From the NCBI GenBank assembly GCA_028277765.1, contig JANQFQ010000006.1, positions 1 to 64,000 of the forward strand: a DNA stretch of 64,000 bases, read 5' to 3'. Positions 1 to 64,000 of this stretch are shown one piece after another. The position numbers and the translations under genes are program-made. The notes below the pieces were generated by a model. The model saw nothing but the letters and a program-made list of their open reading frames with translations, was not told the origin of the DNA and did not search any database. The stretch is from Desulfobacterales bacterium (GTDB lineage: Bacteria; Desulfobacterota; Desulfobacteria; Desulfobacterales; SURF-7). Positions within the stretch are counted from its first letter, which is position 1. Each line of letters starts with the position of its first letter.

Positions 1-254
1 GTTATTTGAATAATTAGCATAATGCACTCTTAAAACATTATTTTTAAATTAAAAGCTTTATTTTACAAAACTTTAAACAAATTTTTATGAGAAATGCGGA
101 TTAGCCGTCATCAGCGGTTATAATCGGTCATTTCAAGGTTGCATACCCGCAAAATGTCAGTTTTAGTTTGACATATAAGCGTATCAACGTCTAATTAGCT
201 CTTTTTGCTAGATGTATTAAGTTTTAGAAATATAAATTTTTTGAAAGGACGAAA

Positions 255-1718
255 ATGACGATTGAAATTTCAAACAGACACCGATTATTATTTTTTACAG
301 CAATTATCCTTTTTTTCGGTTCACAAACCGTTTTTGCTGATGATAAACCAAAAAGAATCCTGAAAAATAATATGACGGAAGTTTATCACGTTCTTCCTGA
401 AAAAGCAGATAGCTTTATGGAAATTTTCAGCCAATCCATGTTCTATGGGAGGGTCAGAGCCCATTACATGAAAGTCGACAGGACAGATGAAAATAATTCA
501 AAGACAGTTGAGATAAACGGTGAACCGGTCCAAGGAATTGACCCAACCGGTTTTGCTATCGGCGGCAGTCTTATCCATAAAACCGCCCCTTTCCACGGGC
601 TAAGCACAACACTCGGCTTTTACTCTGCCCATCACATGAACGTTGTTGATGAAGAAGATGTTGCCGGCGGCAAAGCACCCAAAGATACTTACAGCAGGGA
701 AAAATATATAGATGAAGATGGAAATACGCGATACGAACCCCAGAGCATGAATGTTCTGGCCCAAGCATATCTCCAACTTTCCTTTGGAAATACAGACATT
801 AAAGGCGGCAGGCAGATTTTCGAAAGCTTCCTTACAGCGTCAAATGATACAAAAATGATACCGAACACTTTTTCAGGTGTAAGCATTGAAAACAGGGATA
901 TCCCTGATACACTTATCAAGGCGGGACTTTTTTCCAAACAGAAACTGAGGCATCATATTAAATTTCATGATGTCATGCTTGTTGACGGATGGAACCATAA
1001 TGATGACAGTGGAAGACATTTACGATATACTCCTGAAAACGGCGGCTCCAATAAGAATGACCTGTTTGTACTCGGTATTACAAATAAATCCATCAAGAAT
1101 CTTAAACTCGACTTCTGTTTTACAAGTGTAAGCGGTCTGCAGCATTCAGCCATGTATGAAGCCAATTACACGTTAAAACTATCGGACGACCTTTCAATTA
1201 TTCCGGGCTTTAGATATCTCTACCAGAATGACAGAGGCATTGACCATATTACACTCAAAGGGCTGTCACCCACTGAAATAAACGCACTTAACTATGACGC
1301 TAAAATTACAGGGACGGCTGACGCCACTCTTGGAGCGGCCAGGGTAGTTATAAAATATAAAAAACACAAGCTGACACTTGGCTGCCACAAAAACTCACAA
1401 CACGGCGATGTCATCGCCCCGTGGCGAGGTTATCCAACAGGCGGATACACAAGAACCATGACAGAATTGAACTGGTCGGCCGGCACTGCATCAGAGATGA
1501 TTAAATGGGGATGGGTTGTCAACAAATCCTTCAGGCTGGTCCTTGAGTATTCAAACAACCATCGCCCCGGCAGAAACACAGACACACAGGCGTACCACGG
1601 CGATTTCTGGTATAAGCTCAATGAAAACATTGAAATCAAACTCCGTCTTATGAACCATGAAGGATGGGGTGATAGCGATTTTTATGACGGCCGGCTGGAG
1701 TGTAATTATCTATTTTAG
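255..1718 (+). CDS. OprD-like outer-membrane porin
   Basis: 487 aa ORF with N-terminal signal peptide, alternating beta-barrel-like pattern and C-terminal aromatic residue (YLF); segments such as NTFSGVSIENRDIPDTLIKAGLFSKQKLRHH resemble OprD-type porins. Confidence 0.6.
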   Translation: MTIEISNRHRLLFFTAIILFFGSQTVFADDKPKRILKNNMTEVYHVLPEKADSFMEIFSQSMFYGRVRAHYMKVDRTDENNSKTVEINGEPVQGIDPTGFAIGGSLIHKTAPFHGLSTTLGFYSAHHMNVVDEEDVAGGKAPKDTYSREKYIDEDGNTRYEPQSMNVLAQAYLQLSFGNTDIKGGRQIFESFLTASNDTKMIPNTFSGVSIENRDIPDTLIKAGLFSKQKLRHHIKFHDVMLVDGWNHNDDSGRHLRYTPENGGSNKNDLFVLGITNKSIKNLKLDFCFTSVSGLQHSAMYEANYTLKLSDDLSIIPGFRYLYQNDRGIDHITLKGLSPTEINALNYDAKITGTADATLGAARVVIKYKKHKLTLGCHKNSQHGDVIAPWRGYPTGGYTRTMTELNWSAGTASEMIKWGWVVNKSFRLVLEYSNNHRPGRNTDTQAYHGDFWYKLNENIEIKLRLMNHEGWGDSDFYDGRLECNYLF

Positions 1719-2449
1719 GCGTTTGGCACTTTTTTCTTCCTTGATTTAATAACTATCTTGCACCGTCTGCCTTCGCCAGTTTTCTTTTTTTCCTGCACAT
1801 TGAGAGCATTCATTAATATACCCTTTATATGCTGCTTAATATTCTTCTTCTTCTTTTTATTTACATTAGTGATTTCTATTTCCGGCTTTTCCCAGCTTAT
1901 GATTTCAATGGCTGCTTCATCATCATGCAGCCCCTCTCCCTCGGCGGTGATCAGGTCACCCTTTGTAAAGAACAATTGTCCTGTTCTGTTTTTCGCTTTA
2001 ACAGTCAGTGTACATGTCTTTTGTTCCAGATTAAGAAGCCACACAAACGGAACAAGACTGATCCCCCATATTTTACTTTTTAATTCCACTTTAAGTTCTT
2101 TTAATATATAGTTTGTCAGAGCTTTAACCTTTAGCGGTTTCTTAAAATACCTGCTCGAATCAAAGACATCTATTCTTTCTCCAAAATCAGGAAACTCATG
2201 ACTGGTCATTATTAATACCGGTATTTCTGGAAATAATTTACTGACATAGGATATCAATTCAAAGCCATCCATCACCGGCATTATTAAATCAGTTAATATC
2301 AGATCAATGTCCCTGTTATTTATTATACGTACTCCATCTTCACCATTGATCGCAGAATGAACCTTAATATCGTCAGCATGTGGTTGAAATGCCTGTATCA
2401 GTATATCGAGTTGAATCAAATCATCATCAACAATTAGAATTTGTTTCAT
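1715..2449 (-). CDS. Response regulator receiver with C-terminal DUF4388/PATAN-like domain
   Basis: Receiver motif MKQILIVDDD...DLILTDLIMPVMDG...K; likely start is the ATG at 2449 rather than 2524; C-terminal GQLFFTKGDLITAEGEGLHDDEAAIEIISWEKPEIEI resembles DUF4388. Confidence 0.75.
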   Translation of the reverse strand: MKQILIVDDDLIQLDILIQAFQPHADDIKVHSAINGEDGVRIINNRDIDLILTDLIMPVMDGFELISYVSKLFPEIPVLIMTSHEFPDFGERIDVFDSSRYFKKPLKVKALTNYILKELKVELKSKIWGISLVPFVWLLNLEQKTCTLTVKAKNRTGQLFFTKGDLITAEGEGLHDDEAAIEIISWEKPEIEITNVNKKKKKNIKQHIKGILMNALNVQEKKKTGEGRRCKIVIKSRKKKVPNA

Positions 2450-2610
2450 AAAACGAAATCCTGTCTTATAATCTTTAGTATGTTTTGGCAAAAACGAAGA
2501 CTGTGTGGAACGATATCTTGACACAGTATAACATGTTATGCGAGAATTTTAAAGTTTCGTTTGCAGCGCTGAATAATTGTTCCAACAACCGTTTACGGTA
2601 ATAGCCTATT

Positions 2611-3903
2611 ATGGAATGCTACAAACATCCAGAAAAAATAGCGACCCTGAAGCAGCACATCGAAGCTGTTGAAACATCATACACTGATCTCGAAACCCTT
2701 TTCAAGGAGACAATGAATGAAATTGAACGGACAAATCATGTCCGGTCCACACTCTTTGTTGCCCTGACCTTTGTCGCCCTCATCGTCACCACTATCATCG
2801 TGTCATACCTATCTGTTTTCCCAATGCTTCCGGACCGTCTAAATAAAAACAGTGTCAGTCTAAACAACATCCCCGATCCACCCAACAGGATCTATGACAA
2901 TAAAAACTCCCTGTTGGCTACTCCTAGCCTGGACCTTGGCGTGAAACAGCTCACGCTCAGGAAGGCCAAAGCAAACTTCACAGGATACGCCCCTGGAGCA
3001 CAGTGGGTGCATCTTTTAGTGAATAATAGGGAAATAGCAAATGCCCCTGTTACAGCTTCAGGTTTCCTGTTTGAAGACATTCTCCTTGAACCTGGGACCA
3101 ATGTAATCCAGGTCAGATCAGCTGATTCCAAAGGAAATGAATTGTATTCCATGGCCGGCATTGTCCAAAGGCTGAACAGAGTTAAAGCGAAAATCCTGAC
3201 CGGTTTTGCCGTGAACCGTATGCAGGGTCCCCGTGACAAACCGCATATTGCCCTTACCTTTGACGCGGGATCAACAAATAAAAGAGCTGAAAAAGTGCTT
3301 AATGTGTTAAGGGAAAAAGGGATCATCACAACCATCTTTGTAACCGGAAAATTTATTAAAAACTACCCTGAAACCGTTAAAAATATCGTGGCAGAAGGTC
3401 ACGAAGTCGGCAACCATACTTATTCACACTTACACCTCACTACATATGATGATAATATGCGGCACCATACTGCTCCGGGCGTAACACGGGAAATCCTACA
3501 GGAAGAACTGTTAACCACCAAGAACCTTTTTGAAAAACTGACCGGAAAATCAATGGCACCGTGGTGGCGGGCACCGTATGGAGAACATAATCAACAGATA
3601 AGGGAATGGGCCGGTCTGGTCGGCTTTAAGCATGTTGACTGGACACGGTCACCGCAAAACTTTGATATCCTTGACTGGGTAATTGATGAAAACAGTAAAA
3701 ACTACCGTGATGCTGAAACAATGTTGAAAACACTGACTTCCCTAGACGGTGGTCAGCTCGGCAGAGCGAATGGCGGCATTGTTCTCATGCACCTGGGAAC
3801 CGAACGACATAAAGACTTCCCAGACGAAATACTCCCTATGGCTATTGACATCATCCGGGATCAAGGCTACAAATTCGTTACTATATCAAGCATGTTTTCT
3901 TAA
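2611..3903 (+). CDS. Membrane-anchored polysaccharide deacetylase (NodB domain)
   Basis: N-terminal TM, then HIALTFDAGSTNKRAEKVLNVLREKGIITTIFVTGKFI...GHEVGNHTYSHLHL. Confidence 0.85.
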   Translation: MECYKHPEKIATLKQHIEAVETSYTDLETLFKETMNEIERTNHVRSTLFVALTFVALIVTTIIVSYLSVFPMLPDRLNKNSVSLNNIPDPPNRIYDNKNSLLATPSLDLGVKQLTLRKAKANFTGYAPGAQWVHLLVNNREIANAPVTASGFLFEDILLEPGTNVIQVRSADSKGNELYSMAGIVQRLNRVKAKILTGFAVNRMQGPRDKPHIALTFDAGSTNKRAEKVLNVLREKGIITTIFVTGKFIKNYPETVKNIVAEGHEVGNHTYSHLHLTTYDDNMRHHTAPGVTREILQEELLTTKNLFEKLTGKSMAPWWRAPYGEHNQQIREWAGLVGFKHVDWTRSPQNFDILDWVIDENSKNYRDAETMLKTLTSLDGGQLGRANGGIVLMHLGTERHKDFPDEILPMAIDIIRDQGYKFVTISSMFS

Positions 3904-3909
3904 TCCAGA

Positions 3910-4710
3910 TCACCTAACACTCTTTCTAATCTCCAGATACTCCTGGTCCTGTTCAATAACTTCAGCTTTTTGAGTTAACACCTCGTCATCCTCAAAAACA
4001 ACAATGACCGCTTCAATATGCTCCTTATTCAGCAGCCAGGTGCGTACAAACCTTTCAACCTGTCGGCGGCAGTCTTCACGGACATATGAAATGCTCCTCT
4101 GTTCCTCCCCTATTATCTTAAACTCCCTTGTTAAATCAGAACGGAGTCTTTTCAGTGCCATGTCTCTGTCAAAAACAATTGGGTTCCCCTCAAACCGTTC
4201 CTTCAGACGGGATGTGTCGATCTGTGGATTGCCCGTCTCAATCCCTGGCGCATGAACCATGACAATCGAATTTTTTAAGATTATTTTCCAGTCCCCGTCA
4301 AGGCTGACATAATAGGAATAGGTGACCGGGCATTTTATTTCAGCATATCCGTCAAATGTAAATTTCCCCTCATACAGGTGGGGGATATGGATCGTGTAAT
4401 CCTTTTTATATACCTTGTCGATTGTGCCGGTAATGGTCCGCCTGACAAGTTCCAGGTTTAAACCGGTGTTGTGCTCTTCGAGGATATAGGTGAGATCTTT
4501 TTCAATAGTTTCTGCGACCTTCACAGGCTGATAACCAGAAATCGATTTGATCAAATCTTTTCCAGCCTTCAATGTATCTTCTCTTGTTTCAGAGAGAAAC
4601 AAATATCCCAGAAAACAGACAAATGCCAGAAACGCGACAACAGCGATTTTTATCACCGCACCCTGCCGTCCCTGTTTTCTTGTTTCTGTTCCCCTATTTT
4701 CTTCTGTCAT
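3910..4710 (-). CDS. Hypothetical single-TM anchored protein
   Basis: N-terminal TM (VIKIAVVAFLAFVCFLGYLFL), 266 aa, no family recognised. Confidence 0.6.
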   Translation of the reverse strand: MTEENRGTETRKQGRQGAVIKIAVVAFLAFVCFLGYLFLSETREDTLKAGKDLIKSISGYQPVKVAETIEKDLTYILEEHNTGLNLELVRRTITGTIDKVYKKDYTIHIPHLYEGKFTFDGYAEIKCPVTYSYYVSLDGDWKIILKNSIVMVHAPGIETGNPQIDTSRLKERFEGNPIVFDRDMALKRLRSDLTREFKIIGEEQRSISYVREDCRRQVERFVRTWLLNKEHIEAVIVVFEDDEVLTQKAEVIEQDQEYLEIRKSVR

Positions 4711-4896
4711 TTGAATATCAGCTTTTCAAGTTGAGGGATCTGGAACAAACCGATTATTTATTCCAGAAAATAATACAATGCTTACACTGTTTTTGCAAAC
4801 GGTATCAATTATTAAACTTAAAAAATAGAAAGCTTGATGATAATTTAAAAATACTCTATGATTTATCCATTCTTTTTACGTCAAACACGGTAAAAA

Positions 4897-5757
4897 ATGT
4901 TAAAACATAGACTGCATCTAACAACGCGGGTTTTTCTTTTATCAGCATTTCTTTCCTGCATAACCGGAATTCTCTGTTCGTGTCTTTCAAATCACTGGAT
5001 TACTCCTGACAATGTTGATTGCAGGATCTTTGATCCTGAACCGGCTGAAAACCAAACATTGACATGGGACGGCCCCTGTAAAGGCCGCTATGCTGATGGG
5101 TATGGCACATTGACCGTATATCAAGACTCCCTTCTTTTTATTAAATGCGAAGGTTTTTTTTCAAAAGGCCGCATGCAGGACTTCGTAAAGGTCACACTTT
5201 ATAAAAATAACCATATGGTCTCCCAATATGAAGAAGAATGGTACAGGGGATATCCCTTGAACCGGATACGAAATTTGACCTTAATCGACACTCTTGATAG
5301 CGCCCAAAACGCGAGGGAATATCTATTTCTGCTGAAAAAATATACTCTTGATCATCCAGATGCATGGCTCGATAATTTTCACAAGGTGCTGGACCAGAGG
5401 ATAGTTTTTGCCTGTGATGATATCTTAGTAAAAAGCAAAAAAGGAGATCCTGCCGCAAAAGTTTTTAAAGATGAACTCCTCTTGAGAGTGCATAATAGCG
5501 ATAATTCCGATTTTACTTACTATACTGTTTATAATCACAGGATCGCTTCATTAAAAGACCTGTTAAGTGACCGGTTTCAACCTGGCGGCAAGCAGTTTTA
5601 TACAGATCAAGCATTCGATATCTGCGACGATAAAACAATACCTTCAGCACTCCCGTACACATATGCTCCAGTAAACCCTTCCGCACAATCCGGGCTGATC
5701 TTTTTAAAGGAAAAAGACTTCGGCAATAAACACTGGTATCCTGTTAAACGGTACTAG
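4897..5757 (+). CDS. Putative lipoprotein of unknown function
   Basis: Signal peptide with lipobox-like ITGILCSC; 286 aa. Confidence 0.55.
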
Positions 5758-6071
5758 TGCTTAATCCCATGAATCTCAAACTTCTTTGTCACACATTCAA
5801 GAAGCTTCTGTTTTTCACTGTCAGCCTTTGAATTCTTTAAGGCTTCTATCTTTTTATCAGCCGGCAGTTGTTTAATCCTATGCTCCAGCATAAGGGCTTT
5901 ACTTTTTGGCATATCATCGCTTACCGCGGCCAGCTCCACCGGCAAGCGTGCTCTCGTATATTTTGCCCCTTTTCCGGCATTATGTTTCGCGATCCGAGCA
6001 TCAATGTCTGTTGTTATACCGCAGTAAAGCGAATTATCAGCGCATCTTAACAGATATACTTTCCATGCCAT
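5754..6071 (-). CDS. GIY-YIG nuclease family protein (UPF0213-like)
   Basis: [47 protein letters not shown]; likely start 6071. Confidence 0.85.
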
Positions 6072-6099
6072 TTTATCTCTTACCATTTTACAAAAAAAT

Positions 6100-6320
6100 C
6101 ACCATAGAGCCACAGAGATCACAGAGGCGTTTCTTTCTTTTAAACAATCCCGCTAAACTAAAGCAGGATTGTTTAAAAACAGCCAGCCTACGGCGTTTTG
6201 AGCACTTCGTGCCAAGTATGTTTTTTATCCTGCTTTAGCGGGATTAGGGCCTTTTATAGCAGCCGTTTTTCTCCCGGCTGGTATAAAAAATGTCCTCTGT
6301 GATCTCTGTGGCTTGTGGTG
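6100..6320. repeat. MITE-like nested inverted repeat (CCACAGAGATCACAGAGG family)
   Basis: Left arm 6100-6128 caccatagagccacagagatcacagagg; right arm 6294-6320 cctctgtgatctctgtggcttgtggtg; inner inverted arms aatcccgctaaactaaagcaggatt (about 6147-6171) and atcctgctttagcgggatt (about 6228-6246). Confidence 0.8.
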
Positions 6321-6342
6321 CAAAATAAAAATAATTTGCCGG

Positions 6343-7437
6343 CTAGTCTCCGAAACAGATACCGATATCTCTAGCTGTTAGAACAATATCGCTATCTAAA
6401 GGAACGTTTTTGATACTCCCGATCACCTGATCCAGGGGAATCGCTTTTACAATTGGTGGATCAAGGGCAACCATTGATCCGAATTTTTCCTCTTCAATAA
6501 TACGGATAGCTGCCGCTCCGAAACGGAGGGCCAGAAGACGGTCAAACGTGGTAGGTGAACCTCCCCGCTGCAAATGGCCAAGCACAAGGGACCGTGTGTC
6601 TTTTTTTGTCTTTTTGGCAATCTCCTCTGCGACATATTGACCAACACCTCCTAAAAGCACATCCTGTCGTCCAACTTCTCCTCCGCCTTGACTGATCTGC
6701 CCGCCGCCGGCAGGAGCCGCGCCTTCTGCCACAACAACAATGGCATACCGCTCTCCCTGAAGTTCGTCCGCCATAATATGATCACACACCTTATCAATAT
6801 CAAAAGGGATCTCAGGAATCAGGATGGTGTTTGCCGCGCCTGATATCCCGCTGTGCAACGCGATCCAACCCGCGTGTCTTCCCATTACTTCCACAACAAT
6901 CACCCGTTCATGACTCCTGGCTGTTGAATGGAGTCTGTCGATCGCGTCCGTTGCAATACTAACCGCTGTATCAAATCCAAAAGTAATGACCGTACCGCCA
7001 AGGTCATTATCAATAGTCTTTGGGACACCAATTACAGGTATCCCTTTCTGAAAAAATTTATAAGCGATATCAAGGCTGCCGTCACCGCCGATAGCCACAA
7101 GGCAGTCAAGACGGAGGCGCTTGAAATTGTCCACGACTCTGTCCGAAATATCGCGGATCTCCACATCACCCGCAGCATTCGTGATCGGCATCTCAAAAGG
7201 ATTCCCTTTATTGGTGGTCCCCAGAATCGTACCGCCGATACTTGATATCCGCCGGACCTGCTTGGGAGATAGCGGCACAATATCTTCCGTATCCAGCAAA
7301 CCGCTATAGCCGTTTTTAATGCCAAAGACCTCCCAATTCCTGTTATACGCGGCCATCACAACAGCCTCAATTACCGCGTTTAGTCCAGGCGCATCCCCTC
7401 CGCCGGTATTGATTGCAATTTTCAACCTTTCAGACAT
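6343..7437 (-). CDS. pfkA: 6-phosphofructokinase
   Basis: INTGGGDAPGLNAVI, GGDGS, PKTIDNDL, MGRHAGWIAL, LGHLQRGGSPTTFDRLLA. Confidence 0.93.
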   Translation of the reverse strand: MSERLKIAINTGGGDAPGLNAVIEAVVMAAYNRNWEVFGIKNGYSGLLDTEDIVPLSPKQVRRISSIGGTILGTTNKGNPFEMPITNAAGDVEIRDISDRVVDNFKRLRLDCLVAIGGDGSLDIAYKFFQKGIPVIGVPKTIDNDLGGTVITFGFDTAVSIATDAIDRLHSTARSHERVIVVEVMGRHAGWIALHSGISGAANTILIPEIPFDIDKVCDHIMADELQGERYAIVVVAEGAAPAGGGQISQGGGEVGRQDVLLGGVGQYVAEEIAKKTKKDTRSLVLGHLQRGGSPTTFDRLLALRFGAAAIRIIEEEKFGSMVALDPPIVKAIPLDQVIGSIKNVPLDSDIVLTARDIGICFGD

Positions 7438-7552
7438 GTTCGCCTCCTTTGGCTGTCAGCACTGAGATAAAGAATTGTTTATTGAACTGATCATTGAACA
7501 TTGCAAAAAAACAACTTAAACACAAGCATAGAAATAGATTACATACTTCCAA

Positions 7553-8467
7553 TTATTTCTCCACTCCTTTTAAATTTTCAATCGCCTTTTTAATTCTATA
7601 GCTCAGGTAGTCATCATCCTTATAAAACTCAGCCAGTTCAAGCAATAATGGGACCGCGCTTTCATCTCCGTTCCTGCTGACAGCATCTATGATTCCCCCC
7701 TTTATGTAGCTATCGGTCTCTTTTGAAATGCAGGCAAATAGAGGCTCTGTCGCACGTCTGTCCTTAAACAGGCTGAGAGAAGAAGCTGCCTCTACTCTTA
7801 AGTGCTTTTCATTTTCTACAGACGATTCCAGCACTTTAAAAAGACTCATTAATATGCTTTCATACGCTCTGTCTCTGTTTTGCAAAGAGAATCCGATAAG
7901 ACCTAAAGATCGAACGGCATTATGACGCAGATTGATATCCTTTGAAGAATCAACAGCGATCTCACAAAGAAGAGGTGCTGCAGATACAGTTTTTCGTTTA
8001 CCCAGTTCCAGGGCTGCAAGCGCATCCCCTTTTTGTGAAACACTCTCTATTAGGCTATCGGTCTCTGTAAAAACAAAATCAGCTGCCAGTTCAGTATAAA
8101 CTAACACCACAGCTGCTGTTAGCATGGCCAGGTTAATGACAGCAAGTATCCCAAAGCCCACGACATAAAGGGTTTTATTTTTTTTATTTTTTTTTATTAG
8201 AAAAAGACCTGTCAGCAAACCAACGGCCCATAAGCAAAGACCGAATATGCCGATAGTATATTCGTAAAACCTCACAACACCACAGTGACCAGATGCTTCA
8301 ATAAGAAAAAAATTGCCAAAAATACATGCTGATAACACGCCCGCAATTATAATGGCTATAATGATAATACTTAGTTTTTCTTTCTCTTTTTCAGGCAAAG
8401 GCCTCACTCGATAAAATAAATCTTCCTGCTTTTTCCTGAAGCGATTTAGCGACTTCCGACAGTTCAA
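7553..8467 (-). CDS. Membrane protein with C-terminal HEAT repeats
   Basis: Multiple N-terminal TMs followed by HEAT-like helical repeats ([14 protein letters not shown]..., [43 protein letters not shown]); start uncertain, ORF overlaps the 3' end of the MCP gene. Confidence 0.7.
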
Positions 8468-9692
8468 GAGAGCTTGTCTTTACCTTCACGCTACTGCTGG
8501 ATATTTTTTTAGCATCTCTGTTCACCTCTGATATCTCTTGTGATATCTGCTCCGCGACATTAAGACTTTGCGCCACATTCTCATTTACTCTCTGTATCCC
8601 TGCGGCGGCCTGAGATACATTTTCCGCTATTTCACGGGTAGTAACCGACTGTTCCTCAACTGCGATGGCTATTTCGGACACCACCTCATTTCCGTCGATA
8701 ATGATAGTAGTGATTTGCCCGATTTCATCAACAGCACCTGAAGCCGTTTTCTGTACATCTTCAATCATAGTTCTAATTTCACTGGTCGATTCAGCTGTCT
8801 GACGGGCCAGATCTTTAATCTCATTTGCCACAACTGCAAAGCCTTTACCTGTTTCTCCCGCGCGTGCAGCTTCTATGGTAGCGTTTAAGGCCAGCAGGTT
8901 TGTCTGTTCAGAAATATCACTGATCGTTTCAGTTATTTTGTTAATATTCCTTGCCGCTATACCAAGCGCTTCTACTTTTTCAGAAGTGCTCTTTGATCGC
9001 TCAACTGTATTTTCTGTTATAGCACGGGCTTTCTCAGAATTCTGTGCGATATTTTGAATAGTGTCCGTTGTTTCTTCCACTGAAGCTGCCACCATCTCCA
9101 TATTGGTCGACGCCTGTTCCATGGCAGAGGCAATGGCTTTCATGTTTGAATTCATCTCTTCTGCTGATGTTGAAACAGTACTTGTTCGGCTTGATGCGTT
9201 TTCAGCATTCATACTCATCTGATTTGAAAGTCCCGTCATGCTTTCAGACATTTCAAAATTGTCAGAAGAACTCTTTTTTATGGCGGCCACCAGAAAAGAT
9301 ATCTCATTAATCATAGTATTTAGTTTGCCGGAAATTTCACCCATTTCATCTTCCGTAAGCACCAATATATCTTTTGAAAAATCTCCTTTTGATAAATAGT
9401 CGAGGCATGTATTGATATTGTCTATCGGGAGAATTATCGCTTTCATCATCCTGTTCACAAGATACATACATACCGGTGTTAAAATTACGGTAGTGATTAT
9501 AAACCTGCCAATAGAGACTTCATTGTGAACCAGATATGACGTACTAACAAAGAAAACAGCTGAAACAGTTGTAATAAAAATGGTAACCTTAGTCCTAAGA
9601 CGCCGCTTATGCTGTAAGTAAGAAAAACCCACCCCAGTTGAACAGAGCACACAATGAAGCACAAACAGCCAACAGATTTCAACAGATGTCAT
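8391..9692 (-). CDS. Methyl-accepting chemotaxis protein
   Basis: HAMP plus signalling hairpin [43 protein letters not shown]. Confidence 0.92.
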
Positions 9693-10062
9693 TTTATACC
9701 CCCGAAAATATTATGATGATATTGTACTTGAGAATGGCTCCCATCCAGCATATTGATATTACACATTAAAGGCTGCTAATTCAAGACAAATCATGAATTA
9801 ACATGATACCTTCAAAACCCTATTTGTTTTAATATTCATCATTATTTATCAGTATTTAAATATTGTAAATTCATTGTAGTTCGCATATATTATTAATAAT
9901 ATTTGTTAATATTTAGAAGCTACAACACTTATTACGATTTTAAAAATTTAGTCCAACAAGCATATAATATCGCGTTTTAATAATGAGATAAAACGTGATC
10001 GTGTTTGAAGAAATTTTTTAGTTATAAACGCTAAAACATCTTGTACCCATAGGGAGGCAAAC

Positions 10063-11355
10063 ATGGATGCCAAGGTTGCTGCTATTCTTTGTATCACCTA
10101 TGTTCTGTTAAGTACTATCGCCGCAGTCGTTCACTATTTCCTGTTTAAATGGCGGCTTCGCACTAAATTTGTTATTTACAACACTTTCGCTATTGGTTTG
10201 ACTTTCTGTCTTTCCGCCTGGATGTTTCGGGACTCTTTCTCTATTGTCCGCCTTATTGTGTTTGCAATTCTCATTACAATTGCAGGTGGCGTTATACAAG
10301 AAATCATAATGGGGGGGCTGGGAGGCCCCATTAAAAAAATCAGGAATGGTCTGAATTCGCTTTCAAAAGGTGATTTTACCACAAAGGTGGAGATTAATTC
10401 ACAGGATGAAATCGGAGAAATCGTGGACCATCTGAATTCCATGATCAAGGAAATCGCCATCCTGATTGACGCCATAAAGAACAGTACAGGTGACAATATC
10501 AATATGGCGGAGGAATTAGAGGCTTTATCCACTCTTATGTTTGATAATGCACAAGCGACTTCCCAAAGGACGGATACCGTTGATAATGAAGCTGAAAAAA
10601 TGAACACCAGTATGAAAGCTTCAGCAGGAGAAATGGAAAAAGCAGCGAAAAATATTGAAATGATCGCTTTAGCAGTTCAGGAAACAACAAATACAATTAA
10701 CGACATCTCGAAAAGTGCTGCGGAAGCGCGGGACATAACAGAAAAAGCGGTCATCGAAGCGAAAAGCACTTCTGATAAAATTGATGATCTTGGAAATGCT
10801 ACGAGAAATATCAGTAAAATAACAGAAGCCATCACAGACATTTCCGAACAGACAAACCTTCTGGCTTTAAACGCCACGATTGAAGCGGCCCGTGCAGGTG
10901 AGTCTGGCAAGGGCTTCGCGGTTGTCGCTGGTGAAATCAAGGAACTCGCCAGACAGACGTCTGACGCAACCGGTGAAATAAACGAAATGGTCCAGGAAAT
11001 CCAGCGGACGGCCATGAGGACGGTTACAGGGATAACACAGATAACAGGCATTATTGATCAGAGCAATGAAATCGTAACATCTATCGCAGTTTCAATAGAA
11101 GAACAATCCGCTACCACACGTGAAATAGCAGCTAATGTCAGCGAGGCTTCTGAAGGTATTCAAGGTGTAAACGATAAAGTCAGACTTGGCATGGAAACGG
11201 CAACAAATATCGCTGATGAAATTTCAGAAATCAATAAAGACGCGGCAAAAACCAGAGAAAGCAGTTCCCAGGTCACTTCAAATGCTATTGAATTGTCAAA
11301 ACTGGCTAAAGATTTTCAGGAAAAAGCAGAAAGATTTATATTGCCTGAATTGTAA
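10063..11355 (+). CDS. Methyl-accepting chemotaxis protein (paralogue of 8391..9692)
   Basis: [50 protein letters not shown] gggagg upstream. Confidence 0.93.
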
Positions 11356-11742
11356 CTAAATTCTGTTATCATGAAATTGTTAAATCTAAAAAAGAAGCAG
11401 ACAAATAATATTGCTGGGCTTAATAAAATGCTCTGAGCACGAAGTATTATTTGCTATCGCGAATCGCTGGATTTATGTTATGAGATACTAATTCAGAGTG
11501 TGAAATATAATTCTATAGGTACACATAAAAAATAAGTGTGATTCTGATAAAATATGGGTGAAAATCCGCTTATTTTTTTAAAACTGGAAATGGCAGAACA
11601 TATAAAGCTAGATGTCATTACCGAAATTTTGGTTAACACCACGTTTTTCGAAAAACAGATTAACAAATTTATCGATATTGATGCGTGATCCGGGATGCGG
11701 GAAGCATGTTACCGGATGTAAATTGGAACATGTAAAAATGGC

Positions 11743-11767
11743 GTAGGGGAGGGCCTTGCGTCCTCCC
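11743..11767 (-). repeat. REP-like unit, inverted copy of 11951-11975
   Basis: gtaggggagggccttgcgtcctccc is the exact reverse complement of gggaggacgcaaggccctcccctac. Confidence 0.85.
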
Positions 11768-11781
11768 ACAACCACACACAG

Positions 11782-12051
11782 TTGTCAGATGTAGGACAAA
11801 TTATTTATAAACAATGGAGAGATATTTCAGAACAATACGAAAATATTGATATCGACAAATATGTTATTATGCCCAACCATATCCATGGCATTTTAATTGT
11901 TAATAATCAAACAAGGGAGGACGCAAGGCCCTGGGAGGACGCAAGGCCCTGGGAGGACGCAAGGCCCTCCCCTACAGTCTCTGATGTAATTTGTTCTTTT
12001 AAATCAAAATGTACGGTTGAATATCTAAAATTGAAACAAACGCGGAATTGA
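11782..12051 (+). pseudogene. Truncated REP-associated tyrosine transposase (RAYT/IS200-like, Y1_Tnp)
   Basis: IDKYVIMPNHIHGILIVNN is the HuH motif region; N-terminal portion missing (upstream in-frame stop), C-terminus cut short after SFKSKCTVEYLKL. Confidence 0.75.
11915..11968 (+). repeat. Three perfect 18-bp tandem repeats gggaggacgcaaggccct
   Basis: Units 11915-11932, 11933-11950, 11951-11968; in frame (EDARPW x3) inside the RAYT remnant. Confidence 0.95.
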
Positions 12052-12122
12052 AACTGAAACATGACAGATATGATTATCATATCTGTCATCAATGATATAT
12101 CCGCATATATCAAGGAGATTGT

Positions 12123-12860
12123 ATGAAAAAAACTGACAAGCAAGTTATTTTTATATGTCTGATATTCTGTACAGTTTTACTTTTAACCAGCTGTGTGACT
12201 ATTTCAAACGATCAAAGGATTGACAACTTTCCAATGTATGGCCAGCCGGAAATACCGCGCCCTGAACATATGAAAGAATTAGACGAAGCGTTTATCAAAA
12301 AAGCAGCTGCAGGTTTTGGAGGGGACCGAAAAGAAGCCAGCAAAGCATGGGCGGCAGTTGCTCATGAATTTATAAGTAAGGACAACCTCCATTATGCGAT
12401 GCGGCGCTATAACCAATCCTGGTTGCTTAATCCAGACAACTATCAACCATACTGGGGTTTTGGCCGAATTCTGCTCGCGCGCGGAAAAGCTGACAATTCT
12501 TTTGATGAATCAATAAAATATTTTGAAAAAGCAAAAGAATTGATTGACGACAAATACCAGGAAGTAGCATTACTTGCTGACGCTGGAGTAGCATATTCAT
12601 ATAAGGCTGACAGTATATCAAAAGATCTCCCTCAAGAACGTGCACGATATTTTGGTATTGCCAATAAACATTTCAAAGAAAGCACTATTATTGATCCGAC
12701 CCTCAATCACTCCTGGCGCCAGTGGGCCTATTCTTTATTTCGTGAAGGCGATTATAAAAAAGTTTGGGAAAAAGTTAAAGTGGTTCGTTCCCTTGGAGAC
12801 CGCCCATTTCCAGAAACTTTTTTAAAAAGTTTGAACATGAAATTTCCGGAACCAAAATAA
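12123..12860 (+). CDS. TPR-like lipoprotein
   Basis: Lipobox LLLTSC; helical repeats LHYAMRRYNQSWLLNPDNYQPYWGFGRIL, SIKYFEKAKEL. Confidence 0.7.
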   Translation: MKKTDKQVIFICLIFCTVLLLTSCVTISNDQRIDNFPMYGQPEIPRPEHMKELDEAFIKKAAAGFGGDRKEASKAWAAVAHEFISKDNLHYAMRRYNQSWLLNPDNYQPYWGFGRILLARGKADNSFDESIKYFEKAKELIDDKYQEVALLADAGVAYSYKADSISKDLPQERARYFGIANKHFKESTIIDPTLNHSWRQWAYSLFREGDYKKVWEKVKVVRSLGDRPFPETFLKSLNMKFPEPK

Positions 12861-12872
12861 ACCAAAAGCCCT

Positions 12873-15839
12873 ATGGAACAAATAAAGTCAAATAAAATGC
12901 CAGGGCCTGCTGTTACTGTTCGCTGGAGTTTGTTTATCTCCTTTGCGTTACTTGTTATCCTCATCGCTGCTTCGATCTATACAATGTCATTCATCCAGAC
13001 TTCCCGATTGATGGATGATGTGGCAAAGCCGCTTATCGAAAGTACTCAAAAGAATACCCATTCAGAGCTGCATCAACTATTTGATCCCATTATTGAGAAA
13101 ACAACGAATGTCCATAGATGGGTGACCAGCGGTTTGGTCAAGCGCTATGACACGGACGCTTTAATGGATCTCTTTTTACCCAGTATGATTCATCTGCCCC
13201 AGTGTGTTTCAATGATGGTTTCAGATATGTCAGGATACGAGTTTACAATTTTCAGGAATGAATCAGGAGGAGAGATCGAAATTGAGGCAGATAAGGTTCA
13301 ATGGACAACACGTGATTTTCGTCGCCAAAACCGCCCCGAGGATTGGCAAAAAACAGCTAAATGGATTTTGTGGGATGAAAATGGTGAGAAAAGGCTAAAA
13401 ACCTGGTGGGAAGATGCGACCTGGCAGGTAGAAGATGTCCTGAAACATCACCCCTCTGGTACAAGCGCTAATGACATAACTCCTGAAGAACTGATCTATG
13501 ATCCCAGAAAACGGATATGGCACACAGGGCCTCGAGAGAATTACCGTGTATGGACCACGGCCAGTATCGTTCATCATTCCATGGAGGCGATCTATTGGAC
13601 CGATATCGATTATTTTTTTACAAGCAAGGCTCCTGGCATAACTGCAGGTATTGCCGCTAAAGATCCTAATGGTGAAATGGTAGTGATTGCTTACGACCTG
13701 CTACTCGGTGATCTCAGCACCTTCACGTCTTCCCTGAAACCGACAGAACATGGAAGGGTTTTTGTTTTCATGGAATCAGGAGACATCATCGGACTGCCCC
13801 GCGATGAACGGTTTCAGGACAAAAATTTAATTTCGGAAACAATACTTAAACCAGTCGAAAGCATTGGAATCCCCGAGCTAGCAGCTTGCATGAAACACTG
13901 GCGGAAACATTACTCCTATGAAAAGCTTCCGTTGCGCTTTGAGAGTGAAGGCCAGACATGGTGGACAAGCGTTCGGCCTTTCAACATTTCCTCGAAGAAA
14001 AAGCTCTGGGTTGCGGTCATTATACCGGAAACAGACTTGATTGGTTCTGCCAGGCAGGACCAGATAAGAGTTTTATTCATTAGTTTGGTGGCGCTGGTCC
14101 TGGCAATGATCCTTGCATGGTTTCTGGCTCACAAATTTTCCCATCCCCTTTATGAAATAACAGAACAGAGCCGCCGTATCGCGGCTCTGGATCTGACACC
14201 AGTATCCAGCACTGTATCACGCTTTTCCGAAATCCGCCAGCTGTCAGATTCTCTGGAGGTGATGCGGCGCTCCCTGGATAATCACATTACAGAGCGGAAC
14301 AAGGCTGTTGAGGCGCTGGAAGAGAGTGAGGCGAGATTCCGTACCATCTTCGAACAGGCTGCTGTGGGCGTGGCCCTGATAGAATCGAAATCCGGACGCT
14401 TTCTGCGCATCAATCGGCGGTACTGCGATATCGTGGGATACAGCATTGAAGAAATGTCCGGCGGCAAGACATTCCAGGAGATTACTCATCCGGATGATCT
14501 GCAACCCGACCTTGACAACATGGCATTACTCCTCGACGGAAAGATCCGGGAGTTTACCATGGAGAAGCGCTACTATCACAAAAATGGCTCAATTGTCTGG
14601 GTAAACCTGGCGGTCTCACCTACATGGAACCCGGGTGAAGAGCCCAGGCATCATATCGCGGTTGTTGAAGATATCACAAAGCGCAAACAGGCTGAGAGCA
14701 GTCTTCAGCAGGCCCAAAAGATGGAGTCTCTCGGTACTCTGACCAGTGGTATTGCACATGATTTCAACAATATTCTCGGAATTATTATCGGTAATACAGA
14801 ACTTGCATTGACTGACATACCCAAGACGAGCCCTGTTCATCATCATATAATGGAAGTTAAAGACGCCGGGCTGAGGGCCAAGGACATCATCAGGCAGCTT
14901 CTCAATTTCAGCCGGAAAACCGATCATAAACTCAAACCAGTTCAAATCGTTCCTGTCATCCAGGATGCCTTGAAATTTTTACGATCCACAATCCCTGTAA
15001 ACATAGACATACAAAAACATATTCAAGCGAACGATGAAGTCATTAATGCTGATCCTGTACAGATGCATCAGATGATGATGAACCTGTGCATCAATGCATC
15101 CCAGGAGATGGAAAAAACCGGAGGAAGTATTGAAATTAAAATTGAACGCACATATTTAGACAAAGACGCTATTAACAATTTCCCCGGATTAAATAAAGGT
15201 GACCATATAAAAATAATCATAAGTGATACTGGTCCTGGTATCGATCCTGAAATCATTAACATGATTTTTGATCCTTATTTTACGACCAAGGAATTCGGGA
15301 ACGGATCAGGAATGGGGCTTGCGGTAGTCCACGGAATCGTCAAAAATCACAGCGGCGCCATCACTGTGGACAGCAAAACCGGGAAAGGCACGACATTTAC
15401 TGTTTTGTTTCCTTTAACCGCTGAAGTACCGGAAATAGAAGCCAATACCGTGGATGAACTCCCACAGGGCACGGAAAAAATTCTTTTTGTGGATGATGAA
15501 AAGTCCATTGTCCTAATGATGCAGCAGATTCTGGAATGGCTTGGATACTATGTTGACGCCAAAACAGATCCAGTCAGTGCGCTTGAAACATTTCAATCAC
15601 AACCAGATGCCTTTGATCTTGTTATTACAGATATGGCCATGCCTCACATGACCGGTGTCACTCTCGCAGAAAAACTTATGCAGATTCGTCCAGATATTCC
15701 CATCATTATCTGTACAGGACACAGTTCATTAATTGATGAAAAAAAGGCAAAAGAAATGAACCTCGCCGCCTTTGTGATGAAACCGATTATAACGTCAGAA
15801 TTTGCAAAAACCATCCGCAGTGTATTGGATGAGAAATAA
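12873..15839 (+). CDS. Hybrid sensor histidine kinase (extracytoplasmic sensor-HAMP-PAS-HisKA-HATPase-REC)
   Basis: Two TMs flanking a large sensor, PAS, GIAHDFNNILGIIIGNTEL, DTGPGIDPEIINMIFDPYFTTK, receiver EKILFVDDEKSIV...LVITDMAMPHMTG. Confidence 0.92.
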   Translation: MEQIKSNKMPGPAVTVRWSLFISFALLVILIAASIYTMSFIQTSRLMDDVAKPLIESTQKNTHSELHQLFDPIIEKTTNVHRWVTSGLVKRYDTDALMDLFLPSMIHLPQCVSMMVSDMSGYEFTIFRNESGGEIEIEADKVQWTTRDFRRQNRPEDWQKTAKWILWDENGEKRLKTWWEDATWQVEDVLKHHPSGTSANDITPEELIYDPRKRIWHTGPRENYRVWTTASIVHHSMEAIYWTDIDYFFTSKAPGITAGIAAKDPNGEMVVIAYDLLLGDLSTFTSSLKPTEHGRVFVFMESGDIIGLPRDERFQDKNLISETILKPVESIGIPELAACMKHWRKHYSYEKLPLRFESEGQTWWTSVRPFNISSKKKLWVAVIIPETDLIGSARQDQIRVLFISLVALVLAMILAWFLAHKFSHPLYEITEQSRRIAALDLTPVSSTVSRFSEIRQLSDSLEVMRRSLDNHITERNKAVEALEESEARFRTIFEQAAVGVALIESKSGRFLRINRRYCDIVGYSIEEMSGGKTFQEITHPDDLQPDLDNMALLLDGKIREFTMEKRYYHKNGSIVWVNLAVSPTWNPGEEPRHHIAVVEDITKRKQAESSLQQAQKMESLGTLTSGIAHDFNNILGIIIGNTELALTDIPKTSPVHHHIMEVKDAGLRAKDIIRQLLNFSRKTDHKLKPVQIVPVIQDALKFLRSTIPVNIDIQKHIQANDEVINADPVQMHQMMMNLCINASQEMEKTGGSIEIKIERTYLDKDAINNFPGLNKGDHIKIIISDTGPGIDPEIINMIFDPYFTTKEFGNGSGMGLAVVHGIVKNHSGAITVDSKTGKGTTFTVLFPLTAEVPEIEANTVDELPQGTEKILFVDDEKSIVLMMQQILEWLGYYVDAKTDPVSALETFQSQPDAFDLVITDMAMPHMTGVTLAEKLMQIRPDIPIIICTGHSSLIDEKKAKEMNLAAFVMKPIITSEFAKTIRSVLDEK

Positions 15840-15842
15840 GGG

Positions 15843-17189
15843 CTAGAGCCGTTGAATCAAATACATAAACATAGAAAGATAGCCGCTCTTTTTCAGTTCA
15901 TCAAACCGCTTCAGCATTTTCTTTAAAGATTTGTCACCGATCAGCGGCGAAAGATAGATATTCCCTTTTTTAACATAGTTTTCATGCATCTTTGGTGCGG
16001 CCATGCTGGTAATGGCCATGATAAGATCCTTGTTGTGGCTTTCAAGGTACTCTTTTTTTGTAAGTTCGGCAATGGATGAAAAATGCCCGTCAGGAAGGTC
16101 GCTACCAATAACAAAGTTTGCCGTAATTTCAACATAGTCAAACGCCAGGTTAATATCCAACATTTTTTCAAAAGACTTTTTAACCTTGTCTGCAGAAAGG
16201 GGTTTTCTTAATTTATCGAGCGTTTCCTGATCAGGGGATTCCATCCCGATATTGATAAATGTATAAAAGGGCATTTTGTTGAGTGTCTCAAAAAGTGATT
16301 CATCTGCGTCAAGCAGTGAATCAACACTGCCGAAAAGAAACAGCTTTGGATAGAGCATTTTTGAATGCTCAATATCAAATGTCTCAACCGCGGTTTCTAT
16401 TGTATACTCGATTAACTCTTTTTCCACATTAAGTGCGTCATGCATACCGAGAAATAACGAATTATAATTTGGCAGGTCATCTCCGTAAAACGTTTTCAGT
16501 CCTTTTATCTGCTTCAGGATGTCCTGTTGGCTCCGCACCTGAAACTCCTGACCGCTTTTAACTGCACAGAAACCACAATTATACAAACACCCATCAGACA
16601 AAATAATCGGGATAACATCATAATCCGTATGCCGCGTATCAGGTGGTAGAACAGATATCCTGCTATTGAGTATCGAATGGAAATCTTCTCCTTTATGTTT
16701 AAGTCTGTCCAAGTTATTTTCCGTAACACTTTTTAAAAATGATTCAATTTCAACAGGCATCCCTTTTGTAGACAATCTCTTTAAACGGTCAATTAATTCT
16801 TTAAAAGCATTTAAGGCCTGTTCCAATCTCTCATTATTAAAGATATAGTCATCAAAAACCGCGTTGGTAGGATATGAGAAACACGGCAGGTAATACTCGC
16901 CCATAAAATGGTATGTAGCACCGTAACCAGGGGAAGCATAGAAGGTCCAATCATTCGCCATACTTCGCTTGAACCATTCACCAGGATAAAGGGGGGCGTT
17001 AATTTTATCCTGAATTAGTTTTATTTCACCGTTCAAATTAAATTGAAAAATATAAGCCGGGGTTTCAATTTGTGAATATTGACCATGCCTTACAGGATAG
17101 CTTGACTTTAAATAATAATTAGCACCCCATTTATTGGCTTTTATCTGAATATCACCGTAAATATAGATATCATCGTTTTTTTCATTCAT
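15843..17189 (-). CDS. Radical SAM protein
   Basis: CLYNCGFC (CxxxCxxC) with NIGMESPDQETLDKLRKPLS. Confidence 0.8.
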   Translation of the reverse strand: MNEKNDDIYIYGDIQIKANKWGANYYLKSSYPVRHGQYSQIETPAYIFQFNLNGEIKLIQDKINAPLYPGEWFKRSMANDWTFYASPGYGATYHFMGEYYLPCFSYPTNAVFDDYIFNNERLEQALNAFKELIDRLKRLSTKGMPVEIESFLKSVTENNLDRLKHKGEDFHSILNSRISVLPPDTRHTDYDVIPIILSDGCLYNCGFCAVKSGQEFQVRSQQDILKQIKGLKTFYGDDLPNYNSLFLGMHDALNVEKELIEYTIETAVETFDIEHSKMLYPKLFLFGSVDSLLDADESLFETLNKMPFYTFINIGMESPDQETLDKLRKPLSADKVKKSFEKMLDINLAFDYVEITANFVIGSDLPDGHFSSIAELTKKEYLESHNKDLIMAITSMAAPKMHENYVKKGNIYLSPLIGDKSLKKMLKRFDELKKSGYLSMFMYLIQRL

Positions 17190-17207
17190 TTTCTTTTTCC
17201 GAACAAG

Positions 17208-18698
17208 TTACAGCTTTTCCCATACAGAAAAATATTCTGTTTTATTTTCATCACCGGTACTCTCATAAATACATTCTGCCCGGATATTCAGAAGCTCAAA
17301 CGATTTTGTTAAAAACGCCTTAAACGTTTCCGAGTTCCAACGGTTGACATGTTCCCGGCGGTTTATTAAGGCCTCAAGGTCTTTTTCCATCTCTTTATGT
17401 TCTTTTTCAAACACTTCAGAATCGATGATCCGCAGCAGTTCAACATAAAGATCCCTGCTCACACTGTTAACATCCTGCCGGTATCGTTCCAAAACCCGGC
17501 TGAAAGGTGTTGATGGAAAATCTATTAATACGGTAGCATCTTTTTCAAACGCTGATATGATGACGCTGCCTTTTTTCCGCGTAACACGGAACACTTCTTT
17601 AATCGACTTGATGGGATTGGCGACATGTTCGATTACCCGGTTAAGCAGGACAAAATCGAATTGCAGGCTCCTGAACATAGCGAGCCCTTCCTTATCCATA
17701 TCATGGATAACATCCGCTCTCTTCAGAACATCTTCCTTCTGTTCAGGAAAATATTTGAAGGCTTCTTCCCTGGTAAAGATATCCGCATATATGACGTTAC
17801 AATCTTCCGGAACAATAGCCGCATTATTAAAAGCACCGATTTCCGGGCCTCTGCCGAAAAGCTTATTATATGCATCCATACGATGTTTGCTGTACCATGA
17901 CACATTATAAATAGACGGCCTTTCTGTTTCCGATTTTGAATCAATGTCAGCATCATCATGGAAATAAAAAAAGTCATCCCTTGCCCACTCATGTATGCTG
18001 TCCAGCTCTGCCCGGGTCAGCTCTCCTTTATATACAGAAACATACCTGCTTTGTATGCCTTTGCCGTACTGGGGCTGATACTTGGACGTAAAGTTTAAAA
18101 ACGCTTTATTAAATTCAAACCCAGTAAATTCAAAAACCTTTTTTAATGTCTCTTCACCCTTTAAGCACATATCTTCATACCGAACCAGGCACAGCCGGCC
18201 CTCTTCTTGATATTTCTGAAGTTTTTCCCTGAACGGTCTGTTAAACAAGCTTAGTATTCCGTCTCTGTTGCTAACATTTCTTCTTTTCAATGAGTAGTAT
18301 AGTAGTCTCGGGTCCTTGAATATGACCACAAAGGGAATGCCTTCTGCCTTGTCCAGTATCTCATCGAGCTCGAATATATAGTCAGGCGTCTTATCAAACA
18401 TGAACACATGTTTATTTTTTGTCTGGGGACAGCGCTCGCGTAATTTAACATAGACCTCTTCCCATTCATCGGAATCAGATATGTATCGGATATCTTCCTC
18501 GCTTAACTGCCAGGCCCGCTGTAATTTTTCATAGTATTTTTTGTTGGTCTCTGGAAAATCTCTTGGGTGGTCGCATAATAAAAAACCGCAGTCAGCCCCT
18601 GAAACAAGGTTAGGAGACTGCCGGAAAACATCCGCAAGGGGTGTCGTCCCGCTGTGGGGGACACCGGTGATGATTAATTTGAGGATATCTTTAAGCAT
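17208..18698 (-). CDS. Sulfotransferase-methyltransferase fusion protein
   Basis: N-term sulfotransferase P-loop-like TGVPHSGTTPLADVF, FMFDKTPDY, VVIFKDPRLLYYSL, RYEDM; C-term class-I methyltransferase-like FDFVLLNRVIEHVANPIKSIKEVFRVTRKKGSVIIS. Confidence 0.75.
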   Translation of the reverse strand: MLKDILKLIITGVPHSGTTPLADVFRQSPNLVSGADCGFLLCDHPRDFPETNKKYYEKLQRAWQLSEEDIRYISDSDEWEEVYVKLRERCPQTKNKHVFMFDKTPDYIFELDEILDKAEGIPFVVIFKDPRLLYYSLKRRNVSNRDGILSLFNRPFREKLQKYQEEGRLCLVRYEDMCLKGEETLKKVFEFTGFEFNKAFLNFTSKYQPQYGKGIQSRYVSVYKGELTRAELDSIHEWARDDFFYFHDDADIDSKSETERPSIYNVSWYSKHRMDAYNKLFGRGPEIGAFNNAAIVPEDCNVIYADIFTREEAFKYFPEQKEDVLKRADVIHDMDKEGLAMFRSLQFDFVLLNRVIEHVANPIKSIKEVFRVTRKKGSVIISAFEKDATVLIDFPSTPFSRVLERYRQDVNSVSRDLYVELLRIIDSEVFEKEHKEMEKDLEALINRREHVNRWNSETFKAFLTKSFELLNIRAECIYESTGDENKTEYFSVWEKL

Positions 18699-18725
18699 AA
18701 TGTTTCGGACAATAAAGATGTATCA

Positions 18726-20477
18726 TTACTTAAGTCCATAATGATCCAGATACCGGTAAAGAGTTGCCCGCCCGATACCAAGCATTTTTGCAGCCTCTTT
18801 TCTGTTCCCTTCTGACTTTGCAAGGGCCATCAGGACCTCTTCTTTTTTCATCTTTAACGCCGGCCCTGGTTTCGCAGGTACTTTTTCTTCATAGTTGACT
18901 ATCTCCGGAGGCAGATGTTCAGGTTCAATGTTACCTGCCCTGCATTTTACATAAATATACCCCACTGCATTATGGAGTTCACGAACATTCCCGGGCCAGG
19001 AATATCCGGTTAAAAGGTCCATGACCTCGTTGGACGGTGTCAGTACCGGCCTCTTTAATTCAAGGGCTGTCAGCTCAAGAAAGTGCTCAACCAGCATGGG
19101 GATGTCAAGCCGTCGCTCCCTTAATGTGGGGAGAGTAATCGGCACAACACACAGCCGATAAAAAAGGTCCCGCCTGAATTTCTTCTTTTCCATCATTTTC
19201 CGAAGATTCTGATTGGTCGCGCTGATAATCCGGACATCCACCTGGATCGATTCCTCTCCGCCCACCCGTTCAAACCGCTGCTCCTGAAGCACACGTAGAA
19301 GTTTCACCTGCATGGCTGGAGACAGCTCCCCCACTTCATCAAGAAATATGGTGCCGCCATCTGCCAGTTCAAACCGCCCTTTTCTCTCCTGTACCGCCCC
19401 TGAAAACGCGCCTTTTTCATGGCCGAACAGCTCGCTTTCAAGTACACCTTCAGGCAATGCGCCACAGTTAATGGCGACAAATGGGTTTTCCGCTCTCGGC
19501 CCTGTGTCATGGATGGCGTTTGCCACAAGCTCTTTTCCTGTTCCGCTTTCGCCTTCTATAAGAACCGGGACCAGGACATTACTCACTTCGCGTATCTGGT
19601 CAAACAGCTCAAGCATCTTGGGATCCCGCCCGATCAATCCCCCGATTGAATGATGATGCTTTATCCGGCTCTTAAGTTGTTTAAGCTCAGTTTCATCCTT
19701 AAACGATATCAGCGCCCCCACACCTTCATTATCAGAATCCGACACCGGCATGATGGACATTTTCAGGATACGGAGTTTTCCGTCAGGCCTGGTAAAAGAG
19801 ACTTCGCTTTCTTCAACCTGGTCAATATTTTTCTGTGTTATACTCTCACAAAAATCGCACATCCCGCCACAGAACCTTCCTGGAAACACTTCATGGCAGT
19901 CTTTCCCGATCAGTTCTTCCCGCCTGTAGCCGGTTATTTCTTCAGCAGCCTTGTTAAAAAAAAATATCCGCCGGGTTGTTGTGTGCGCCATAACACCGTC
20001 AATCAGGTTGTCAAGAAGCAGCTCAAGATTGCGACGTGTAACAAACAGCGCGTGGAGCAGACCAGCGCTAAAAAGAATTTTTATCCTGTCCTCCAGCATA
20101 TCCCGCGCTATCCTTAACTCTTCTTCAATCTCTTCTTCGTCTTCCCCAGGATCAGGATCAGGCACGGCCCAGCTGAAATTCGGGGGCATACCGGGGAGGT
20201 TGGGACTGCAGGTCTGGTCAAAATCGCCGAGTGTAATGATAAGGTCAAACATAAATGGCTCAATATCAACCAGTGTTTTCAGCGTTAGAATGGATATATC
20301 CATCCCTTTTTCCTGCATTACATCCTGGGTAATGGGATTTAATTTCGGCGGCATCATGGTAGCACTTGTAAAATCAATATCAGCTTTGTTCATCTTGCGG
20401 GCAAAACATTCAGCCATCAGCTCAAGATTATTGCCGCCGTCACTTAAAAAAAGAATGTGGTGTTTTGCCTCTGTCAT
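18726..20477 (-). CDS. Sigma54-dependent activator with N-terminal LMW-phosphatase/ArsC-like domain, PAS, AAA+, Fis HTH
   Basis: GESGTGKELVANAIHD, GAFSGA, Fis HTH at C-term; N-term layout matches ArsC/LMWP (see findings). Confidence 0.88.
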   Translation of the reverse strand: MTEAKHHILFLSDGGNNLELMAECFARKMNKADIDFTSATMMPPKLNPITQDVMQEKGMDISILTLKTLVDIEPFMFDLIITLGDFDQTCSPNLPGMPPNFSWAVPDPDPGEDEEEIEEELRIARDMLEDRIKILFSAGLLHALFVTRRNLELLLDNLIDGVMAHTTTRRIFFFNKAAEEITGYRREELIGKDCHEVFPGRFCGGMCDFCESITQKNIDQVEESEVSFTRPDGKLRILKMSIMPVSDSDNEGVGALISFKDETELKQLKSRIKHHHSIGGLIGRDPKMLELFDQIREVSNVLVPVLIEGESGTGKELVANAIHDTGPRAENPFVAINCGALPEGVLESELFGHEKGAFSGAVQERKGRFELADGGTIFLDEVGELSPAMQVKLLRVLQEQRFERVGGEESIQVDVRIISATNQNLRKMMEKKKFRRDLFYRLCVVPITLPTLRERRLDIPMLVEHFLELTALELKRPVLTPSNEVMDLLTGYSWPGNVRELHNAVGYIYVKCRAGNIEPEHLPPEIVNYEEKVPAKPGPALKMKKEEVLMALAKSEGNRKEAAKMLGIGRATLYRYLDHYGLK

Positions 20478-20532
20478 CTGTTTCCGCTTTAAATCATAAA
20501 ATTATTATACAGGGATACTTTTTTTACATAAT

Positions 20533-20566
20533 TTGTAAATAATATCAACAGAATAAATATTTACAA
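20533..20566. promoter_or_regulatory. Candidate activator-binding inverted repeat TTGTAAATA-N16-TATTTACAA
   Basis: Perfect 9-bp arms 20533-20541 and 20558-20566, about 70-100 bp upstream of the sigma54 promoter. Confidence 0.5.
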
Positions 20567-20633
20567 TCATGCTATCACAGTTCTAGGGAGAGATAAGAAT
20601 CGCCTAAAAATCACCTTAAAGAAACAAAGGCGC

Positions 20634-20650
20634 TGGCACACAAATTGCGT
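20634..20650 (+). promoter_or_regulatory. Sigma54 (-24/-12) promoter
   Basis: TGGCAC-ACAAA-TTGCGT, about 40 bp upstream of the kinase gene. Confidence 0.85.
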
Positions 20651-20691
20651 ACTTATTAACTAAAACACTATATGTAGGATTGGTATTCGAT

Positions 20692-21852
20692 ATGGCTAAA
20701 AATCAGATTATTCTCGAAAAAATGATTTCAGATTTTTTAATGCAATTAAAAAATGCGCCAATTTTGATTTTAAATACTGATTTTACAATTGACCAGGCAA
20801 ATGAGGCATTTCTCAGTACAACAGGCAAGACAGCCGAAGAAGTTGAAAAGTCTTACTGTTATCAGACTATTTACGGTTATGAAGCACACTGTTTCAGTGC
20901 ACAGCCTGAATTTCCCTGCCCAGTCCTGGAAACAATGCGGTCAAAAGAATCCGCCCAGGCAATACACGAATTTCCTACTATAAATAACAGTTCAGCCTTT
21001 TATAACGTTGTTTCGTACCCGATAAAAAACAGTGCCGGAGAAGTAGTAAAAGTAATTGAAATCTGGCAGGATCTTACAGATGAATTTCTGACAAGGATGA
21101 ACAAAAGAACGAAACAGTTAAAAGACGATATAAACCATGTCATTCATGAAGACCGTATGATTTCTCTGGGAAAACTTTCAGCCAGTTGTGTCCATGAAAT
21201 AAACAATCCTATCCAGGGTCTTTTGACCTTTAGTCATCTGATGGAAAAAACGCTGGCTAAACAGGAACTCTCTGAAGATGATATTGAAGATATGCGAAAA
21301 TATGCGCCAATAATGTCAGCTGAATTGGAGCGCTGCGGCAACATCGTTTCAGGGCTTCTCTCATTTGCCCGTGAAGCACCAGGCACTAAGACAAACATAG
21401 AATTAAACGACTTGATCAACTCTGTCTTTTTACTTACCCGCCACAAAATGCAATTGCAAAACATTGAATCTGATATCATTCTGCAAAAACATCCACTAGT
21501 AATCAGGGGAGATAAAAATCAGGTGCAGCAATGCCTGCTTAACATCATCTTCAATGCCATTGAAGCCATGCCTGAAGGGGGAAAACTGGATATCGCCATT
21601 GGACAGGATGAAACAGACCGGCAATGCCGCGTAAAAATTACAGATACTGGATGTGGTATTTCACAAGAGAACCTAGGGAACATATTTGATCCTTTCTTTT
21701 CTACAAAAAAAGAGAATGAGGGAACAGGCCTGGGCTTATCAATAGCTTACGGTGTGATAAAAAGCCATGGCGGAGATATTCAAGTCACCAGTAAAACTGG
21801 TGAAGGGAGCACCGTCACAATTACTTTTCCAATGTATTTATCTGATGATTAA
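20692..21852 (+). CDS. PAS sensor histidine kinase
   Basis: HEINNPIQGLLTFSHLM (H-box), DTGCGISQENLGNIFDPFFSTK; Cys-rich PAS; likely ATG at 20692. Confidence 0.9.
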   Translation: MAKNQIILEKMISDFLMQLKNAPILILNTDFTIDQANEAFLSTTGKTAEEVEKSYCYQTIYGYEAHCFSAQPEFPCPVLETMRSKESAQAIHEFPTINNSSAFYNVVSYPIKNSAGEVVKVIEIWQDLTDEFLTRMNKRTKQLKDDINHVIHEDRMISLGKLSASCVHEINNPIQGLLTFSHLMEKTLAKQELSEDDIEDMRKYAPIMSAELERCGNIVSGLLSFAREAPGTKTNIELNDLINSVFLLTRHKMQLQNIESDIILQKHPLVIRGDKNQVQQCLLNIIFNAIEAMPEGGKLDIAIGQDETDRQCRVKITDTGCGISQENLGNIFDPFFSTKKENEGTGLGLSIAYGVIKSHGGDIQVTSKTGEGSTVTITFPMYLSDD

Positions 21853-21870
21853 TCTCAATGAAGATAAAAT

Positions 21871-23220
21871 ATGAAGAATAACATGAGCATCATGATAGTA
21901 GATGATGAAATGGTTGTTAGAGAATCTTTTTATCACTGGTTTAAACAGTCAGGTTACAGAATTGACACTGCTGAGAACGGCATGGAAGCATTGAAAAAGA
22001 TGGAGCAGAACCATATTGATGTGATGTTTGTTGATATTAAAATGCCAAAAATGAGCGGTATCGAACTTCTGGAAAAAATTAAACAGGAATATCCTGAAAC
22101 AATTGTTGTTATTATTACCGCTTTTGGAAGCATAGAGACCGCTGTTCAAGCCATGAAAATGGGTGCGGCTGACTATCTTTTAAAACCTTTCAAACCTGAG
22201 CAACTTAATCTGGTTATGGAAAAGATAATCCAGCAGCAAAAAGTATCTGCTGAATTTAATTATCTTAAAAGCAGGCTTAATCAGATAACCCGATTTGAAA
22301 ATATTATCGGCCAGTCACCAGTAATGAAAAAGCTGTTTGATATCATACAGGAAGTGGCTATCAGCGATGCTACTATCCTTATCCTAGGTGAAACAGGAAC
22401 AGGAAAGGAGCTTGTGGCAAAAGCCATTCATGCAAAAAGCAATAGAAACCAATGTCCTTTTGTTGCCATCAACTGTGGTACAATTCCCGATTCTCTTATG
22501 GCCAGCGAACTGTTCGGTCACCAGAAAGGTGCTTTTACTGGGGCTTCAAATACGCGTAAGGGTTTTCTTGAAGTTGTTTCCGGTGGGACTCTTTTCCTAG
22601 ATGAAGTAGGTGAGATAAGCTCAAAAATGCAGGTAGATCTTTTACGGGTACTGGAAGATAAAAAAATTGTCCGTGTCGGCAACAGTTACCCTGTTGACGT
22701 CGATTTTCGTCTCATATCAGCCACCCGTCGCAATCTAAAAAAGCAGATGGAACGGAACCTGTTTCGAGCCGATTTTTTTTATCGTATTAATGTCGTGACA
22801 ATCGAAATCCCTCCGTTAAGAGAAAGAAAAGATGATATACCATTGCTGGCCGATCATTTCTTGAAAAAATACAGCGGAGAAACAAAAAAACAGATTGATC
22901 GGTTTTCTAAAAACACCATGACTCGGTTACTCGGTTATGACTGGCCTGGAAATGTCCGTGAACTTGAAAATGCTATTGAAAGAGCGGTTGTTGTGTCAAA
23001 GAAAAAGGCTCTTAGTACGGAGGATTTTCCCTTTTTAGAAGCCACCAAGACCGGGCAGACAAAACAACTTTCTCTTTTAGAAAGTGAAAAAGCTTGTCTC
23101 TGCCAAGCTTTGGAAACAGCCGGATGGAATGTAACCCAGGCGGCAAAGCTTCTTGATATTAACAGGGTCACCTTGCATAAAAAAATTAAAAGGTATAATT
23201 TAAAACGGGCAGAACACTAA
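21871..23220 (+). CDS. NtrC-family sigma54-dependent response regulator
   Basis: Receiver MIVDDE..., GETGTGKELVAKAIHA, GAFTGASNTRKG, Fis HTH. Confidence 0.95.
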   Translation: MKNNMSIMIVDDEMVVRESFYHWFKQSGYRIDTAENGMEALKKMEQNHIDVMFVDIKMPKMSGIELLEKIKQEYPETIVVIITAFGSIETAVQAMKMGAADYLLKPFKPEQLNLVMEKIIQQQKVSAEFNYLKSRLNQITRFENIIGQSPVMKKLFDIIQEVAISDATILILGETGTGKELVAKAIHAKSNRNQCPFVAINCGTIPDSLMASELFGHQKGAFTGASNTRKGFLEVVSGGTLFLDEVGEISSKMQVDLLRVLEDKKIVRVGNSYPVDVDFRLISATRRNLKKQMERNLFRADFFYRINVVTIEIPPLRERKDDIPLLADHFLKKYSGETKKQIDRFSKNTMTRLLGYDWPGNVRELENAIERAVVVSKKKALSTEDFPFLEATKTGQTKQLSLLESEKACLCQALETAGWNVTQAAKLLDINRVTLHKKIKRYNLKRAEH

Positions 23221-23237
23221 TCCGGAGAAATTATACC

Positions 23238-23777
23238 TTGGGGAAAAAAGAAAAATTTATCGGTGTACTTCCTGTCGGCACTGTCTCTGATCTTGCGTCT
23301 AAAGTGGTTGCCGCACATATTACATCAATTTTTACTCTTCCAACAAAAGTCCTTCCCTGCCTCAAACATCCTTCTTATGCGTTTGACAAAAAAAGATCAC
23401 AATATGATGCAGGCGCCATTATCAATTTTATGGAAAATTCATACATGGGAAATGATGAAAAAATTATCTGCATTTGCGATCTTGATCTTTTTGTCCCCAT
23501 ATTTACACATGTTTTCGGCCAGGCCCGGCAGGGTGGAAAATGTGCTGTTGTTTCTATTTACAGGTTTTACGCGGCACAATCCAGTGATCCTGATCCAGGA
23601 ATGTATGAACGGCTGGCTAAAATATCCCTTCACGAACTTGGGCATCTTTTTGACATGATTCACTGCTCAGATGAGCGCTGTCTTATGCACTATTCTGACA
23701 GTATTGAAACACTGGATAATATTATGATGAACTTCTGCCGGTACTGTTCAAAGGCCTTTAACACTCATTTTTCATAA
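23238..23777 (+). CDS. Archaemetzincin-like zinc metalloprotease
   Basis: HELGHLFDMIHCSDERCLMHYSDSIETLDNIMMNFCRYC matches the archaemetzincin HExxHxxGxxH-like signature with CxxxxCxM and terminal CxxC (FxxxxH in place of GxxHC spacing needs alignment). Confidence 0.75.
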   Translation: MGKKEKFIGVLPVGTVSDLASKVVAAHITSIFTLPTKVLPCLKHPSYAFDKKRSQYDAGAIINFMENSYMGNDEKIICICDLDLFVPIFTHVFGQARQGGKCAVVSIYRFYAAQSSDPDPGMYERLAKISLHELGHLFDMIHCSDERCLMHYSDSIETLDNIMMNFCRYCSKAFNTHFS

Positions 23778-23810
23778 ACTACCATGTTCGTTAGATCACA
23801 ACGAAATGGG

Positions 23811-23850
23811 ACACGGATAAACACGGATTTTCGCGGATTAATTTCTTTTG
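23811..23850. repeat. Short dispersed-repeat remnant (acacggataaacacggattttcgcggatt)
   Basis: Internal repetition of ACGGAT; typical appearance of intergenic dispersed repeats. Confidence 0.4.
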
Positions 23851-23912
23851 TCGTTCGCTAAGTACGCTAATCAGGGAGAGAATTCCGTAGATCACTCTAT
23901 TCTGCTGCTAAG

Positions 23913-24824
23913 TTATTGATCAAGAAAAGTTGTCACCAGCTGATCCCATTCTAGCCCCTTTACACTTCCAAAGATATCTTTTACCGGCACACCGCCTGTG
24001 GCAGCGAGTTTTTTGTATTCAGGTGAAATCAGTCCGAGGAGCTTCTGGCTCTCTTCATCTATCCATTCCATACTTTCAGAACTATAAAAAAGTTTTTTCA
24101 GATTTCTTTTCGGCATATCTGTTTCTACAGTAAAGAGCCACCCTTTATCATACGGATCATCATGCGCTATTTCAGGATGAGCAGAAACGCCATAGTTTAC
24201 CGCCAGCACTGTACCGGAAACAGGAGATATGGCGGCCGCGGTCCTGTTATCCCTTTCGAAGCTTACACACGTTTTGCCCTGTTTTAACTTTGTTCCAATT
24301 TCAGGCATGTTGATTGAATCCATCGGTCCGAAAAGCCTGACAAGAAAATCATCGAAACCCACCCGGCTGAAACCCCCATGTTGAAAACATGTCCATGTAT
24401 GACATGGATGATAATAGTATTCCTCTGCAACCTGATAACCAGAAGCTGACTTAACTTCTTTGACTTTCGGCTTTTGTGATAAATCAAATTCATCTAGCCA
24501 TTGATCATAACTGCAGTGATTGCATTCATAGTTATTCGGACATGTTTTTGGCGGATCAATCCGACCGGTCAATACATGGCGGCAGGGTCTTTCATCATTT
24601 TTGTACCTTTTTCTCAAATATTCAGCCCATGCCGGCGGCTTGTACGGCTTTTTCCCTTTTGTCTTTGCCTTCATGGCTTTTGCCATGCCTGTATCAAAGG
24701 GACATGATGTGCAGTCATAAGCATTGTCGCATAAACGAAAAGTTACAACCCCCGCCTTCATCCATATGCATTCATTATCGATGACCTTTAATCCCGCGAT
24801 TTTAACCTCTTTTTTCTGTGTCAT
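23913..24824 (-). CDS. Cysteine-rich protein with C-terminal GcvH/lipoyl-like domain
   Basis: AAAISPVSGTVLAVN and YDKGWLFTVE are GcvH hallmarks; two N-terminal Cys modules (CDNAYDCTSCPFD and CPNNYECNHCSYD). Confidence 0.75.
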   Translation of the reverse strand: MTQKKEVKIAGLKVIDNECIWMKAGVVTFRLCDNAYDCTSCPFDTGMAKAMKAKTKGKKPYKPPAWAEYLRKRYKNDERPCRHVLTGRIDPPKTCPNNYECNHCSYDQWLDEFDLSQKPKVKEVKSASGYQVAEEYYYHPCHTWTCFQHGGFSRVGFDDFLVRLFGPMDSINMPEIGTKLKQGKTCVSFERDNRTAAAISPVSGTVLAVNYGVSAHPEIAHDDPYDKGWLFTVETDMPKRNLKKLFYSSESMEWIDEESQKLLGLISPEYKKLAATGGVPVKDIFGSVKGLEWDQLVTTFLDQ

Positions 24825-24871
24825 TGTTTTACTCCTTGTTTAATAAGAATTATTTGCCTGCATACTGCTTT

Positions 24872-24887
24872 AGCAACCTGGATGCCA
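24872..24887 (-). promoter_or_regulatory. Sigma54 (-24/-12) promoter
   Basis: Minus strand TGGCAT-CCAGG-TTGCT, about 50 bp upstream of the GcvH-like gene. Confidence 0.75.
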
Positions 24888-25114
24888 ATTCTGGGAAAAA
24901 GTTGATCGACGACATACCTCATTATTTCAGCTTGTTGTAAAATCGATGCCTGGATGTTGCTAAAAAAGAAATGGATTGAAGGAAAAAAGAAAAAAGGAAG
25001 TGATGTTTCTGGCTACATATCTGTCTTACAAAAAGTCATCTTAAAGCAATTATACCTTATAAAACATCATGTTATACAGGTGTAACCAAGGGCTACAACT
25101 ACTGTTGCTTTTAT

Positions 25115-26245
25115 TTACATTCTGTAAAGGTCTTTTGGTAAAGGTGTTCCACCAAGGGCAATTCGCGCGATATCACCTAAAAAAATTAGAGGCATTTCAT
25201 GCGCAGAAGCAATAGTTGCGAGTGAGTGTATACACATGGGACAGAGACACACCATAGCTTGTGCTCCGTTCTCTTTTGCATCTAGAATGTTAAGCTCCTG
25301 ATCAGGACCAGGATCTCCATTATTGAGCATTAGTTTTATGGCAGCACAGCACATTGCCTCTTCCCTGTCATACTCTCGCTGTACCCGTTTTACGCCTGTC
25401 AATTCAAATATCTCATCAATATAATGCTCTTTTTCAGGTGTATAACATGAAGCGCATGGGCGCTGATAAGCGACTTCAATATTTAAAGGTTTAATCCTGT
25501 TTTTTTTTGCATTGAGATATCCGGCAAGATATTCAGACAAATGAACCGGCCTGAACGGGACATCAATACCGTATTCAGGCGCAATTTTCGCGAGCATGGC
25601 ATAGCAGTCATCATGAAAACAGACGATCTCCCTGGCGCCGGTAAGAGCAAGGCGGTCAACCATCTCTTTAGCGTGTTTTTCCTGTATACTTACCGCGCCG
25701 CTGTGGCTGAACAGAACCCAGCAGAAATACGGTTTACCTCCGACACGCGGCAGGTCATAAAGTTCTCCCTGTATAAGATGGGGGTCTGTTTTTTCAAACA
25801 CGCATGTTGTCATTACCTTTTTAGCCCGTGGATAAGACTGCAGCTCACCTGTAAACGCATACCTGCTTTCGGTCTTTTCAGCGTCATTTCTGGAAATAAA
25901 TGTTTCATGCTTTTCCTGAAGTTCAGCGATAAGATCGAACGGATTCGCGTCATTGGGACATATTTCGTTGCATGCATAGCAGGTGATACACTGTCGAAGT
26001 ACAGGCGTTTGATCTCCGTTTATCATCGCCTTCATCCATTCTACTGCCCGGTCCTGTTCCACATCTATCCAGTAGCATTCCGTAAGACAGTCGCCGCAAC
26101 AATCACAAAATTTTTCTTTGAACATAGCAAAACCTTTTTTAAACATGTAATTACAAACGCCGATAAATCTATTGATATATTTTTTTGTTTGAACAGGCTT
26201 ATCTATCTGTTCGGCGAATTCCTCTTCATCATCCTCTATAACCAT
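25115..26245 (-). CDS. HdrD-like Fe-S oxidoreductase with two CCG-type domains
   Basis: Two ferredoxin-type Cys clusters (CDCCGDCLTEC, CITCYACNEICP) and CCG-like segments (RPCASCYTPEKEHYIDEI...MCCAAI). Confidence 0.8.
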   Translation of the reverse strand: MVIEDDEEEFAEQIDKPVQTKKYINRFIGVCNYMFKKGFAMFKEKFCDCCGDCLTECYWIDVEQDRAVEWMKAMINGDQTPVLRQCITCYACNEICPNDANPFDLIAELQEKHETFISRNDAEKTESRYAFTGELQSYPRAKKVMTTCVFEKTDPHLIQGELYDLPRVGGKPYFCWVLFSHSGAVSIQEKHAKEMVDRLALTGAREIVCFHDDCYAMLAKIAPEYGIDVPFRPVHLSEYLAGYLNAKKNRIKPLNIEVAYQRPCASCYTPEKEHYIDEIFELTGVKRVQREYDREEAMCCAAIKLMLNNGDPGPDQELNILDAKENGAQAMVCLCPMCIHSLATIASAHEMPLIFLGDIARIALGGTPLPKDLYRM

Positions 26246-26306
26246 ACGATCGGATGGATTGTATATATGAGCTCATTTTATCTCTTTTTATAATTAAATT
26301 AAAAAA

Positions 26307-26379
26307 AGTGCCTGAAGTAAAGAACGATATTTTTTAAAATAGTTGTTATAGTTGAATCATTCTTCTATTTTCAGGCACT
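26307..26379. repeat. Inverted repeat AGTGCCTGAA...TTCAGGCACT
   Basis: Perfect 10-bp arms 26307-26316 / 26370-26379 in the intergenic region between cooS and the HdrD-like gene. Confidence 0.7.
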
Positions 26380-26437
26380 CATCAGTTTACTTTATCCATT
26401 GGCCTTCAGTGTTTGAAAATCACGAAAACAGTTGCAT

Positions 26438-28495
26438 CTATACTACCTCCATCTCTCTTCTAGCTTCCATATCCACCAAAACCCTTTCCCTGGCTTTATC
26501 GATACCAAGAGCCTGACGTTTCTTGTCAATATGCGCTATCATCTTTTGCGCATGTTTGACAGGATCATCTTCAATATCCCACATTCCCCCATAAATCTTT
26601 TCCAGATCATTAAACAGATAATCCTGAAATACAGGCGCGCCAGATGTCGGCAATGTAACACCAAAAACAGTATAAACACCTGAGGATACAAAATAGTGCC
26701 CGATGCTGATCGCTTTTTCGCTCATCCATTCCGGCGCGCTTCCTGCAACCGGAAGATCGCTGATATCATTTCCAAGACCGCCTGCTTTCACGACTTCAGT
26801 TGCAGCCAGCAATATCCGGCTGTTGTCCACGCAGGAACCCATGTGGAGCACCGGAGGAATTCCAACAGTCTCACATACTTCTGCTAAACCTGGGCCGCAG
26901 TAAACACCTGCGGCTTCAGGGACCAAAAGCCCTTCCATGGCACAGGCAATACCATTGCATCCGGTAGTCAGCACGAGAACATCATTTTTTATCAGTTCTT
27001 TTACTACTGCGATATGCCCTTCATTGTGCGTTGTCCTTGCATTGTTGCAGCCAACCACTCCGGCAACACCGCGAATACGGCCGTTAATAATATTATCATT
27101 CAGCGTGTAATAAGATCCGCGAAACATTCCTCCAAGATGGTATTGAATGGACTCTACGCCAAAACCGGCTATCTGAGTTCCCTTTTGTTTAGGTATGATT
27201 ACATCGGCACTTCTGTTTTCAAAATTATCAATGGCCAGCCTAACTATTTTTTTTGCATCTTCCAGGGCATAATGCTCGTCAAATTCTATATGGATAACAT
27301 TATCCTGTTCCATTTTAGCAATCGGATGGGTTGTAATAAGTTTTGTATGGAAGCATTTAGCCACATTGGCAACATTCTGAAAAATACATTGAATGTCAAC
27401 TACCATAGCATCGCATGCACCTGTGATGATGGCAAGTTCCTGCTGTAGAAATGTCCCGCAAAGCGGCACACCATGTCGCTGGAGAATCTCATTGGCTGTA
27501 CAGCAGATACCGGATAGCTGTATACCCTTTGCACCCTTTTCGTTTGCATAATCTTCCATTTCTTTCATCTGGGAAACAGCCACAATCATTTCAGAAAGGA
27601 CAGGTTCATGCCCATGAATAATAATATTGACATGATCCTCTTTCATAACACCAAGGTTTGCTTCTGACTGTAGCGGGTAAGGTGTACCGAACAGAATGTC
27701 CTGGAGATCAGTAGCCATCATTGATCCGCCCCAGCCGTCAGCAAGTGCTGCCCGTGTGCCCTGTTTTATCATGTTCTTGTAATCCTGGTCGACACCAATA
27801 TGAGTACGATGCATGATTTCCACTATTTCTCTATCAATATTTCTGGGCAGTACCCCATTTTTCTTCCATTTTTCATATAGCGGTGCCGGAGCACGTTTCA
27901 AATATAACAATTCATCTTCAGGCTTTCCCCATTCATTTAAAGCCCTTTCTGCAACTTCAAGAGCTATTTCATCGATATTACGATCCTTTATTTCTCCATC
28001 TATCTCAATGGTTGTTTCAACATTAAAATGAGGCGCTATTGATATAAGCTTATTTGCATCCTTTATCTTATATGCCTCTGTCTCCTGTCGTGCGGCACTC
28101 AAAAAAATCTCTGCAACGCAACGGCCGTGGTCTGAATGGGCGGCCGCTCCGCTCGCAATCATCCTTAAAAAGTTACGTGCCGCAATCGTATTAGGGGAAG
28201 CGCCGCATAATCCTTTTCTGTCATCTTTTCCCTCTATCCCGTTTTTTGGAAGTGGAAGCCTGCATGGACCCATTCCGCAATTTTTACAGCAAGTTCCCTG
28301 CACACCAATATTACAGGGCTTCATGTTTGCAGCTCTATCAAAAACAGTTTCAATTTCCAGATCATGCGAACGCGTAATCATTTGGCGTGTCGCCTTATCA
28401 ATGGAAGCCGTTGTCGGATCTGCCAGTTTTTTTTTCTTTTGATGACTTTTTTCTCCAGGCACTACTTTAATCTTGTGCTTAACCTCTTCTGACAT
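26438..28495 (-). CDS. cooS: Anaerobic carbon monoxide dehydrogenase catalytic subunit
   Basis: CNIGVQGTCCKNCGMGPCRLP...GLCGA, GICCTANEIL, DIQCIFQNV, GVVGCNNART, LTTGCNGIACA, HMGSCVDNSRI, MSEKAISIG. Confidence 0.97.
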   Translation of the reverse strand: MSEEVKHKIKVVPGEKSHQKKKKLADPTTASIDKATRQMITRSHDLEIETVFDRAANMKPCNIGVQGTCCKNCGMGPCRLPLPKNGIEGKDDRKGLCGASPNTIAARNFLRMIASGAAAHSDHGRCVAEIFLSAARQETEAYKIKDANKLISIAPHFNVETTIEIDGEIKDRNIDEIALEVAERALNEWGKPEDELLYLKRAPAPLYEKWKKNGVLPRNIDREIVEIMHRTHIGVDQDYKNMIKQGTRAALADGWGGSMMATDLQDILFGTPYPLQSEANLGVMKEDHVNIIIHGHEPVLSEMIVAVSQMKEMEDYANEKGAKGIQLSGICCTANEILQRHGVPLCGTFLQQELAIITGACDAMVVDIQCIFQNVANVAKCFHTKLITTHPIAKMEQDNVIHIEFDEHYALEDAKKIVRLAIDNFENRSADVIIPKQKGTQIAGFGVESIQYHLGGMFRGSYYTLNDNIINGRIRGVAGVVGCNNARTTHNEGHIAVVKELIKNDVLVLTTGCNGIACAMEGLLVPEAAGVYCGPGLAEVCETVGIPPVLHMGSCVDNSRILLAATEVVKAGGLGNDISDLPVAGSAPEWMSEKAISIGHYFVSSGVYTVFGVTLPTSGAPVFQDYLFNDLEKIYGGMWDIEDDPVKHAQKMIAHIDKKRQALGIDKARERVLVDMEARREMEVV

Positions 28496-28583
28496 TTTTT
28501 TGTCCTCCTGTTTTTTTTAAATACGATGTTTTATTATTTTTAAATTTGCCTCTAATTAGCTGTTAAAAACTTTTGCTGATATT

Positions 28584-28943
28584 TTACCAGTGTCCTTCAA
28601 CATTCGCTGATTCAGCATAGGACATGTTCCCTAAATTAAATACCGCTACAGCTTCCCTGACCGTACCGCTGATATCATTAACCACCTTGATTTTACCGGC
28701 AGTAAGAGTCTTAAATGCATTGGGCCCGCAGAAGCCTGTGAGCAGCACTTCAACCCCTTTATCACTGATCATTGCCGCAGCCTGAATACCCGCGCCTTTA
28801 AACGCGTTTACATTTTCTGTATTATCCAGCACTTCAAATTCCAGGGTTTCCGTGTCAACAACAATTATATACGCGGCCCTTCCAAAACGGGGATCAACCT
28901 CTGAATCAAGGTCCGTCCTTTTTGACGTGACAGCTATCTTCAT
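28584..28943 (-). CDS. NifX/NifB-family (dinitrogenase FeMo-cofactor binding domain) protein
   Basis: MKIAVTSKRTDLDSEVDPRFGRAAYIIVVDTETLEFEVLDN...GVEVLLTGFCGPNAFKTL. Confidence 0.9.
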   Translation of the reverse strand: MKIAVTSKRTDLDSEVDPRFGRAAYIIVVDTETLEFEVLDNTENVNAFKGAGIQAAAMISDKGVEVLLTGFCGPNAFKTLTAGKIKVVNDISGTVREAVAVFNLGNMSYAESANVEGHW

Positions 28944-28957
28944 TATGCCACCTCCTT

Positions 28958-29374
28958 TTATGCTGGTCCCATGCCGCCACCACTGCCACCGCAGACCTGG
29001 TTATCCGCGATAATCGGTAATTTTCCTGAAATCAGGTCTTCAACCACCGGTCGAATATCCGGTCTTTCCGCGTCATGATAGACCTTTATGCCTACCTCCC
29101 TGAATCCCATGAGCGGACGCATCCCTATACCACCGACGATAAGCGCATTTACTTTATGCTCTGCAAGCAGGTTGACCGGTATCATGCATCCGCCCTGTAC
29201 ATGGTCCGGGTTCGGCAGTGTTGTAATATTTTTTATGGTACCGTCCTCTACATCAATAAACGTAAACACATCACAATGTCCAAAATGCCCTGACCGCTGG
29301 CCATCGAGTCCTCCCTCTCCGTTTGACGGTATTGCTATTCTCCCATTCTCCATAATTAAACATTCTCCTTTCAT
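28958..29374 (-). CDS. NifX/NifB-family protein
   Basis: GRIAIPSNGEGGLDGQRSGHFGHCDVFTFIDVEDG...NALIVGGIGMRPLMGF; likely start MENGRIA (29353). Confidence 0.9.
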   Translation of the reverse strand: MKGECLIMENGRIAIPSNGEGGLDGQRSGHFGHCDVFTFIDVEDGTIKNITTLPNPDHVQGGCMIPVNLLAEHKVNALIVGGIGMRPLMGFREVGIKVYHDAERPDIRPVVEDLISGKLPIIADNQVCGGSGGGMGPA

Positions 29375-29389
29375 TTATGATACTTTCCC

Positions 29390-29755
29390 TTATGCAAAAA
29401 TATTATCCGGTTTATACGGATGGGTTCCTTCAATGACTTCCACACCCGCCTTGGCTGTTATCTTTTTCATTATCGTATCTATGTAAGGGCAGTGATCCAT
29501 AATACAGGGCCCCACATGAATTTTTGTCACTTTTTCCTCCATCGGCTTGTTCCATAAATTCACCTGTGCAAGCCGGGTAACAATGGTTGCACCAGGGCAG
29601 TCACCGCAATTTAAAAGCCCTATAACCTGTGCATCTTTATCTTTATAAAGCTCAAACTCTCCTTCCCTTCTGTTAAATCCCACCATACAGCGGCTGCAGC
29701 CGATGCAAACATCATCCATTGCTTTCTTACATCCGACAATTAATATTTTTTCCAT
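29390..29755 (-). CDS. CGGC-domain-like protein
   Basis: LLNCGDCPGATIVTRL...HVGPCIMDHCPYIDTI. Confidence 0.75.
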   Translation of the reverse strand: MEKILIVGCKKAMDDVCIGCSRCMVGFNRREGEFELYKDKDAQVIGLLNCGDCPGATIVTRLAQVNLWNKPMEEKVTKIHVGPCIMDHCPYIDTIMKKITAKAGVEVIEGTHPYKPDNIFA

Positions 29756-29781
29756 GATATCTCCTATTTTCTTTTATTACT

Positions 29782-30645
29782 TCAGTATCTATTGATTATC
29801 TTTTCCCAGATATCTTTAACCGCTATCACGGTATCTGATCCATTGGCATGCTCAACGATTGTCTTTCCCTGAATCATTGATCCCGTAAAAACAGGATCAA
29901 AAGGAATTCTACCGAGATTCGTTATGTTCATTTCTTGTGCAATTTTTTCAATAGCTTCTGTCTGATCTGAATTCAGGTTATACTTGTTCACGCAAACCAT
30001 GGCAGGCACTTTAAAATGTCCTGCCAGCTGTGCCACCCGCTTCATGTCGTGCAATCCTGAAACTGTCGGCTCCGCAACAATGACAACACCTGCTGCACCA
30101 CCGATTGACGCGATAACCGGACAGCCGACACCCGGGGGGCCGTCGGTAATGATAAGATCCAGGTTTTTTTCTTCAGCGAGTATCTTGGCTTCCTGCCTTA
30201 CCAGGGTTACCAGTCTGCCGGAATTTTCCTCGGCAATACCTAGCCTGGCATGTACCATGGGGCCGAAACGTGTGTCTGAAAGGTACCATTCCCCGCAGGT
30301 TTTTACCGGAAAGTCGATGGCGCCTTCCGGGCAGAAATCAACGCATACCCCGCAGCCTTCACAGTCGATGTTATTAATCACATAGCTGGCATTAATGGCA
30401 TTAAATCGGCACATTTCCCTGCAAGTGCCGCATTCCGTGCATCGATCCTCATTGATGACGGCAATCCATCCCCCTTCAAAGGAATGATGCTGTCTGGTGT
30501 CAGGGGCCATCAACAGATGAAGATCCGCTGCATCCACATCTGCATCACAAAGCACCATGTTTGTTGCTAATGCGGCAAATGCAGCAGTAATACTCGTCTT
30601 TCCTGTACCGCCTTTTCCGCTGACAATAACCAGTTCATTCATCAT
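29782..30645 (-). CDS. MinD-superfamily P-loop ATPase with inserted ferredoxin domain
   Basis: VSGKGGTGKTSITAAFA; CTECGTCREMCRFNAI...CEGCGVCVDFCPEGAI. Confidence 0.93.
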   Translation of the reverse strand: MMNELVIVSGKGGTGKTSITAAFAALATNMVLCDADVDAADLHLLMAPDTRQHHSFEGGWIAVINEDRCTECGTCREMCRFNAINASYVINNIDCEGCGVCVDFCPEGAIDFPVKTCGEWYLSDTRFGPMVHARLGIAEENSGRLVTLVRQEAKILAEEKNLDLIITDGPPGVGCPVIASIGGAAGVVIVAEPTVSGLHDMKRVAQLAGHFKVPAMVCVNKYNLNSDQTEAIEKIAQEMNITNLGRIPFDPVFTGSMIQGKTIVEHANGSDTVIAVKDIWEKIINRY

Positions 30646-31493
30646 CTCAAGTTTCCGCTGTTAATCTGTTTTTCGATGCATCTGTACAATTCAAGAAACT
30701 TTTCCTTCCATCCCGGCAAGACCTCAACAATGAGCCTCCCTTTTGAATATGCCTCTGCGATCCTCCGTTCAAAGGGGATCTCCATCAAAACAGCTATGTT
30801 TTCCTGTTCCGCGTAATCCGTCACTCTCCTGTCTCCCATATCAGACCTGTTAATAACGAGACCGCAGGGTATATTAAGCAGTTTCACCGCTTCAACCGCC
30901 AGTTTCAAATCATTCAGGCCGAACGGAGTCGGCTCGGTTACCATCAGCACATAATCCGCGCCTTTCATTGCAGCAATCACAGGGCAGGATGTCCCCGGTG
31001 GCGCGTCTATAATGGTGATAAGCTCTTCACGGGTATAGGACCTCACCCGTTTTATCAGGGGAGGCGACATGGCTTCGCCAACCCTGAGACGGCCATGTAC
31101 AAAATCCAGATCCCCTGCCCGTCCCTTCTCAATCATACCCAGCTCTCTCCCTTTTTCAGCCACAGCATTTTCAGGACATACAGCAAAACAACCACCGCAG
31201 CTGTGACAAAGTTCCGGGAACGTCAGTATAACCTCATTCATCACCGCAATAGCACGGAACCGGCAGATCTCAGCGCATTTTCTGCAGAATGAGCATCGAT
31301 ATTTATGAATTTCAGGGACAATCGTATAAACGCTTTCATTCTGTTCGATATTTGGCTTTAAAAAAAGATGCGCGTTCGGTTCTTCCACGTCACAATCGAG
31401 CACCTGCACACCTGTTCCAAGGGTATACGCCAGATTTGTAGCAACCGTTGTCTTCCCTGTACCCCCTTTACCGCTGGCAACACTGATAATCAT
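30642..31493 (-). CDS. MinD-superfamily P-loop ATPase with inserted ferredoxin domain
   Basis: ASGKGGTGKTTVATNLA; CSFCRKCAEICRFRAI...CHSCGGCFAVCPENAV; overlaps downstream gene by 4 bp. Confidence 0.93.
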   Translation of the reverse strand: MIISVASGKGGTGKTTVATNLAYTLGTGVQVLDCDVEEPNAHLFLKPNIEQNESVYTIVPEIHKYRCSFCRKCAEICRFRAIAVMNEVILTFPELCHSCGGCFAVCPENAVAEKGRELGMIEKGRAGDLDFVHGRLRVGEAMSPPLIKRVRSYTREELITIIDAPPGTSCPVIAAMKGADYVLMVTEPTPFGLNDLKLAVEAVKLLNIPCGLVINRSDMGDRRVTDYAEQENIAVLMEIPFERRIAEAYSKGRLIVEVLPGWKEKFLELYRCIEKQINSGNLR

Positions 31494-31900
31494 TAATCCT
31501 GGTCTCCAGTTTTATTTGCCAAACTGTTTGTAAGATTTAAGATACGGTTTAAATGCTGAAGCAGTGCTACCGCGTCCTGTTCCCCCGGTTGGACAGGCAG
31601 CTGAATAAGAATGCCGAGGCCTTCACTCGCTTCATGAAACGCTTTGTGTTCAAGGCCGCTAACAATCGCGCAATTGAGCATGGGATTGACCGCTATAAAT
31701 CGTCTCACAAGTTCAAGACCTGTCATATCCCCCAGGTCTTCATCAACAACTGCCAGCACATAAGCATTCTTTTGAACGGCAGCGAGAGCACTGCTGCCTG
31801 ATTTCGCCCAATGAATCTTAAATCCTTTTTTTTGCCTTATTACTTTTTCAAGAGAAGCCAGAGACGTCCTGTCAGGACTAACCAGAAGCAAATTTCCCAT
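31493..31900 (-). CDS. Receiver-domain protein
   Basis: NLLLVSPDRTSLASLEKVI...LAVVDEDLGDMTGLELVRRF. Confidence 0.75.
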   Translation of the reverse strand: MGNLLLVSPDRTSLASLEKVIRQKKGFKIHWAKSGSSALAAVQKNAYVLAVVDEDLGDMTGLELVRRFIAVNPMLNCAIVSGLEHKAFHEASEGLGILIQLPVQPGEQDAVALLQHLNRILNLTNSLANKTGDQD

Positions 31901-31974
31901 ATGTTTCTCCCGTGAAAATGAACCCGCTCAATATTCAAGAATCGTTGTCTCACTCTTTTTTCCAGTCAATAAAA

Positions 31975-32065
31975 CCACAAGCACCAGTTCCCGGTGTAGC
32001 CAAGAATTCCGGGAACTGATGTACTGCGTGTCGGAGACATCTCTTCTCCAGTGGAGGTGCTATGG
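31975..32065 (-). ncRNA. Candidate structured leader RNA (three-way junction)
   Basis: Outer stem CCATAGCACC/GGTGCTTGTGG (one bulge), hairpin GGAGA-N7-TCTCC, hairpin CAGTTCCCGG-N14-CCGGGAACTG, followed by TTTTA. Confidence 0.5.
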
Positions 32066-32171
32066 CAAAGCACACTGAGTTATCTTTTATTATGCCAGTA
32101 TGATGTTTACAGTTTATACACCCAATTTTTTTATTATTTCCCTTCCGTATTTATGGCCCATTCGTATGATT

Positions 32172-32510
32172 TCAGCAGGTGTTTCTGTTTCCAACATTAG
32201 AAGAAGTTTCCAGGTTTTTGATGCGTTCTTGTAAATCGTTCAGAACGCTTTTTATGGATTCCGCCTGACTTCTAAGGACGTCTATCTCCTCAGGCGTTTC
32301 TGAATGAAGTAACGGCACATGCCATGAATACCCCCAGCAGAAACCATGCCGCATGCCCATACCCAGGCCAAAACACCTTTTTGAGCCCTGGCCATAGGAG
32401 CCTCCGACAAATCTCTTGCTGTTTCCTGTGTTTAGCGTATTACAAAAACCTCTTCCTCTTCCGTTCATTGGACCGTCACCCATTGGCCCCCCTCTATCTA
32501 ATCCAGGCAT
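32172..32510 (-). CDS. DUF5320-like small Gly-rich protein
   Basis: MPGLDRGGPMGDGPMNGRGRGFCN; likely start at MPGLD (about 32510). Confidence 0.7.
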   Translation of the reverse strand: MPGLDRGGPMGDGPMNGRGRGFCNTLNTGNSKRFVGGSYGQGSKRCFGLGMGMRHGFCWGYSWHVPLLHSETPEEIDVLRSQAESIKSVLNDLQERIKNLETSSNVGNRNTC

Positions 32511-32541
32511 GATATTTACCTCCAAATAATATTTCCTGATG

Positions 32542-32709
32542 TTAACTGTTTCCCTGGCCTTGTCCCCTGCCGCGGCCGGGCCCCGTACATTGACCGCCCC
32601 CTTTTCCCTGGCCGGTTCCCTTACCGCCTTTTCCTGCGCCGCATCCGCCCCGGCCCTTTCCTGTTCCCCTGCCTTGGCCCTGGGGTCCTGTACCGTCCTT
32701 TTTCGCCAT
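32542..32709 (-). CDS. Alternative internal ORF: Gly/Cys-rich protein MAKKDGTGPQGQGRGTGKGRGGC...
   Basis: Strong SD aaaaggaggtgagcagtATG directly upstream of an internal ATG. Confidence 0.55.
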   Translation of the reverse strand: MAKKDGTGPQGQGRGTGKGRGGCGAGKGGKGTGQGKGGGQCTGPGRGRGQGQGNS

Positions 32710-33108
32710 ACTGCTCACCTCCTTTTGTTGAGAAAAAAAAACGTTCTTTTTGTTACCCTTTCCGCGGCGTTTCCGGCCGCACCCGGGCATCAGGTATTTC
32801 GGAATCAGCGGATGTTTTTTTGCGAACAATTTAAGGATCTCCTCAGCATTACCGGAAATAAATGGTATAAGTTTAATGCCGCTAGCCTCAAGCATAGCTG
32901 CAGGCACTTCCGAAATTGCCCCGCAAATTAAAACCTCAACATCCATCCGGTTCAGCATTTCCACAAATAGTAAAGGTGATTCAGGATTGAATTGAACGTA
33001 TTGGCTGTTTACTTCTTTTTCTTTTTCAACTTCAGCAATAAGAAGAAGTTTAGCGGAATCAAAAACCGGTGAAATTCGATTCTCCCAAAATGTAAGTGCT
33101 ATTTTCAT
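32542..33108 (-). CDS. NifX/NifB-family protein fused in frame to a Gly-rich C-terminus
   Basis: MKIALTFWENRISPVFDSAKLLLIAEVE...; annotated start (33159) lies inside the sigma54 promoter, so the start is assigned to 33108. Confidence 0.75.
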   Translation of the reverse strand: MKIALTFWENRISPVFDSAKLLLIAEVEKEKEVNSQYVQFNPESPLLFVEMLNRMDVEVLICGAISEVPAAMLEASGIKLIPFISGNAEEILKLFAKKHPLIPKYLMPGCGRKRRGKGNKKNVFFSQQKEVSSMAKKDGTGPQGQGRGTGKGRGGCGAGKGGKGTGQGKGGGQCTGPGRGRGQGQGNS

Positions 33109-33142
33109 ATCTGTTATTGTTGCCTTATTTATCCATGAATAG

Positions 33143-33158
33143 AGCAAACAGCGTGCCA
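33143..33158 (-). promoter_or_regulatory. Sigma54 (-24/-12) promoter
   Basis: Minus strand TGGCAC-GCTGT-TTGCT, about 35 bp upstream of the NifX-family start at 33108. Confidence 0.85.
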
Positions 33159-33312
33159 TAAATTGCAGAAAGAAATGATGCCAAATTGCTTAAAAGAATC
33201 AGATGGTTTTAAAAGAAAAGAGAAAGTGAGCCAGCCTGAAAAAAAGATATGGTTGCGTGTTTGCGACTACATGTGGTGCAAAAAAGAAACTGTGCGACAG
33301 TGCGAAAAGGTC

Positions 33313-34689
33313 CTATTTTTTAAAACGGCCGTCAATCTCAGGAAGGGTAATTCCTAATTTTTTTATTTTCCTGAAAAGTGTACTTTTATGTATACCGAGT
33401 TCACGCGCGGTAGCCTGGCGATTATAGCTGTTCCGATTGAGCGCCGCCATAATCATCCCTGCTTCAGCAGACTTAACCGCATCACCCGGCTTGTCCTGAT
33501 CAGAAAACGGCAACTCCCGGGTAATCAGTGTAGCAGGAAAGTGCTGCTTATGAATAAAACCTTCAGGACAGAGGACAAAAGCATGTTCAATAATGTTTTC
33601 AAGCTCCCGTATATTGCCGGGATATATATGAGACATCAGCAGGCTAAGCGCCTCCTGATCCATGCCTGATATGGTCTTACCTTTAATTCTGTTCATCCTG
33701 TCAATAAAATGGTCAACAAGGAGAGGAATATCTTCCATCCGCTCTCGAAGCGGTGGCAGAAGCATCCGCACAACGTTAATCCGATAAAAAAGGTCCTGTC
33801 TGAATTCCCCGCTGTCAACCATGGACAACAGATTCCTGTTTGTCGCGGCAATAATCCTAACATCCACTTTTTCTTTTTTTACCGCACCAAGGGGCAGGTA
33901 CTCATGTTCTTCTAAAACACGTAAAAGCCGTACCTGAAACGCTGAACTTGTATCTCCAATTTCATCAAGAAGGATGGTTCCGCCTTCAGCGACAGCAAAA
34001 TGGCCCTTTTTGTCCTTAATAGCATTTGTAAACGCGCCGGCCTTATACCCGAACAGCTCTGATTCCAACAATGTGTCCGGCAAGGCACCGCAGTTGATAG
34101 CGATAAATGGTTTTTCTTTCCTTTGGCTTGAATGGTGTATCGCCCTTGCCAGAAGCTCCTTTCCGGTCCCGGTTTCACCTTGAATAAGCACCGTACTGTC
34201 ACTGTCAGCCACCTGGGGGAGAAGTTCGAAAATCTTGCGCATGGAAGGACTGCTGCTGACCATATCACCGATCTGAAAGCGGGATGTCAACTCCTTGCGA
34301 AGTTCCTCCACAAGGCTTATGTCACGGAATGTCTCCACTCCGCCCAGGACTTCTTCTTTTTTGTTTTTAAGCAAGGAAGTTGATGCAGTGATTGGAATTC
34401 TTTTTTTTTCGTGGTTAATAATATAGGTAGAGGTACTGACCAGCGATGTGCCTTCTTTCATTGTGCGCTTCAACGCGCAGTCACCTTCACACATGTTGGC
34501 CCGAAAAACTTCCCAGCAGTGCCTGCCCACAGCTTCATCCCGTGAAATCCCCGTAATTTCCTCCGCAGCCCGGTTGAACGACATGATCCGCCACTCAAGA
34601 TCAACCGTAAACACACCGTCTGAAATACTTTCCAGGATTATTTCCGTGACGTTTTGGGGAATATCACAAATTTTTTTCTTTTTACCCAT
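33313..34689 (-). CDS. Sigma54-dependent activator (PAS-AAA+-Fis)
   Basis: GETGTGKELLARAIHHSSQR, GAFTNAIKDKKGHF, Fis HTH; Cys-rich PAS RHCWEVFRANMCEGDC. Confidence 0.93.
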   Translation of the reverse strand: MGKKKKICDIPQNVTEIILESISDGVFTVDLEWRIMSFNRAAEEITGISRDEAVGRHCWEVFRANMCEGDCALKRTMKEGTSLVSTSTYIINHEKKRIPITASTSLLKNKKEEVLGGVETFRDISLVEELRKELTSRFQIGDMVSSSPSMRKIFELLPQVADSDSTVLIQGETGTGKELLARAIHHSSQRKEKPFIAINCGALPDTLLESELFGYKAGAFTNAIKDKKGHFAVAEGGTILLDEIGDTSSAFQVRLLRVLEEHEYLPLGAVKKEKVDVRIIAATNRNLLSMVDSGEFRQDLFYRINVVRMLLPPLRERMEDIPLLVDHFIDRMNRIKGKTISGMDQEALSLLMSHIYPGNIRELENIIEHAFVLCPEGFIHKQHFPATLITRELPFSDQDKPGDAVKSAEAGMIMAALNRNSYNRQATARELGIHKSTLFRKIKKLGITLPEIDGRFKK

Positions 34690-34816
34690 TTTTTTATAGG
34701 GATAAAAAAATAATTATAAAAATGGACAAGAAAATGTATGTACCTACCAAACCTTATCTCTTTTGTATGTTGAATAAAAAGTTAATAACTAATGATTCTT
34801 ACAATTTTTTGTCCTT

Positions 34817-35329
34817 TTATTTTTTCTTCAGCAATTCACTGATCTTTTTAAGTGTATCAGTATCACATCCATTTATCATTGATTTTAATTCTTCTTTTTC
34901 CCCTGCTTTTTCTGCGACTGTTGGATCAACGCCCAGGATGTCACATATGGCCTTAACAAGGCTTACCGGTGTAACCGGCTTTTCCAGGATATGTTTTGGC
35001 CCTTTTCCAGCGTCAAAGGCCTTAAACTGTTCAATACCATCCCCTCCCATTTCATCGCTGGCATGTGCGGTAATGACAATAACCGGTATTTTAGTACTCC
35101 CCTTAATTTTCCGCATTCGACGAAGCACGTGAACGCCTGACAATCCTGGCATCACCATATCAAGAGTCATTAAATCCGGCGGATCAGCCTTGATCTTTTC
35201 CAGTGCTTCTTCCCCGTTTTCAGCGGTTTCAACAATAAATCCCGCGTCTTCAATGCATGCGGAAATAAAATTCCGCACATCCGGTTCATCATCAACAACC
35301 AGGATTTTCTTGTCTGATGCTTTTACCAT
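34817..35329 (-). CDS. Rrf1-like response regulator downstream of the hmc genes
   Basis: KKILVVDDEPDVRNFI...DLMTLDMVMPGLSGVHVLRRM...IPVIVITAHAS. Confidence 0.85.
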   Translation of the reverse strand: MVKASDKKILVVDDEPDVRNFISACIEDAGFIVETAENGEEALEKIKADPPDLMTLDMVMPGLSGVHVLRRMRKIKGSTKIPVIVITAHASDEMGGDGIEQFKAFDAGKGPKHILEKPVTPVSLVKAICDILGVDPTVAEKAGEKEELKSMINGCDTDTLKKISELLKKK

Positions 35330-35360
35330 TGTCTGCTCCTTTTATAAGGCTTCAAAAAAA

Positions 35361-35433
35361 TATCGAAAGCGCCCGGCACTGTTAAATAATAATGATGGAG
35401 GTAAGCTGCCTTGATCCCGGGCGCTTTTCGATA
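35361..35433. repeat. Long inverted repeat between hmcF-like and rrf1-like genes
   Basis: tatcgaaagcgcccgg (35361-35376) versus ccgggcgcttttcgata (35417-35433). Confidence 0.75.
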
Positions 35434-35457
35434 AACGCGTTCAGGGGTGCTGTCTGT

Positions 35458-36777
35458 TTACACCTCAGGTTTTTCCATTACCTCGTACATAATATCACTG
35501 ATAAATTTTACATGCATATCAAGCTTATAATATAAAACAATATCTTCCATGCCGCTATGGCAGTTATGGCAGGGGGTGATCAGGATCTCTGCGCCTGTAT
35601 CAGCACACTGTTTTGCCTTGACCTTGTTTCCCATGACCCGCTTGTTTTTAAACGGAGGACCGCAGTTAATCACACCACCGCCTGCATTACAGCAGTAATT
35701 ATGCTCCCGGTTCGGGTGCATCTCAATGACATTTTCACATAATTCATGGATAACATAACGAAGCTTGTCATGAAGACCTCGGCCCCTGATAACATTACAC
35801 GGATCATGTATGGTGACGGATTTTTTATATTTTTCTTTAATCTTAATTTTACCTGTTGACAGAAGTTCATGATAAAAGTCAATGGCATGCACCATGGGAA
35901 CCGGTGGATTTGCCCATGCGAGCCAGCGGTTACCCACGTCATACACTGACCGGAATGCGTGTCCGCATTCACCCATAACGATCCGTTTTACTTTAAGCTT
36001 TTGCGCGGCTTCATAGTGGAACTTTTTATTCCTGCCCATGATTTCATTGTCACCTGTAAACATGGCCATGTCACTATTGTCCCATCCGGGCATGGACGGC
36101 ATGGTCCAGTCACATCCTGCTACGTTAAAAATATAGGCTGCCTGGTACAACAATCCTGCCAGGAACTTTGGCTCAGGACCGATAACAGAATACATAAAAT
36201 CAGCCCCTTCCTTATCTAGGGGAATACGAAGATCTGGTAATTCCTCACGGGCATCTTCTTCCTGCCACTGCAGAGTGTCGATCCACTCGTCCTCTTTTAC
36301 CCACATCTGGTTTTGAGTAACTGAATGGCTGTGGGCTGTATCCTGTATATATAAAGGTGTAACCCCGCACAAATGACATATCCGTCTTATCACCAACAGG
36401 ATATAGGCTGAATCAACACCAAAAGGACAATACATAGCGCACCGCTTGCACACATTGCATTCAGTTGACGCTACTTCTGATGCCTGCCGAATAAAATCTG
36501 GATCAACCTTCCCTTTTCGCTTTAAGATTTCACCCATGGTCCGCCTCACCTTACCAGCAGGTGACAATTTTGGATCACGGCCATAAGATAAGTAATAAGG
36601 ACAGGTTTCAGAACAGAGACCGCAATGTACGCATGTATCCATATACGCCTTAAGCCTTGCTCCTGTTTCACCGGATAAAACCTGGTTTATCACTTTATCA
36701 ATGCGTTCCTGTGTTAGCCGTTCTTTCCCGGTATCAAGCCCCTCATCAATAATTCTGTTTTTTGCAGGCTCAGCCAT
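35458..36777 (-). CDS. hmcF: HmcF/TmcB-like CCG-domain Fe-S protein
   Basis: CVHCGLCSETCPYYLSYG, CNVCKRCAMYCPFG, CCG motifs HDPCNVIRGRGLHD...NYCCNAGGGV, ITPCHNCHSG. Confidence 0.85.
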   Translation of the reverse strand: MAEPAKNRIIDEGLDTGKERLTQERIDKVINQVLSGETGARLKAYMDTCVHCGLCSETCPYYLSYGRDPKLSPAGKVRRTMGEILKRKGKVDPDFIRQASEVASTECNVCKRCAMYCPFGVDSAYILLVIRRICHLCGVTPLYIQDTAHSHSVTQNQMWVKEDEWIDTLQWQEEDAREELPDLRIPLDKEGADFMYSVIGPEPKFLAGLLYQAAYIFNVAGCDWTMPSMPGWDNSDMAMFTGDNEIMGRNKKFHYEAAQKLKVKRIVMGECGHAFRSVYDVGNRWLAWANPPVPMVHAIDFYHELLSTGKIKIKEKYKKSVTIHDPCNVIRGRGLHDKLRYVIHELCENVIEMHPNREHNYCCNAGGGVINCGPPFKNKRVMGNKVKAKQCADTGAEILITPCHNCHSGMEDIVLYYKLDMHVKFISDIMYEVMEKPEV

Positions 36778-36791
36778 CTATATCCTCCTTT

Positions 36792-37466
36792 TTACCAGTC
36801 TCTCGCATGTCTTACACCGCCGAATTCAGATCCCAGATACGCTCTTGTAAACACCGCATAAAGCATGTGGGTTAGGCGTGTAAACGGGATTGCCATCAGC
36901 ATAATTTCTCCTGAAAGAATATGAAGTATCAGCCAGAAGCGGTAATAACAGCACTGCTGATCAGCCAGAAAGCCGGTAATAAAGGGCGCGGCAGCAATGG
37001 TAAGCAGTGCATAGTCAGAAGGGGTTGTAATAAACCTGACATCCCTTAAAATCAGCCGCCGCAGGAGAAAAAAAACACAGGCAATAATAACAATAACCGT
37101 TATTACATCTGCTGTTCCGTCTGGTATGGTCCACCAGCTCACACCAAAAGCTTCATTTATCAGAATGACATGAGCTGCAAGGAAAAACGGCATGCATACA
37201 AGACCCATATGAAAAATAAAGGTCATGATCGTCATGAAAGAACGTTTTCTCCAGTTTGTTGATGCAAAAGGAATAATCCAGTGTAAAATCGATCTTATGC
37301 TGTATTTCCAACTCATATATCTCCAGATGAATTTTTCCTTCTGGTTAACAAGGGATATTAATTGATGAATTTTGTAAATACTGCCGCCGATAAAAACAAT
37401 AACTGCGACAATAAACAGCGGACCGCTGATAAAATTATAAAGCATATCAAAATTGCTCATACCCAT
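36792..37466 (-). CDS. hmcE: HmcE/TmcC-like membrane cytochrome b subunit
   Basis: NarI-like multi-TM protein located between HmcF-like and upstream hmc genes. Confidence 0.75.
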   Translation of the reverse strand: MGMSNFDMLYNFISGPLFIVAVIVFIGGSIYKIHQLISLVNQKEKFIWRYMSWKYSIRSILHWIIPFASTNWRKRSFMTIMTFIFHMGLVCMPFFLAAHVILINEAFGVSWWTIPDGTADVITVIVIIACVFFLLRRLILRDVRFITTPSDYALLTIAAAPFITGFLADQQCCYYRFWLILHILSGEIMLMAIPFTRLTHMLYAVFTRAYLGSEFGGVRHARDW

Positions 37467-37478
37467 TCCCCTTATCTG

Positions 37479-38792
37479 CTATATCATCTCATTGATTGAA
37501 ACAACTCTTCTATAGCACACACCGTCCTCAACCGTTCTGCAAAGAATTTTACTCCCGTCAGGACTGAAAACAGGTTCCCAAGCCTGTTCACACATTCTTT
37601 GCCAGAGTTTTCCGTTTACGGCGATTGTATATTTACCGTCTTTCTCCACCTTGGCCGCAACGTTTTTGCTGTCCGGGCTGAAAACAGGCCCCCATGCCAT
37701 GTCAAAGCTGTTGTCCCATTCACTGCCATCAATAGCGATCGCATACTTGTCACCCTCTTTTCCCACACACCCTACACGGCTGCTGTCCGGGCTGAAGGTA
37801 AGATCGGTAACCATATCACAAAATGTTATGTCCCAGGCTTTTCCATCAACCGCTACCGTCCAGCTGCCAAAACCTTTTGCGACAATCGCTGCCAGTTTTT
37901 TTCCGTCAGGGCTGATCTTCTGGTGCCATACCTGGGCGAATTTGCTGTCCCATATGATATTGCCGTCTTCTGCCATGGTCCATGCCCCGGCTGTCCTTAC
38001 AGGAGCGATGACCGTGCCTTTATCAGAATGAAAAATCGGCGCCCATACACATCCGAATATCTGTTCCCACGGTTTACCGTTAACAGCGATGGTATAATCA
38101 TAAAGATTAAGACGGACTTCAGCAGCCAGCTTTGTCCCGTCCGGACTGAAGGCCATGTTCCACACATTGACAAAATTCCTGCCCCAGGCGTTTCCGTTTG
38201 CCGCGGCAGTAAAACACCCTTCCTGGAACTTAAAGACTTCCGCCTGTCCAAAAGCCACAGCCTGAGCCGAAGCAGCTGTATTTTTTCCATCAGGACTCAT
38301 GGTCATACAAGTAATAAAGCTGAAGCCGCTCTCCCACGGGGTATCATCCTTGATCATCAGGTAACTCCCTTCCTGCTGGGCAGCTACGGCTATGGTCTTA
38401 CCGTCTTCACTGAACTGCTTGTCCCAGACATAGTCGCTCGCCTCTTCCCACAGCTCTCCGTCCACAGCAACCGTCCATGCCATGTCTGCTGAAACAAGAG
38501 CCGTCAACCTGCCGTCAGGTGAAAACTTAAGCGACCATGCCTTTTCAAACGGTTCCTCTATTTCCCATGCTTTTCCGTTTACACACACATTGAATTCAGC
38601 TTCATCCGTGTTGACGATAGCGGCAACTTTTTCTCCATCAGGACTGACATAAGGCTCTTCCACCCAGTTATACGAGGCCTTCCATTCTTTTATGTCTGAA
38701 ACCAGCTTGTCGCCGATCTCCCAGTCCCAGTTTGCTGAATCTGCCATACAGCCTCCTTTATGTATTACCCTGCGGGAATACTCCCGAAACAT
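37479..38792 (-). CDS. Trp-rich WD40/PD40-like beta-propeller (TmcD-like)
   Basis: Tandem repeats of type W...FSPDG..lAa.v...g.wtiavdGkpWe. Confidence 0.75.
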   Translation of the reverse strand: MFREYSRRVIHKGGCMADSANWDWEIGDKLVSDIKEWKASYNWVEEPYVSPDGEKVAAIVNTDEAEFNVCVNGKAWEIEEPFEKAWSLKFSPDGRLTALVSADMAWTVAVDGELWEEASDYVWDKQFSEDGKTIAVAAQQEGSYLMIKDDTPWESGFSFITCMTMSPDGKNTAASAQAVAFGQAEVFKFQEGCFTAAANGNAWGRNFVNVWNMAFSPDGTKLAAEVRLNLYDYTIAVNGKPWEQIFGCVWAPIFHSDKGTVIAPVRTAGAWTMAEDGNIIWDSKFAQVWHQKISPDGKKLAAIVAKGFGSWTVAVDGKAWDITFCDMVTDLTFSPDSSRVGCVGKEGDKYAIAIDGSEWDNSFDMAWGPVFSPDSKNVAAKVEKDGKYTIAVNGKLWQRMCEQAWEPVFSPDGSKILCRTVEDGVCYRRVVSINEMI

Positions 38793-38821
38793 TAAACTTT
38801 CTGCTGAAAACCATCCATGCT

Positions 38822-38947
38822 TTAGTCGTCGCTAATGTGCAGATAGCTCCAGAAAAGCACAAGGATTACAAAGAATCCAATGACAACAAGATATTCAACC
38901 CCTTTTGTCGCAAAAAGATCAAAATATGTAAAAATACCTTCTTCCAT
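38822..38947 (-). CDS. hmcD: HmcD-like single-TM small subunit (41 aa), absent from the ORF track
   Basis: MEEGIFTYFDLFATKGVEYLVVIGFFVILVLFWSYLHISDD*; sits between hmcC-like and hmcE-like genes. Confidence 0.8.
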   Translation of the reverse strand: MEEGIFTYFDLFATKGVEYLVVIGFFVILVLFWSYLHISDD

Positions 38948-38975
38948 TATTTCTGTCTCCAATGAGTATTTAAAA

Positions 38976-40205
38976 TCAGTGACTATCCTCAACCCAGTCC
39001 GGTGATTTTCTTAAAACCGGCATTCTCAGAACAACCCACCGGAACACCCAGATTTCCACAAAAATTACAGTCATGGTAATGACGATTTCCATCCATGACG
39101 GATAATAGTGGAACGGCGCGTCCCACTTATAAGCGATGACAGATATGTTCAACCTGTTAAGGATGATGCCGATGGTGGTCAGTACCGCGGCAACCCGTAT
39201 GGGTGTAATCGCCCGGGTCCTCACACCTTCCACGAAAATTGCCAGGGGTATGGCAACAAAACCGATCATTTCAACCAGAAACCAGTATCCCATGGGCGTC
39301 CCCAGGTATGTCCAGTGATGCTCATGAATAAACACTAAAAGCTTTAGGAAAAAATAGGCAAACATAGCGCCAGCCGCGCCTTTGGCAAGCCCGATGGTAA
39401 TATCCTCTTCCGTGGCATGATGGTCTTCAGGTATCTGGTCCCTGAACACCCTGTGGCTGATGGCGCCTTCAATGATAACAAGAGAAAGCCCGGCAAAAAC
39501 ACTTGAAACAAAAAACAGAATGGGGATGAATTCAGTATACCAGAGGGGATGAATTTTATCCTTTGCCATCATAAAAAGAGCGCCAAGGCCTGACTGGTGT
39601 AGTGTAGAAAGCGTAATACCGAATATAACCGCGCCTATAGTAAGCGAGCCGAGTACTTTTCTTAATTTTCGCCATCCAGCCCATTCAGCAACTGCTGGCG
39701 AGAATTCAACAAACTGCGCCATCATATAGAGCAGAAAGTGCCAAGCCACAAGAAACAACACCGAACTGTATCCGAACTCGTTGCCGATTATCGGATTAAC
39801 AACATTCCATGGCCGACCAAGATCGAGCAAAAGCGCGCCAGCATAAAATACGTACGCGAGAAATCCGTTTAAAACAGTAGCGCGGATAATCGGATGATAT
39901 TTTTTCGCACCAAACACATAAACAGCGCACGTAAGAACATAAGCACCCCCAGCAAATGCCACACCGGTTACCACATCAAATCCGATCCAGATCCCCCAGG
40001 GGAAGTCATCAGACAGGTTTGTCGCAGCACCAAGACCGAACGCGAAACGATATATGATCAGTATTATACCAATAAATATAGTTATACCTGAAATCACATT
40101 AAAGGGTGTAATGATTTTCCCTTTTGGTTTAAGTTCCTCCAGGAAAAAAGGGATGAAATTTTTAATTTCCTGATTAAGCGCTTTTACAGTTCCATTACTC
40201 ATCAT
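38976..40205 (-). CDS. hmcC: HmcC-like NrfD-family integral membrane protein
   Basis: Ten-TM NrfD/PsrC-type sequence (DDFPWGIWIGFDVVTGVAFAGGAYVLTC). Confidence 0.88.
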   Translation of the reverse strand: MMSNGTVKALNQEIKNFIPFFLEELKPKGKIITPFNVISGITIFIGIILIIYRFAFGLGAATNLSDDFPWGIWIGFDVVTGVAFAGGAYVLTCAVYVFGAKKYHPIIRATVLNGFLAYVFYAGALLLDLGRPWNVVNPIIGNEFGYSSVLFLVAWHFLLYMMAQFVEFSPAVAEWAGWRKLRKVLGSLTIGAVIFGITLSTLHQSGLGALFMMAKDKIHPLWYTEFIPILFFVSSVFAGLSLVIIEGAISHRVFRDQIPEDHHATEEDITIGLAKGAAGAMFAYFFLKLLVFIHEHHWTYLGTPMGYWFLVEMIGFVAIPLAIFVEGVRTRAITPIRVAAVLTTIGIILNRLNISVIAYKWDAPFHYYPSWMEIVITMTVIFVEIWVFRWVVLRMPVLRKSPDWVEDSH

Positions 40206-40218
40206 TTACCTCGTTTTT

Positions 40219-41142
40219 TTATTCCTTGGCATCATCTGCTGGTGGTGCTTCCTTCTTTGCTGTCTCTTTTTCATCTGCTTTTTTATTATCTGCTTCATCA
40301 GCCTGTTCGCGCCTGCGCGTCAGAATACTCATGCCTGCCAGAAATGTGGGCCACAGAACAAACACAACCGGGACGCCATACAGGAATCCTTTTGTGAATT
40401 CTGGATATGGAGTTTTGCTGATACCGGTATTAAAGCCAATCTGGTCGAACGGCACTTTGGAAAGATACATCCATGATGTTCCCCCTGCTTCCTGTTCGCC
40501 GTATATCTCATTGTAGTATTCGTCAGGCTGACGGGCGATTCTTGATTTTGCGATCTTAAGCATCTCCCTCCTTGAACCAAACCGTAAAGCTTCCACCGGA
40601 CAAGCTTCAACACATGCCGGCAGTTTTCCTTCTTCCTGACGTGAAAAGCAGTATGTACATTTCTGCACTTTAGGTATGACACTGTGGTACTCATACTTGG
40701 GCATATCAAACGGGCATGAAACCATACAGTAGCGGCATCCCATACACTTGCTCCCTCTCCATATCACCGGACCGTCCTCTTTTTTCAGCATAGCGTTCAC
40801 AAGACACGCGGATGCGCAGGCTGCCTGGTTGCAGTGCATACACTGTCTTTTTACGGATACAATCCCTTTTTCCGTTTCATATCTGTTTACCACTGTCCAT
40901 GCCTTGTAATCAGTTACCCGTTCTTTTTCAAAGACAGACACATCATCAGGATCTGGAACAGGATTCCCGTTCTCTTTTGCACATGCCTCTTCGCAACGCC
41001 TGCAGCCAATGCACCTGGTAGTATCAACCAGTGTGCCAACAAACTCAGTGGTCTCCGTTGCAGCACCAGCTGACCTGCCCACAGTGGAAGCCACCCCTGC
41101 CGCACCCATCCAGCCTAAAAATTTCCTTCTTGATATGGACAT
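40219..41142 (-). CDS. hmcB: HmcB-like Tat-exported ferredoxin subunit
   Basis: MSISRRKFLGWMGAAG Tat motif; CIGCRRCEEACAKEN, CMHCNQAACASAC, CMGCRYCMVSCPFD; C-terminal TM; start assigned to 41142. Confidence 0.9.
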   Translation of the reverse strand: MSISRRKFLGWMGAAGVASTVGRSAGAATETTEFVGTLVDTTRCIGCRRCEEACAKENGNPVPDPDDVSVFEKERVTDYKAWTVVNRYETEKGIVSVKRQCMHCNQAACASACLVNAMLKKEDGPVIWRGSKCMGCRYCMVSCPFDMPKYEYHSVIPKVQKCTYCFSRQEEGKLPACVEACPVEALRFGSRREMLKIAKSRIARQPDEYYNEIYGEQEAGGTSWMYLSKVPFDQIGFNTGISKTPYPEFTKGFLYGVPVVFVLWPTFLAGMSILTRRREQADEADNKKADEKETAKKEAPPADDAKE

Positions 41143-41156
41143 GTTTTTCCTCTTTT

Positions 41157-42686
41157 TTATTTTTTCATATGACAGTCTGTGCATCCTGTCTTATCAATTT
41201 TCATGCTGCTGTGGCATCCCATGCATTGCAGGTGATATGCCGCTTTTATGCCAGGTTTAAACGGATTCTCTTCATCCGGTGTTTTGCCGTGACAGCTACC
41301 GCAAAGTGTCGGCTTTTTTGATGCCGGGCTGTTATGATGGCATCCCTGGCAAATCGTACCTTTTCCAGAATGGAAAAATGCAGCCAGTTCATTGTTTTTT
41401 GTATCTTCAACAAGTTTGTTAACAACTTTCCTGTGAGGGAATTCAGCTGGATCATATTGATCGACAAGCTGTTTTATGACAACCTTTTCAGGAATATCAG
41501 CATTGGGGTAAGTGCCTGACACACTTCTACGGGACGCGAGCAGCTTTTTCGCAATTGCTTCATCATCGCCTGAAAAACCTGCTAGCGGTTCCACATGACA
41601 CTTGGCGCATGATAAATCATCCTGCTTCTGTTTTTTGTCCAGAAAGACATGACACCCAGCGCATTCTTTTTCCTGCTGCGTCATTTGGTGACAACCCCGG
41701 CAACTATTATCTGCGCCGCCCATGTGCATCGCCTTCTCAAGGCTGATATTTTGCCCGTCTTTTGAACCCTCAATCGTGTGGCACTTGTTACACGCGCTTA
41801 ATTCGCCGTGGTGGCAGACACGACAGGTATCCTGCGCCTCTTCATGCCCCTTATGGTTAAACGGAACAAGGTTCATCCTTGCCTTACCAGGTGCGTCAAG
41901 TGCTTTATTACCTGTTTTTATCATCACCAGGTCCGGTTGATTCCGGTCAAGCCTGGGGGCGGGATCTATTCTTTTGATCGCCTGCTGTTTTTCCTGATCA
42001 TGGCATCCCCCGCATTTTACAGGTCCTGTTTCTTTTTTCTCCTTTGCGACGTTCATATGGCAATCCACGCAAGAAGCGTGTGCAGCCTCTTCCATGGAGA
42101 TTCTATCCTCTTCAGTAACATCCTTATGGCAATACCGGCATGTCCCCTCTGAATCTTTTTTGTAAATGCCGGTTTTACAATCGGTATGGCATGTTTCACA
42201 TTTTTTGTCGTACGCTTTAGAGTGTCGGTAATGGAGTGATTTGTCGAGCCCCATGGGCTGGCGGGAAGAAACAACATAAGGCTTCTCTTTGTGACACTCA
42301 CCGCATATAACCGGTCCGCTTTTATCCCCTTTTGCAGCAGTATCTTTATGACAGCCGATACAGCCGTCATGATAAATATTCATAACTTCCTGCTGATCGG
42401 TATCCTTCAGACGCATGAATATTGGCGAAAGCTTGTCATCCTTTTCTTTGTGACAGGCCTTACAGTCCTTCCCCTTTTTCTCCAGTGCATTGGTATGCTT
42501 ATCATGAAAAAAATTCACTGCTGGTTTTTCAAGTTCACCAAAAACCGTCATTGAATCGATCGTTATCATATCCGGGCTGGATACTTGTCCTTTGTCTTTT
42601 TTTCCCTTTCCAGATACGCTAACTGTAATCAAAAAAATAAAGACAAGTATGATTATTGCCAGCCATGCTTTGTTTTGTTTCGCCAT
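41157..42686 (-). CDS. hmcA: HmcA-like 16-haem cytochrome c
   Basis: Signal peptide and 16 CxxCH motifs counted by eye. Confidence 0.92.
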   Translation of the reverse strand: MAKQNKAWLAIIILVFIFLITVSVSGKGKKDKGQVSSPDMITIDSMTVFGELEKPAVNFFHDKHTNALEKKGKDCKACHKEKDDKLSPIFMRLKDTDQQEVMNIYHDGCIGCHKDTAAKGDKSGPVICGECHKEKPYVVSSRQPMGLDKSLHYRHSKAYDKKCETCHTDCKTGIYKKDSEGTCRYCHKDVTEEDRISMEEAAHASCVDCHMNVAKEKKETGPVKCGGCHDQEKQQAIKRIDPAPRLDRNQPDLVMIKTGNKALDAPGKARMNLVPFNHKGHEEAQDTCRVCHHGELSACNKCHTIEGSKDGQNISLEKAMHMGGADNSCRGCHQMTQQEKECAGCHVFLDKKQKQDDLSCAKCHVEPLAGFSGDDEAIAKKLLASRRSVSGTYPNADIPEKVVIKQLVDQYDPAEFPHRKVVNKLVEDTKNNELAAFFHSGKGTICQGCHHNSPASKKPTLCGSCHGKTPDEENPFKPGIKAAYHLQCMGCHSSMKIDKTGCTDCHMKK

Positions 42687-42699
42687 TGTTGTATCCTTA

Positions 42700-42942
42700 T
42701 CAATTATCCTTCAGCTTTTTTAACCGGATCCTGTATCCATGCGCTTCATCCTCCATCTCCACGAGTTCGTAGGAAGATGCTGGCAGAACTTTAAAAATAT
42801 CCGAGATGGTTTCAGGGTCGAGAACTAAAATTTCCAGAATCTGATCTGATTCCATTTCTCTGAATGTATCTGTTAATTCAAGCAGTGTGATAGAAGCGAT
42901 CGCCCCTCTGAAATCAACAGTATAATCAGCTTCCGGGTACAA
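42700..42942 (-). CDS. TusA-like protein lacking the CPxP motif
   Basis: TVDFRGAIASITLLELTDTFREMESDQILEILVLDPETISDIFKVLPASSYELVEMEDEAHGYRIRLKK. Confidence 0.65.
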   Translation of the reverse strand: MYPEADYTVDFRGAIASITLLELTDTFREMESDQILEILVLDPETISDIFKVLPASSYELVEMEDEAHGYRIRLKKLKDN

Positions 42943-42975
42943 AACTATCCCTCCTTTTTTCTACTTCCCCTAATC

Positions 42976-42991
42976 TGCAAGGTCAGTGCCA
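42976..42991 (-). promoter_or_regulatory. Sigma54 (-24/-12) promoter of the hmc operon
   Basis: Minus strand TGGCAC-TGACC-TTGCA, full consensus. Confidence 0.9.
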
Positions 42992-43038
42992 AAAAATTAT
43001 AAAGAAAAAAACAACGTTTTTGCCTGTATTTCCAATGC

Positions 43039-43054
43039 TGGCATGTTTCTTGTA
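43039..43054 (+). promoter_or_regulatory. Probable sigma54 promoter of the divergent activator gene
   Basis: TGGCAT-GTTTC-TTGTA. Confidence 0.6.
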
Positions 43055-43075
43055 AAATTATTATTGCAGTAAACT

Positions 43076-43113
43076 GTTAATGTGTTAAAATATTCATGTT
43101 AACAGGTGTTAAA
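43076..43113 (+). promoter_or_regulatory. 38-bp candidate enhancer element, copy A
   Basis: GTTAATGTGTTAAA-atattcatg-TTAACA-g-GTGTTAAA; see finding. Confidence 0.75.
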
Positions 43114-43135
43114 TTTTAACAGGGCAGGAAAAAAG

Positions 43136-44530
43136 ATGTATGAAAAAGATCTGAACAAGTACTGGAAAACGGTTGTTAATACCATCCAGGACGGCATTAT
43201 GATCATCGATAAAAGCGGGGCGATCATATCCGCGAATATGGCGCTTGAAAAAATTACCGGATACTCAAAAAAAGAACTAATCGGCAAAACATGTGAAGTG
43301 CTGAACTGTGACATCTGTGAAAAGACAAGGGAGAATGCCGGTAAACACTGGTGTAAACTGTTTAGAACCGGCAAGATGACTAGGAGAAAATGCACTTTTT
43401 TGCGCAAAGACGGCACTTATACCCATGTCCTGAAAAATGCGACACTATTGCGCGACAGTCGAGGAAAAATATTAGGCGCAGTTGAATCAGTAACCGATAT
43501 TAATGAAATTACTGAGCGGGATAACCAGATAGCTGAATACCGCAAAGAACTGAAGTCAGAAGACGGATTTCACGGCCTCCTAGGACAATCTGCTATTATG
43601 CAGCAGACATTCGCACTTATTGAAAATACAGCCGATTCTGATGCCCCGGTAATCATATTTGGTGAGAGTGGTACTGGAAAGGAGCTTGTTGCCAAGTCAA
43701 TTCATGAAAGTAGCCGCCGCCGCCGCAAACCATTTGTAAAAGTGAATTGCGCGGCTTTAACTGAAACCCTTCTTGAAAGTGAATTATTTGGGCATGTCAA
43801 AGGAGCATATACTGGTGCCTATAAAAACCGGGAGGGAAGATTTGAAATGGCCAAGGGAGGATCCATATTTCTTGATGAAATAGGGGATTTACCCCTCACA
43901 ACTCAGGTAAAACTGCTCAGGGTGTTGGAAGAAAAGGTTATTGAGCGGGTGGGTGACAACAGGCCAATCCCCGTAAATGTCCGCATTATATCAGCGACAA
44001 ACCGAAACTTAATTGAGCTTGTTAAAAACGGGGGCTTCAGAGAAGATCTCTATTTCAGAATTAATGTGATCCCCATCAATATCCCCCCGTTACGGGAAAG
44101 AACCGAAGACATTTCATTGCTTGCGGCAGCCTTTTTTCACAGAATCCTTCTTAAAAACGGAAAAAAAATAAAAGGTATCAGCAATGAAGTGTTAAACATT
44201 CTCATAAAATACCATTGGCCGGGCAACGTTCGGGAGCTGAAAAGTGCATTTGAATACGCTTTTGTAACTTGTCATGAAACCATGATCAAACCTTACCACC
44301 TTCCCCCAAATATTATTCAAACAACTGGCATATCTGCTGACACATCAGGCAATTCAGGACCGGATGCTAGTAACAATGAAGATGCCAAAAAAAGGGAGCT
44401 TTTATATGCGCTTGAGCAGGCAGACGGCAACCAGTCTGAAGCCGCCCGTATTCTCGGGGTTTCACGGGTAACCGTGTGGAACAGAATGAAGAAGTATGAT
44501 ATTAGATATAAGAAAAAGATAAGATCGTAA
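43136..44530 (+). CDS. Sigma54-dependent activator (PAS-AAA+-Fis)
   Basis: GESGTGKELVAKSIHESS, GAYTGAYKNREG, Fis HTH; GTG at 43106 falls inside the enhancer element, ATG 43136 preferred. Confidence 0.93.
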   Translation: MYEKDLNKYWKTVVNTIQDGIMIIDKSGAIISANMALEKITGYSKKELIGKTCEVLNCDICEKTRENAGKHWCKLFRTGKMTRRKCTFLRKDGTYTHVLKNATLLRDSRGKILGAVESVTDINEITERDNQIAEYRKELKSEDGFHGLLGQSAIMQQTFALIENTADSDAPVIIFGESGTGKELVAKSIHESSRRRRKPFVKVNCAALTETLLESELFGHVKGAYTGAYKNREGRFEMAKGGSIFLDEIGDLPLTTQVKLLRVLEEKVIERVGDNRPIPVNVRIISATNRNLIELVKNGGFREDLYFRINVIPINIPPLRERTEDISLLAAAFFHRILLKNGKKIKGISNEVLNILIKYHWPGNVRELKSAFEYAFVTCHETMIKPYHLPPNIIQTTGISADTSGNSGPDASNNEDAKKRELLYALEQADGNQSEAARILGVSRVTVWNRMKKYDIRYKKKIRS

Positions 44531-44539
44531 AAATAGATA

Positions 44540-44712
44540 TTAAAAATTCGAAATCCGATTATCGAAATCCGAAACAAATTCAAAATCTAAATGTTCAAAA
44601 GGTCAAAACCATAAACCCTTAAATTTTCGAATCAAATTGCCTGTTGTTTTAGAATTTGAACTTCGGTCATTTGATATTGTTTCGGATTTCGTGTTTCGGA
44701 TTTATAATTGTC
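44540..44712. repeat. MITE-like inverted repeat (AAATCCGAAACA family)
   Basis: Left ttcgaaatccgattatcgaaatccgaaacaaattcaaa; right tttgatattgtttcggatttcgtgtttcggattta. Confidence 0.75.
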
Positions 44713-44782
44713 GTAACAAATAAAACACAATTAGAACTTACAATATTTGTGAAACCGAATTATAGGTAAGACACTTTATTTG

Positions 44783-45163
44783 TCAGCCAATTAACTCCTC
44801 AACCATTTTAATCAGCCTTTCCTCATCAATCGGCTTATTCATAAAGCCTTCAGGATTTTTAAATCCTGGAACCTTGTTAAAATACCTTCTCATGTCATCT
44901 CCCACAGCAGTAATAACAATAACCGGTATGGCTTTCAGGTCCTCATCCTCTTTGTACTGGCGAAATGTCCGCACACCTGTCTGGTTCGGCATTGCAATAT
45001 CAAGGGTAATAAGATCCGGCTTTTCCTGTTTTGCCACATCTATTCCTTTAATACCATCTTCTGCTGTCACGGTTTCATAACCATTATCCTCAAGAAGCGT
45101 AACCAGATATGTTGACACATCTTTTTCATCCTCAACAACCAGTATTTTTTTGCCTGAGCTCAT
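44783..45163 (-). CDS. Single-domain Rrf1-like response regulator
   Basis: KKILVVEDEKDVSTYLV...DLITLDIAMPNQTGVRTFRQY...IPVIVITAVG. Confidence 0.9.
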   Translation of the reverse strand: MSSGKKILVVEDEKDVSTYLVTLLEDNGYETVTAEDGIKGIDVAKQEKPDLITLDIAMPNQTGVRTFRQYKEDEDLKAIPVIVITAVGDDMRRYFNKVPGFKNPEGFMNKPIDEERLIKMVEELIG

Positions 45164-45233
45164 CAGATTTCCTCCATATTGTTAAAATTAATACACCTGT
45201 TAACTGTTAAAATAAACAAGCTGACATTAATAC

Positions 45234-45249
45234 TGCAAGGCTAGTGCCA
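45234..45249 (-). promoter_or_regulatory. Sigma54 (-24/-12) promoter of the receiver gene
   Basis: Minus strand TGGCAC-TAGCC-TTGCA, full consensus. Confidence 0.9.
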
Positions 45250-45335
45250 ATAGTATGACGAATCATTTTTGCCGAAAATATATATTTTAAGCGGTTTTTT
45301 ACGACAAAGGAAGATTTATTGTTCACCTGACACCC

Positions 45336-45373
45336 GTTAATGTGTTAAAGGTGCTAACTTAACAAGTGTTAAA
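45336..45373 (+). promoter_or_regulatory. 38-bp candidate enhancer element, copy B
   Basis: GTTAATGTGTTAAA-ggtgctaac-TTAACA-a-GTGTTAAA; see finding. Confidence 0.75.
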
Positions 45374-45412
45374 ATTAAACACTAACAGTTAATGCAATAT
45401 TTAATATATTAA

Positions 45413-47209
45413 TTATTTCTCAGCTGGTTTTGGCAGCCGGTTTCTTGGGAGGCGCATGATAAATGTCGTCCCTTTGTCTTTCTCTGACACCATATCGGTT
45501 TTTCCACCATGCTCCTGAACAATTTTTTTGGTTGTAAGGAGACCGAGGCCGGTCCCTCCCAGCCCTTTTGTAGTAAAAAAATTAGTGAACACTTTTTTCT
45601 TTACATCGTAATCCATACCGCAGCCATTGTCTTCTACTTCATAAATAATGACTCCTTTATCTTCCGACACCCTTACCCATATATTGCTTTTTTTGTTGTC
45701 ACTCATGATGCAAGCATCAATGGCGTTCCCAACAAGGTTGGTAAGGCTTTCGTGTATCCCTTCATAGTCCATGGGTGCTTTAGCAATATCACCGATCTTC
45801 ATATATTGAAGATCAATACCCTGTCCCTTTGCTTTTGTTTGATATAGGCCAACGACTTCTTTAGCGATATCTGCTGGATCACACAGCCCGGTTACAATAG
45901 CTCGACCTTTTGAAAAGCTTAAAAATTCCTTTACAAAAGTGGATATCCGCTCAATATTCCTGCCAAGCATCTCCATGCCTTCTTGAATCCTTTCTATCTT
46001 GCTGTTTTTCATACCGGACTTCAGCATGTACATGCCGCCCTCAAGACTAGTGATGAGATTCTTTACACCATGCGCCAGCCCTGCGACCGTCTGCCCTACG
46101 GCAGCCAACCGTTCCGCTTCCAGCTTTTCGTTTTCAAGCTGCCTCATCTCCCTTAGGTCCTGGATGAAAACAGACATGCCCATGGGGCTGTCATCAACTA
46201 TAATCTGGAAGCCTGTCAGCCTGGCCGGGACCTTATTCCCATCAATGGTCTCAATATCAGTTTCAGGCAGATATACATGTCCGGGACCGCTTGATATCTG
46301 GTCCAGAAAACCTTTTGGCAGTATATAATCAAGCTCGTTTCTTTGAACCTGCCTGCTCCCGATAACATTAATCATTTTTCTTGCGGCTTTGTTGAATATG
46401 ACTATTTCCCCATCACTGTCCATACCTATTATACCGTCTACTGATGTAGCGATCATGGATTCCATAAACGTATGCGCAATTTTCAATTCCTTTTCGAGCT
46501 TCAGTGTTTCAGTAATGTCCACTGCCATTTCCATGACTTGTTTTACTTTTCCTTTTTTCGATTCAAGCGGGACTGTTGTAACCTGAAAATGCACTGTTTT
46601 CCCGCTTTTATCTTTAACTGTTGAATAGCCAGTATGGGTTTTACCGTCTTCAAAAGTCTGCCAGGCTATACATTCTCTGCATATGCTGTCTAATCCCTTG
46701 AGGGATTGATAACAGGTCTTCCCTTCAATATCCCCGAACATCTCTCTTATTTTTTTGTTTGTACTTGTGATATTAAAATCTTTATCTATTACAAGGATGT
46801 TGCATGGAACTTGGTCAAAAAGAAGCTGGCGTTCTTTCCTGATTTTTATCGTTTCGGTAATATCTGTAGATATTTCAATCAGAAAACCAATATTGCCTTC
46901 TTCATCCGGAACAGGGATAGTATGTTTAAGGTAATTGGTACGCTGCCCGCTTTTATCATATCCGACCTCTTCATTGGTCCGGGGAATACCGTCCTTGAAG
47001 GCATTAGCCGCCTTACAGCTTGTGCATATGGAATCCCTGTTTTTATAAACAGAATAGCACTTGCGTGTCTTCCACTTGCCAAACATCTGCTCAAAGGCGT
47101 TATTTGCGTATATAATATTAAATTCAGTGTCTACCACAGCACAAGACATTGAAACTGAGTTAAACAGGTTTTCCGTAATCCAGTTATCCAGATTTATGGG
47201 TGAAGTCAT
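45413..47209 (-). CDS. Multi-PAS sensor histidine kinase
   Basis: LAHGVKNLITSLEGGMYML H-box; EDNGCGMDYDVKKKVFTNFFTTKGLGGTGLGL; two Cys-rich PAS domains. Confidence 0.9.
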   Translation of the reverse strand: MTSPINLDNWITENLFNSVSMSCAVVDTEFNIIYANNAFEQMFGKWKTRKCYSVYKNRDSICTSCKAANAFKDGIPRTNEEVGYDKSGQRTNYLKHTIPVPDEEGNIGFLIEISTDITETIKIRKERQLLFDQVPCNILVIDKDFNITSTNKKIREMFGDIEGKTCYQSLKGLDSICRECIAWQTFEDGKTHTGYSTVKDKSGKTVHFQVTTVPLESKKGKVKQVMEMAVDITETLKLEKELKIAHTFMESMIATSVDGIIGMDSDGEIVIFNKAARKMINVIGSRQVQRNELDYILPKGFLDQISSGPGHVYLPETDIETIDGNKVPARLTGFQIIVDDSPMGMSVFIQDLREMRQLENEKLEAERLAAVGQTVAGLAHGVKNLITSLEGGMYMLKSGMKNSKIERIQEGMEMLGRNIERISTFVKEFLSFSKGRAIVTGLCDPADIAKEVVGLYQTKAKGQGIDLQYMKIGDIAKAPMDYEGIHESLTNLVGNAIDACIMSDNKKSNIWVRVSEDKGVIIYEVEDNGCGMDYDVKKKVFTNFFTTKGLGGTGLGLLTTKKIVQEHGGKTDMVSEKDKGTTFIMRLPRNRLPKPAEK

Positions 47210-47542
47210 ATGGTTACCCTGATGATCGCTTTTTTATTTCAAAAAATGCCCGACTTCATTATACAAAGCAAATAAACCATCAAATAGTTAAACAAGAATC
47301 GTGCCATAACGACGTAGGACTGAGGAATGGGAATGTTGGCTTCACCAAGTGGTATTCTGACAATCAATATAATCTTTTGATGGGATTGATCCGCGAAAAT
47401 CCATCAAATCAGTGTCATCCTTTTAAATCCCCCAAAGAGGATTACAAAGTAACATTTAATAGGATAAATCCTTGTGATATTGAAATGTCCATATACCCTA
47501 TGATATCATCCGGAAGCAGAATAAAGAGCAAAGGTTTTTTTA

Positions 47543-48424
47543 ATGGACGACATTCTGGCGATAACGAGCAAATTAGGCCTGGGAACAGTCAACGCTGAAA
47601 CAGGTGATTATACTCAATGTGATAGCGGTGATAGCGGTGTTTCCAGAGCAAAAGACTTTTTTGGAATCACATGGGATGATAACTTTCTTTACACACTTGG
47701 GAGGGAAGCCAACCATATCAAAAAGTATGATAGAGATCTGCGCTATTTGGGCAGCCTTCATCTCCCTGAAAAACTGGCAGATGGGCACCAGATACTTTGG
47801 ATTGAAAAATATAAACAGTTTGTTCTTACAGATGCTGAAAAAGACATGGTGATGATTCTTGATCCTGAAACTGATAACGCTGATATAGTTCATATAAGTT
47901 CACCTGGCATTGAACACTCCCATGTAAACACGCTCTATTTTGATGAAAACAAAGACCTGATTTATATCAACTGTCATAATAAGGGTGACAGCTGCGTTAT
48001 AATCTATCAGTATCCTGAATTGTCAAAACCAGTTGATGAAAAATGGATCGGTATTAAATCTCATAATATATGGTTTGAAAACAACCTGATGCATATGTGT
48101 TCCTCCGGCAGAAAAGAGATCATAGATGAAAATGGGAGTGTGAAACTGAAATGCATGGGATTTGTCAGGGGCGCAGCTGTAACAGATGACAGGATATATG
48201 CAGGACAGTCAGGTTGGCGGCAGACAGATGGGAAATATAAGTTTCACGGAATCGGGAAAAAACGTTGCGCCAGTATTATGGTCCTGGACAGAAGCTATAA
48301 TCTTCTTAAAGAAATATTTCTGCCGCCACGCATCAAAGAAATATTTGATGTTAGAATCCTGAACAGGTTTGACTATTCACACAATAAAAAGCCCTTCCTG
48401 CATTCTCTTCAGGAAGGGCTTTAA
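47543..48424 (+). CDS. Beta-propeller-like hypothetical protein
   Basis: Repeated ITWDDNFLYTLGREANHIKKYDRDLRYLGSL / HSHVNTLYFDENKDLIYINCHN pattern. Confidence 0.55.
   Translation: MDDILAITSKLGLGTVNAETGDYTQCDSGDSGVSRAKDFFGITWDDNFLYTLGREANHIKKYDRDLRYLGSLHLPEKLADGHQILWIEKYKQFVLTDAEKDMVMILDPETDNADIVHISSPGIEHSHVNTLYFDENKDLIYINCHNKGDSCVIIYQYPELSKPVDEKWIGIKSHNIWFENNLMHMCSSGRKEIIDENGSVKLKCMGFVRGAAVTDDRIYAGQSGWRQTDGKYKFHGIGKKRCASIMVLDRSYNLLKEIFLPPRIKEIFDVRILNRFDYSHNKKPFLHSLQEGL
48388..48422 (+). terminator. Intrinsic terminator overlapping the 3' end of the CDS
   Basis: aaagcccttcctg-cattctctt-caggaagggcttt, 13-bp perfect stem reaching the stop codon. Confidence 0.85.
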
Positions 48425-48624
48425 ATATCTTCGTTAGCTATATCACCCAGTTCTGTTCTACCTTTTCAAAATACAATTGGCAGAACACCTTAACTTTAGG
48501 CACTTTCGCACATTTTTTATACTCGATCACAACTTTTTAAAACTGGCAGAGCGAAGCGATACCACAACTTAAGGCACTTGTAACTTATAACTTAAGACAC
48601 TTATTCTAAAAATATATCTACAAA

Positions 48625-50289
48625 TTATTCTCCGCCAATGGGAACCTTAGTCCATCTTTTTGCGCTTACCTCGTCTGTAGAATAATCAGGAAGAATAATA
48701 GGCGCTGTTTTCGGATTCTCAATGCCCGCATCCGTAAGCTCTTTTTCAAACTTTGCCACATGATCCAGTGTAGGCTTTTTCAGATCCACACCTTTTATGT
48801 ATTCAGCGGCCTTGGCGCCGGCTCTCCTGCCAAACGTGATGATGTCCTGAAGGCTGTTCCCCATAAGCCTGTTTTCACCGTGAACGCCCCCCATTACCTC
48901 ACCTGCCGCGTAAAGACCCGGCACCACTGTTTCAGCGTCTGAGTTAATATTCACACCACCGTTCTGGTAATGGAGTGTGGGATAAACCAGCATTGGTTCT
49001 TTGCTGATATCAATACCATGACGCGCGAACTGGATAAACTTCGCGGGAAGTTCTTTTTTTACAGTCCCCTCTCCGTGAATCTCGTCAATCATGGGAGAAT
49101 CCAACCACAACCCCATCCTGCCGGTGGGTGTCATGACCCCTTTCCCCTTTTCCATGGCTTCGCAGATCAGTTCGGCGGATTCAACGTCCCGCGGTTCCAG
49201 TGGAAAGCAGAATTGCTCACCGTCTATATTCAGCACGTGCGCGCCAAGCCCCCTGACCTTTTCCGTGATCAAAAGGCCGACATTCTGCTCCGGATAAACA
49301 ACACCAGTCGGGTGGTACTGGGTTGAATACAGGTATTTGTTGCCAACCCCTACTCTGTAAGCCATCACCACCCCGTCCATTGTAGCACCATAGTGATTTG
49401 TGCAGGCAAATCCTTTGATATGGAGGCGCCCGAAACCGCCTGTGGCAAGGATAACCGCCTTTGCTTTGACAACATAAAATTCCTGTGTTTCAAGGTTGTA
49501 TAGTATTGCTCCAGCACATTTTCCATCTTCATCAAGGATAAGTTCTGCTGCAGGGCAAAACTCCAGTATCGTAATTTTATCCGACCTGTTCCGGGCCTCA
49601 TCCCTGACCACGCGCATAATTTCAGCACCGGTCATATCGCCTGCTGAATGGAGCCGTTTTCTGGAAGATCCGCCAAAATGCCGCACAACCATCCTGCCGT
49701 CTTCAAGCTTGTTGAACATCATGCCCAGTCTTTCCAGCCAGGCGATTGAAAGGGGTGCGTCGTGGGCGAGAGTCGACACCAGATCCGGCTGGTTGGTAAA
49801 ATGACCACCGCCTATCGTGTCAATATAATGATAAAACGGTGAATCGCATTCCTGGCTCGCAGCTTGTATACCACCCTCAGCCATAATCGTATTTGAATCA
49901 CCATGACGGAGTTTAGTTGCCATAATGACATCCGCGCCGCCATCAGACGCGAGCAGAGCCGCAGAGGTTCCTGCGCCGCCACCGCCGATAACGAGTACAT
50001 CGGTTTCATAATCCGGCTCTGAAAGATCCGCTTCATCTTCTTTGATGATTGACTGGGATTCCAGGAGCTCTGCAACCTCCTCCTGAAAGACATCCCCTTT
50101 GTTCGGCCCGACTTTGACTTTCCGTTTTCCATCTTCCTGGTAGTCAGGATGATACTTATTCAAAACCTCTTCCCGTTCTTTCAGGGTTAAAGCAGGATAA
50201 TGCTCATTGTTTTTGGCCATGGCAACCCTGTCCGGCCGGGTCGCTTCAACCTTTTTTATTAATTCTTTCATTTCGGGCGTGTAAGCCAT
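48625..50289 (-). CDS. FAD-dependent fumarate reductase/succinate dehydrogenase-like flavoprotein
   Basis: TDVLVIGGGGAGTSAALLASD, SNTIMAEGGIQAA, YHPTGVVYPE, GENRLMGNSLQDIITFGRRAG; start MAYTPE at 50289. Confidence 0.88.
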   Translation of the reverse strand: MAYTPEMKELIKKVEATRPDRVAMAKNNEHYPALTLKEREEVLNKYHPDYQEDGKRKVKVGPNKGDVFQEEVAELLESQSIIKEDEADLSEPDYETDVLVIGGGGAGTSAALLASDGGADVIMATKLRHGDSNTIMAEGGIQAASQECDSPFYHYIDTIGGGHFTNQPDLVSTLAHDAPLSIAWLERLGMMFNKLEDGRMVVRHFGGSSRKRLHSAGDMTGAEIMRVVRDEARNRSDKITILEFCPAAELILDEDGKCAGAILYNLETQEFYVVKAKAVILATGGFGRLHIKGFACTNHYGATMDGVVMAYRVGVGNKYLYSTQYHPTGVVYPEQNVGLLITEKVRGLGAHVLNIDGEQFCFPLEPRDVESAELICEAMEKGKGVMTPTGRMGLWLDSPMIDEIHGEGTVKKELPAKFIQFARHGIDISKEPMLVYPTLHYQNGGVNINSDAETVVPGLYAAGEVMGGVHGENRLMGNSLQDIITFGRRAGAKAAEYIKGVDLKKPTLDHVAKFEKELTDAGIENPKTAPIILPDYSTDEVSAKRWTKVPIGGE

Positions 50290-50308
50290 TTTATTCTCCT
50301 TTCCTGAA

Positions 50309-51097
50309 CTACAGGTACTGTGTGTCTTCCGGCATCCACTCGCCCGATGGGGCAAGGTCAGGCTCGCGCTCGCGCTCTGTATAAAGCTTTGTGAGCTTCT
50401 CCTTACTCATGCTGGTAAGATCTTCAAGCATTTTGTCGTATTTACCCGAGTTAATTTCTTCCACCCTTTTTTTCAGGTGTTCTGCCTGAGGCTGGATATA
50501 TCTTCCGTATATCCGGCGGACAAGCTGGCCGATATGGAATTGGGGCATTTCACCCATACACCTGCTGGCGCACATACCGCACTGGATGCAGTCAAATGAA
50601 ATTTCTGCGGCTTTTGCCATATCCCCCTGTTTTACGGCTGAAATATACGCAAGTACATCCACATCCATAGGGCATGCCTTTGTGCAGTTGTTGCAGGCCA
50701 CACAGCGGAACACTTCAGGATAAAGCGCGTGAACAGCATCAGCTTCGCCGCCGATCTCTTCAAGATCATATGCGGTGCGGTTAGCCGGATAAAATGGGAT
50801 CTGAGCAAGAAACATGTCCGGCTCAACAACTGTCTGGCAGGCTAGTCCAAAATAGATTTTATAGTCTCCGGCCTTGCGGTAAACCGTTGGACAGGCTCCG
50901 CATATACCGCCGCGGCAGCCCGCGCCTCGAACAAACTTGAACCCGGAATATTCCATGGCCTTCATAATCGTCAGGGTTTCAGGCACCTCATACCGTTTTC
51001 CCATGATATAGACAGGAATAGTGCGGGCACCCTCGGGAAGGATCGCCCTGTCACCGGTCGCCATCTTTGGTGCTTGGGTTTTTTCAGTTTCAGACAT
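50309..51097 (-). CDS. Iron-sulfur subunit (SdhB/TfrB-like)
   Basis: GAGCRGGICGACP (2Fe-2S), CVACNNCTKACPMD, CIQCGMCASRCMG. Confidence 0.85.
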   Translation of the reverse strand: MSETEKTQAPKMATGDRAILPEGARTIPVYIMGKRYEVPETLTIMKAMEYSGFKFVRGAGCRGGICGACPTVYRKAGDYKIYFGLACQTVVEPDMFLAQIPFYPANRTAYDLEEIGGEADAVHALYPEVFRCVACNNCTKACPMDVDVLAYISAVKQGDMAKAAEISFDCIQCGMCASRCMGEMPQFHIGQLVRRIYGRYIQPQAEHLKKRVEEINSGKYDKMLEDLTSMSKEKLTKLYTEREREPDLAPSGEWMPEDTQYL

Positions 51098-51149
51098 ATC
51101 AGTTTCTCCTTAAAAATATACGCTTTATTCCAATCCCTTTAAACCGGGA

Positions 51150-51992
51150 TTAGAGAAAATTTTTACGCTTTAATAACTCTCCAGCATTCCCTGTGTTAAG
51201 TTCAAACCTGCTCACCTCAGCATCCAGGCCAAGGGCGGCGGCCAGCAGTTGCGTAAAATAAAAGATCTGGACATCCTGCTCTTTACCAAGATTATATTCG
51301 CATAGCGGACAACTCGCGGCGAGCGCTTCTGCACCGGCTGTCTGGGCCGTGCTGATGATTTTTCCGGCAGCATCCTGGACTGCTTCAGCATTTCCAAGGA
51401 CCTGGTATGAACCGCAGCACATTGCAGCACCTGGGAAATCAACCGGAATCGCGCCTATGGCTTCAAGAAATCCAGACATCAGTTCAAAGCTCCCCAGAGG
51501 TTCTATCCCAACTTCCTCAGGCCGCTGAAGGGTACATCCATAATAGGGTGCCACTTTAAGGTCTGTGAGCGGTTTTTTTACTTTTTCCTTAACCTTATCC
51601 CATCCGATCTCATCCCGGAGAAATGTCAAAAGATGCAACACTTCCACTTCACCTGCGTAATCAATCTCTTCATCCATAAATCGGTTTATGGTATCCCGTT
51701 TCTCCTCATCTTCTTTCATCATTAGATTGGCCCGGGCAAGAGTGTTGTAGCACATGGAACAGATGGTCACTACCTTATCCCCCCCCTGCTCCTTTACCCT
51801 GATAAGGTCGCGCACAGGGGCAACCTTGTGGATAAGATCATCTTCAGCAAGTGAATATACAGCACCGCAGCAGTTCCAGCGTTCAATCTCCTCAACTTCA
51901 CAGCCAAGTGCTTCAAGGGAGGCCACAGCGGAATCTTCAAGGTTCTTTGCTTTGTATTTTAAGGTACATCCTGGATAGTATTTTATTTTCAT
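51150..51992 (-). CDS. HdrB-like CCG protein
   Basis: YYPGCTLKYKAKNLEDSAVASLEALGCEVEEIERWNCCGAVY; APYYGCTLQRP...AMCCGSYQVLGN. Confidence 0.9.
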   Translation of the reverse strand: MKIKYYPGCTLKYKAKNLEDSAVASLEALGCEVEEIERWNCCGAVYSLAEDDLIHKVAPVRDLIRVKEQGGDKVVTICSMCYNTLARANLMMKEDEEKRDTINRFMDEEIDYAGEVEVLHLLTFLRDEIGWDKVKEKVKKPLTDLKVAPYYGCTLQRPEEVGIEPLGSFELMSGFLEAIGAIPVDFPGAAMCCGSYQVLGNAEAVQDAAGKIISTAQTAGAEALAASCPLCEYNLGKEQDVQIFYFTQLLAAALGLDAEVSRFELNTGNAGELLKRKNFL

Positions 51993-52001
51993 TACTTACC
52001 T

Positions 52002-52406
52002 CTAACTCGTCAGCTTCCGAAAACCGGCAACCAGTGCTATTTGCGGACAATTCTTGATCTCTTCGGCAGTCATTTTTGACGGTTCTATAAAGTTTTCATT
52101 TTTTCTGAGGGTCAGCTGCCTTACAGCTTCCATGACACGCGCCAGATCAATCCCCCTGGGGCATCTTACCGAACATGTATGACATGAAGCACATACCCAG
52201 CAGGTATTCTGTTCGTGGAGCATCTCATCCATTCCGAGCTGGGCCAGATGAATGGCTTTGCGGGGAGTACATTTCATGTGCTCTGACATCGGACATGACG
52301 CAGAGCATGTTCCGCACTGCATGCATAGCTTAATATCCTGACCGCTAAGCTCTTTAATTTTTTCAAAAAATTCATCTGCCGATTTTTTTGGAATGATAAC
52401 GGACAT
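52002..52406 (-). CDS. HdrC-like ferredoxin subunit
   Basis: CMQCGTCSASCPMSEHMKCTPRKAIHLAQLG; CWVCASCHTCSVRCPRGIDLARVMEAVRQL. Confidence 0.9.
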   Translation of the reverse strand: MSVIIPKKSADEFFEKIKELSGQDIKLCMQCGTCSASCPMSEHMKCTPRKAIHLAQLGMDEMLHEQNTCWVCASCHTCSVRCPRGIDLARVMEAVRQLTLRKNENFIEPSKMTAEEIKNCPQIALVAGFRKLTS

Positions 52407-52708
52407 TAAGTTCCTCTCTGATAGCTTTTCTAAATCCCATACAGCAGGGCTGTATGATGCCGGGGCATCCCTTCTTCAGAATACGGATAGCCCAAGATCA
52501 ATTATAAGCTGTTGATAAAACAGTCAAATTAAAACAAACTGCCGAGCTGCAAAAAAGATTCATATATATTTAATAAAAAGATTAATGTCAATCAATAATA
52601 CTATCTTATAGTTATTTTAGACACTAATACTGGACTTTAATTAATAATAGGATGTTGAAACTGATGAATCGGAATAAGGCAGGTTTTGTAATGATTTGTA
52701 TCGTTACT

Positions 52709-54400
52709 TTACCATCCCAGCTTTTTAAAAATCCATTTTTCAAGAATATCAAAGACATTCGCTCTTTTAAACGGCTTTGTGATAAAGTCATTCATGCCGG
52801 CGTCAAGGCACTCTTTCTTAAACTCATTCTGAGTGTGGGCGCTCATCGCAATGATCGGCACAACATCATACCCGTTTTCCCGGATTTTTCTGGTTGCTTC
52901 AATGCCATCCAACTCCGGCATCTGGATATCCATGAAAATTAAATTATAATATTCAGGATTCTTCATATATTTTTCAATCACTTCCAAGCCGTTTTTGGCT
53001 ATGTCAACCTGGTATCCGGCTTTTGTGAGAATCATCTCGGTCAGCTTTTGGTTAACCGGGTTGTCTTCAGCCACAAGAATACGTAAAGAGTACTTAATAG
53101 ATTCCCTGACTGAATACTGGGTAACAATTTTCTTTTGAGTTGCTGATCCTTTTTTCCCTTGATCATCCTTCCGTATGATAAGCCTTTCCAGGATTTGGTA
53201 AAATTTTTCCCTGCGGAACGGCTTACTAATGAAACCGTTAAAACCAGCCTCTTCACAGTGTTTCGCGTTCCTGTCCATGGTTGAAGACAGGGCAATCAAC
53301 GGGATATCTGAAAACTCGGTTTTTAATGACCGGATCTGTTCCGCAAGTTTAAGGCCATTTAAGCCGGATATTTGGACGTGAATTATACCGATATCAAAAA
53401 AAACATCCTGTGCAGCATGGTTTTCCAGGGTAGGCACAGTCTGATCACCCTGCTCAACCGTCACAGGCCGCATACCAACGGGCTCAAGTATTTTCACAAG
53501 CATTTCCAGGTTGCTCAGGTTATCGTCCACAACAAGTATCCTCTTCTCCTTGAGAGAAACAGGAGTCAGTTGTCTTATTTCCCCTATGGACGCTTTTTCC
53601 AGCCAAGACGTAAAATGAAATGTGCTTCCCTGGCCGATTTCACTTTCAGCCCATATATTCCCTTCCATAATATTGGCAATCTGTTTGCAGATGGATAATC
53701 CCAGACCTGTCCCGCCGAATTTTCTCGTGGTTGAGTCGTCCGCCTGAATAAAGGGTGAAAAGACGTCCGGCAGTTTCTCCTTTGGTATGCCGATACCGGT
53801 GTCTATGATTTTGGAATGAATTTTTATCCTGTCGTCATTTTCCTCTTCAATATCTATTGAGAGTGTAATTGTTCCATCCTCTGTGAATTTTGATGCGTTC
53901 CCCATCAGGTTGATAAGGACCTGCTTAAATCGGAGAGGATCACCTTTAACGTATGAAGGCAAGGTGTCCCCGATATTACAGAAGATCTCAACAGACTTTG
54001 ATCCTATGCGGGGGCGAATAAGTTCGCACACATCATAAACAAGAAGTTCCAGGTCAAAATCAATTTTCTCAATCTCCATCCTGCCAGCATCGATCTTGGA
54101 AAAGTCGAGGATGTCATTAATCAGACAGAGAAGAGACTCCCCGCACCGCCGTATCAGTTTCGCATGTTCAACCTGTTCATCGTCAAGACTGGTCTCAAGA
54201 AGCATTTCCGTAAAACCGATTATCCCGTTCAAGGGTGTGCGTATCTCATGACTCACTGTGGCCAGAAAATTGCTTTTTCCCGATCCTCCTGCTTCATCTT
54301 TATGGTTTTTTTCTGTTAAAGCTTGGTCATAAAGAAGAACTTTTCCTTCAAGGTCCTTGATCTTCTGCTCCAGCTCTTCATATGTAGACTTGTTAGCCAA
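52709..54400 (-). CDS. Hybrid histidine kinase (HisKA-HATPase-REC-REC)
   Basis: SNFLATVSHEIRTPLNGIIGF, DTGIGIPKEKLPDVFSPFIQAD, two receivers (RILVVDDNLSN; RILVAEDNPVNQKL). Confidence 0.93.
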   Translation of the reverse strand: MANKSTYEELEQKIKDLEGKVLLYDQALTEKNHKDEAGGSGKSNFLATVSHEIRTPLNGIIGFTEMLLETSLDDEQVEHAKLIRRCGESLLCLINDILDFSKIDAGRMEIEKIDFDLELLVYDVCELIRPRIGSKSVEIFCNIGDTLPSYVKGDPLRFKQVLINLMGNASKFTEDGTITLSIDIEEENDDRIKIHSKIIDTGIGIPKEKLPDVFSPFIQADDSTTRKFGGTGLGLSICKQIANIMEGNIWAESEIGQGSTFHFTSWLEKASIGEIRQLTPVSLKEKRILVVDDNLSNLEMLVKILEPVGMRPVTVEQGDQTVPTLENHAAQDVFFDIGIIHVQISGLNGLKLAEQIRSLKTEFSDIPLIALSSTMDRNAKHCEEAGFNGFISKPFRREKFYQILERLIIRKDDQGKKGSATQKKIVTQYSVRESIKYSLRILVAEDNPVNQKLTEMILTKAGYQVDIAKNGLEVIEKYMKNPEYYNLIFMDIQMPELDGIEATRKIRENGYDVVPIIAMSAHTQNEFKKECLDAGMNDFITKPFKRANVFDILEKWIFKKLGW

Positions 54401-54678
54401 TCGAATTCCCTGTTAATTTTTATTTGGTTAGACTCTTATATTATATATAAAAAGTTTGGTTTGTCAATTTTATGGGCGATCAGACCATTAAAAAAATCCA
54501 TAACAACTTTTAATGTTCTGTACAAAAGGCAGTGCCTGTTATGCAAAAAACAAATAATCGTAAAATTTATAATGCTTTTATTTTTATTATATGTTAAAAT
54601 AGTTTAACTTTCGTATTGAAGATTCATACTCTGACCTGGTTAATTAAGCATCAAACAATATTTAAAAGGGGCAAAAAA

Positions 54679-55050
54679 ATGAAACGTATTCTCATTATTG
54701 ATGATGACACGCAATTTTTAGGTACCCTCCGCAAGATGCTAGTTAGAGAAGGGTATACTGTTGACGAAGCCATAGATGGGAAAACCGGCATGGTGATGTT
54801 TCAAAGTTTTCATCCAGATCTCATTATTACTGATTTAATAATGCCCAATAGAGACGGCGTTGAAACAATAAGCGAGTTGAAAAGTTTTTATCCGGGGGTC
54901 AGGATCATCGCCATGTCTGGGGGAGATCCTAATAACGCGGGTTTACAAAACTATCCTGAATTAGCTATGAATTTCGGAGCCGATGTTTTTCTGCCAAAAC
55001 CCCTGGATCGCGGTGACCTAATAGCGAATGTCAGAAAACTTATAAATTGA
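54679..55050 (+). CDS. Response regulator receiver
   Basis: MKRILIIDDDTQFL...DLIITDLIMPNRDG. Confidence 0.9.
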   Translation: MKRILIIDDDTQFLGTLRKMLVREGYTVDEAIDGKTGMVMFQSFHPDLIITDLIMPNRDGVETISELKSFYPGVRIIAMSGGDPNNAGLQNYPELAMNFGADVFLPKPLDRGDLIANVRKLIN

Positions 55051-55254
55051 ATTGGCTTGCATATATCCATTATAAAGATGATTACCTTCAAGGAATAAAA
55101 ATCCCTATCGGTTTTTCCTGATTTGCCGAAAGCCTTTAAAAAAACGTTTGAACCATTTTCGCATTAATTATAGACTTTTTTATCCTTGTATGATTAATGT
55201 GTATATTAATTAGTTTTGAACTTCCTCCATACTTAATTTTTATTATAGAATTAT

Positions 55255-56715
55255 ATGCCAAAAATATTAATAATTGACGACAACTTTGAAGTTCAGACGT
55301 TTCTCTCCAGTGTTATAAAGAAACGAATACCCAACAGTAGTGTCAGAATAGCTTCATCAGGGTTAGATGGTATTGAAAAAGCAAAAAACGAACTCCCTGA
55401 TACAATCCTCCTGGATATAAAAATGGGCAATATGGATGGTTTTGAAGTATGTCATCAACTGAAATCCACCGAAGAAACAAAGCATATCCCGGTCATTATT
55501 CTTACCGGAATAATGACCGATACAAAAAGCAGAATTAAGGGCCTCGACATCGGAGCTGATGCTTTTTTGACAAAACCTATTGAAACAGCCGCCCTGGTCG
55601 CCCAGGTCAATGTCATGCTCAGGATCAAAAGGGCTGATGACCGCCTGCGAGATGAAAAGGAATGGCTTAAAAATACAGCCCATGAAAGTGAAGAAAAATA
55701 CCGTCTGATGTTTGAAAAAATGGTCAGCGGTTTTGCTATCATCAGGATAGTGTATGATCATGGCAGGCCTGTAGATTATGTTTACCTGGATGTAAATCCC
55801 GCCCATGAAAAGCATACCGGAATTAAGGGAACAGATATTTTAGGGAAAACAGGAACAGAAGTCATAAGCGGCCTTAAAAAGGAATGGATTGAAACACTTG
55901 CCCGGGTTGACCAAACCGGCGATCCCATAGAAAGTGAATATTATTTTGAAGGATTAAACAGCTGGCTTAAAATTTTCGCTTACAGGCCTCAGACAGGGCT
56001 TGTTGCGGTCTCTTTTGAGAATATTACAGAGCGAAAACTGGCTGAAAATGAATTGATGCAATCCAGGGAACAGTTACGCAGTCTTTCTGTATATCTGCAG
56101 TCGGTCAGGGAAGAGGAACGTACCCTTATCGCACGAGAACTGCATGATGAGCTGGGTCAAACCTTAACAGCTTTAAAGATAGATCTGTCCTGTTTAAATG
56201 AAATGCTGCCGAGAGAACTTGAAACCGCTATTAATAAAATTGATACAATGTCTGAAATTATCAGCGATACAATACAGTTTACAAAAAAAATGGTCTCGGA
56301 TTTGCGGCCGAGCATTCTGGATAACCTTGGTTTAACCGCTGCCATTGAATGGCAGGCTAAAGAATTTCAAAAACGCACAGGAATAAACTGCAATCTCAAT
56401 TTAGGTCTTAACAATATTAAGCTTGACCAGGATCTGGCAACAGCTCTTTTCCGTATCTTCCAGGAAACCCTGACGAATGTTGCCCGCCATGCTGATGCAA
56501 CAGATATTGACATGAACCTGATTCAAAAAGATAATAATCTGGAACTAACGGTTGTTGATAACGGCAAAGGTATATCTGATGAACGTATTGCAAATCCGAA
56601 ATCATTCGGTTTAATAGGAATAAGGGAAAGAGTACTTCAGTTTGGAGGCAAATACAATATTAACGGCATTAACAAACAGGGAACAGCTGTATCTGTAAGT
56701 GTCCCAATTAAATAA
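55255..56715 (+). CDS. REC-PAS-HisKA_3 sensor kinase (NarX/DegS type)
   Basis: Receiver; RELHDELGQTLTALKIDLS (HisKA_3); VVDNGKGISDERIANPKSFGLIGIRERV. Confidence 0.92.
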   Translation: MPKILIIDDNFEVQTFLSSVIKKRIPNSSVRIASSGLDGIEKAKNELPDTILLDIKMGNMDGFEVCHQLKSTEETKHIPVIILTGIMTDTKSRIKGLDIGADAFLTKPIETAALVAQVNVMLRIKRADDRLRDEKEWLKNTAHESEEKYRLMFEKMVSGFAIIRIVYDHGRPVDYVYLDVNPAHEKHTGIKGTDILGKTGTEVISGLKKEWIETLARVDQTGDPIESEYYFEGLNSWLKIFAYRPQTGLVAVSFENITERKLAENELMQSREQLRSLSVYLQSVREEERTLIARELHDELGQTLTALKIDLSCLNEMLPRELETAINKIDTMSEIISDTIQFTKKMVSDLRPSILDNLGLTAAIEWQAKEFQKRTGINCNLNLGLNNIKLDQDLATALFRIFQETLTNVARHADATDIDMNLIQKDNNLELTVVDNGKGISDERIANPKSFGLIGIRERVLQFGGKYNINGINKQGTAVSVSVPIK

Positions 56716-56731
56716 TACAGGATACAGGACT

Positions 56732-57364
56732 ATGATAAAACTTCTTATCGCTGATGATCATACTATTGTTCGCAAGGGCCTGAAACAGCTAATCCAGACG
56801 GCAAAGGATATGTCTGTTGTTGATGAAGCTTCCAGTGCTTCTGAAGCTATAGACAAAATCCGTCAATCGAGATATGATGTTATTGTAACTGATATCACCA
56901 TGCCGGGAATGAACGGGCTTGATCTTTTAAAAATATTGCGTAAAGAGAAACCCGACCTCCCTGTTCTTGTGCTGAGCATGCACCCTGAAGAACAGTATGC
57001 GGTTCGCTGTTTTAAATCAGGAGCCGCAGGCTATCTGACAAAAGACAGCGCTCCGAATGAACTGATTGACGCCATACGCAAAGCAAACAAAGGCGGCAAA
57101 TATGTCAGTGTGGCCCTTGCTGAAAAACTGGCATTGGCGCTCGACATGGATACAGATAAAATGCCCCATGAAACACTTTCAGACCGTGAGTTTCAGGTCT
57201 TGAAGCTAATCGCCAGCGGCAAAACCATAAAAGATATTGCTGATGAGATGAATTTAAGTTCTAAAACTGTCAGCACCTACAGAACCCGTATCCTTGAAAA
57301 AACGAGGATGAATTCAAACTCAGAACTAACACATTATGCCATAAAAAACGATCTGGTAATATAA
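56732..57364 (+). CDS. NarL/LuxR-family response regulator
   Basis: MIKLLIADDHTIVRKGLKQLI...LSDREFQVLKLIASGKTIKDIADEMNLSSKTVSTYRTRI. Confidence 0.95.
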   Translation: MIKLLIADDHTIVRKGLKQLIQTAKDMSVVDEASSASEAIDKIRQSRYDVIVTDITMPGMNGLDLLKILRKEKPDLPVLVLSMHPEEQYAVRCFKSGAAGYLTKDSAPNELIDAIRKANKGGKYVSVALAEKLALALDMDTDKMPHETLSDREFQVLKLIASGKTIKDIADEMNLSSKTVSTYRTRILEKTRMNSNSELTHYAIKNDLVI

Positions 57365-57589
57365 AATATATTTAAACCTGTTAACTTTTCATATAATGCT
57401 TCTATTTTATTCTTTTTTGTAGGACAAATACTGACAAGTTTAACTTTAAACATCCTACATAAAAATCATCAATGCGCTGATACACAAATTCTTTTTTATA
57501 ATGTATAGTGAAAAAAGTGGGGGGTCTATTTAAACTTAAAAGATGTATGTTAAGCGCCATGTCGTAGCAGTAACAAAGGAGAAAAGTTT

Positions 57590-59683
57590 ATGACAGCCAT
57601 ACCTACTATTAAAAATGGTTCTCTACCGTTTGCTCATCAGAATGATCAGAAAGTTAAATCTTTAACTGACGCAAAAACTCAAACCAGCAGTCCGAAAGCA
57701 GAGAAAAAAGTTTCCCCAAAATCCCTTATCAATAAATTAAATTATATTAATTTTAAAAATGAGAGCGTTTCACTCAACTTTATACATAAAAAATATAATA
57801 ATATATTATCATTGCACGCAAAACCGCAGCCCTGTGTTGACGATAGACTTGAATGCTGCTGGACGGATGTAAAAGAAGCAGATACGGCTATCTCAAGCTA
57901 CAGATTAAAAAACATGACCATCACTGACGGCCGAAGATTGATCACTGTTCAATGCCAGCTGATCAGTTCAAGCAGCCATAGGGTATTGCTTAGGCTTTTA
58001 AGTGCCGAAACCGGTGTAAATGAGAGGGAAGCTGAAAGATATTCATGTGAAAATCTAAAAACCCAGATGATTCAATACAGTGCTGTTTTTTCCGGAAAAA
58101 TCGTAGATTTCAGCGCTCAGGCGTTTAACGTAGAAATAGAAACAGTCCCCCCGCAAACGGTCAAATGGATTGATCCAAAATTGCCGGTGAATATTATTTT
58201 TACAAATGATAATGGCGTTATTTATTCAGGCTCATGCAGAATTATCAGGTACAACACAAATGATAACCTTGCGCAATATATTCTTAAACCCTTAGAAAAA
58301 AATATCCAAAGGTATCAACCAAGTAAATACCGAAGCAAAAGACTTCATCTCGTTCCTTCGCCGGATATCATGTTTGAACATCCATTAACCGGAAAGAAAA
58401 TTATTTTAAAAGTCATGGATATTTCCGGCTCTGGTTTTGCCGTTCTGGAAAATGAAAAAAAACCGGCACTCATGGCCGGCATGATTATCCCTGAACTGGA
58501 AATAATTTTTGCCAGCAGCCTTAAACTAAAATGCAAGGCACAGGTAATTTATCAAAAAAGGATAGAAGAAGAGAATACAACCTATAGCAAATGCGGCATT
58601 GCTATATTAGACATGACGCCGGAAGATCATGTAAGGCTACTGAACGTTCTACACCAGGCTGAAGACAGCCACACCTATGTTTGCAATACTATTGACAATG
58701 AAGAACTATGGGATTTCTTTTTTGAAACAGGTTTTATCTATCCCACAAAATATTCGTTCTTTCATGAACATAAAGACAAAATTAAACACACATATGAAAA
58801 ACTGTACAACAACAACCCGCAAATAGCCAGGCACTTTATTTACCAGGAAAAAGGGAGTGTTCTGGGCCATATGTCGATGTTAAGGTTTTATGAAAACACA
58901 TGGTTAATTCATCATCATGCCAGCAGAGCAGCGAAATTAAAGGCCGGACTTGCTGTGCTCCGCCAGACCGGCCGCCTGGCTCATGACTCACATAGGTTAG
59001 AAGCCATGCATATGGATTATCTGATGTGTTATTACCGACCGGACAATAAATTCCCCCATCGTGTCTTTGGCGGCGTGAAAAAAAGCATCGCCGATAAAAA
59101 GAAATGTTCAATTGATCCATTTTTATACTTCCATTTTAATCCTTCAGCTCCTGAAAGCGGTCTCCGGGAAGCAACTGGCCCTTGGGAAATTGCCGAACTA
59201 TTGCCAAATGACTATATAGAGGTTGAAAGCTTCTATGAGAATGAATCAAACGGCCTTATGCTGAAAGCATTAGACATTGACCCAAACAATAAAGATAACG
59301 GTAGTTTAGCGAAGGAATATCAAAAAGTTGGTTTAAAAAAAGAAAAACACGTTTTTTCCATAAAAAAAGATGGTGAGCTCAAAGCTGTTGTGATAATTAA
59401 CATATCAGATATTGGCATTAATATGTCTGGCTTAACAAATTGCATTAAAATTATTGTTCTTGATCATGATGACCTGCCAGTGGATATTGTACAGGGTGCA
59501 ATCAAACAACTATCATTACAATTTAGTATTGCAGATATCCCTATACTGTTATATCCTACATGTTACGCTGAAAAGCATTCTTTTAACTATGAAAAGATAT
59601 ATAACATGTGGGTTTTAGATCCTAATTTCCTCGATCCATATTTCAAATACGTTAATCGACTGCTCAGATTCGGCAGAAAGTAA
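57590..59683 (+). CDS. PilZ-domain protein with C-terminal acyltransferase-like region
   Basis: PilZ motif YRSKRL...DISGSGFAV; second PilZ-like region near ERYSCENLK...IVDFSAQAFNVEI. Confidence 0.65.
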   Translation: MTAIPTIKNGSLPFAHQNDQKVKSLTDAKTQTSSPKAEKKVSPKSLINKLNYINFKNESVSLNFIHKKYNNILSLHAKPQPCVDDRLECCWTDVKEADTAISSYRLKNMTITDGRRLITVQCQLISSSSHRVLLRLLSAETGVNEREAERYSCENLKTQMIQYSAVFSGKIVDFSAQAFNVEIETVPPQTVKWIDPKLPVNIIFTNDNGVIYSGSCRIIRYNTNDNLAQYILKPLEKNIQRYQPSKYRSKRLHLVPSPDIMFEHPLTGKKIILKVMDISGSGFAVLENEKKPALMAGMIIPELEIIFASSLKLKCKAQVIYQKRIEEENTTYSKCGIAILDMTPEDHVRLLNVLHQAEDSHTYVCNTIDNEELWDFFFETGFIYPTKYSFFHEHKDKIKHTYEKLYNNNPQIARHFIYQEKGSVLGHMSMLRFYENTWLIHHHASRAAKLKAGLAVLRQTGRLAHDSHRLEAMHMDYLMCYYRPDNKFPHRVFGGVKKSIADKKKCSIDPFLYFHFNPSAPESGLREATGPWEIAELLPNDYIEVESFYENESNGLMLKALDIDPNNKDNGSLAKEYQKVGLKKEKHVFSIKKDGELKAVVIINISDIGINMSGLTNCIKIIVLDHDDLPVDIVQGAIKQLSLQFSIADIPILLYPTCYAEKHSFNYEKIYNMWVLDPNFLDPYFKYVNRLLRFGRK

Positions 59684-59823
59684 ATCCCAACACAGCAGCA
59701 AAAGATTAGGTTCAGTTTTATGAACATTGTTTTCTGTCTATTTATAGTTTAAGATGCAAACGTCGTGTGTTATCAAAGCATGAAACATGTTGCACGATTT
59801 ATTATGATGTTATTAATAAAAAA

Positions 59824-61182
59824 ATGAAAAAGTTGATTTTAATAAATCCGGTTAGCCATAGAAGCGGTTATATGTTAAGCCGAATATCGAGATTTCAGCC
59901 CTTAAATCTTGCATATGTCGCAGCGGTAACACCATCAAATTGGGATATTAAAATTATTGATGAAAATTTTGAAGAATTTTCTTTTGAAAAAGCTGATCTC
60001 GTTGGAATAACAGCATTCTCTAGTAATATAAATCGAGCATATGAAATCGCAAGGATATATAGAGAAAATAATATTAAAGTTGTTCTAGGAGGAATCCATG
60101 CATCGATGAATAAAGAGGAAGCATTAAAATATGTAGATTCCGTAGTTGTTGGCGAAGTCGAAAATGTTTGGGAACAAGTTCTTAGTGACTTTGAAAATAA
60201 TAGATTGTCTTCAACATATACTGGGCCACAAATCGATTTAGACACATTTAAAATACAACCACGTCGTAAACTCTTACATCCTGATTATTTTTGGCAGTCA
60301 GTACAAACTTCTCGTGGGTGTCCATTTAACTGCAATTTTTGTTCTGTAACTAAATATATGGGAAATGAATACAGACAAAGAAGTGTGTCTGATATTCTCG
60401 ATGAAATTCAAAACATTGATGGCAATTACATAACCTTTGTAGATGACAATTTGGTCGGTTATAGTGAGAAAAGCAGAAATAGAGCCAAAACTTTATTTAA
60501 AAATATGATTAAAAAAAAATTAAAAAAAAAATGGTGGATGCAAACGTCAATAAATGCTGCCGATGATGAAGAGGTTGTTAAGCTCGCTGCTAAAGCAGGA
60601 TGTATGTTTGTGTTTATTGGTTTTGAAACAATAGAGCAGCAGACTTTGAAAGATATGCACAAAGGCGTAAATCTTAAAACAGGTGTTGAAAATTATAAAA
60701 ACATTGTAAAAATCTTTCATAAATATGGGATCGGCGTTTTAGGTGCTTTTATTATTGGCAATGACTTTGAATCGCCAAAATATTATAAACAACTAGCTGA
60801 CTTTTTAATTCAATCCTCAATCGACATTTTTCAAATTAGCATTTTAACGCCTTTACCTGGTACTGAATTAATGAGAAAACTTCAAAAAAAAGATCGTTTG
60901 CTCTATCAAGATTTTCCGAAGGACTGGGATAGGTATCGTTTTTCCTATCTTGTCCATAATCCAAATGGTATAAATCATGATGATGTTTATACAGGTGATA
61001 ATTATTTAAAAATACGTTTGTATTCTTTTCCTGTTTTTTATTATAGGATGATAAAGTCACTGTTACAAATTAGAAATCCTTATAATTTTTACGTGGTATA
61101 TAAATTGAATAAAGCATTGAAAACTAGCTGGCAAAACTCACATTATTATTCAAAATACCCACATAAATTTTTAAAATCATAA
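59824..61182 (+). CDS. B12-binding-type radical SAM protein
   Basis: GCPFNCNFCSV (CxxxCxxC); N-terminal fold GITAFSSNINRAYEIARIYRENNIKVVLGGIHAS; likely start MKKLILINP. Confidence 0.88.
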   Translation: MKKLILINPVSHRSGYMLSRISRFQPLNLAYVAAVTPSNWDIKIIDENFEEFSFEKADLVGITAFSSNINRAYEIARIYRENNIKVVLGGIHASMNKEEALKYVDSVVVGEVENVWEQVLSDFENNRLSSTYTGPQIDLDTFKIQPRRKLLHPDYFWQSVQTSRGCPFNCNFCSVTKYMGNEYRQRSVSDILDEIQNIDGNYITFVDDNLVGYSEKSRNRAKTLFKNMIKKKLKKKWWMQTSINAADDEEVVKLAAKAGCMFVFIGFETIEQQTLKDMHKGVNLKTGVENYKNIVKIFHKYGIGVLGAFIIGNDFESPKYYKQLADFLIQSSIDIFQISILTPLPGTELMRKLQKKDRLLYQDFPKDWDRYRFSYLVHNPNGINHDDVYTGDNYLKIRLYSFPVFYYRMIKSLLQIRNPYNFYVVYKLNKALKTSWQNSHYYSKYPHKFLKS

Positions 61183-61210
61183 TACTTAATATCTTCTAAA
61201 TGGATCTTAT

Positions 61211-62020
61211 ATGTTGAAATCAGATTATTTTATGGAAAATAAAGATGAAAGTATTCGTCTAGATATCAAAACAGATACAAGTGTTATCAAGCAAATAGGA
61301 TCATGGGCAGGTATTCGACCAGGTATGAGAGTAGCTGATTTAGGATGTGGCTCCGGGAAAACAGCATTTGCTTTAAGCCAGCTTGTTCAACCTGATGGGG
61401 AAGTAATAGGAATAGATTTTTCGCAAGATCGAATCGACTTTGCAAAATCACATTATAACTATTCCAATGTGGATTTTATATGTGCAGATATCAGAAAACC
61501 AATGACTGAGTTTGGCTATTTTGATTGTATCTGGATTCGTTTTGTATTAGAATATTATCGGTCATCAAGTTTTAGTATTGTAAAAAATATTGCAAACATT
61601 TTAAAATCCGACGGTATAATGTGCTTACTTGATCTTGACCATAATTGTCTCAGTCATTTTGGTCTTCCCAAAAAGCTTGAACAAACAATTGAAAAAGCAA
61701 TGCATCTGTTAGAAACGAATTTAGATTTTGATCCATATGTGGGGCGAAAATTATATTCTTACCTTTATGATTTAAACTATCATGATATTGATGTTTATCT
61801 TATTCCTCATCACTTAATATTTGGAGAATTAAAAGATAAAGATGAATTTAACTGGTCAAAAAAAGTGGAACTGGCTGCTAAAAGATCAGGATACAGCTTT
61901 GATGAATACGATGGCGGATATAATGAATTTGTTGAAGAATTTAAAAACGCTTTTAATGACCCGAGGCGATTTAGTTATACCCCTTTAATCTGCTGTAAAG
62001 GCAAAAAACCAAATATTTAA
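61211..62020 (+). CDS. Class I SAM-dependent methyltransferase
   Basis: MRVADLGCGSGKTAFALSQLV...GEVIGIDFSQDRIDFA. Confidence 0.9.
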   Translation: MLKSDYFMENKDESIRLDIKTDTSVIKQIGSWAGIRPGMRVADLGCGSGKTAFALSQLVQPDGEVIGIDFSQDRIDFAKSHYNYSNVDFICADIRKPMTEFGYFDCIWIRFVLEYYRSSSFSIVKNIANILKSDGIMCLLDLDHNCLSHFGLPKKLEQTIEKAMHLLETNLDFDPYVGRKLYSYLYDLNYHDIDVYLIPHHLIFGELKDKDEFNWSKKVELAAKRSGYSFDEYDGGYNEFVEEFKNAFNDPRRFSYTPLICCKGKKPNI

Positions 62021-62039
62021 ATATTAATGGAATGATCTA

Positions 62040-64000
62040 ATGGATAAACAAGTCCCTCTATATAATAGTAGAATTCCTCGTATGTATCTTGAATATATAG
62101 AAAAACAGTATCCTCATCTTAGCTTGGCAGACATACTAAATCGTGCTAACATTACTGAATATGAAGTAAATGATCATGGGCATTGGTTTACCCAAGATGA
62201 GATTAACAATTTTCATGAAATACTGGATGATATAACAAAAAACCCAAATTTATCTAGAGAAGTCGGCAGATATTATTCTTCAGCTAGCGGGATGGGTGCA
62301 GCCAGACAATATTTATTAGGACTTATGACTGTCGCAGGTGCATATCAATTATTAGGTAAAGCATATACTCATTTTAGCAAAAGCCCAATAGTAGAAACAA
62401 AAAAAATTGCTGACAATAAAGTTGAAGTCATTGTAACATTAAAAGATAATGTTAAAGAGCAACCTTTCCAGTGTGAAAATCGCATGGGAGCATTTGAAAC
62501 ACTCGCAAGATTTTTTACCAATAAATACGCAAAGATTGAACATCCTACTTGCTACCATAAAGGTAATGAAGGCTGTCGATATATTATAACATGGGATAAA
62601 AACTTCTCTTATCAATGGAAACGAATTCGTAATTACACATTTTTATTTTGTGTGCCTATTGTCTTATCTTCTTTACTTTTTGTATCAATTTCTACATGGC
62701 TAAATATCCTGTTTATTACAGTTGTATTTATCTTATCCATTTCATCGATAGCTGATTATCATGCAAAAAAGGAATTGTCGAATATCCTTGAAAGTCAAGG
62801 TGATATGGCAAGTGAACTAATAGATCAAATTAATATAAGTCATGATCAGGCAGAATTAATACACAAAATTGGTCAAGCTATATCCCTAATTATAGACATT
62901 GATAAATTAGTAGAAACAATTGCGAACGCGCTGGAAGAACATCTTGATTTTGACCGCGGTGTAATTATGCTGGCTAATAAGGAAAAAACTCGCCTTATTT
63001 ATGCTGATGGTTATGGGCATTCCAAAGGACAGGAAAGAATTTTACAGAACACAGCATTCCATTTGGACAAGAAAAAATCCCGCGGTATTTTCGTACGGAC
63101 ATTTAAGAAAAAAGAACCAATTTTACTGGATGATGTTGTGGAAATTCAGAAAAGTCTTTCCAAACGAAGTTTAATGTTTGCAGAAAAGATGGATGTTCAA
63201 TCGCTTATTTGCGTGCCGATTATTTATGAAAACAAAGCATTAGGCATAATTGCCGTTGATAATGTAAAGAGTAAACGGAAGCTCACAAAAAGTGATATGA
63301 ATCTTTTACTGGGTATTGCTGCGCAAACAGCCACTAGTATAAACAATGCTATTTCCTTTAAAAAACTTCATGAAAGCGAAGAACGTTTCAGGGCCATTTT
63401 TGAATCATCAACAGACTCAATTTTTGTCTGGGACCGGAATTATACTTATATTTATGCTAACAAAGCGAGCCTCCGGCAATTAAACAAAAGCCGTGAAGAA
63501 GTGATCGGCAAAAACCTACTGGATGTACTTGGTTATATCCCTGAGTTAATGGACACATGGAAAACACGGATTGATCAGGTGTTTGAAACTGGTGAGCCAA
63601 TAAAGATGGAAGACACCCGATCCTATAAGGATAGAATTATTTACAGCGAATCCGAGGTTTCTCCGATTAAGGATTCCACAGGGTATGTGTTCGCGGTTGG
63701 GTTTGTATATCGTGACATCACTGAACGGAAGCGGGCAAAAGAAGAAAAGGAGATGCTTCAGGAACAGCTTCGGCAGGCACAGAAGATGGAGGCCATAGGG
63801 ACACTAGCAGGAGGAATCGCGCATGATTTTAACAATATTCTTTTCCCGATTATCGGATATTCTGAGATGATTCTGGAAGACCTGCCCGAGGAGAGCGTTC
63901 TCGAAGAAGATATGTCAGAAATATATAAAGCAGGTATGCGTGCAAAAGACCTTGTTCAGCAGATACTGACTTTCAGTCATAAACATGATAATCAACAGAT
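62040..64000 (+). CDS. Sensor histidine kinase, 3'-truncated by window edge (V4R-like N-term, 2 TM, GAF, PAS, HisKA)
   Basis: Open frame from ATG 62040 to the edge; GAF MDVQSLICVPIIYENKALGIIAVDN, PAS, GGIAHDFNNILFPIIGYSEMIL; absent from ORF track because it has no stop. Confidence 0.85.
   Translation, partial: MDKQVPLYNSRIPRMYLEYIEKQYPHLSLADILNRANITEYEVNDHGHWFTQDEINNFHEILDDITKNPNLSREVGRYYSSASGMGAARQYLLGLMTVAGAYQLLGKAYTHFSKSPIVETKKIADNKVEVIVTLKDNVKEQPFQCENRMGAFETLARFFTNKYAKIEHPTCYHKGNEGCRYIITWDKNFSYQWKRIRNYTFLFCVPIVLSSLLFVSISTWLNILFITVVFILSISSIADYHAKKELSNILESQGDMASELIDQINISHDQAELIHKIGQAISLIIDIDKLVETIANALEEHLDFDRGVIMLANKEKTRLIYADGYGHSKGQERILQNTAFHLDKKKSRGIFVRTFKKKEPILLDDVVEIQKSLSKRSLMFAEKMDVQSLICVPIIYENKALGIIAVDNVKSKRKLTKSDMNLLLGIAAQTATSINNAISFKKLHESEERFRAIFESSTDSIFVWDRNYTYIYANKASLRQLNKSREEVIGKNLLDVLGYIPELMDTWKTRIDQVFETGEPIKMEDTRSYKDRIIYSESEVSPIKDSTGYVFAVGFVYRDITERKRAKEEKEMLQEQLRQAQKMEAIGTLAGGIAHDFNNILFPIIGYSEMILEDLPEESVLEEDMSEIYKAGMRAKDLVQQILTFSHKHDNQQ

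Follow-up and report, generated by a model that had tools for sequence, protein, structure and literature searches.

The window, a 64,000-nucleotide stretch of contig JANQFQ010000006.1 from a Desulfobacterales draft genome, contains an operon in which genes for HmcA, HmcB, HmcC and HmcD are followed directly by genes for TmcD, TmcC and TmcB. The preferred interpretation, with a probability of roughly 0.6, is that the operon encodes one composite complex, HmcABCD-TmcDCB, derived from an hmc operon that lost hmcEF and gained tmcDCB and in which the core of hmcB together with hmcC and hmcD was later exchanged. The nine genes lie on the minus strand between positions 34817 and 42942 (ORFs of the window) in the order TusA-like, HmcA, HmcB, HmcC, HmcD, TmcD, TmcC, TmcB and receiver. 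An earlier note on this DNA had reported the strand and the order, and all of the ORFs that it named are present. The operon and its neighbors are as follows.

45413..47209, minus strand, PAS-rich sensor histidine kinase with a same-place orthologue in the related loci L074 (64%) and L075 (62%)
44783..45163, minus strand, stand-alone receiver of 126 aa, nearest to the DVU0259 family (113 bits, cut-off 160)
43106..44530, plus strand, PAS-sigma54 activator divergent from the operon, 74% identical to the activator of L227 and 38% to that of L080
42700..42942, minus strand, TusA-fold protein (PF01206) without cysteine, first gene of the operon
41157..42686, minus strand, HmcA, 16-haem cytochrome c (equivalog, CxxCH count, structure match)
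40219..41142, minus strand, HmcB, Tat-signal 4Fe-4S protein, a chimera with signal peptide of the hybrid-operon type and core of the out-of-class type
38976..40205, minus strand, HmcC, NrfD-type membrane protein of an out-of-class lineage (PF03916, identity, tree)
38822..38947, minus strand, HmcD, 41-aa membrane peptide, like out-of-class HmcD and unlike that of other hybrid operons
38822..41071, minus strand, putative replaced segment, comprising hmcB from about codon 39-50, hmcC and hmcD (identity, trees)
37479..38747, minus strand, TmcD, Trp-rich beta-propeller (NF045725; model mean pLDDT 94)
36792..37466, minus strand, TmcC, membrane subunit (equivalog; invariant His)
35458..36777, minus strand, TmcB, two 4Fe-4S motifs and CCG domain (equivalog; conserved Cys)
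34817..35329, minus strand, stand-alone receiver of 170 aa, 81% identical to that of L077
33313..34689, minus strand, second PAS-sigma54 activator, 53% identical to a tmc-linked activator (L080)

Identity of the Hmc and Tmc subunits

Subunits were named with NCBIfam equivalog models and their curated cut-offs. HmcA scored 591 bits against a cut-off of 400, contains exactly 16 CxxCH motifs with no CxxxCH or CxxxxCH, and aligns over nearly its full length with 1h29 and 1gws, solved structures of 16-haem Hmc, confirming its initial description as a 16-haem HmcA. The best families for HmcB and HmcC were the HmcB and HmcC equivalogs, yet the scores of 362 and 424 bits fell below the cut-offs of 420 and 550; the HmcC of another hybrid operon (L074) passes at 653. 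HmcD scored weakly with its equivalog (20 bits, cut-off 34). The descriptions proposed for these three proteins were upheld, HmcB having a Tat-type N-terminus and 16 Cys that are 100% conserved, HmcC matching PF03916 as an NrfD-type protein, and HmcD being 41 residues long with its start at the ATG at 38947.

The protein encoded after HmcD is Trp-rich as described (23 Trp in 437 aa) and had been suspected to be a TmcD-like propeller. Comparison with the TmcD profile NF045725 gave 599 bits (cut-off 440, E 3e-180) and identifies it as TmcD, with the correction that translation likely starts at 38747, where AGGAGG precedes the ATG, and not at 38792. No signal peptide was seen in the sequence. The modeled structure is a propeller, with which Foldseek found generic propellers at TM of at most 0.50 among the 50 matches listed, pointing to no function.

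The two genes that follow had been named HmcE and HmcF. The first passes the TmcC equivalog (316 bits, cut-off 240) and fails the HmcE model (216, cut-off 275), and the second passes the TmcB equivalog (801, cut-off 735) and fails the HmcF model (378, cut-off 750). Going by these scores, the genes are tmcC and tmcB, hmcEF is absent, and the operon is indeed an Hmc/Tmc hybrid, although by way of a complete tmcDCB cassette and not by insertion of TmcD between hmcD and hmcE as the earlier note proposed. The window TmcB is 85% identical to that of the nearest hybrid relative (L077), 66-71% to ordinary TmcB and 37% to HmcF, and in the phylogeny it falls inside Tmc. An ordinary hmc operon with TmcD put in between hmcD and hmcE, a reading suggested by gene order alone given that HmcE is homologous to TmcC and HmcF to TmcB, is hardly tenable against these scores, identities and tree position.

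Residues expected for the redox centers are retained. His86, His99, His182 and His200 of TmcC are 100% conserved over 84 proteins and invariant across TmcC and HmcE, and are candidate haem b ligands. In TmcB, the eight Cys of the FeS motifs and those of the CCG domain, which reads C327...C362C363...C403xxC406, are 100% conserved over 83 proteins.

The operon shares with HmcABCDEF of Desulfovibrio vulgaris the 16-haem HmcA equivalog and subunits of the HmcB, HmcC and HmcD types in the same order, but differs in having TmcD-C-B in place of HmcE and HmcF and in the scores of HmcB and HmcC below the equivalog cut-offs. With TmcABCD of D. vulgaris, whose genes run tmcDCBA in most sampled members of the class, it shares the TmcD, TmcC and TmcB equivalogs and their D-C-B order, but it is without the 4-haem TmcA and has HmcABCD preceding instead. 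In DsrMKJOP a haem b membrane protein and a CCG FeS protein are joined to a periplasmic haem protein, an FeS protein and an NrfD protein, and the operon shares this general logic of subunit types; however, the window TmcB fails the DsrK model and a true DsrK (720 bits) is encoded separately. In the same genome, which is ~92% complete, no HmcF elsewhere and no second HmcA scored above cut-off, and the best non-HmcA match to TmcA, the acidic 4-haem cytochrome c3, reached 43 bits against 114. HmcABCD-TmcDCB is therefore probably the only Hmc/Tmc-type conduit encoded.

Distribution and origin of the hybrid operon

In a sample of 390 genomes of the class, TmcD was found above cut-off in 240. The surroundings of TmcD were annotated at 59 loci, some of which end at a contig edge, and there tmcD-C-B usually precedes a gene for a 4-haem TmcA-type cytochrome. 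The hybrid type was defined by a profile built from the hybrid TmcDs, which gave 765-814 bits with seven class genomes, 725 with one (G032) and at most 673.5 with the rest. HmcC is directly upstream of TmcD in all seven hybrid-type loci, and five of these can be seen to include HmcA and HmcB as well, the remaining two ending at contig edges. The order HmcA-B-C-TmcD-C-B is present in G019, G022, G033 and G087 and HmcC-TmcD-C-B at contig edges in G336 and G271, indicating an order kept in relatives of several families; the named copies, which include JAUXDD010000055, JAQIBP010000048, JAHIVH010000021 and JAADHK010000049, are all from metagenome-assembled genomes. In the 725-bit genome G032 (L061), TmcDCB is preceded by an HmcA-like protein with 7 haems, and a canonical hmc operon is present separately. 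In Desulfococcus multivorans, hmc adjoins tmc genes, described as encoding separate complexes (PMC5109826).

In the TmcB tree the hybrids, the window among them, cluster with L061 in a single clade (SH-aLRT 100) that lies within Tmc, and a constraint keeping the hybrid TmcB together was not rejected (p-AU 0.62). The hybrid HmcA sequences group in the tree with HmcA of canonical hmc operons from a few relatives. One such canonical locus, L227 of G211, encodes TusA-like-HmcA-B-C-HmcE-HmcF-receiver with a divergent PAS-sigma54 activator, and the TusA-like gene, divergent activator and receiver are common to it and the window. The divergent activator of the window is 74% identical to the activator at L227 and 38% to that beside the tmc operon of G211 itself (L080), and the terminal receiver is 60% identical to the receiver after hmcF in L227, its best NCBIfam match being the DVU0259 receiver family at 75 bits, below the cut-off of 160. 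The Rrf1-like identity that the earlier note gave this receiver is thus not supported. Since the flanks match those of a canonical hmc locus in a relative, the operon most likely arose, by the simplest history, from an hmc locus through replacement of hmcEF by tmcDCB. In G489 (L293), which belongs to another class, TmcD-C-B is followed by a 16-haem HmcA-like protein, HmcB and HmcC, apparently an independent joining of the same modules in another order, which suggests that the combination is functional.

It is credible, though unlikely, that the operon encodes two back-to-back complexes, an Nhc-like HmcABCD quinone complex without E and F and a TmcDCB without TmcA, that are co-transcribed and separately assembled. 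Nhc complexes without E and F are known (PMC4215793), the out-of-class relatives of HmcBCD described below also occur without E and F, and the text of the report on Seep-SRB1a and Seep-SRB1g (PMC10553843) describes a Tmc that, like that of the window, is without TmcA and in which TmcD is divergent; unlike the present operon, it is described with no mention of Hmc subunits. On the other hand, HmcABC and TmcDCB directly adjoin in several families, the same modules were fused independently and in a different order at L293, and the flanks of the operon match a single hmc locus, all of which argue against two separate complexes.

Probable exchange of the hmcBCD segment

The first HmcB/HmcC tree, in which out-of-class sequences were left out, gave the window an absurdly long branch, and it was this branch that led to the replacement being found. 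Identity of the window HmcC to every HmcC of the class is 43-49%; most of the latter share 65-90% with one another. Identity to many out-of-class proteins is 57-70%, the best reaching 70%. A careful HmcC tree placed it inside an out-of-class clade (100/98), and grouping it with the other hybrids, a constraint chosen after the identities were known, was rejected by 332 log units (p-AU 2e-22). In a quick HmcB tree the window joined an out-of-class lineage with moderate support (93). Within HmcB, two 12-residue bins of the Tat signal peptide are 94% and 60% identical to the hybrids versus 42% and 22% to the donor-type sequences, whereas residues 51-62 are 81% identical to the donors versus 63% to the hybrids, and the sequence is mostly donor-like thereafter. 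HmcD reads YFDLFATKGVEYLVVIGF in the window, YVDIFATKGIEYLLVIGF in the donors and YTLQDFMLHTESITYI in the other hybrids, and is thus donor-like. From TmcD onward the window is of the ordinary hybrid type. We infer that the core of hmcB together with hmcC and hmcD, ~2.2 kb, was swapped in place, with one breakpoint just after the Tat signal peptide of HmcB (between 41071 and 41034) and the 3' breakpoint between 38822 and 38747. A replaced hmcBCD was seen in the genome of the window alone. No GC anomaly was found over the segment, a result that neither supports nor opposes the exchange, which would then be ancient or have come from a donor whose GC content was similar.

Gene sets of the donor type, encoding HmcB, HmcC and HmcD together, occur in other classes of the phylum. 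They are nearest to the window in HmcC (70%), the HmcB core and HmcD, but differ in that no HmcA, HmcE, HmcF, TmcD, TmcC or TmcB adjoins them and in that their HmcD commonly carries a fused GcvH domain (PF01597); a 4-haem cytochrome is sometimes alongside. No name for this system was found in the literature on GcvH with NrfD and HmcB. A search of plasmids for a donor of HmcC gave distant NrfD/HybB-like proteins only (at most 32%), and a search of the PDB with HmcC gave no match.

It is improbable that the mosaic arose in assembly, through the joining of two genomes binned together from a metagenome. The draft genome consists of 156 contigs and the replaced hmcBCD is present in it alone; however, the joints are in frame or intergenic in an otherwise conserved operon, with one inside the hmcB frame, and the same hmcC was present in no genome searched (best 70%), such that two precise splices from an unknown donor would be needed. 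Accelerated evolution of HmcB, HmcC and HmcD in this genome would account for the lack of a GC shift and for the HmcC identity to class relatives of at most 49%, but is very improbable given that HmcC shares 57-70% identity with many out-of-class proteins and nests among them, that HmcD bears the out-of-class sequence signature, and that HmcB resembles the recipient within the signal peptide and the donor beyond it.

Proposed function and flanking genes

From their families, HmcA is expected to interact with c3-type cytochromes, HmcB and HmcC with the quinone pool, and TmcC and TmcB with a cytoplasmic acceptor. Judged from these sequence relationships, the composite complex HmcABCD-TmcDCB most likely links both periplasmic c-type cytochromes and the quinone pool with DsrC-type chemistry in the cytoplasm. 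We infer its assembly as one complex, the contact with quinone, the direction of flow and the DsrC partner. HmcA, with 16 haems in the periplasm, would trade electrons with the c3-type cytochrome pool, and HmcB would pass electrons to HmcC, which would contact the (mena)quinone pool. Electrons would cross the membrane on haem b of TmcC to the FeS clusters of TmcB and on to the CCG site, which would most likely reduce DsrC trisulfide, while TmcD may be a cytoplasmic propeller that docks or stabilizes TmcB.

Mutants of D. alaskensis, on which the DsrC/sulfite direction of Tmc is based, have shown that Tmc is needed for the use of H2, with a proposed role in feeding DsrC, and that Hmc is detrimental on H2, with a proposed outward direction (PMC4215793). 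Since Hmc and Tmc of Desulfovibrio are thought to run in opposite directions (PMC5109826, PMC4215793), the direction of the hybrid is not readable from family; with the output side of Tmc, it would most likely supply DsrC from both pools. The cytoplasmic partners of Hmc and Tmc in sulfate reducers are unsettled, and the hybrid bears on them, since a natural complex with the input of Hmc and the output of Tmc poses the question of which half sets direction and partner. A quinone module exchanged in place, the breakpoint lying right where the Tat signal peptide ends, likewise amounts to a natural domain-swap experiment.

These findings suggest that such respiratory complexes are built from swappable parts. 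A broader proposal is advanced tentatively, in which TmcDCB would be a portable cytoplasm-facing module joined repeatedly to different periplasmic and quinone modules, and the window operon a triple chimera of class HmcA, an undescribed GcvH-linked HmcBCD and TmcDCB, the three together making up one complex through which the c-type cytochrome and quinone pools are both coupled to DsrC. Neither HmcABCD-TmcDCB nor an exchange of hmcBCD was found in the literature searched, including that on TmcD with HmcA and on hybrids; comparative genomics was only partly covered, and an earlier report of the hybrid is possible.

The first gene of the operon has the TusA fold (PF01206) that its description as TusA-like implied, but cysteine is absent throughout, and the region of the CPxP motif reads DFRGAI. 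The equivalents in L074, L075, L080 and L227 are likewise without CPxP. Lacking cysteine, and with the motif also missing in relatives, the protein is probably not a sulfurtransferase. At the opposite end of the operon, the second activator, 3' of the terminal receiver, is closer to the tmc-linked activator of L080 (53%).

HmcB-HmcC-HmcD sets and GcvH-like genes

HmcB-HmcC-HmcD gene sets are widespread in other classes of the phylum (loci L268-L292; examples are L271:8042-11650, L281 and L288), where HmcD is usually fused to a GcvH-like domain (PF01597) and a 4-haem c3-type cytochrome, a kinase and a sigma54 activator are often found beside the set. No name for these sets was found in the literature searched for GcvH with NrfD and HmcB. 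The donor HmcBCD sets are accompanied by GcvH-like genes similar to that of the window, near which two further genes were identified by eye:

23913-24824 (-), GcvH-domain protein, N-terminus CxxC-rich
25115-26245, Hdr-like CCG protein
26438-28495, CODH-like protein

Tmc and Hmc variants at other loci

L293 (G489:C110) 4400-11931, TmcD-TmcC-TmcB-HmcA-like-HmcB-HmcC
L061 (G032:C1) 7019-11218, 7-haem HmcA-like protein immediately ahead of TmcD-C-B
L217 (G000:C120) 6128-7900, TmcB/HmcF-like CCG protein fused to a C-terminal DVU0259-type receiver
L214 (G271:C508) 10042-11146, hybrid-operon HmcC in two overlapping frames, at contig end

The Tmc+Hmc fusion at L293, in another class, is apparently independent; its HmcA-like protein (607 aa) has 16 CxxCH motifs, and DVU0259-like receivers and kinases flank the fusion on each side. 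The 7-haem protein of L061 is a Tmc input cytochrome of a third kind, and the TmcB of this locus falls in the clade of the hybrids' TmcB. The L217 fusion belongs to the genome from which the window comes; it is an open frame of 591 aa with kinase and receiver genes as neighbours, and it ties a redox protein directly to two-component signalling. The split HmcC of L214 is a frameshift or sequencing error.

First gene of the loci

The Cys-less TusA-fold protein (window 42700-42942) is the first gene of hmc/tmc loci, conserved across several families.
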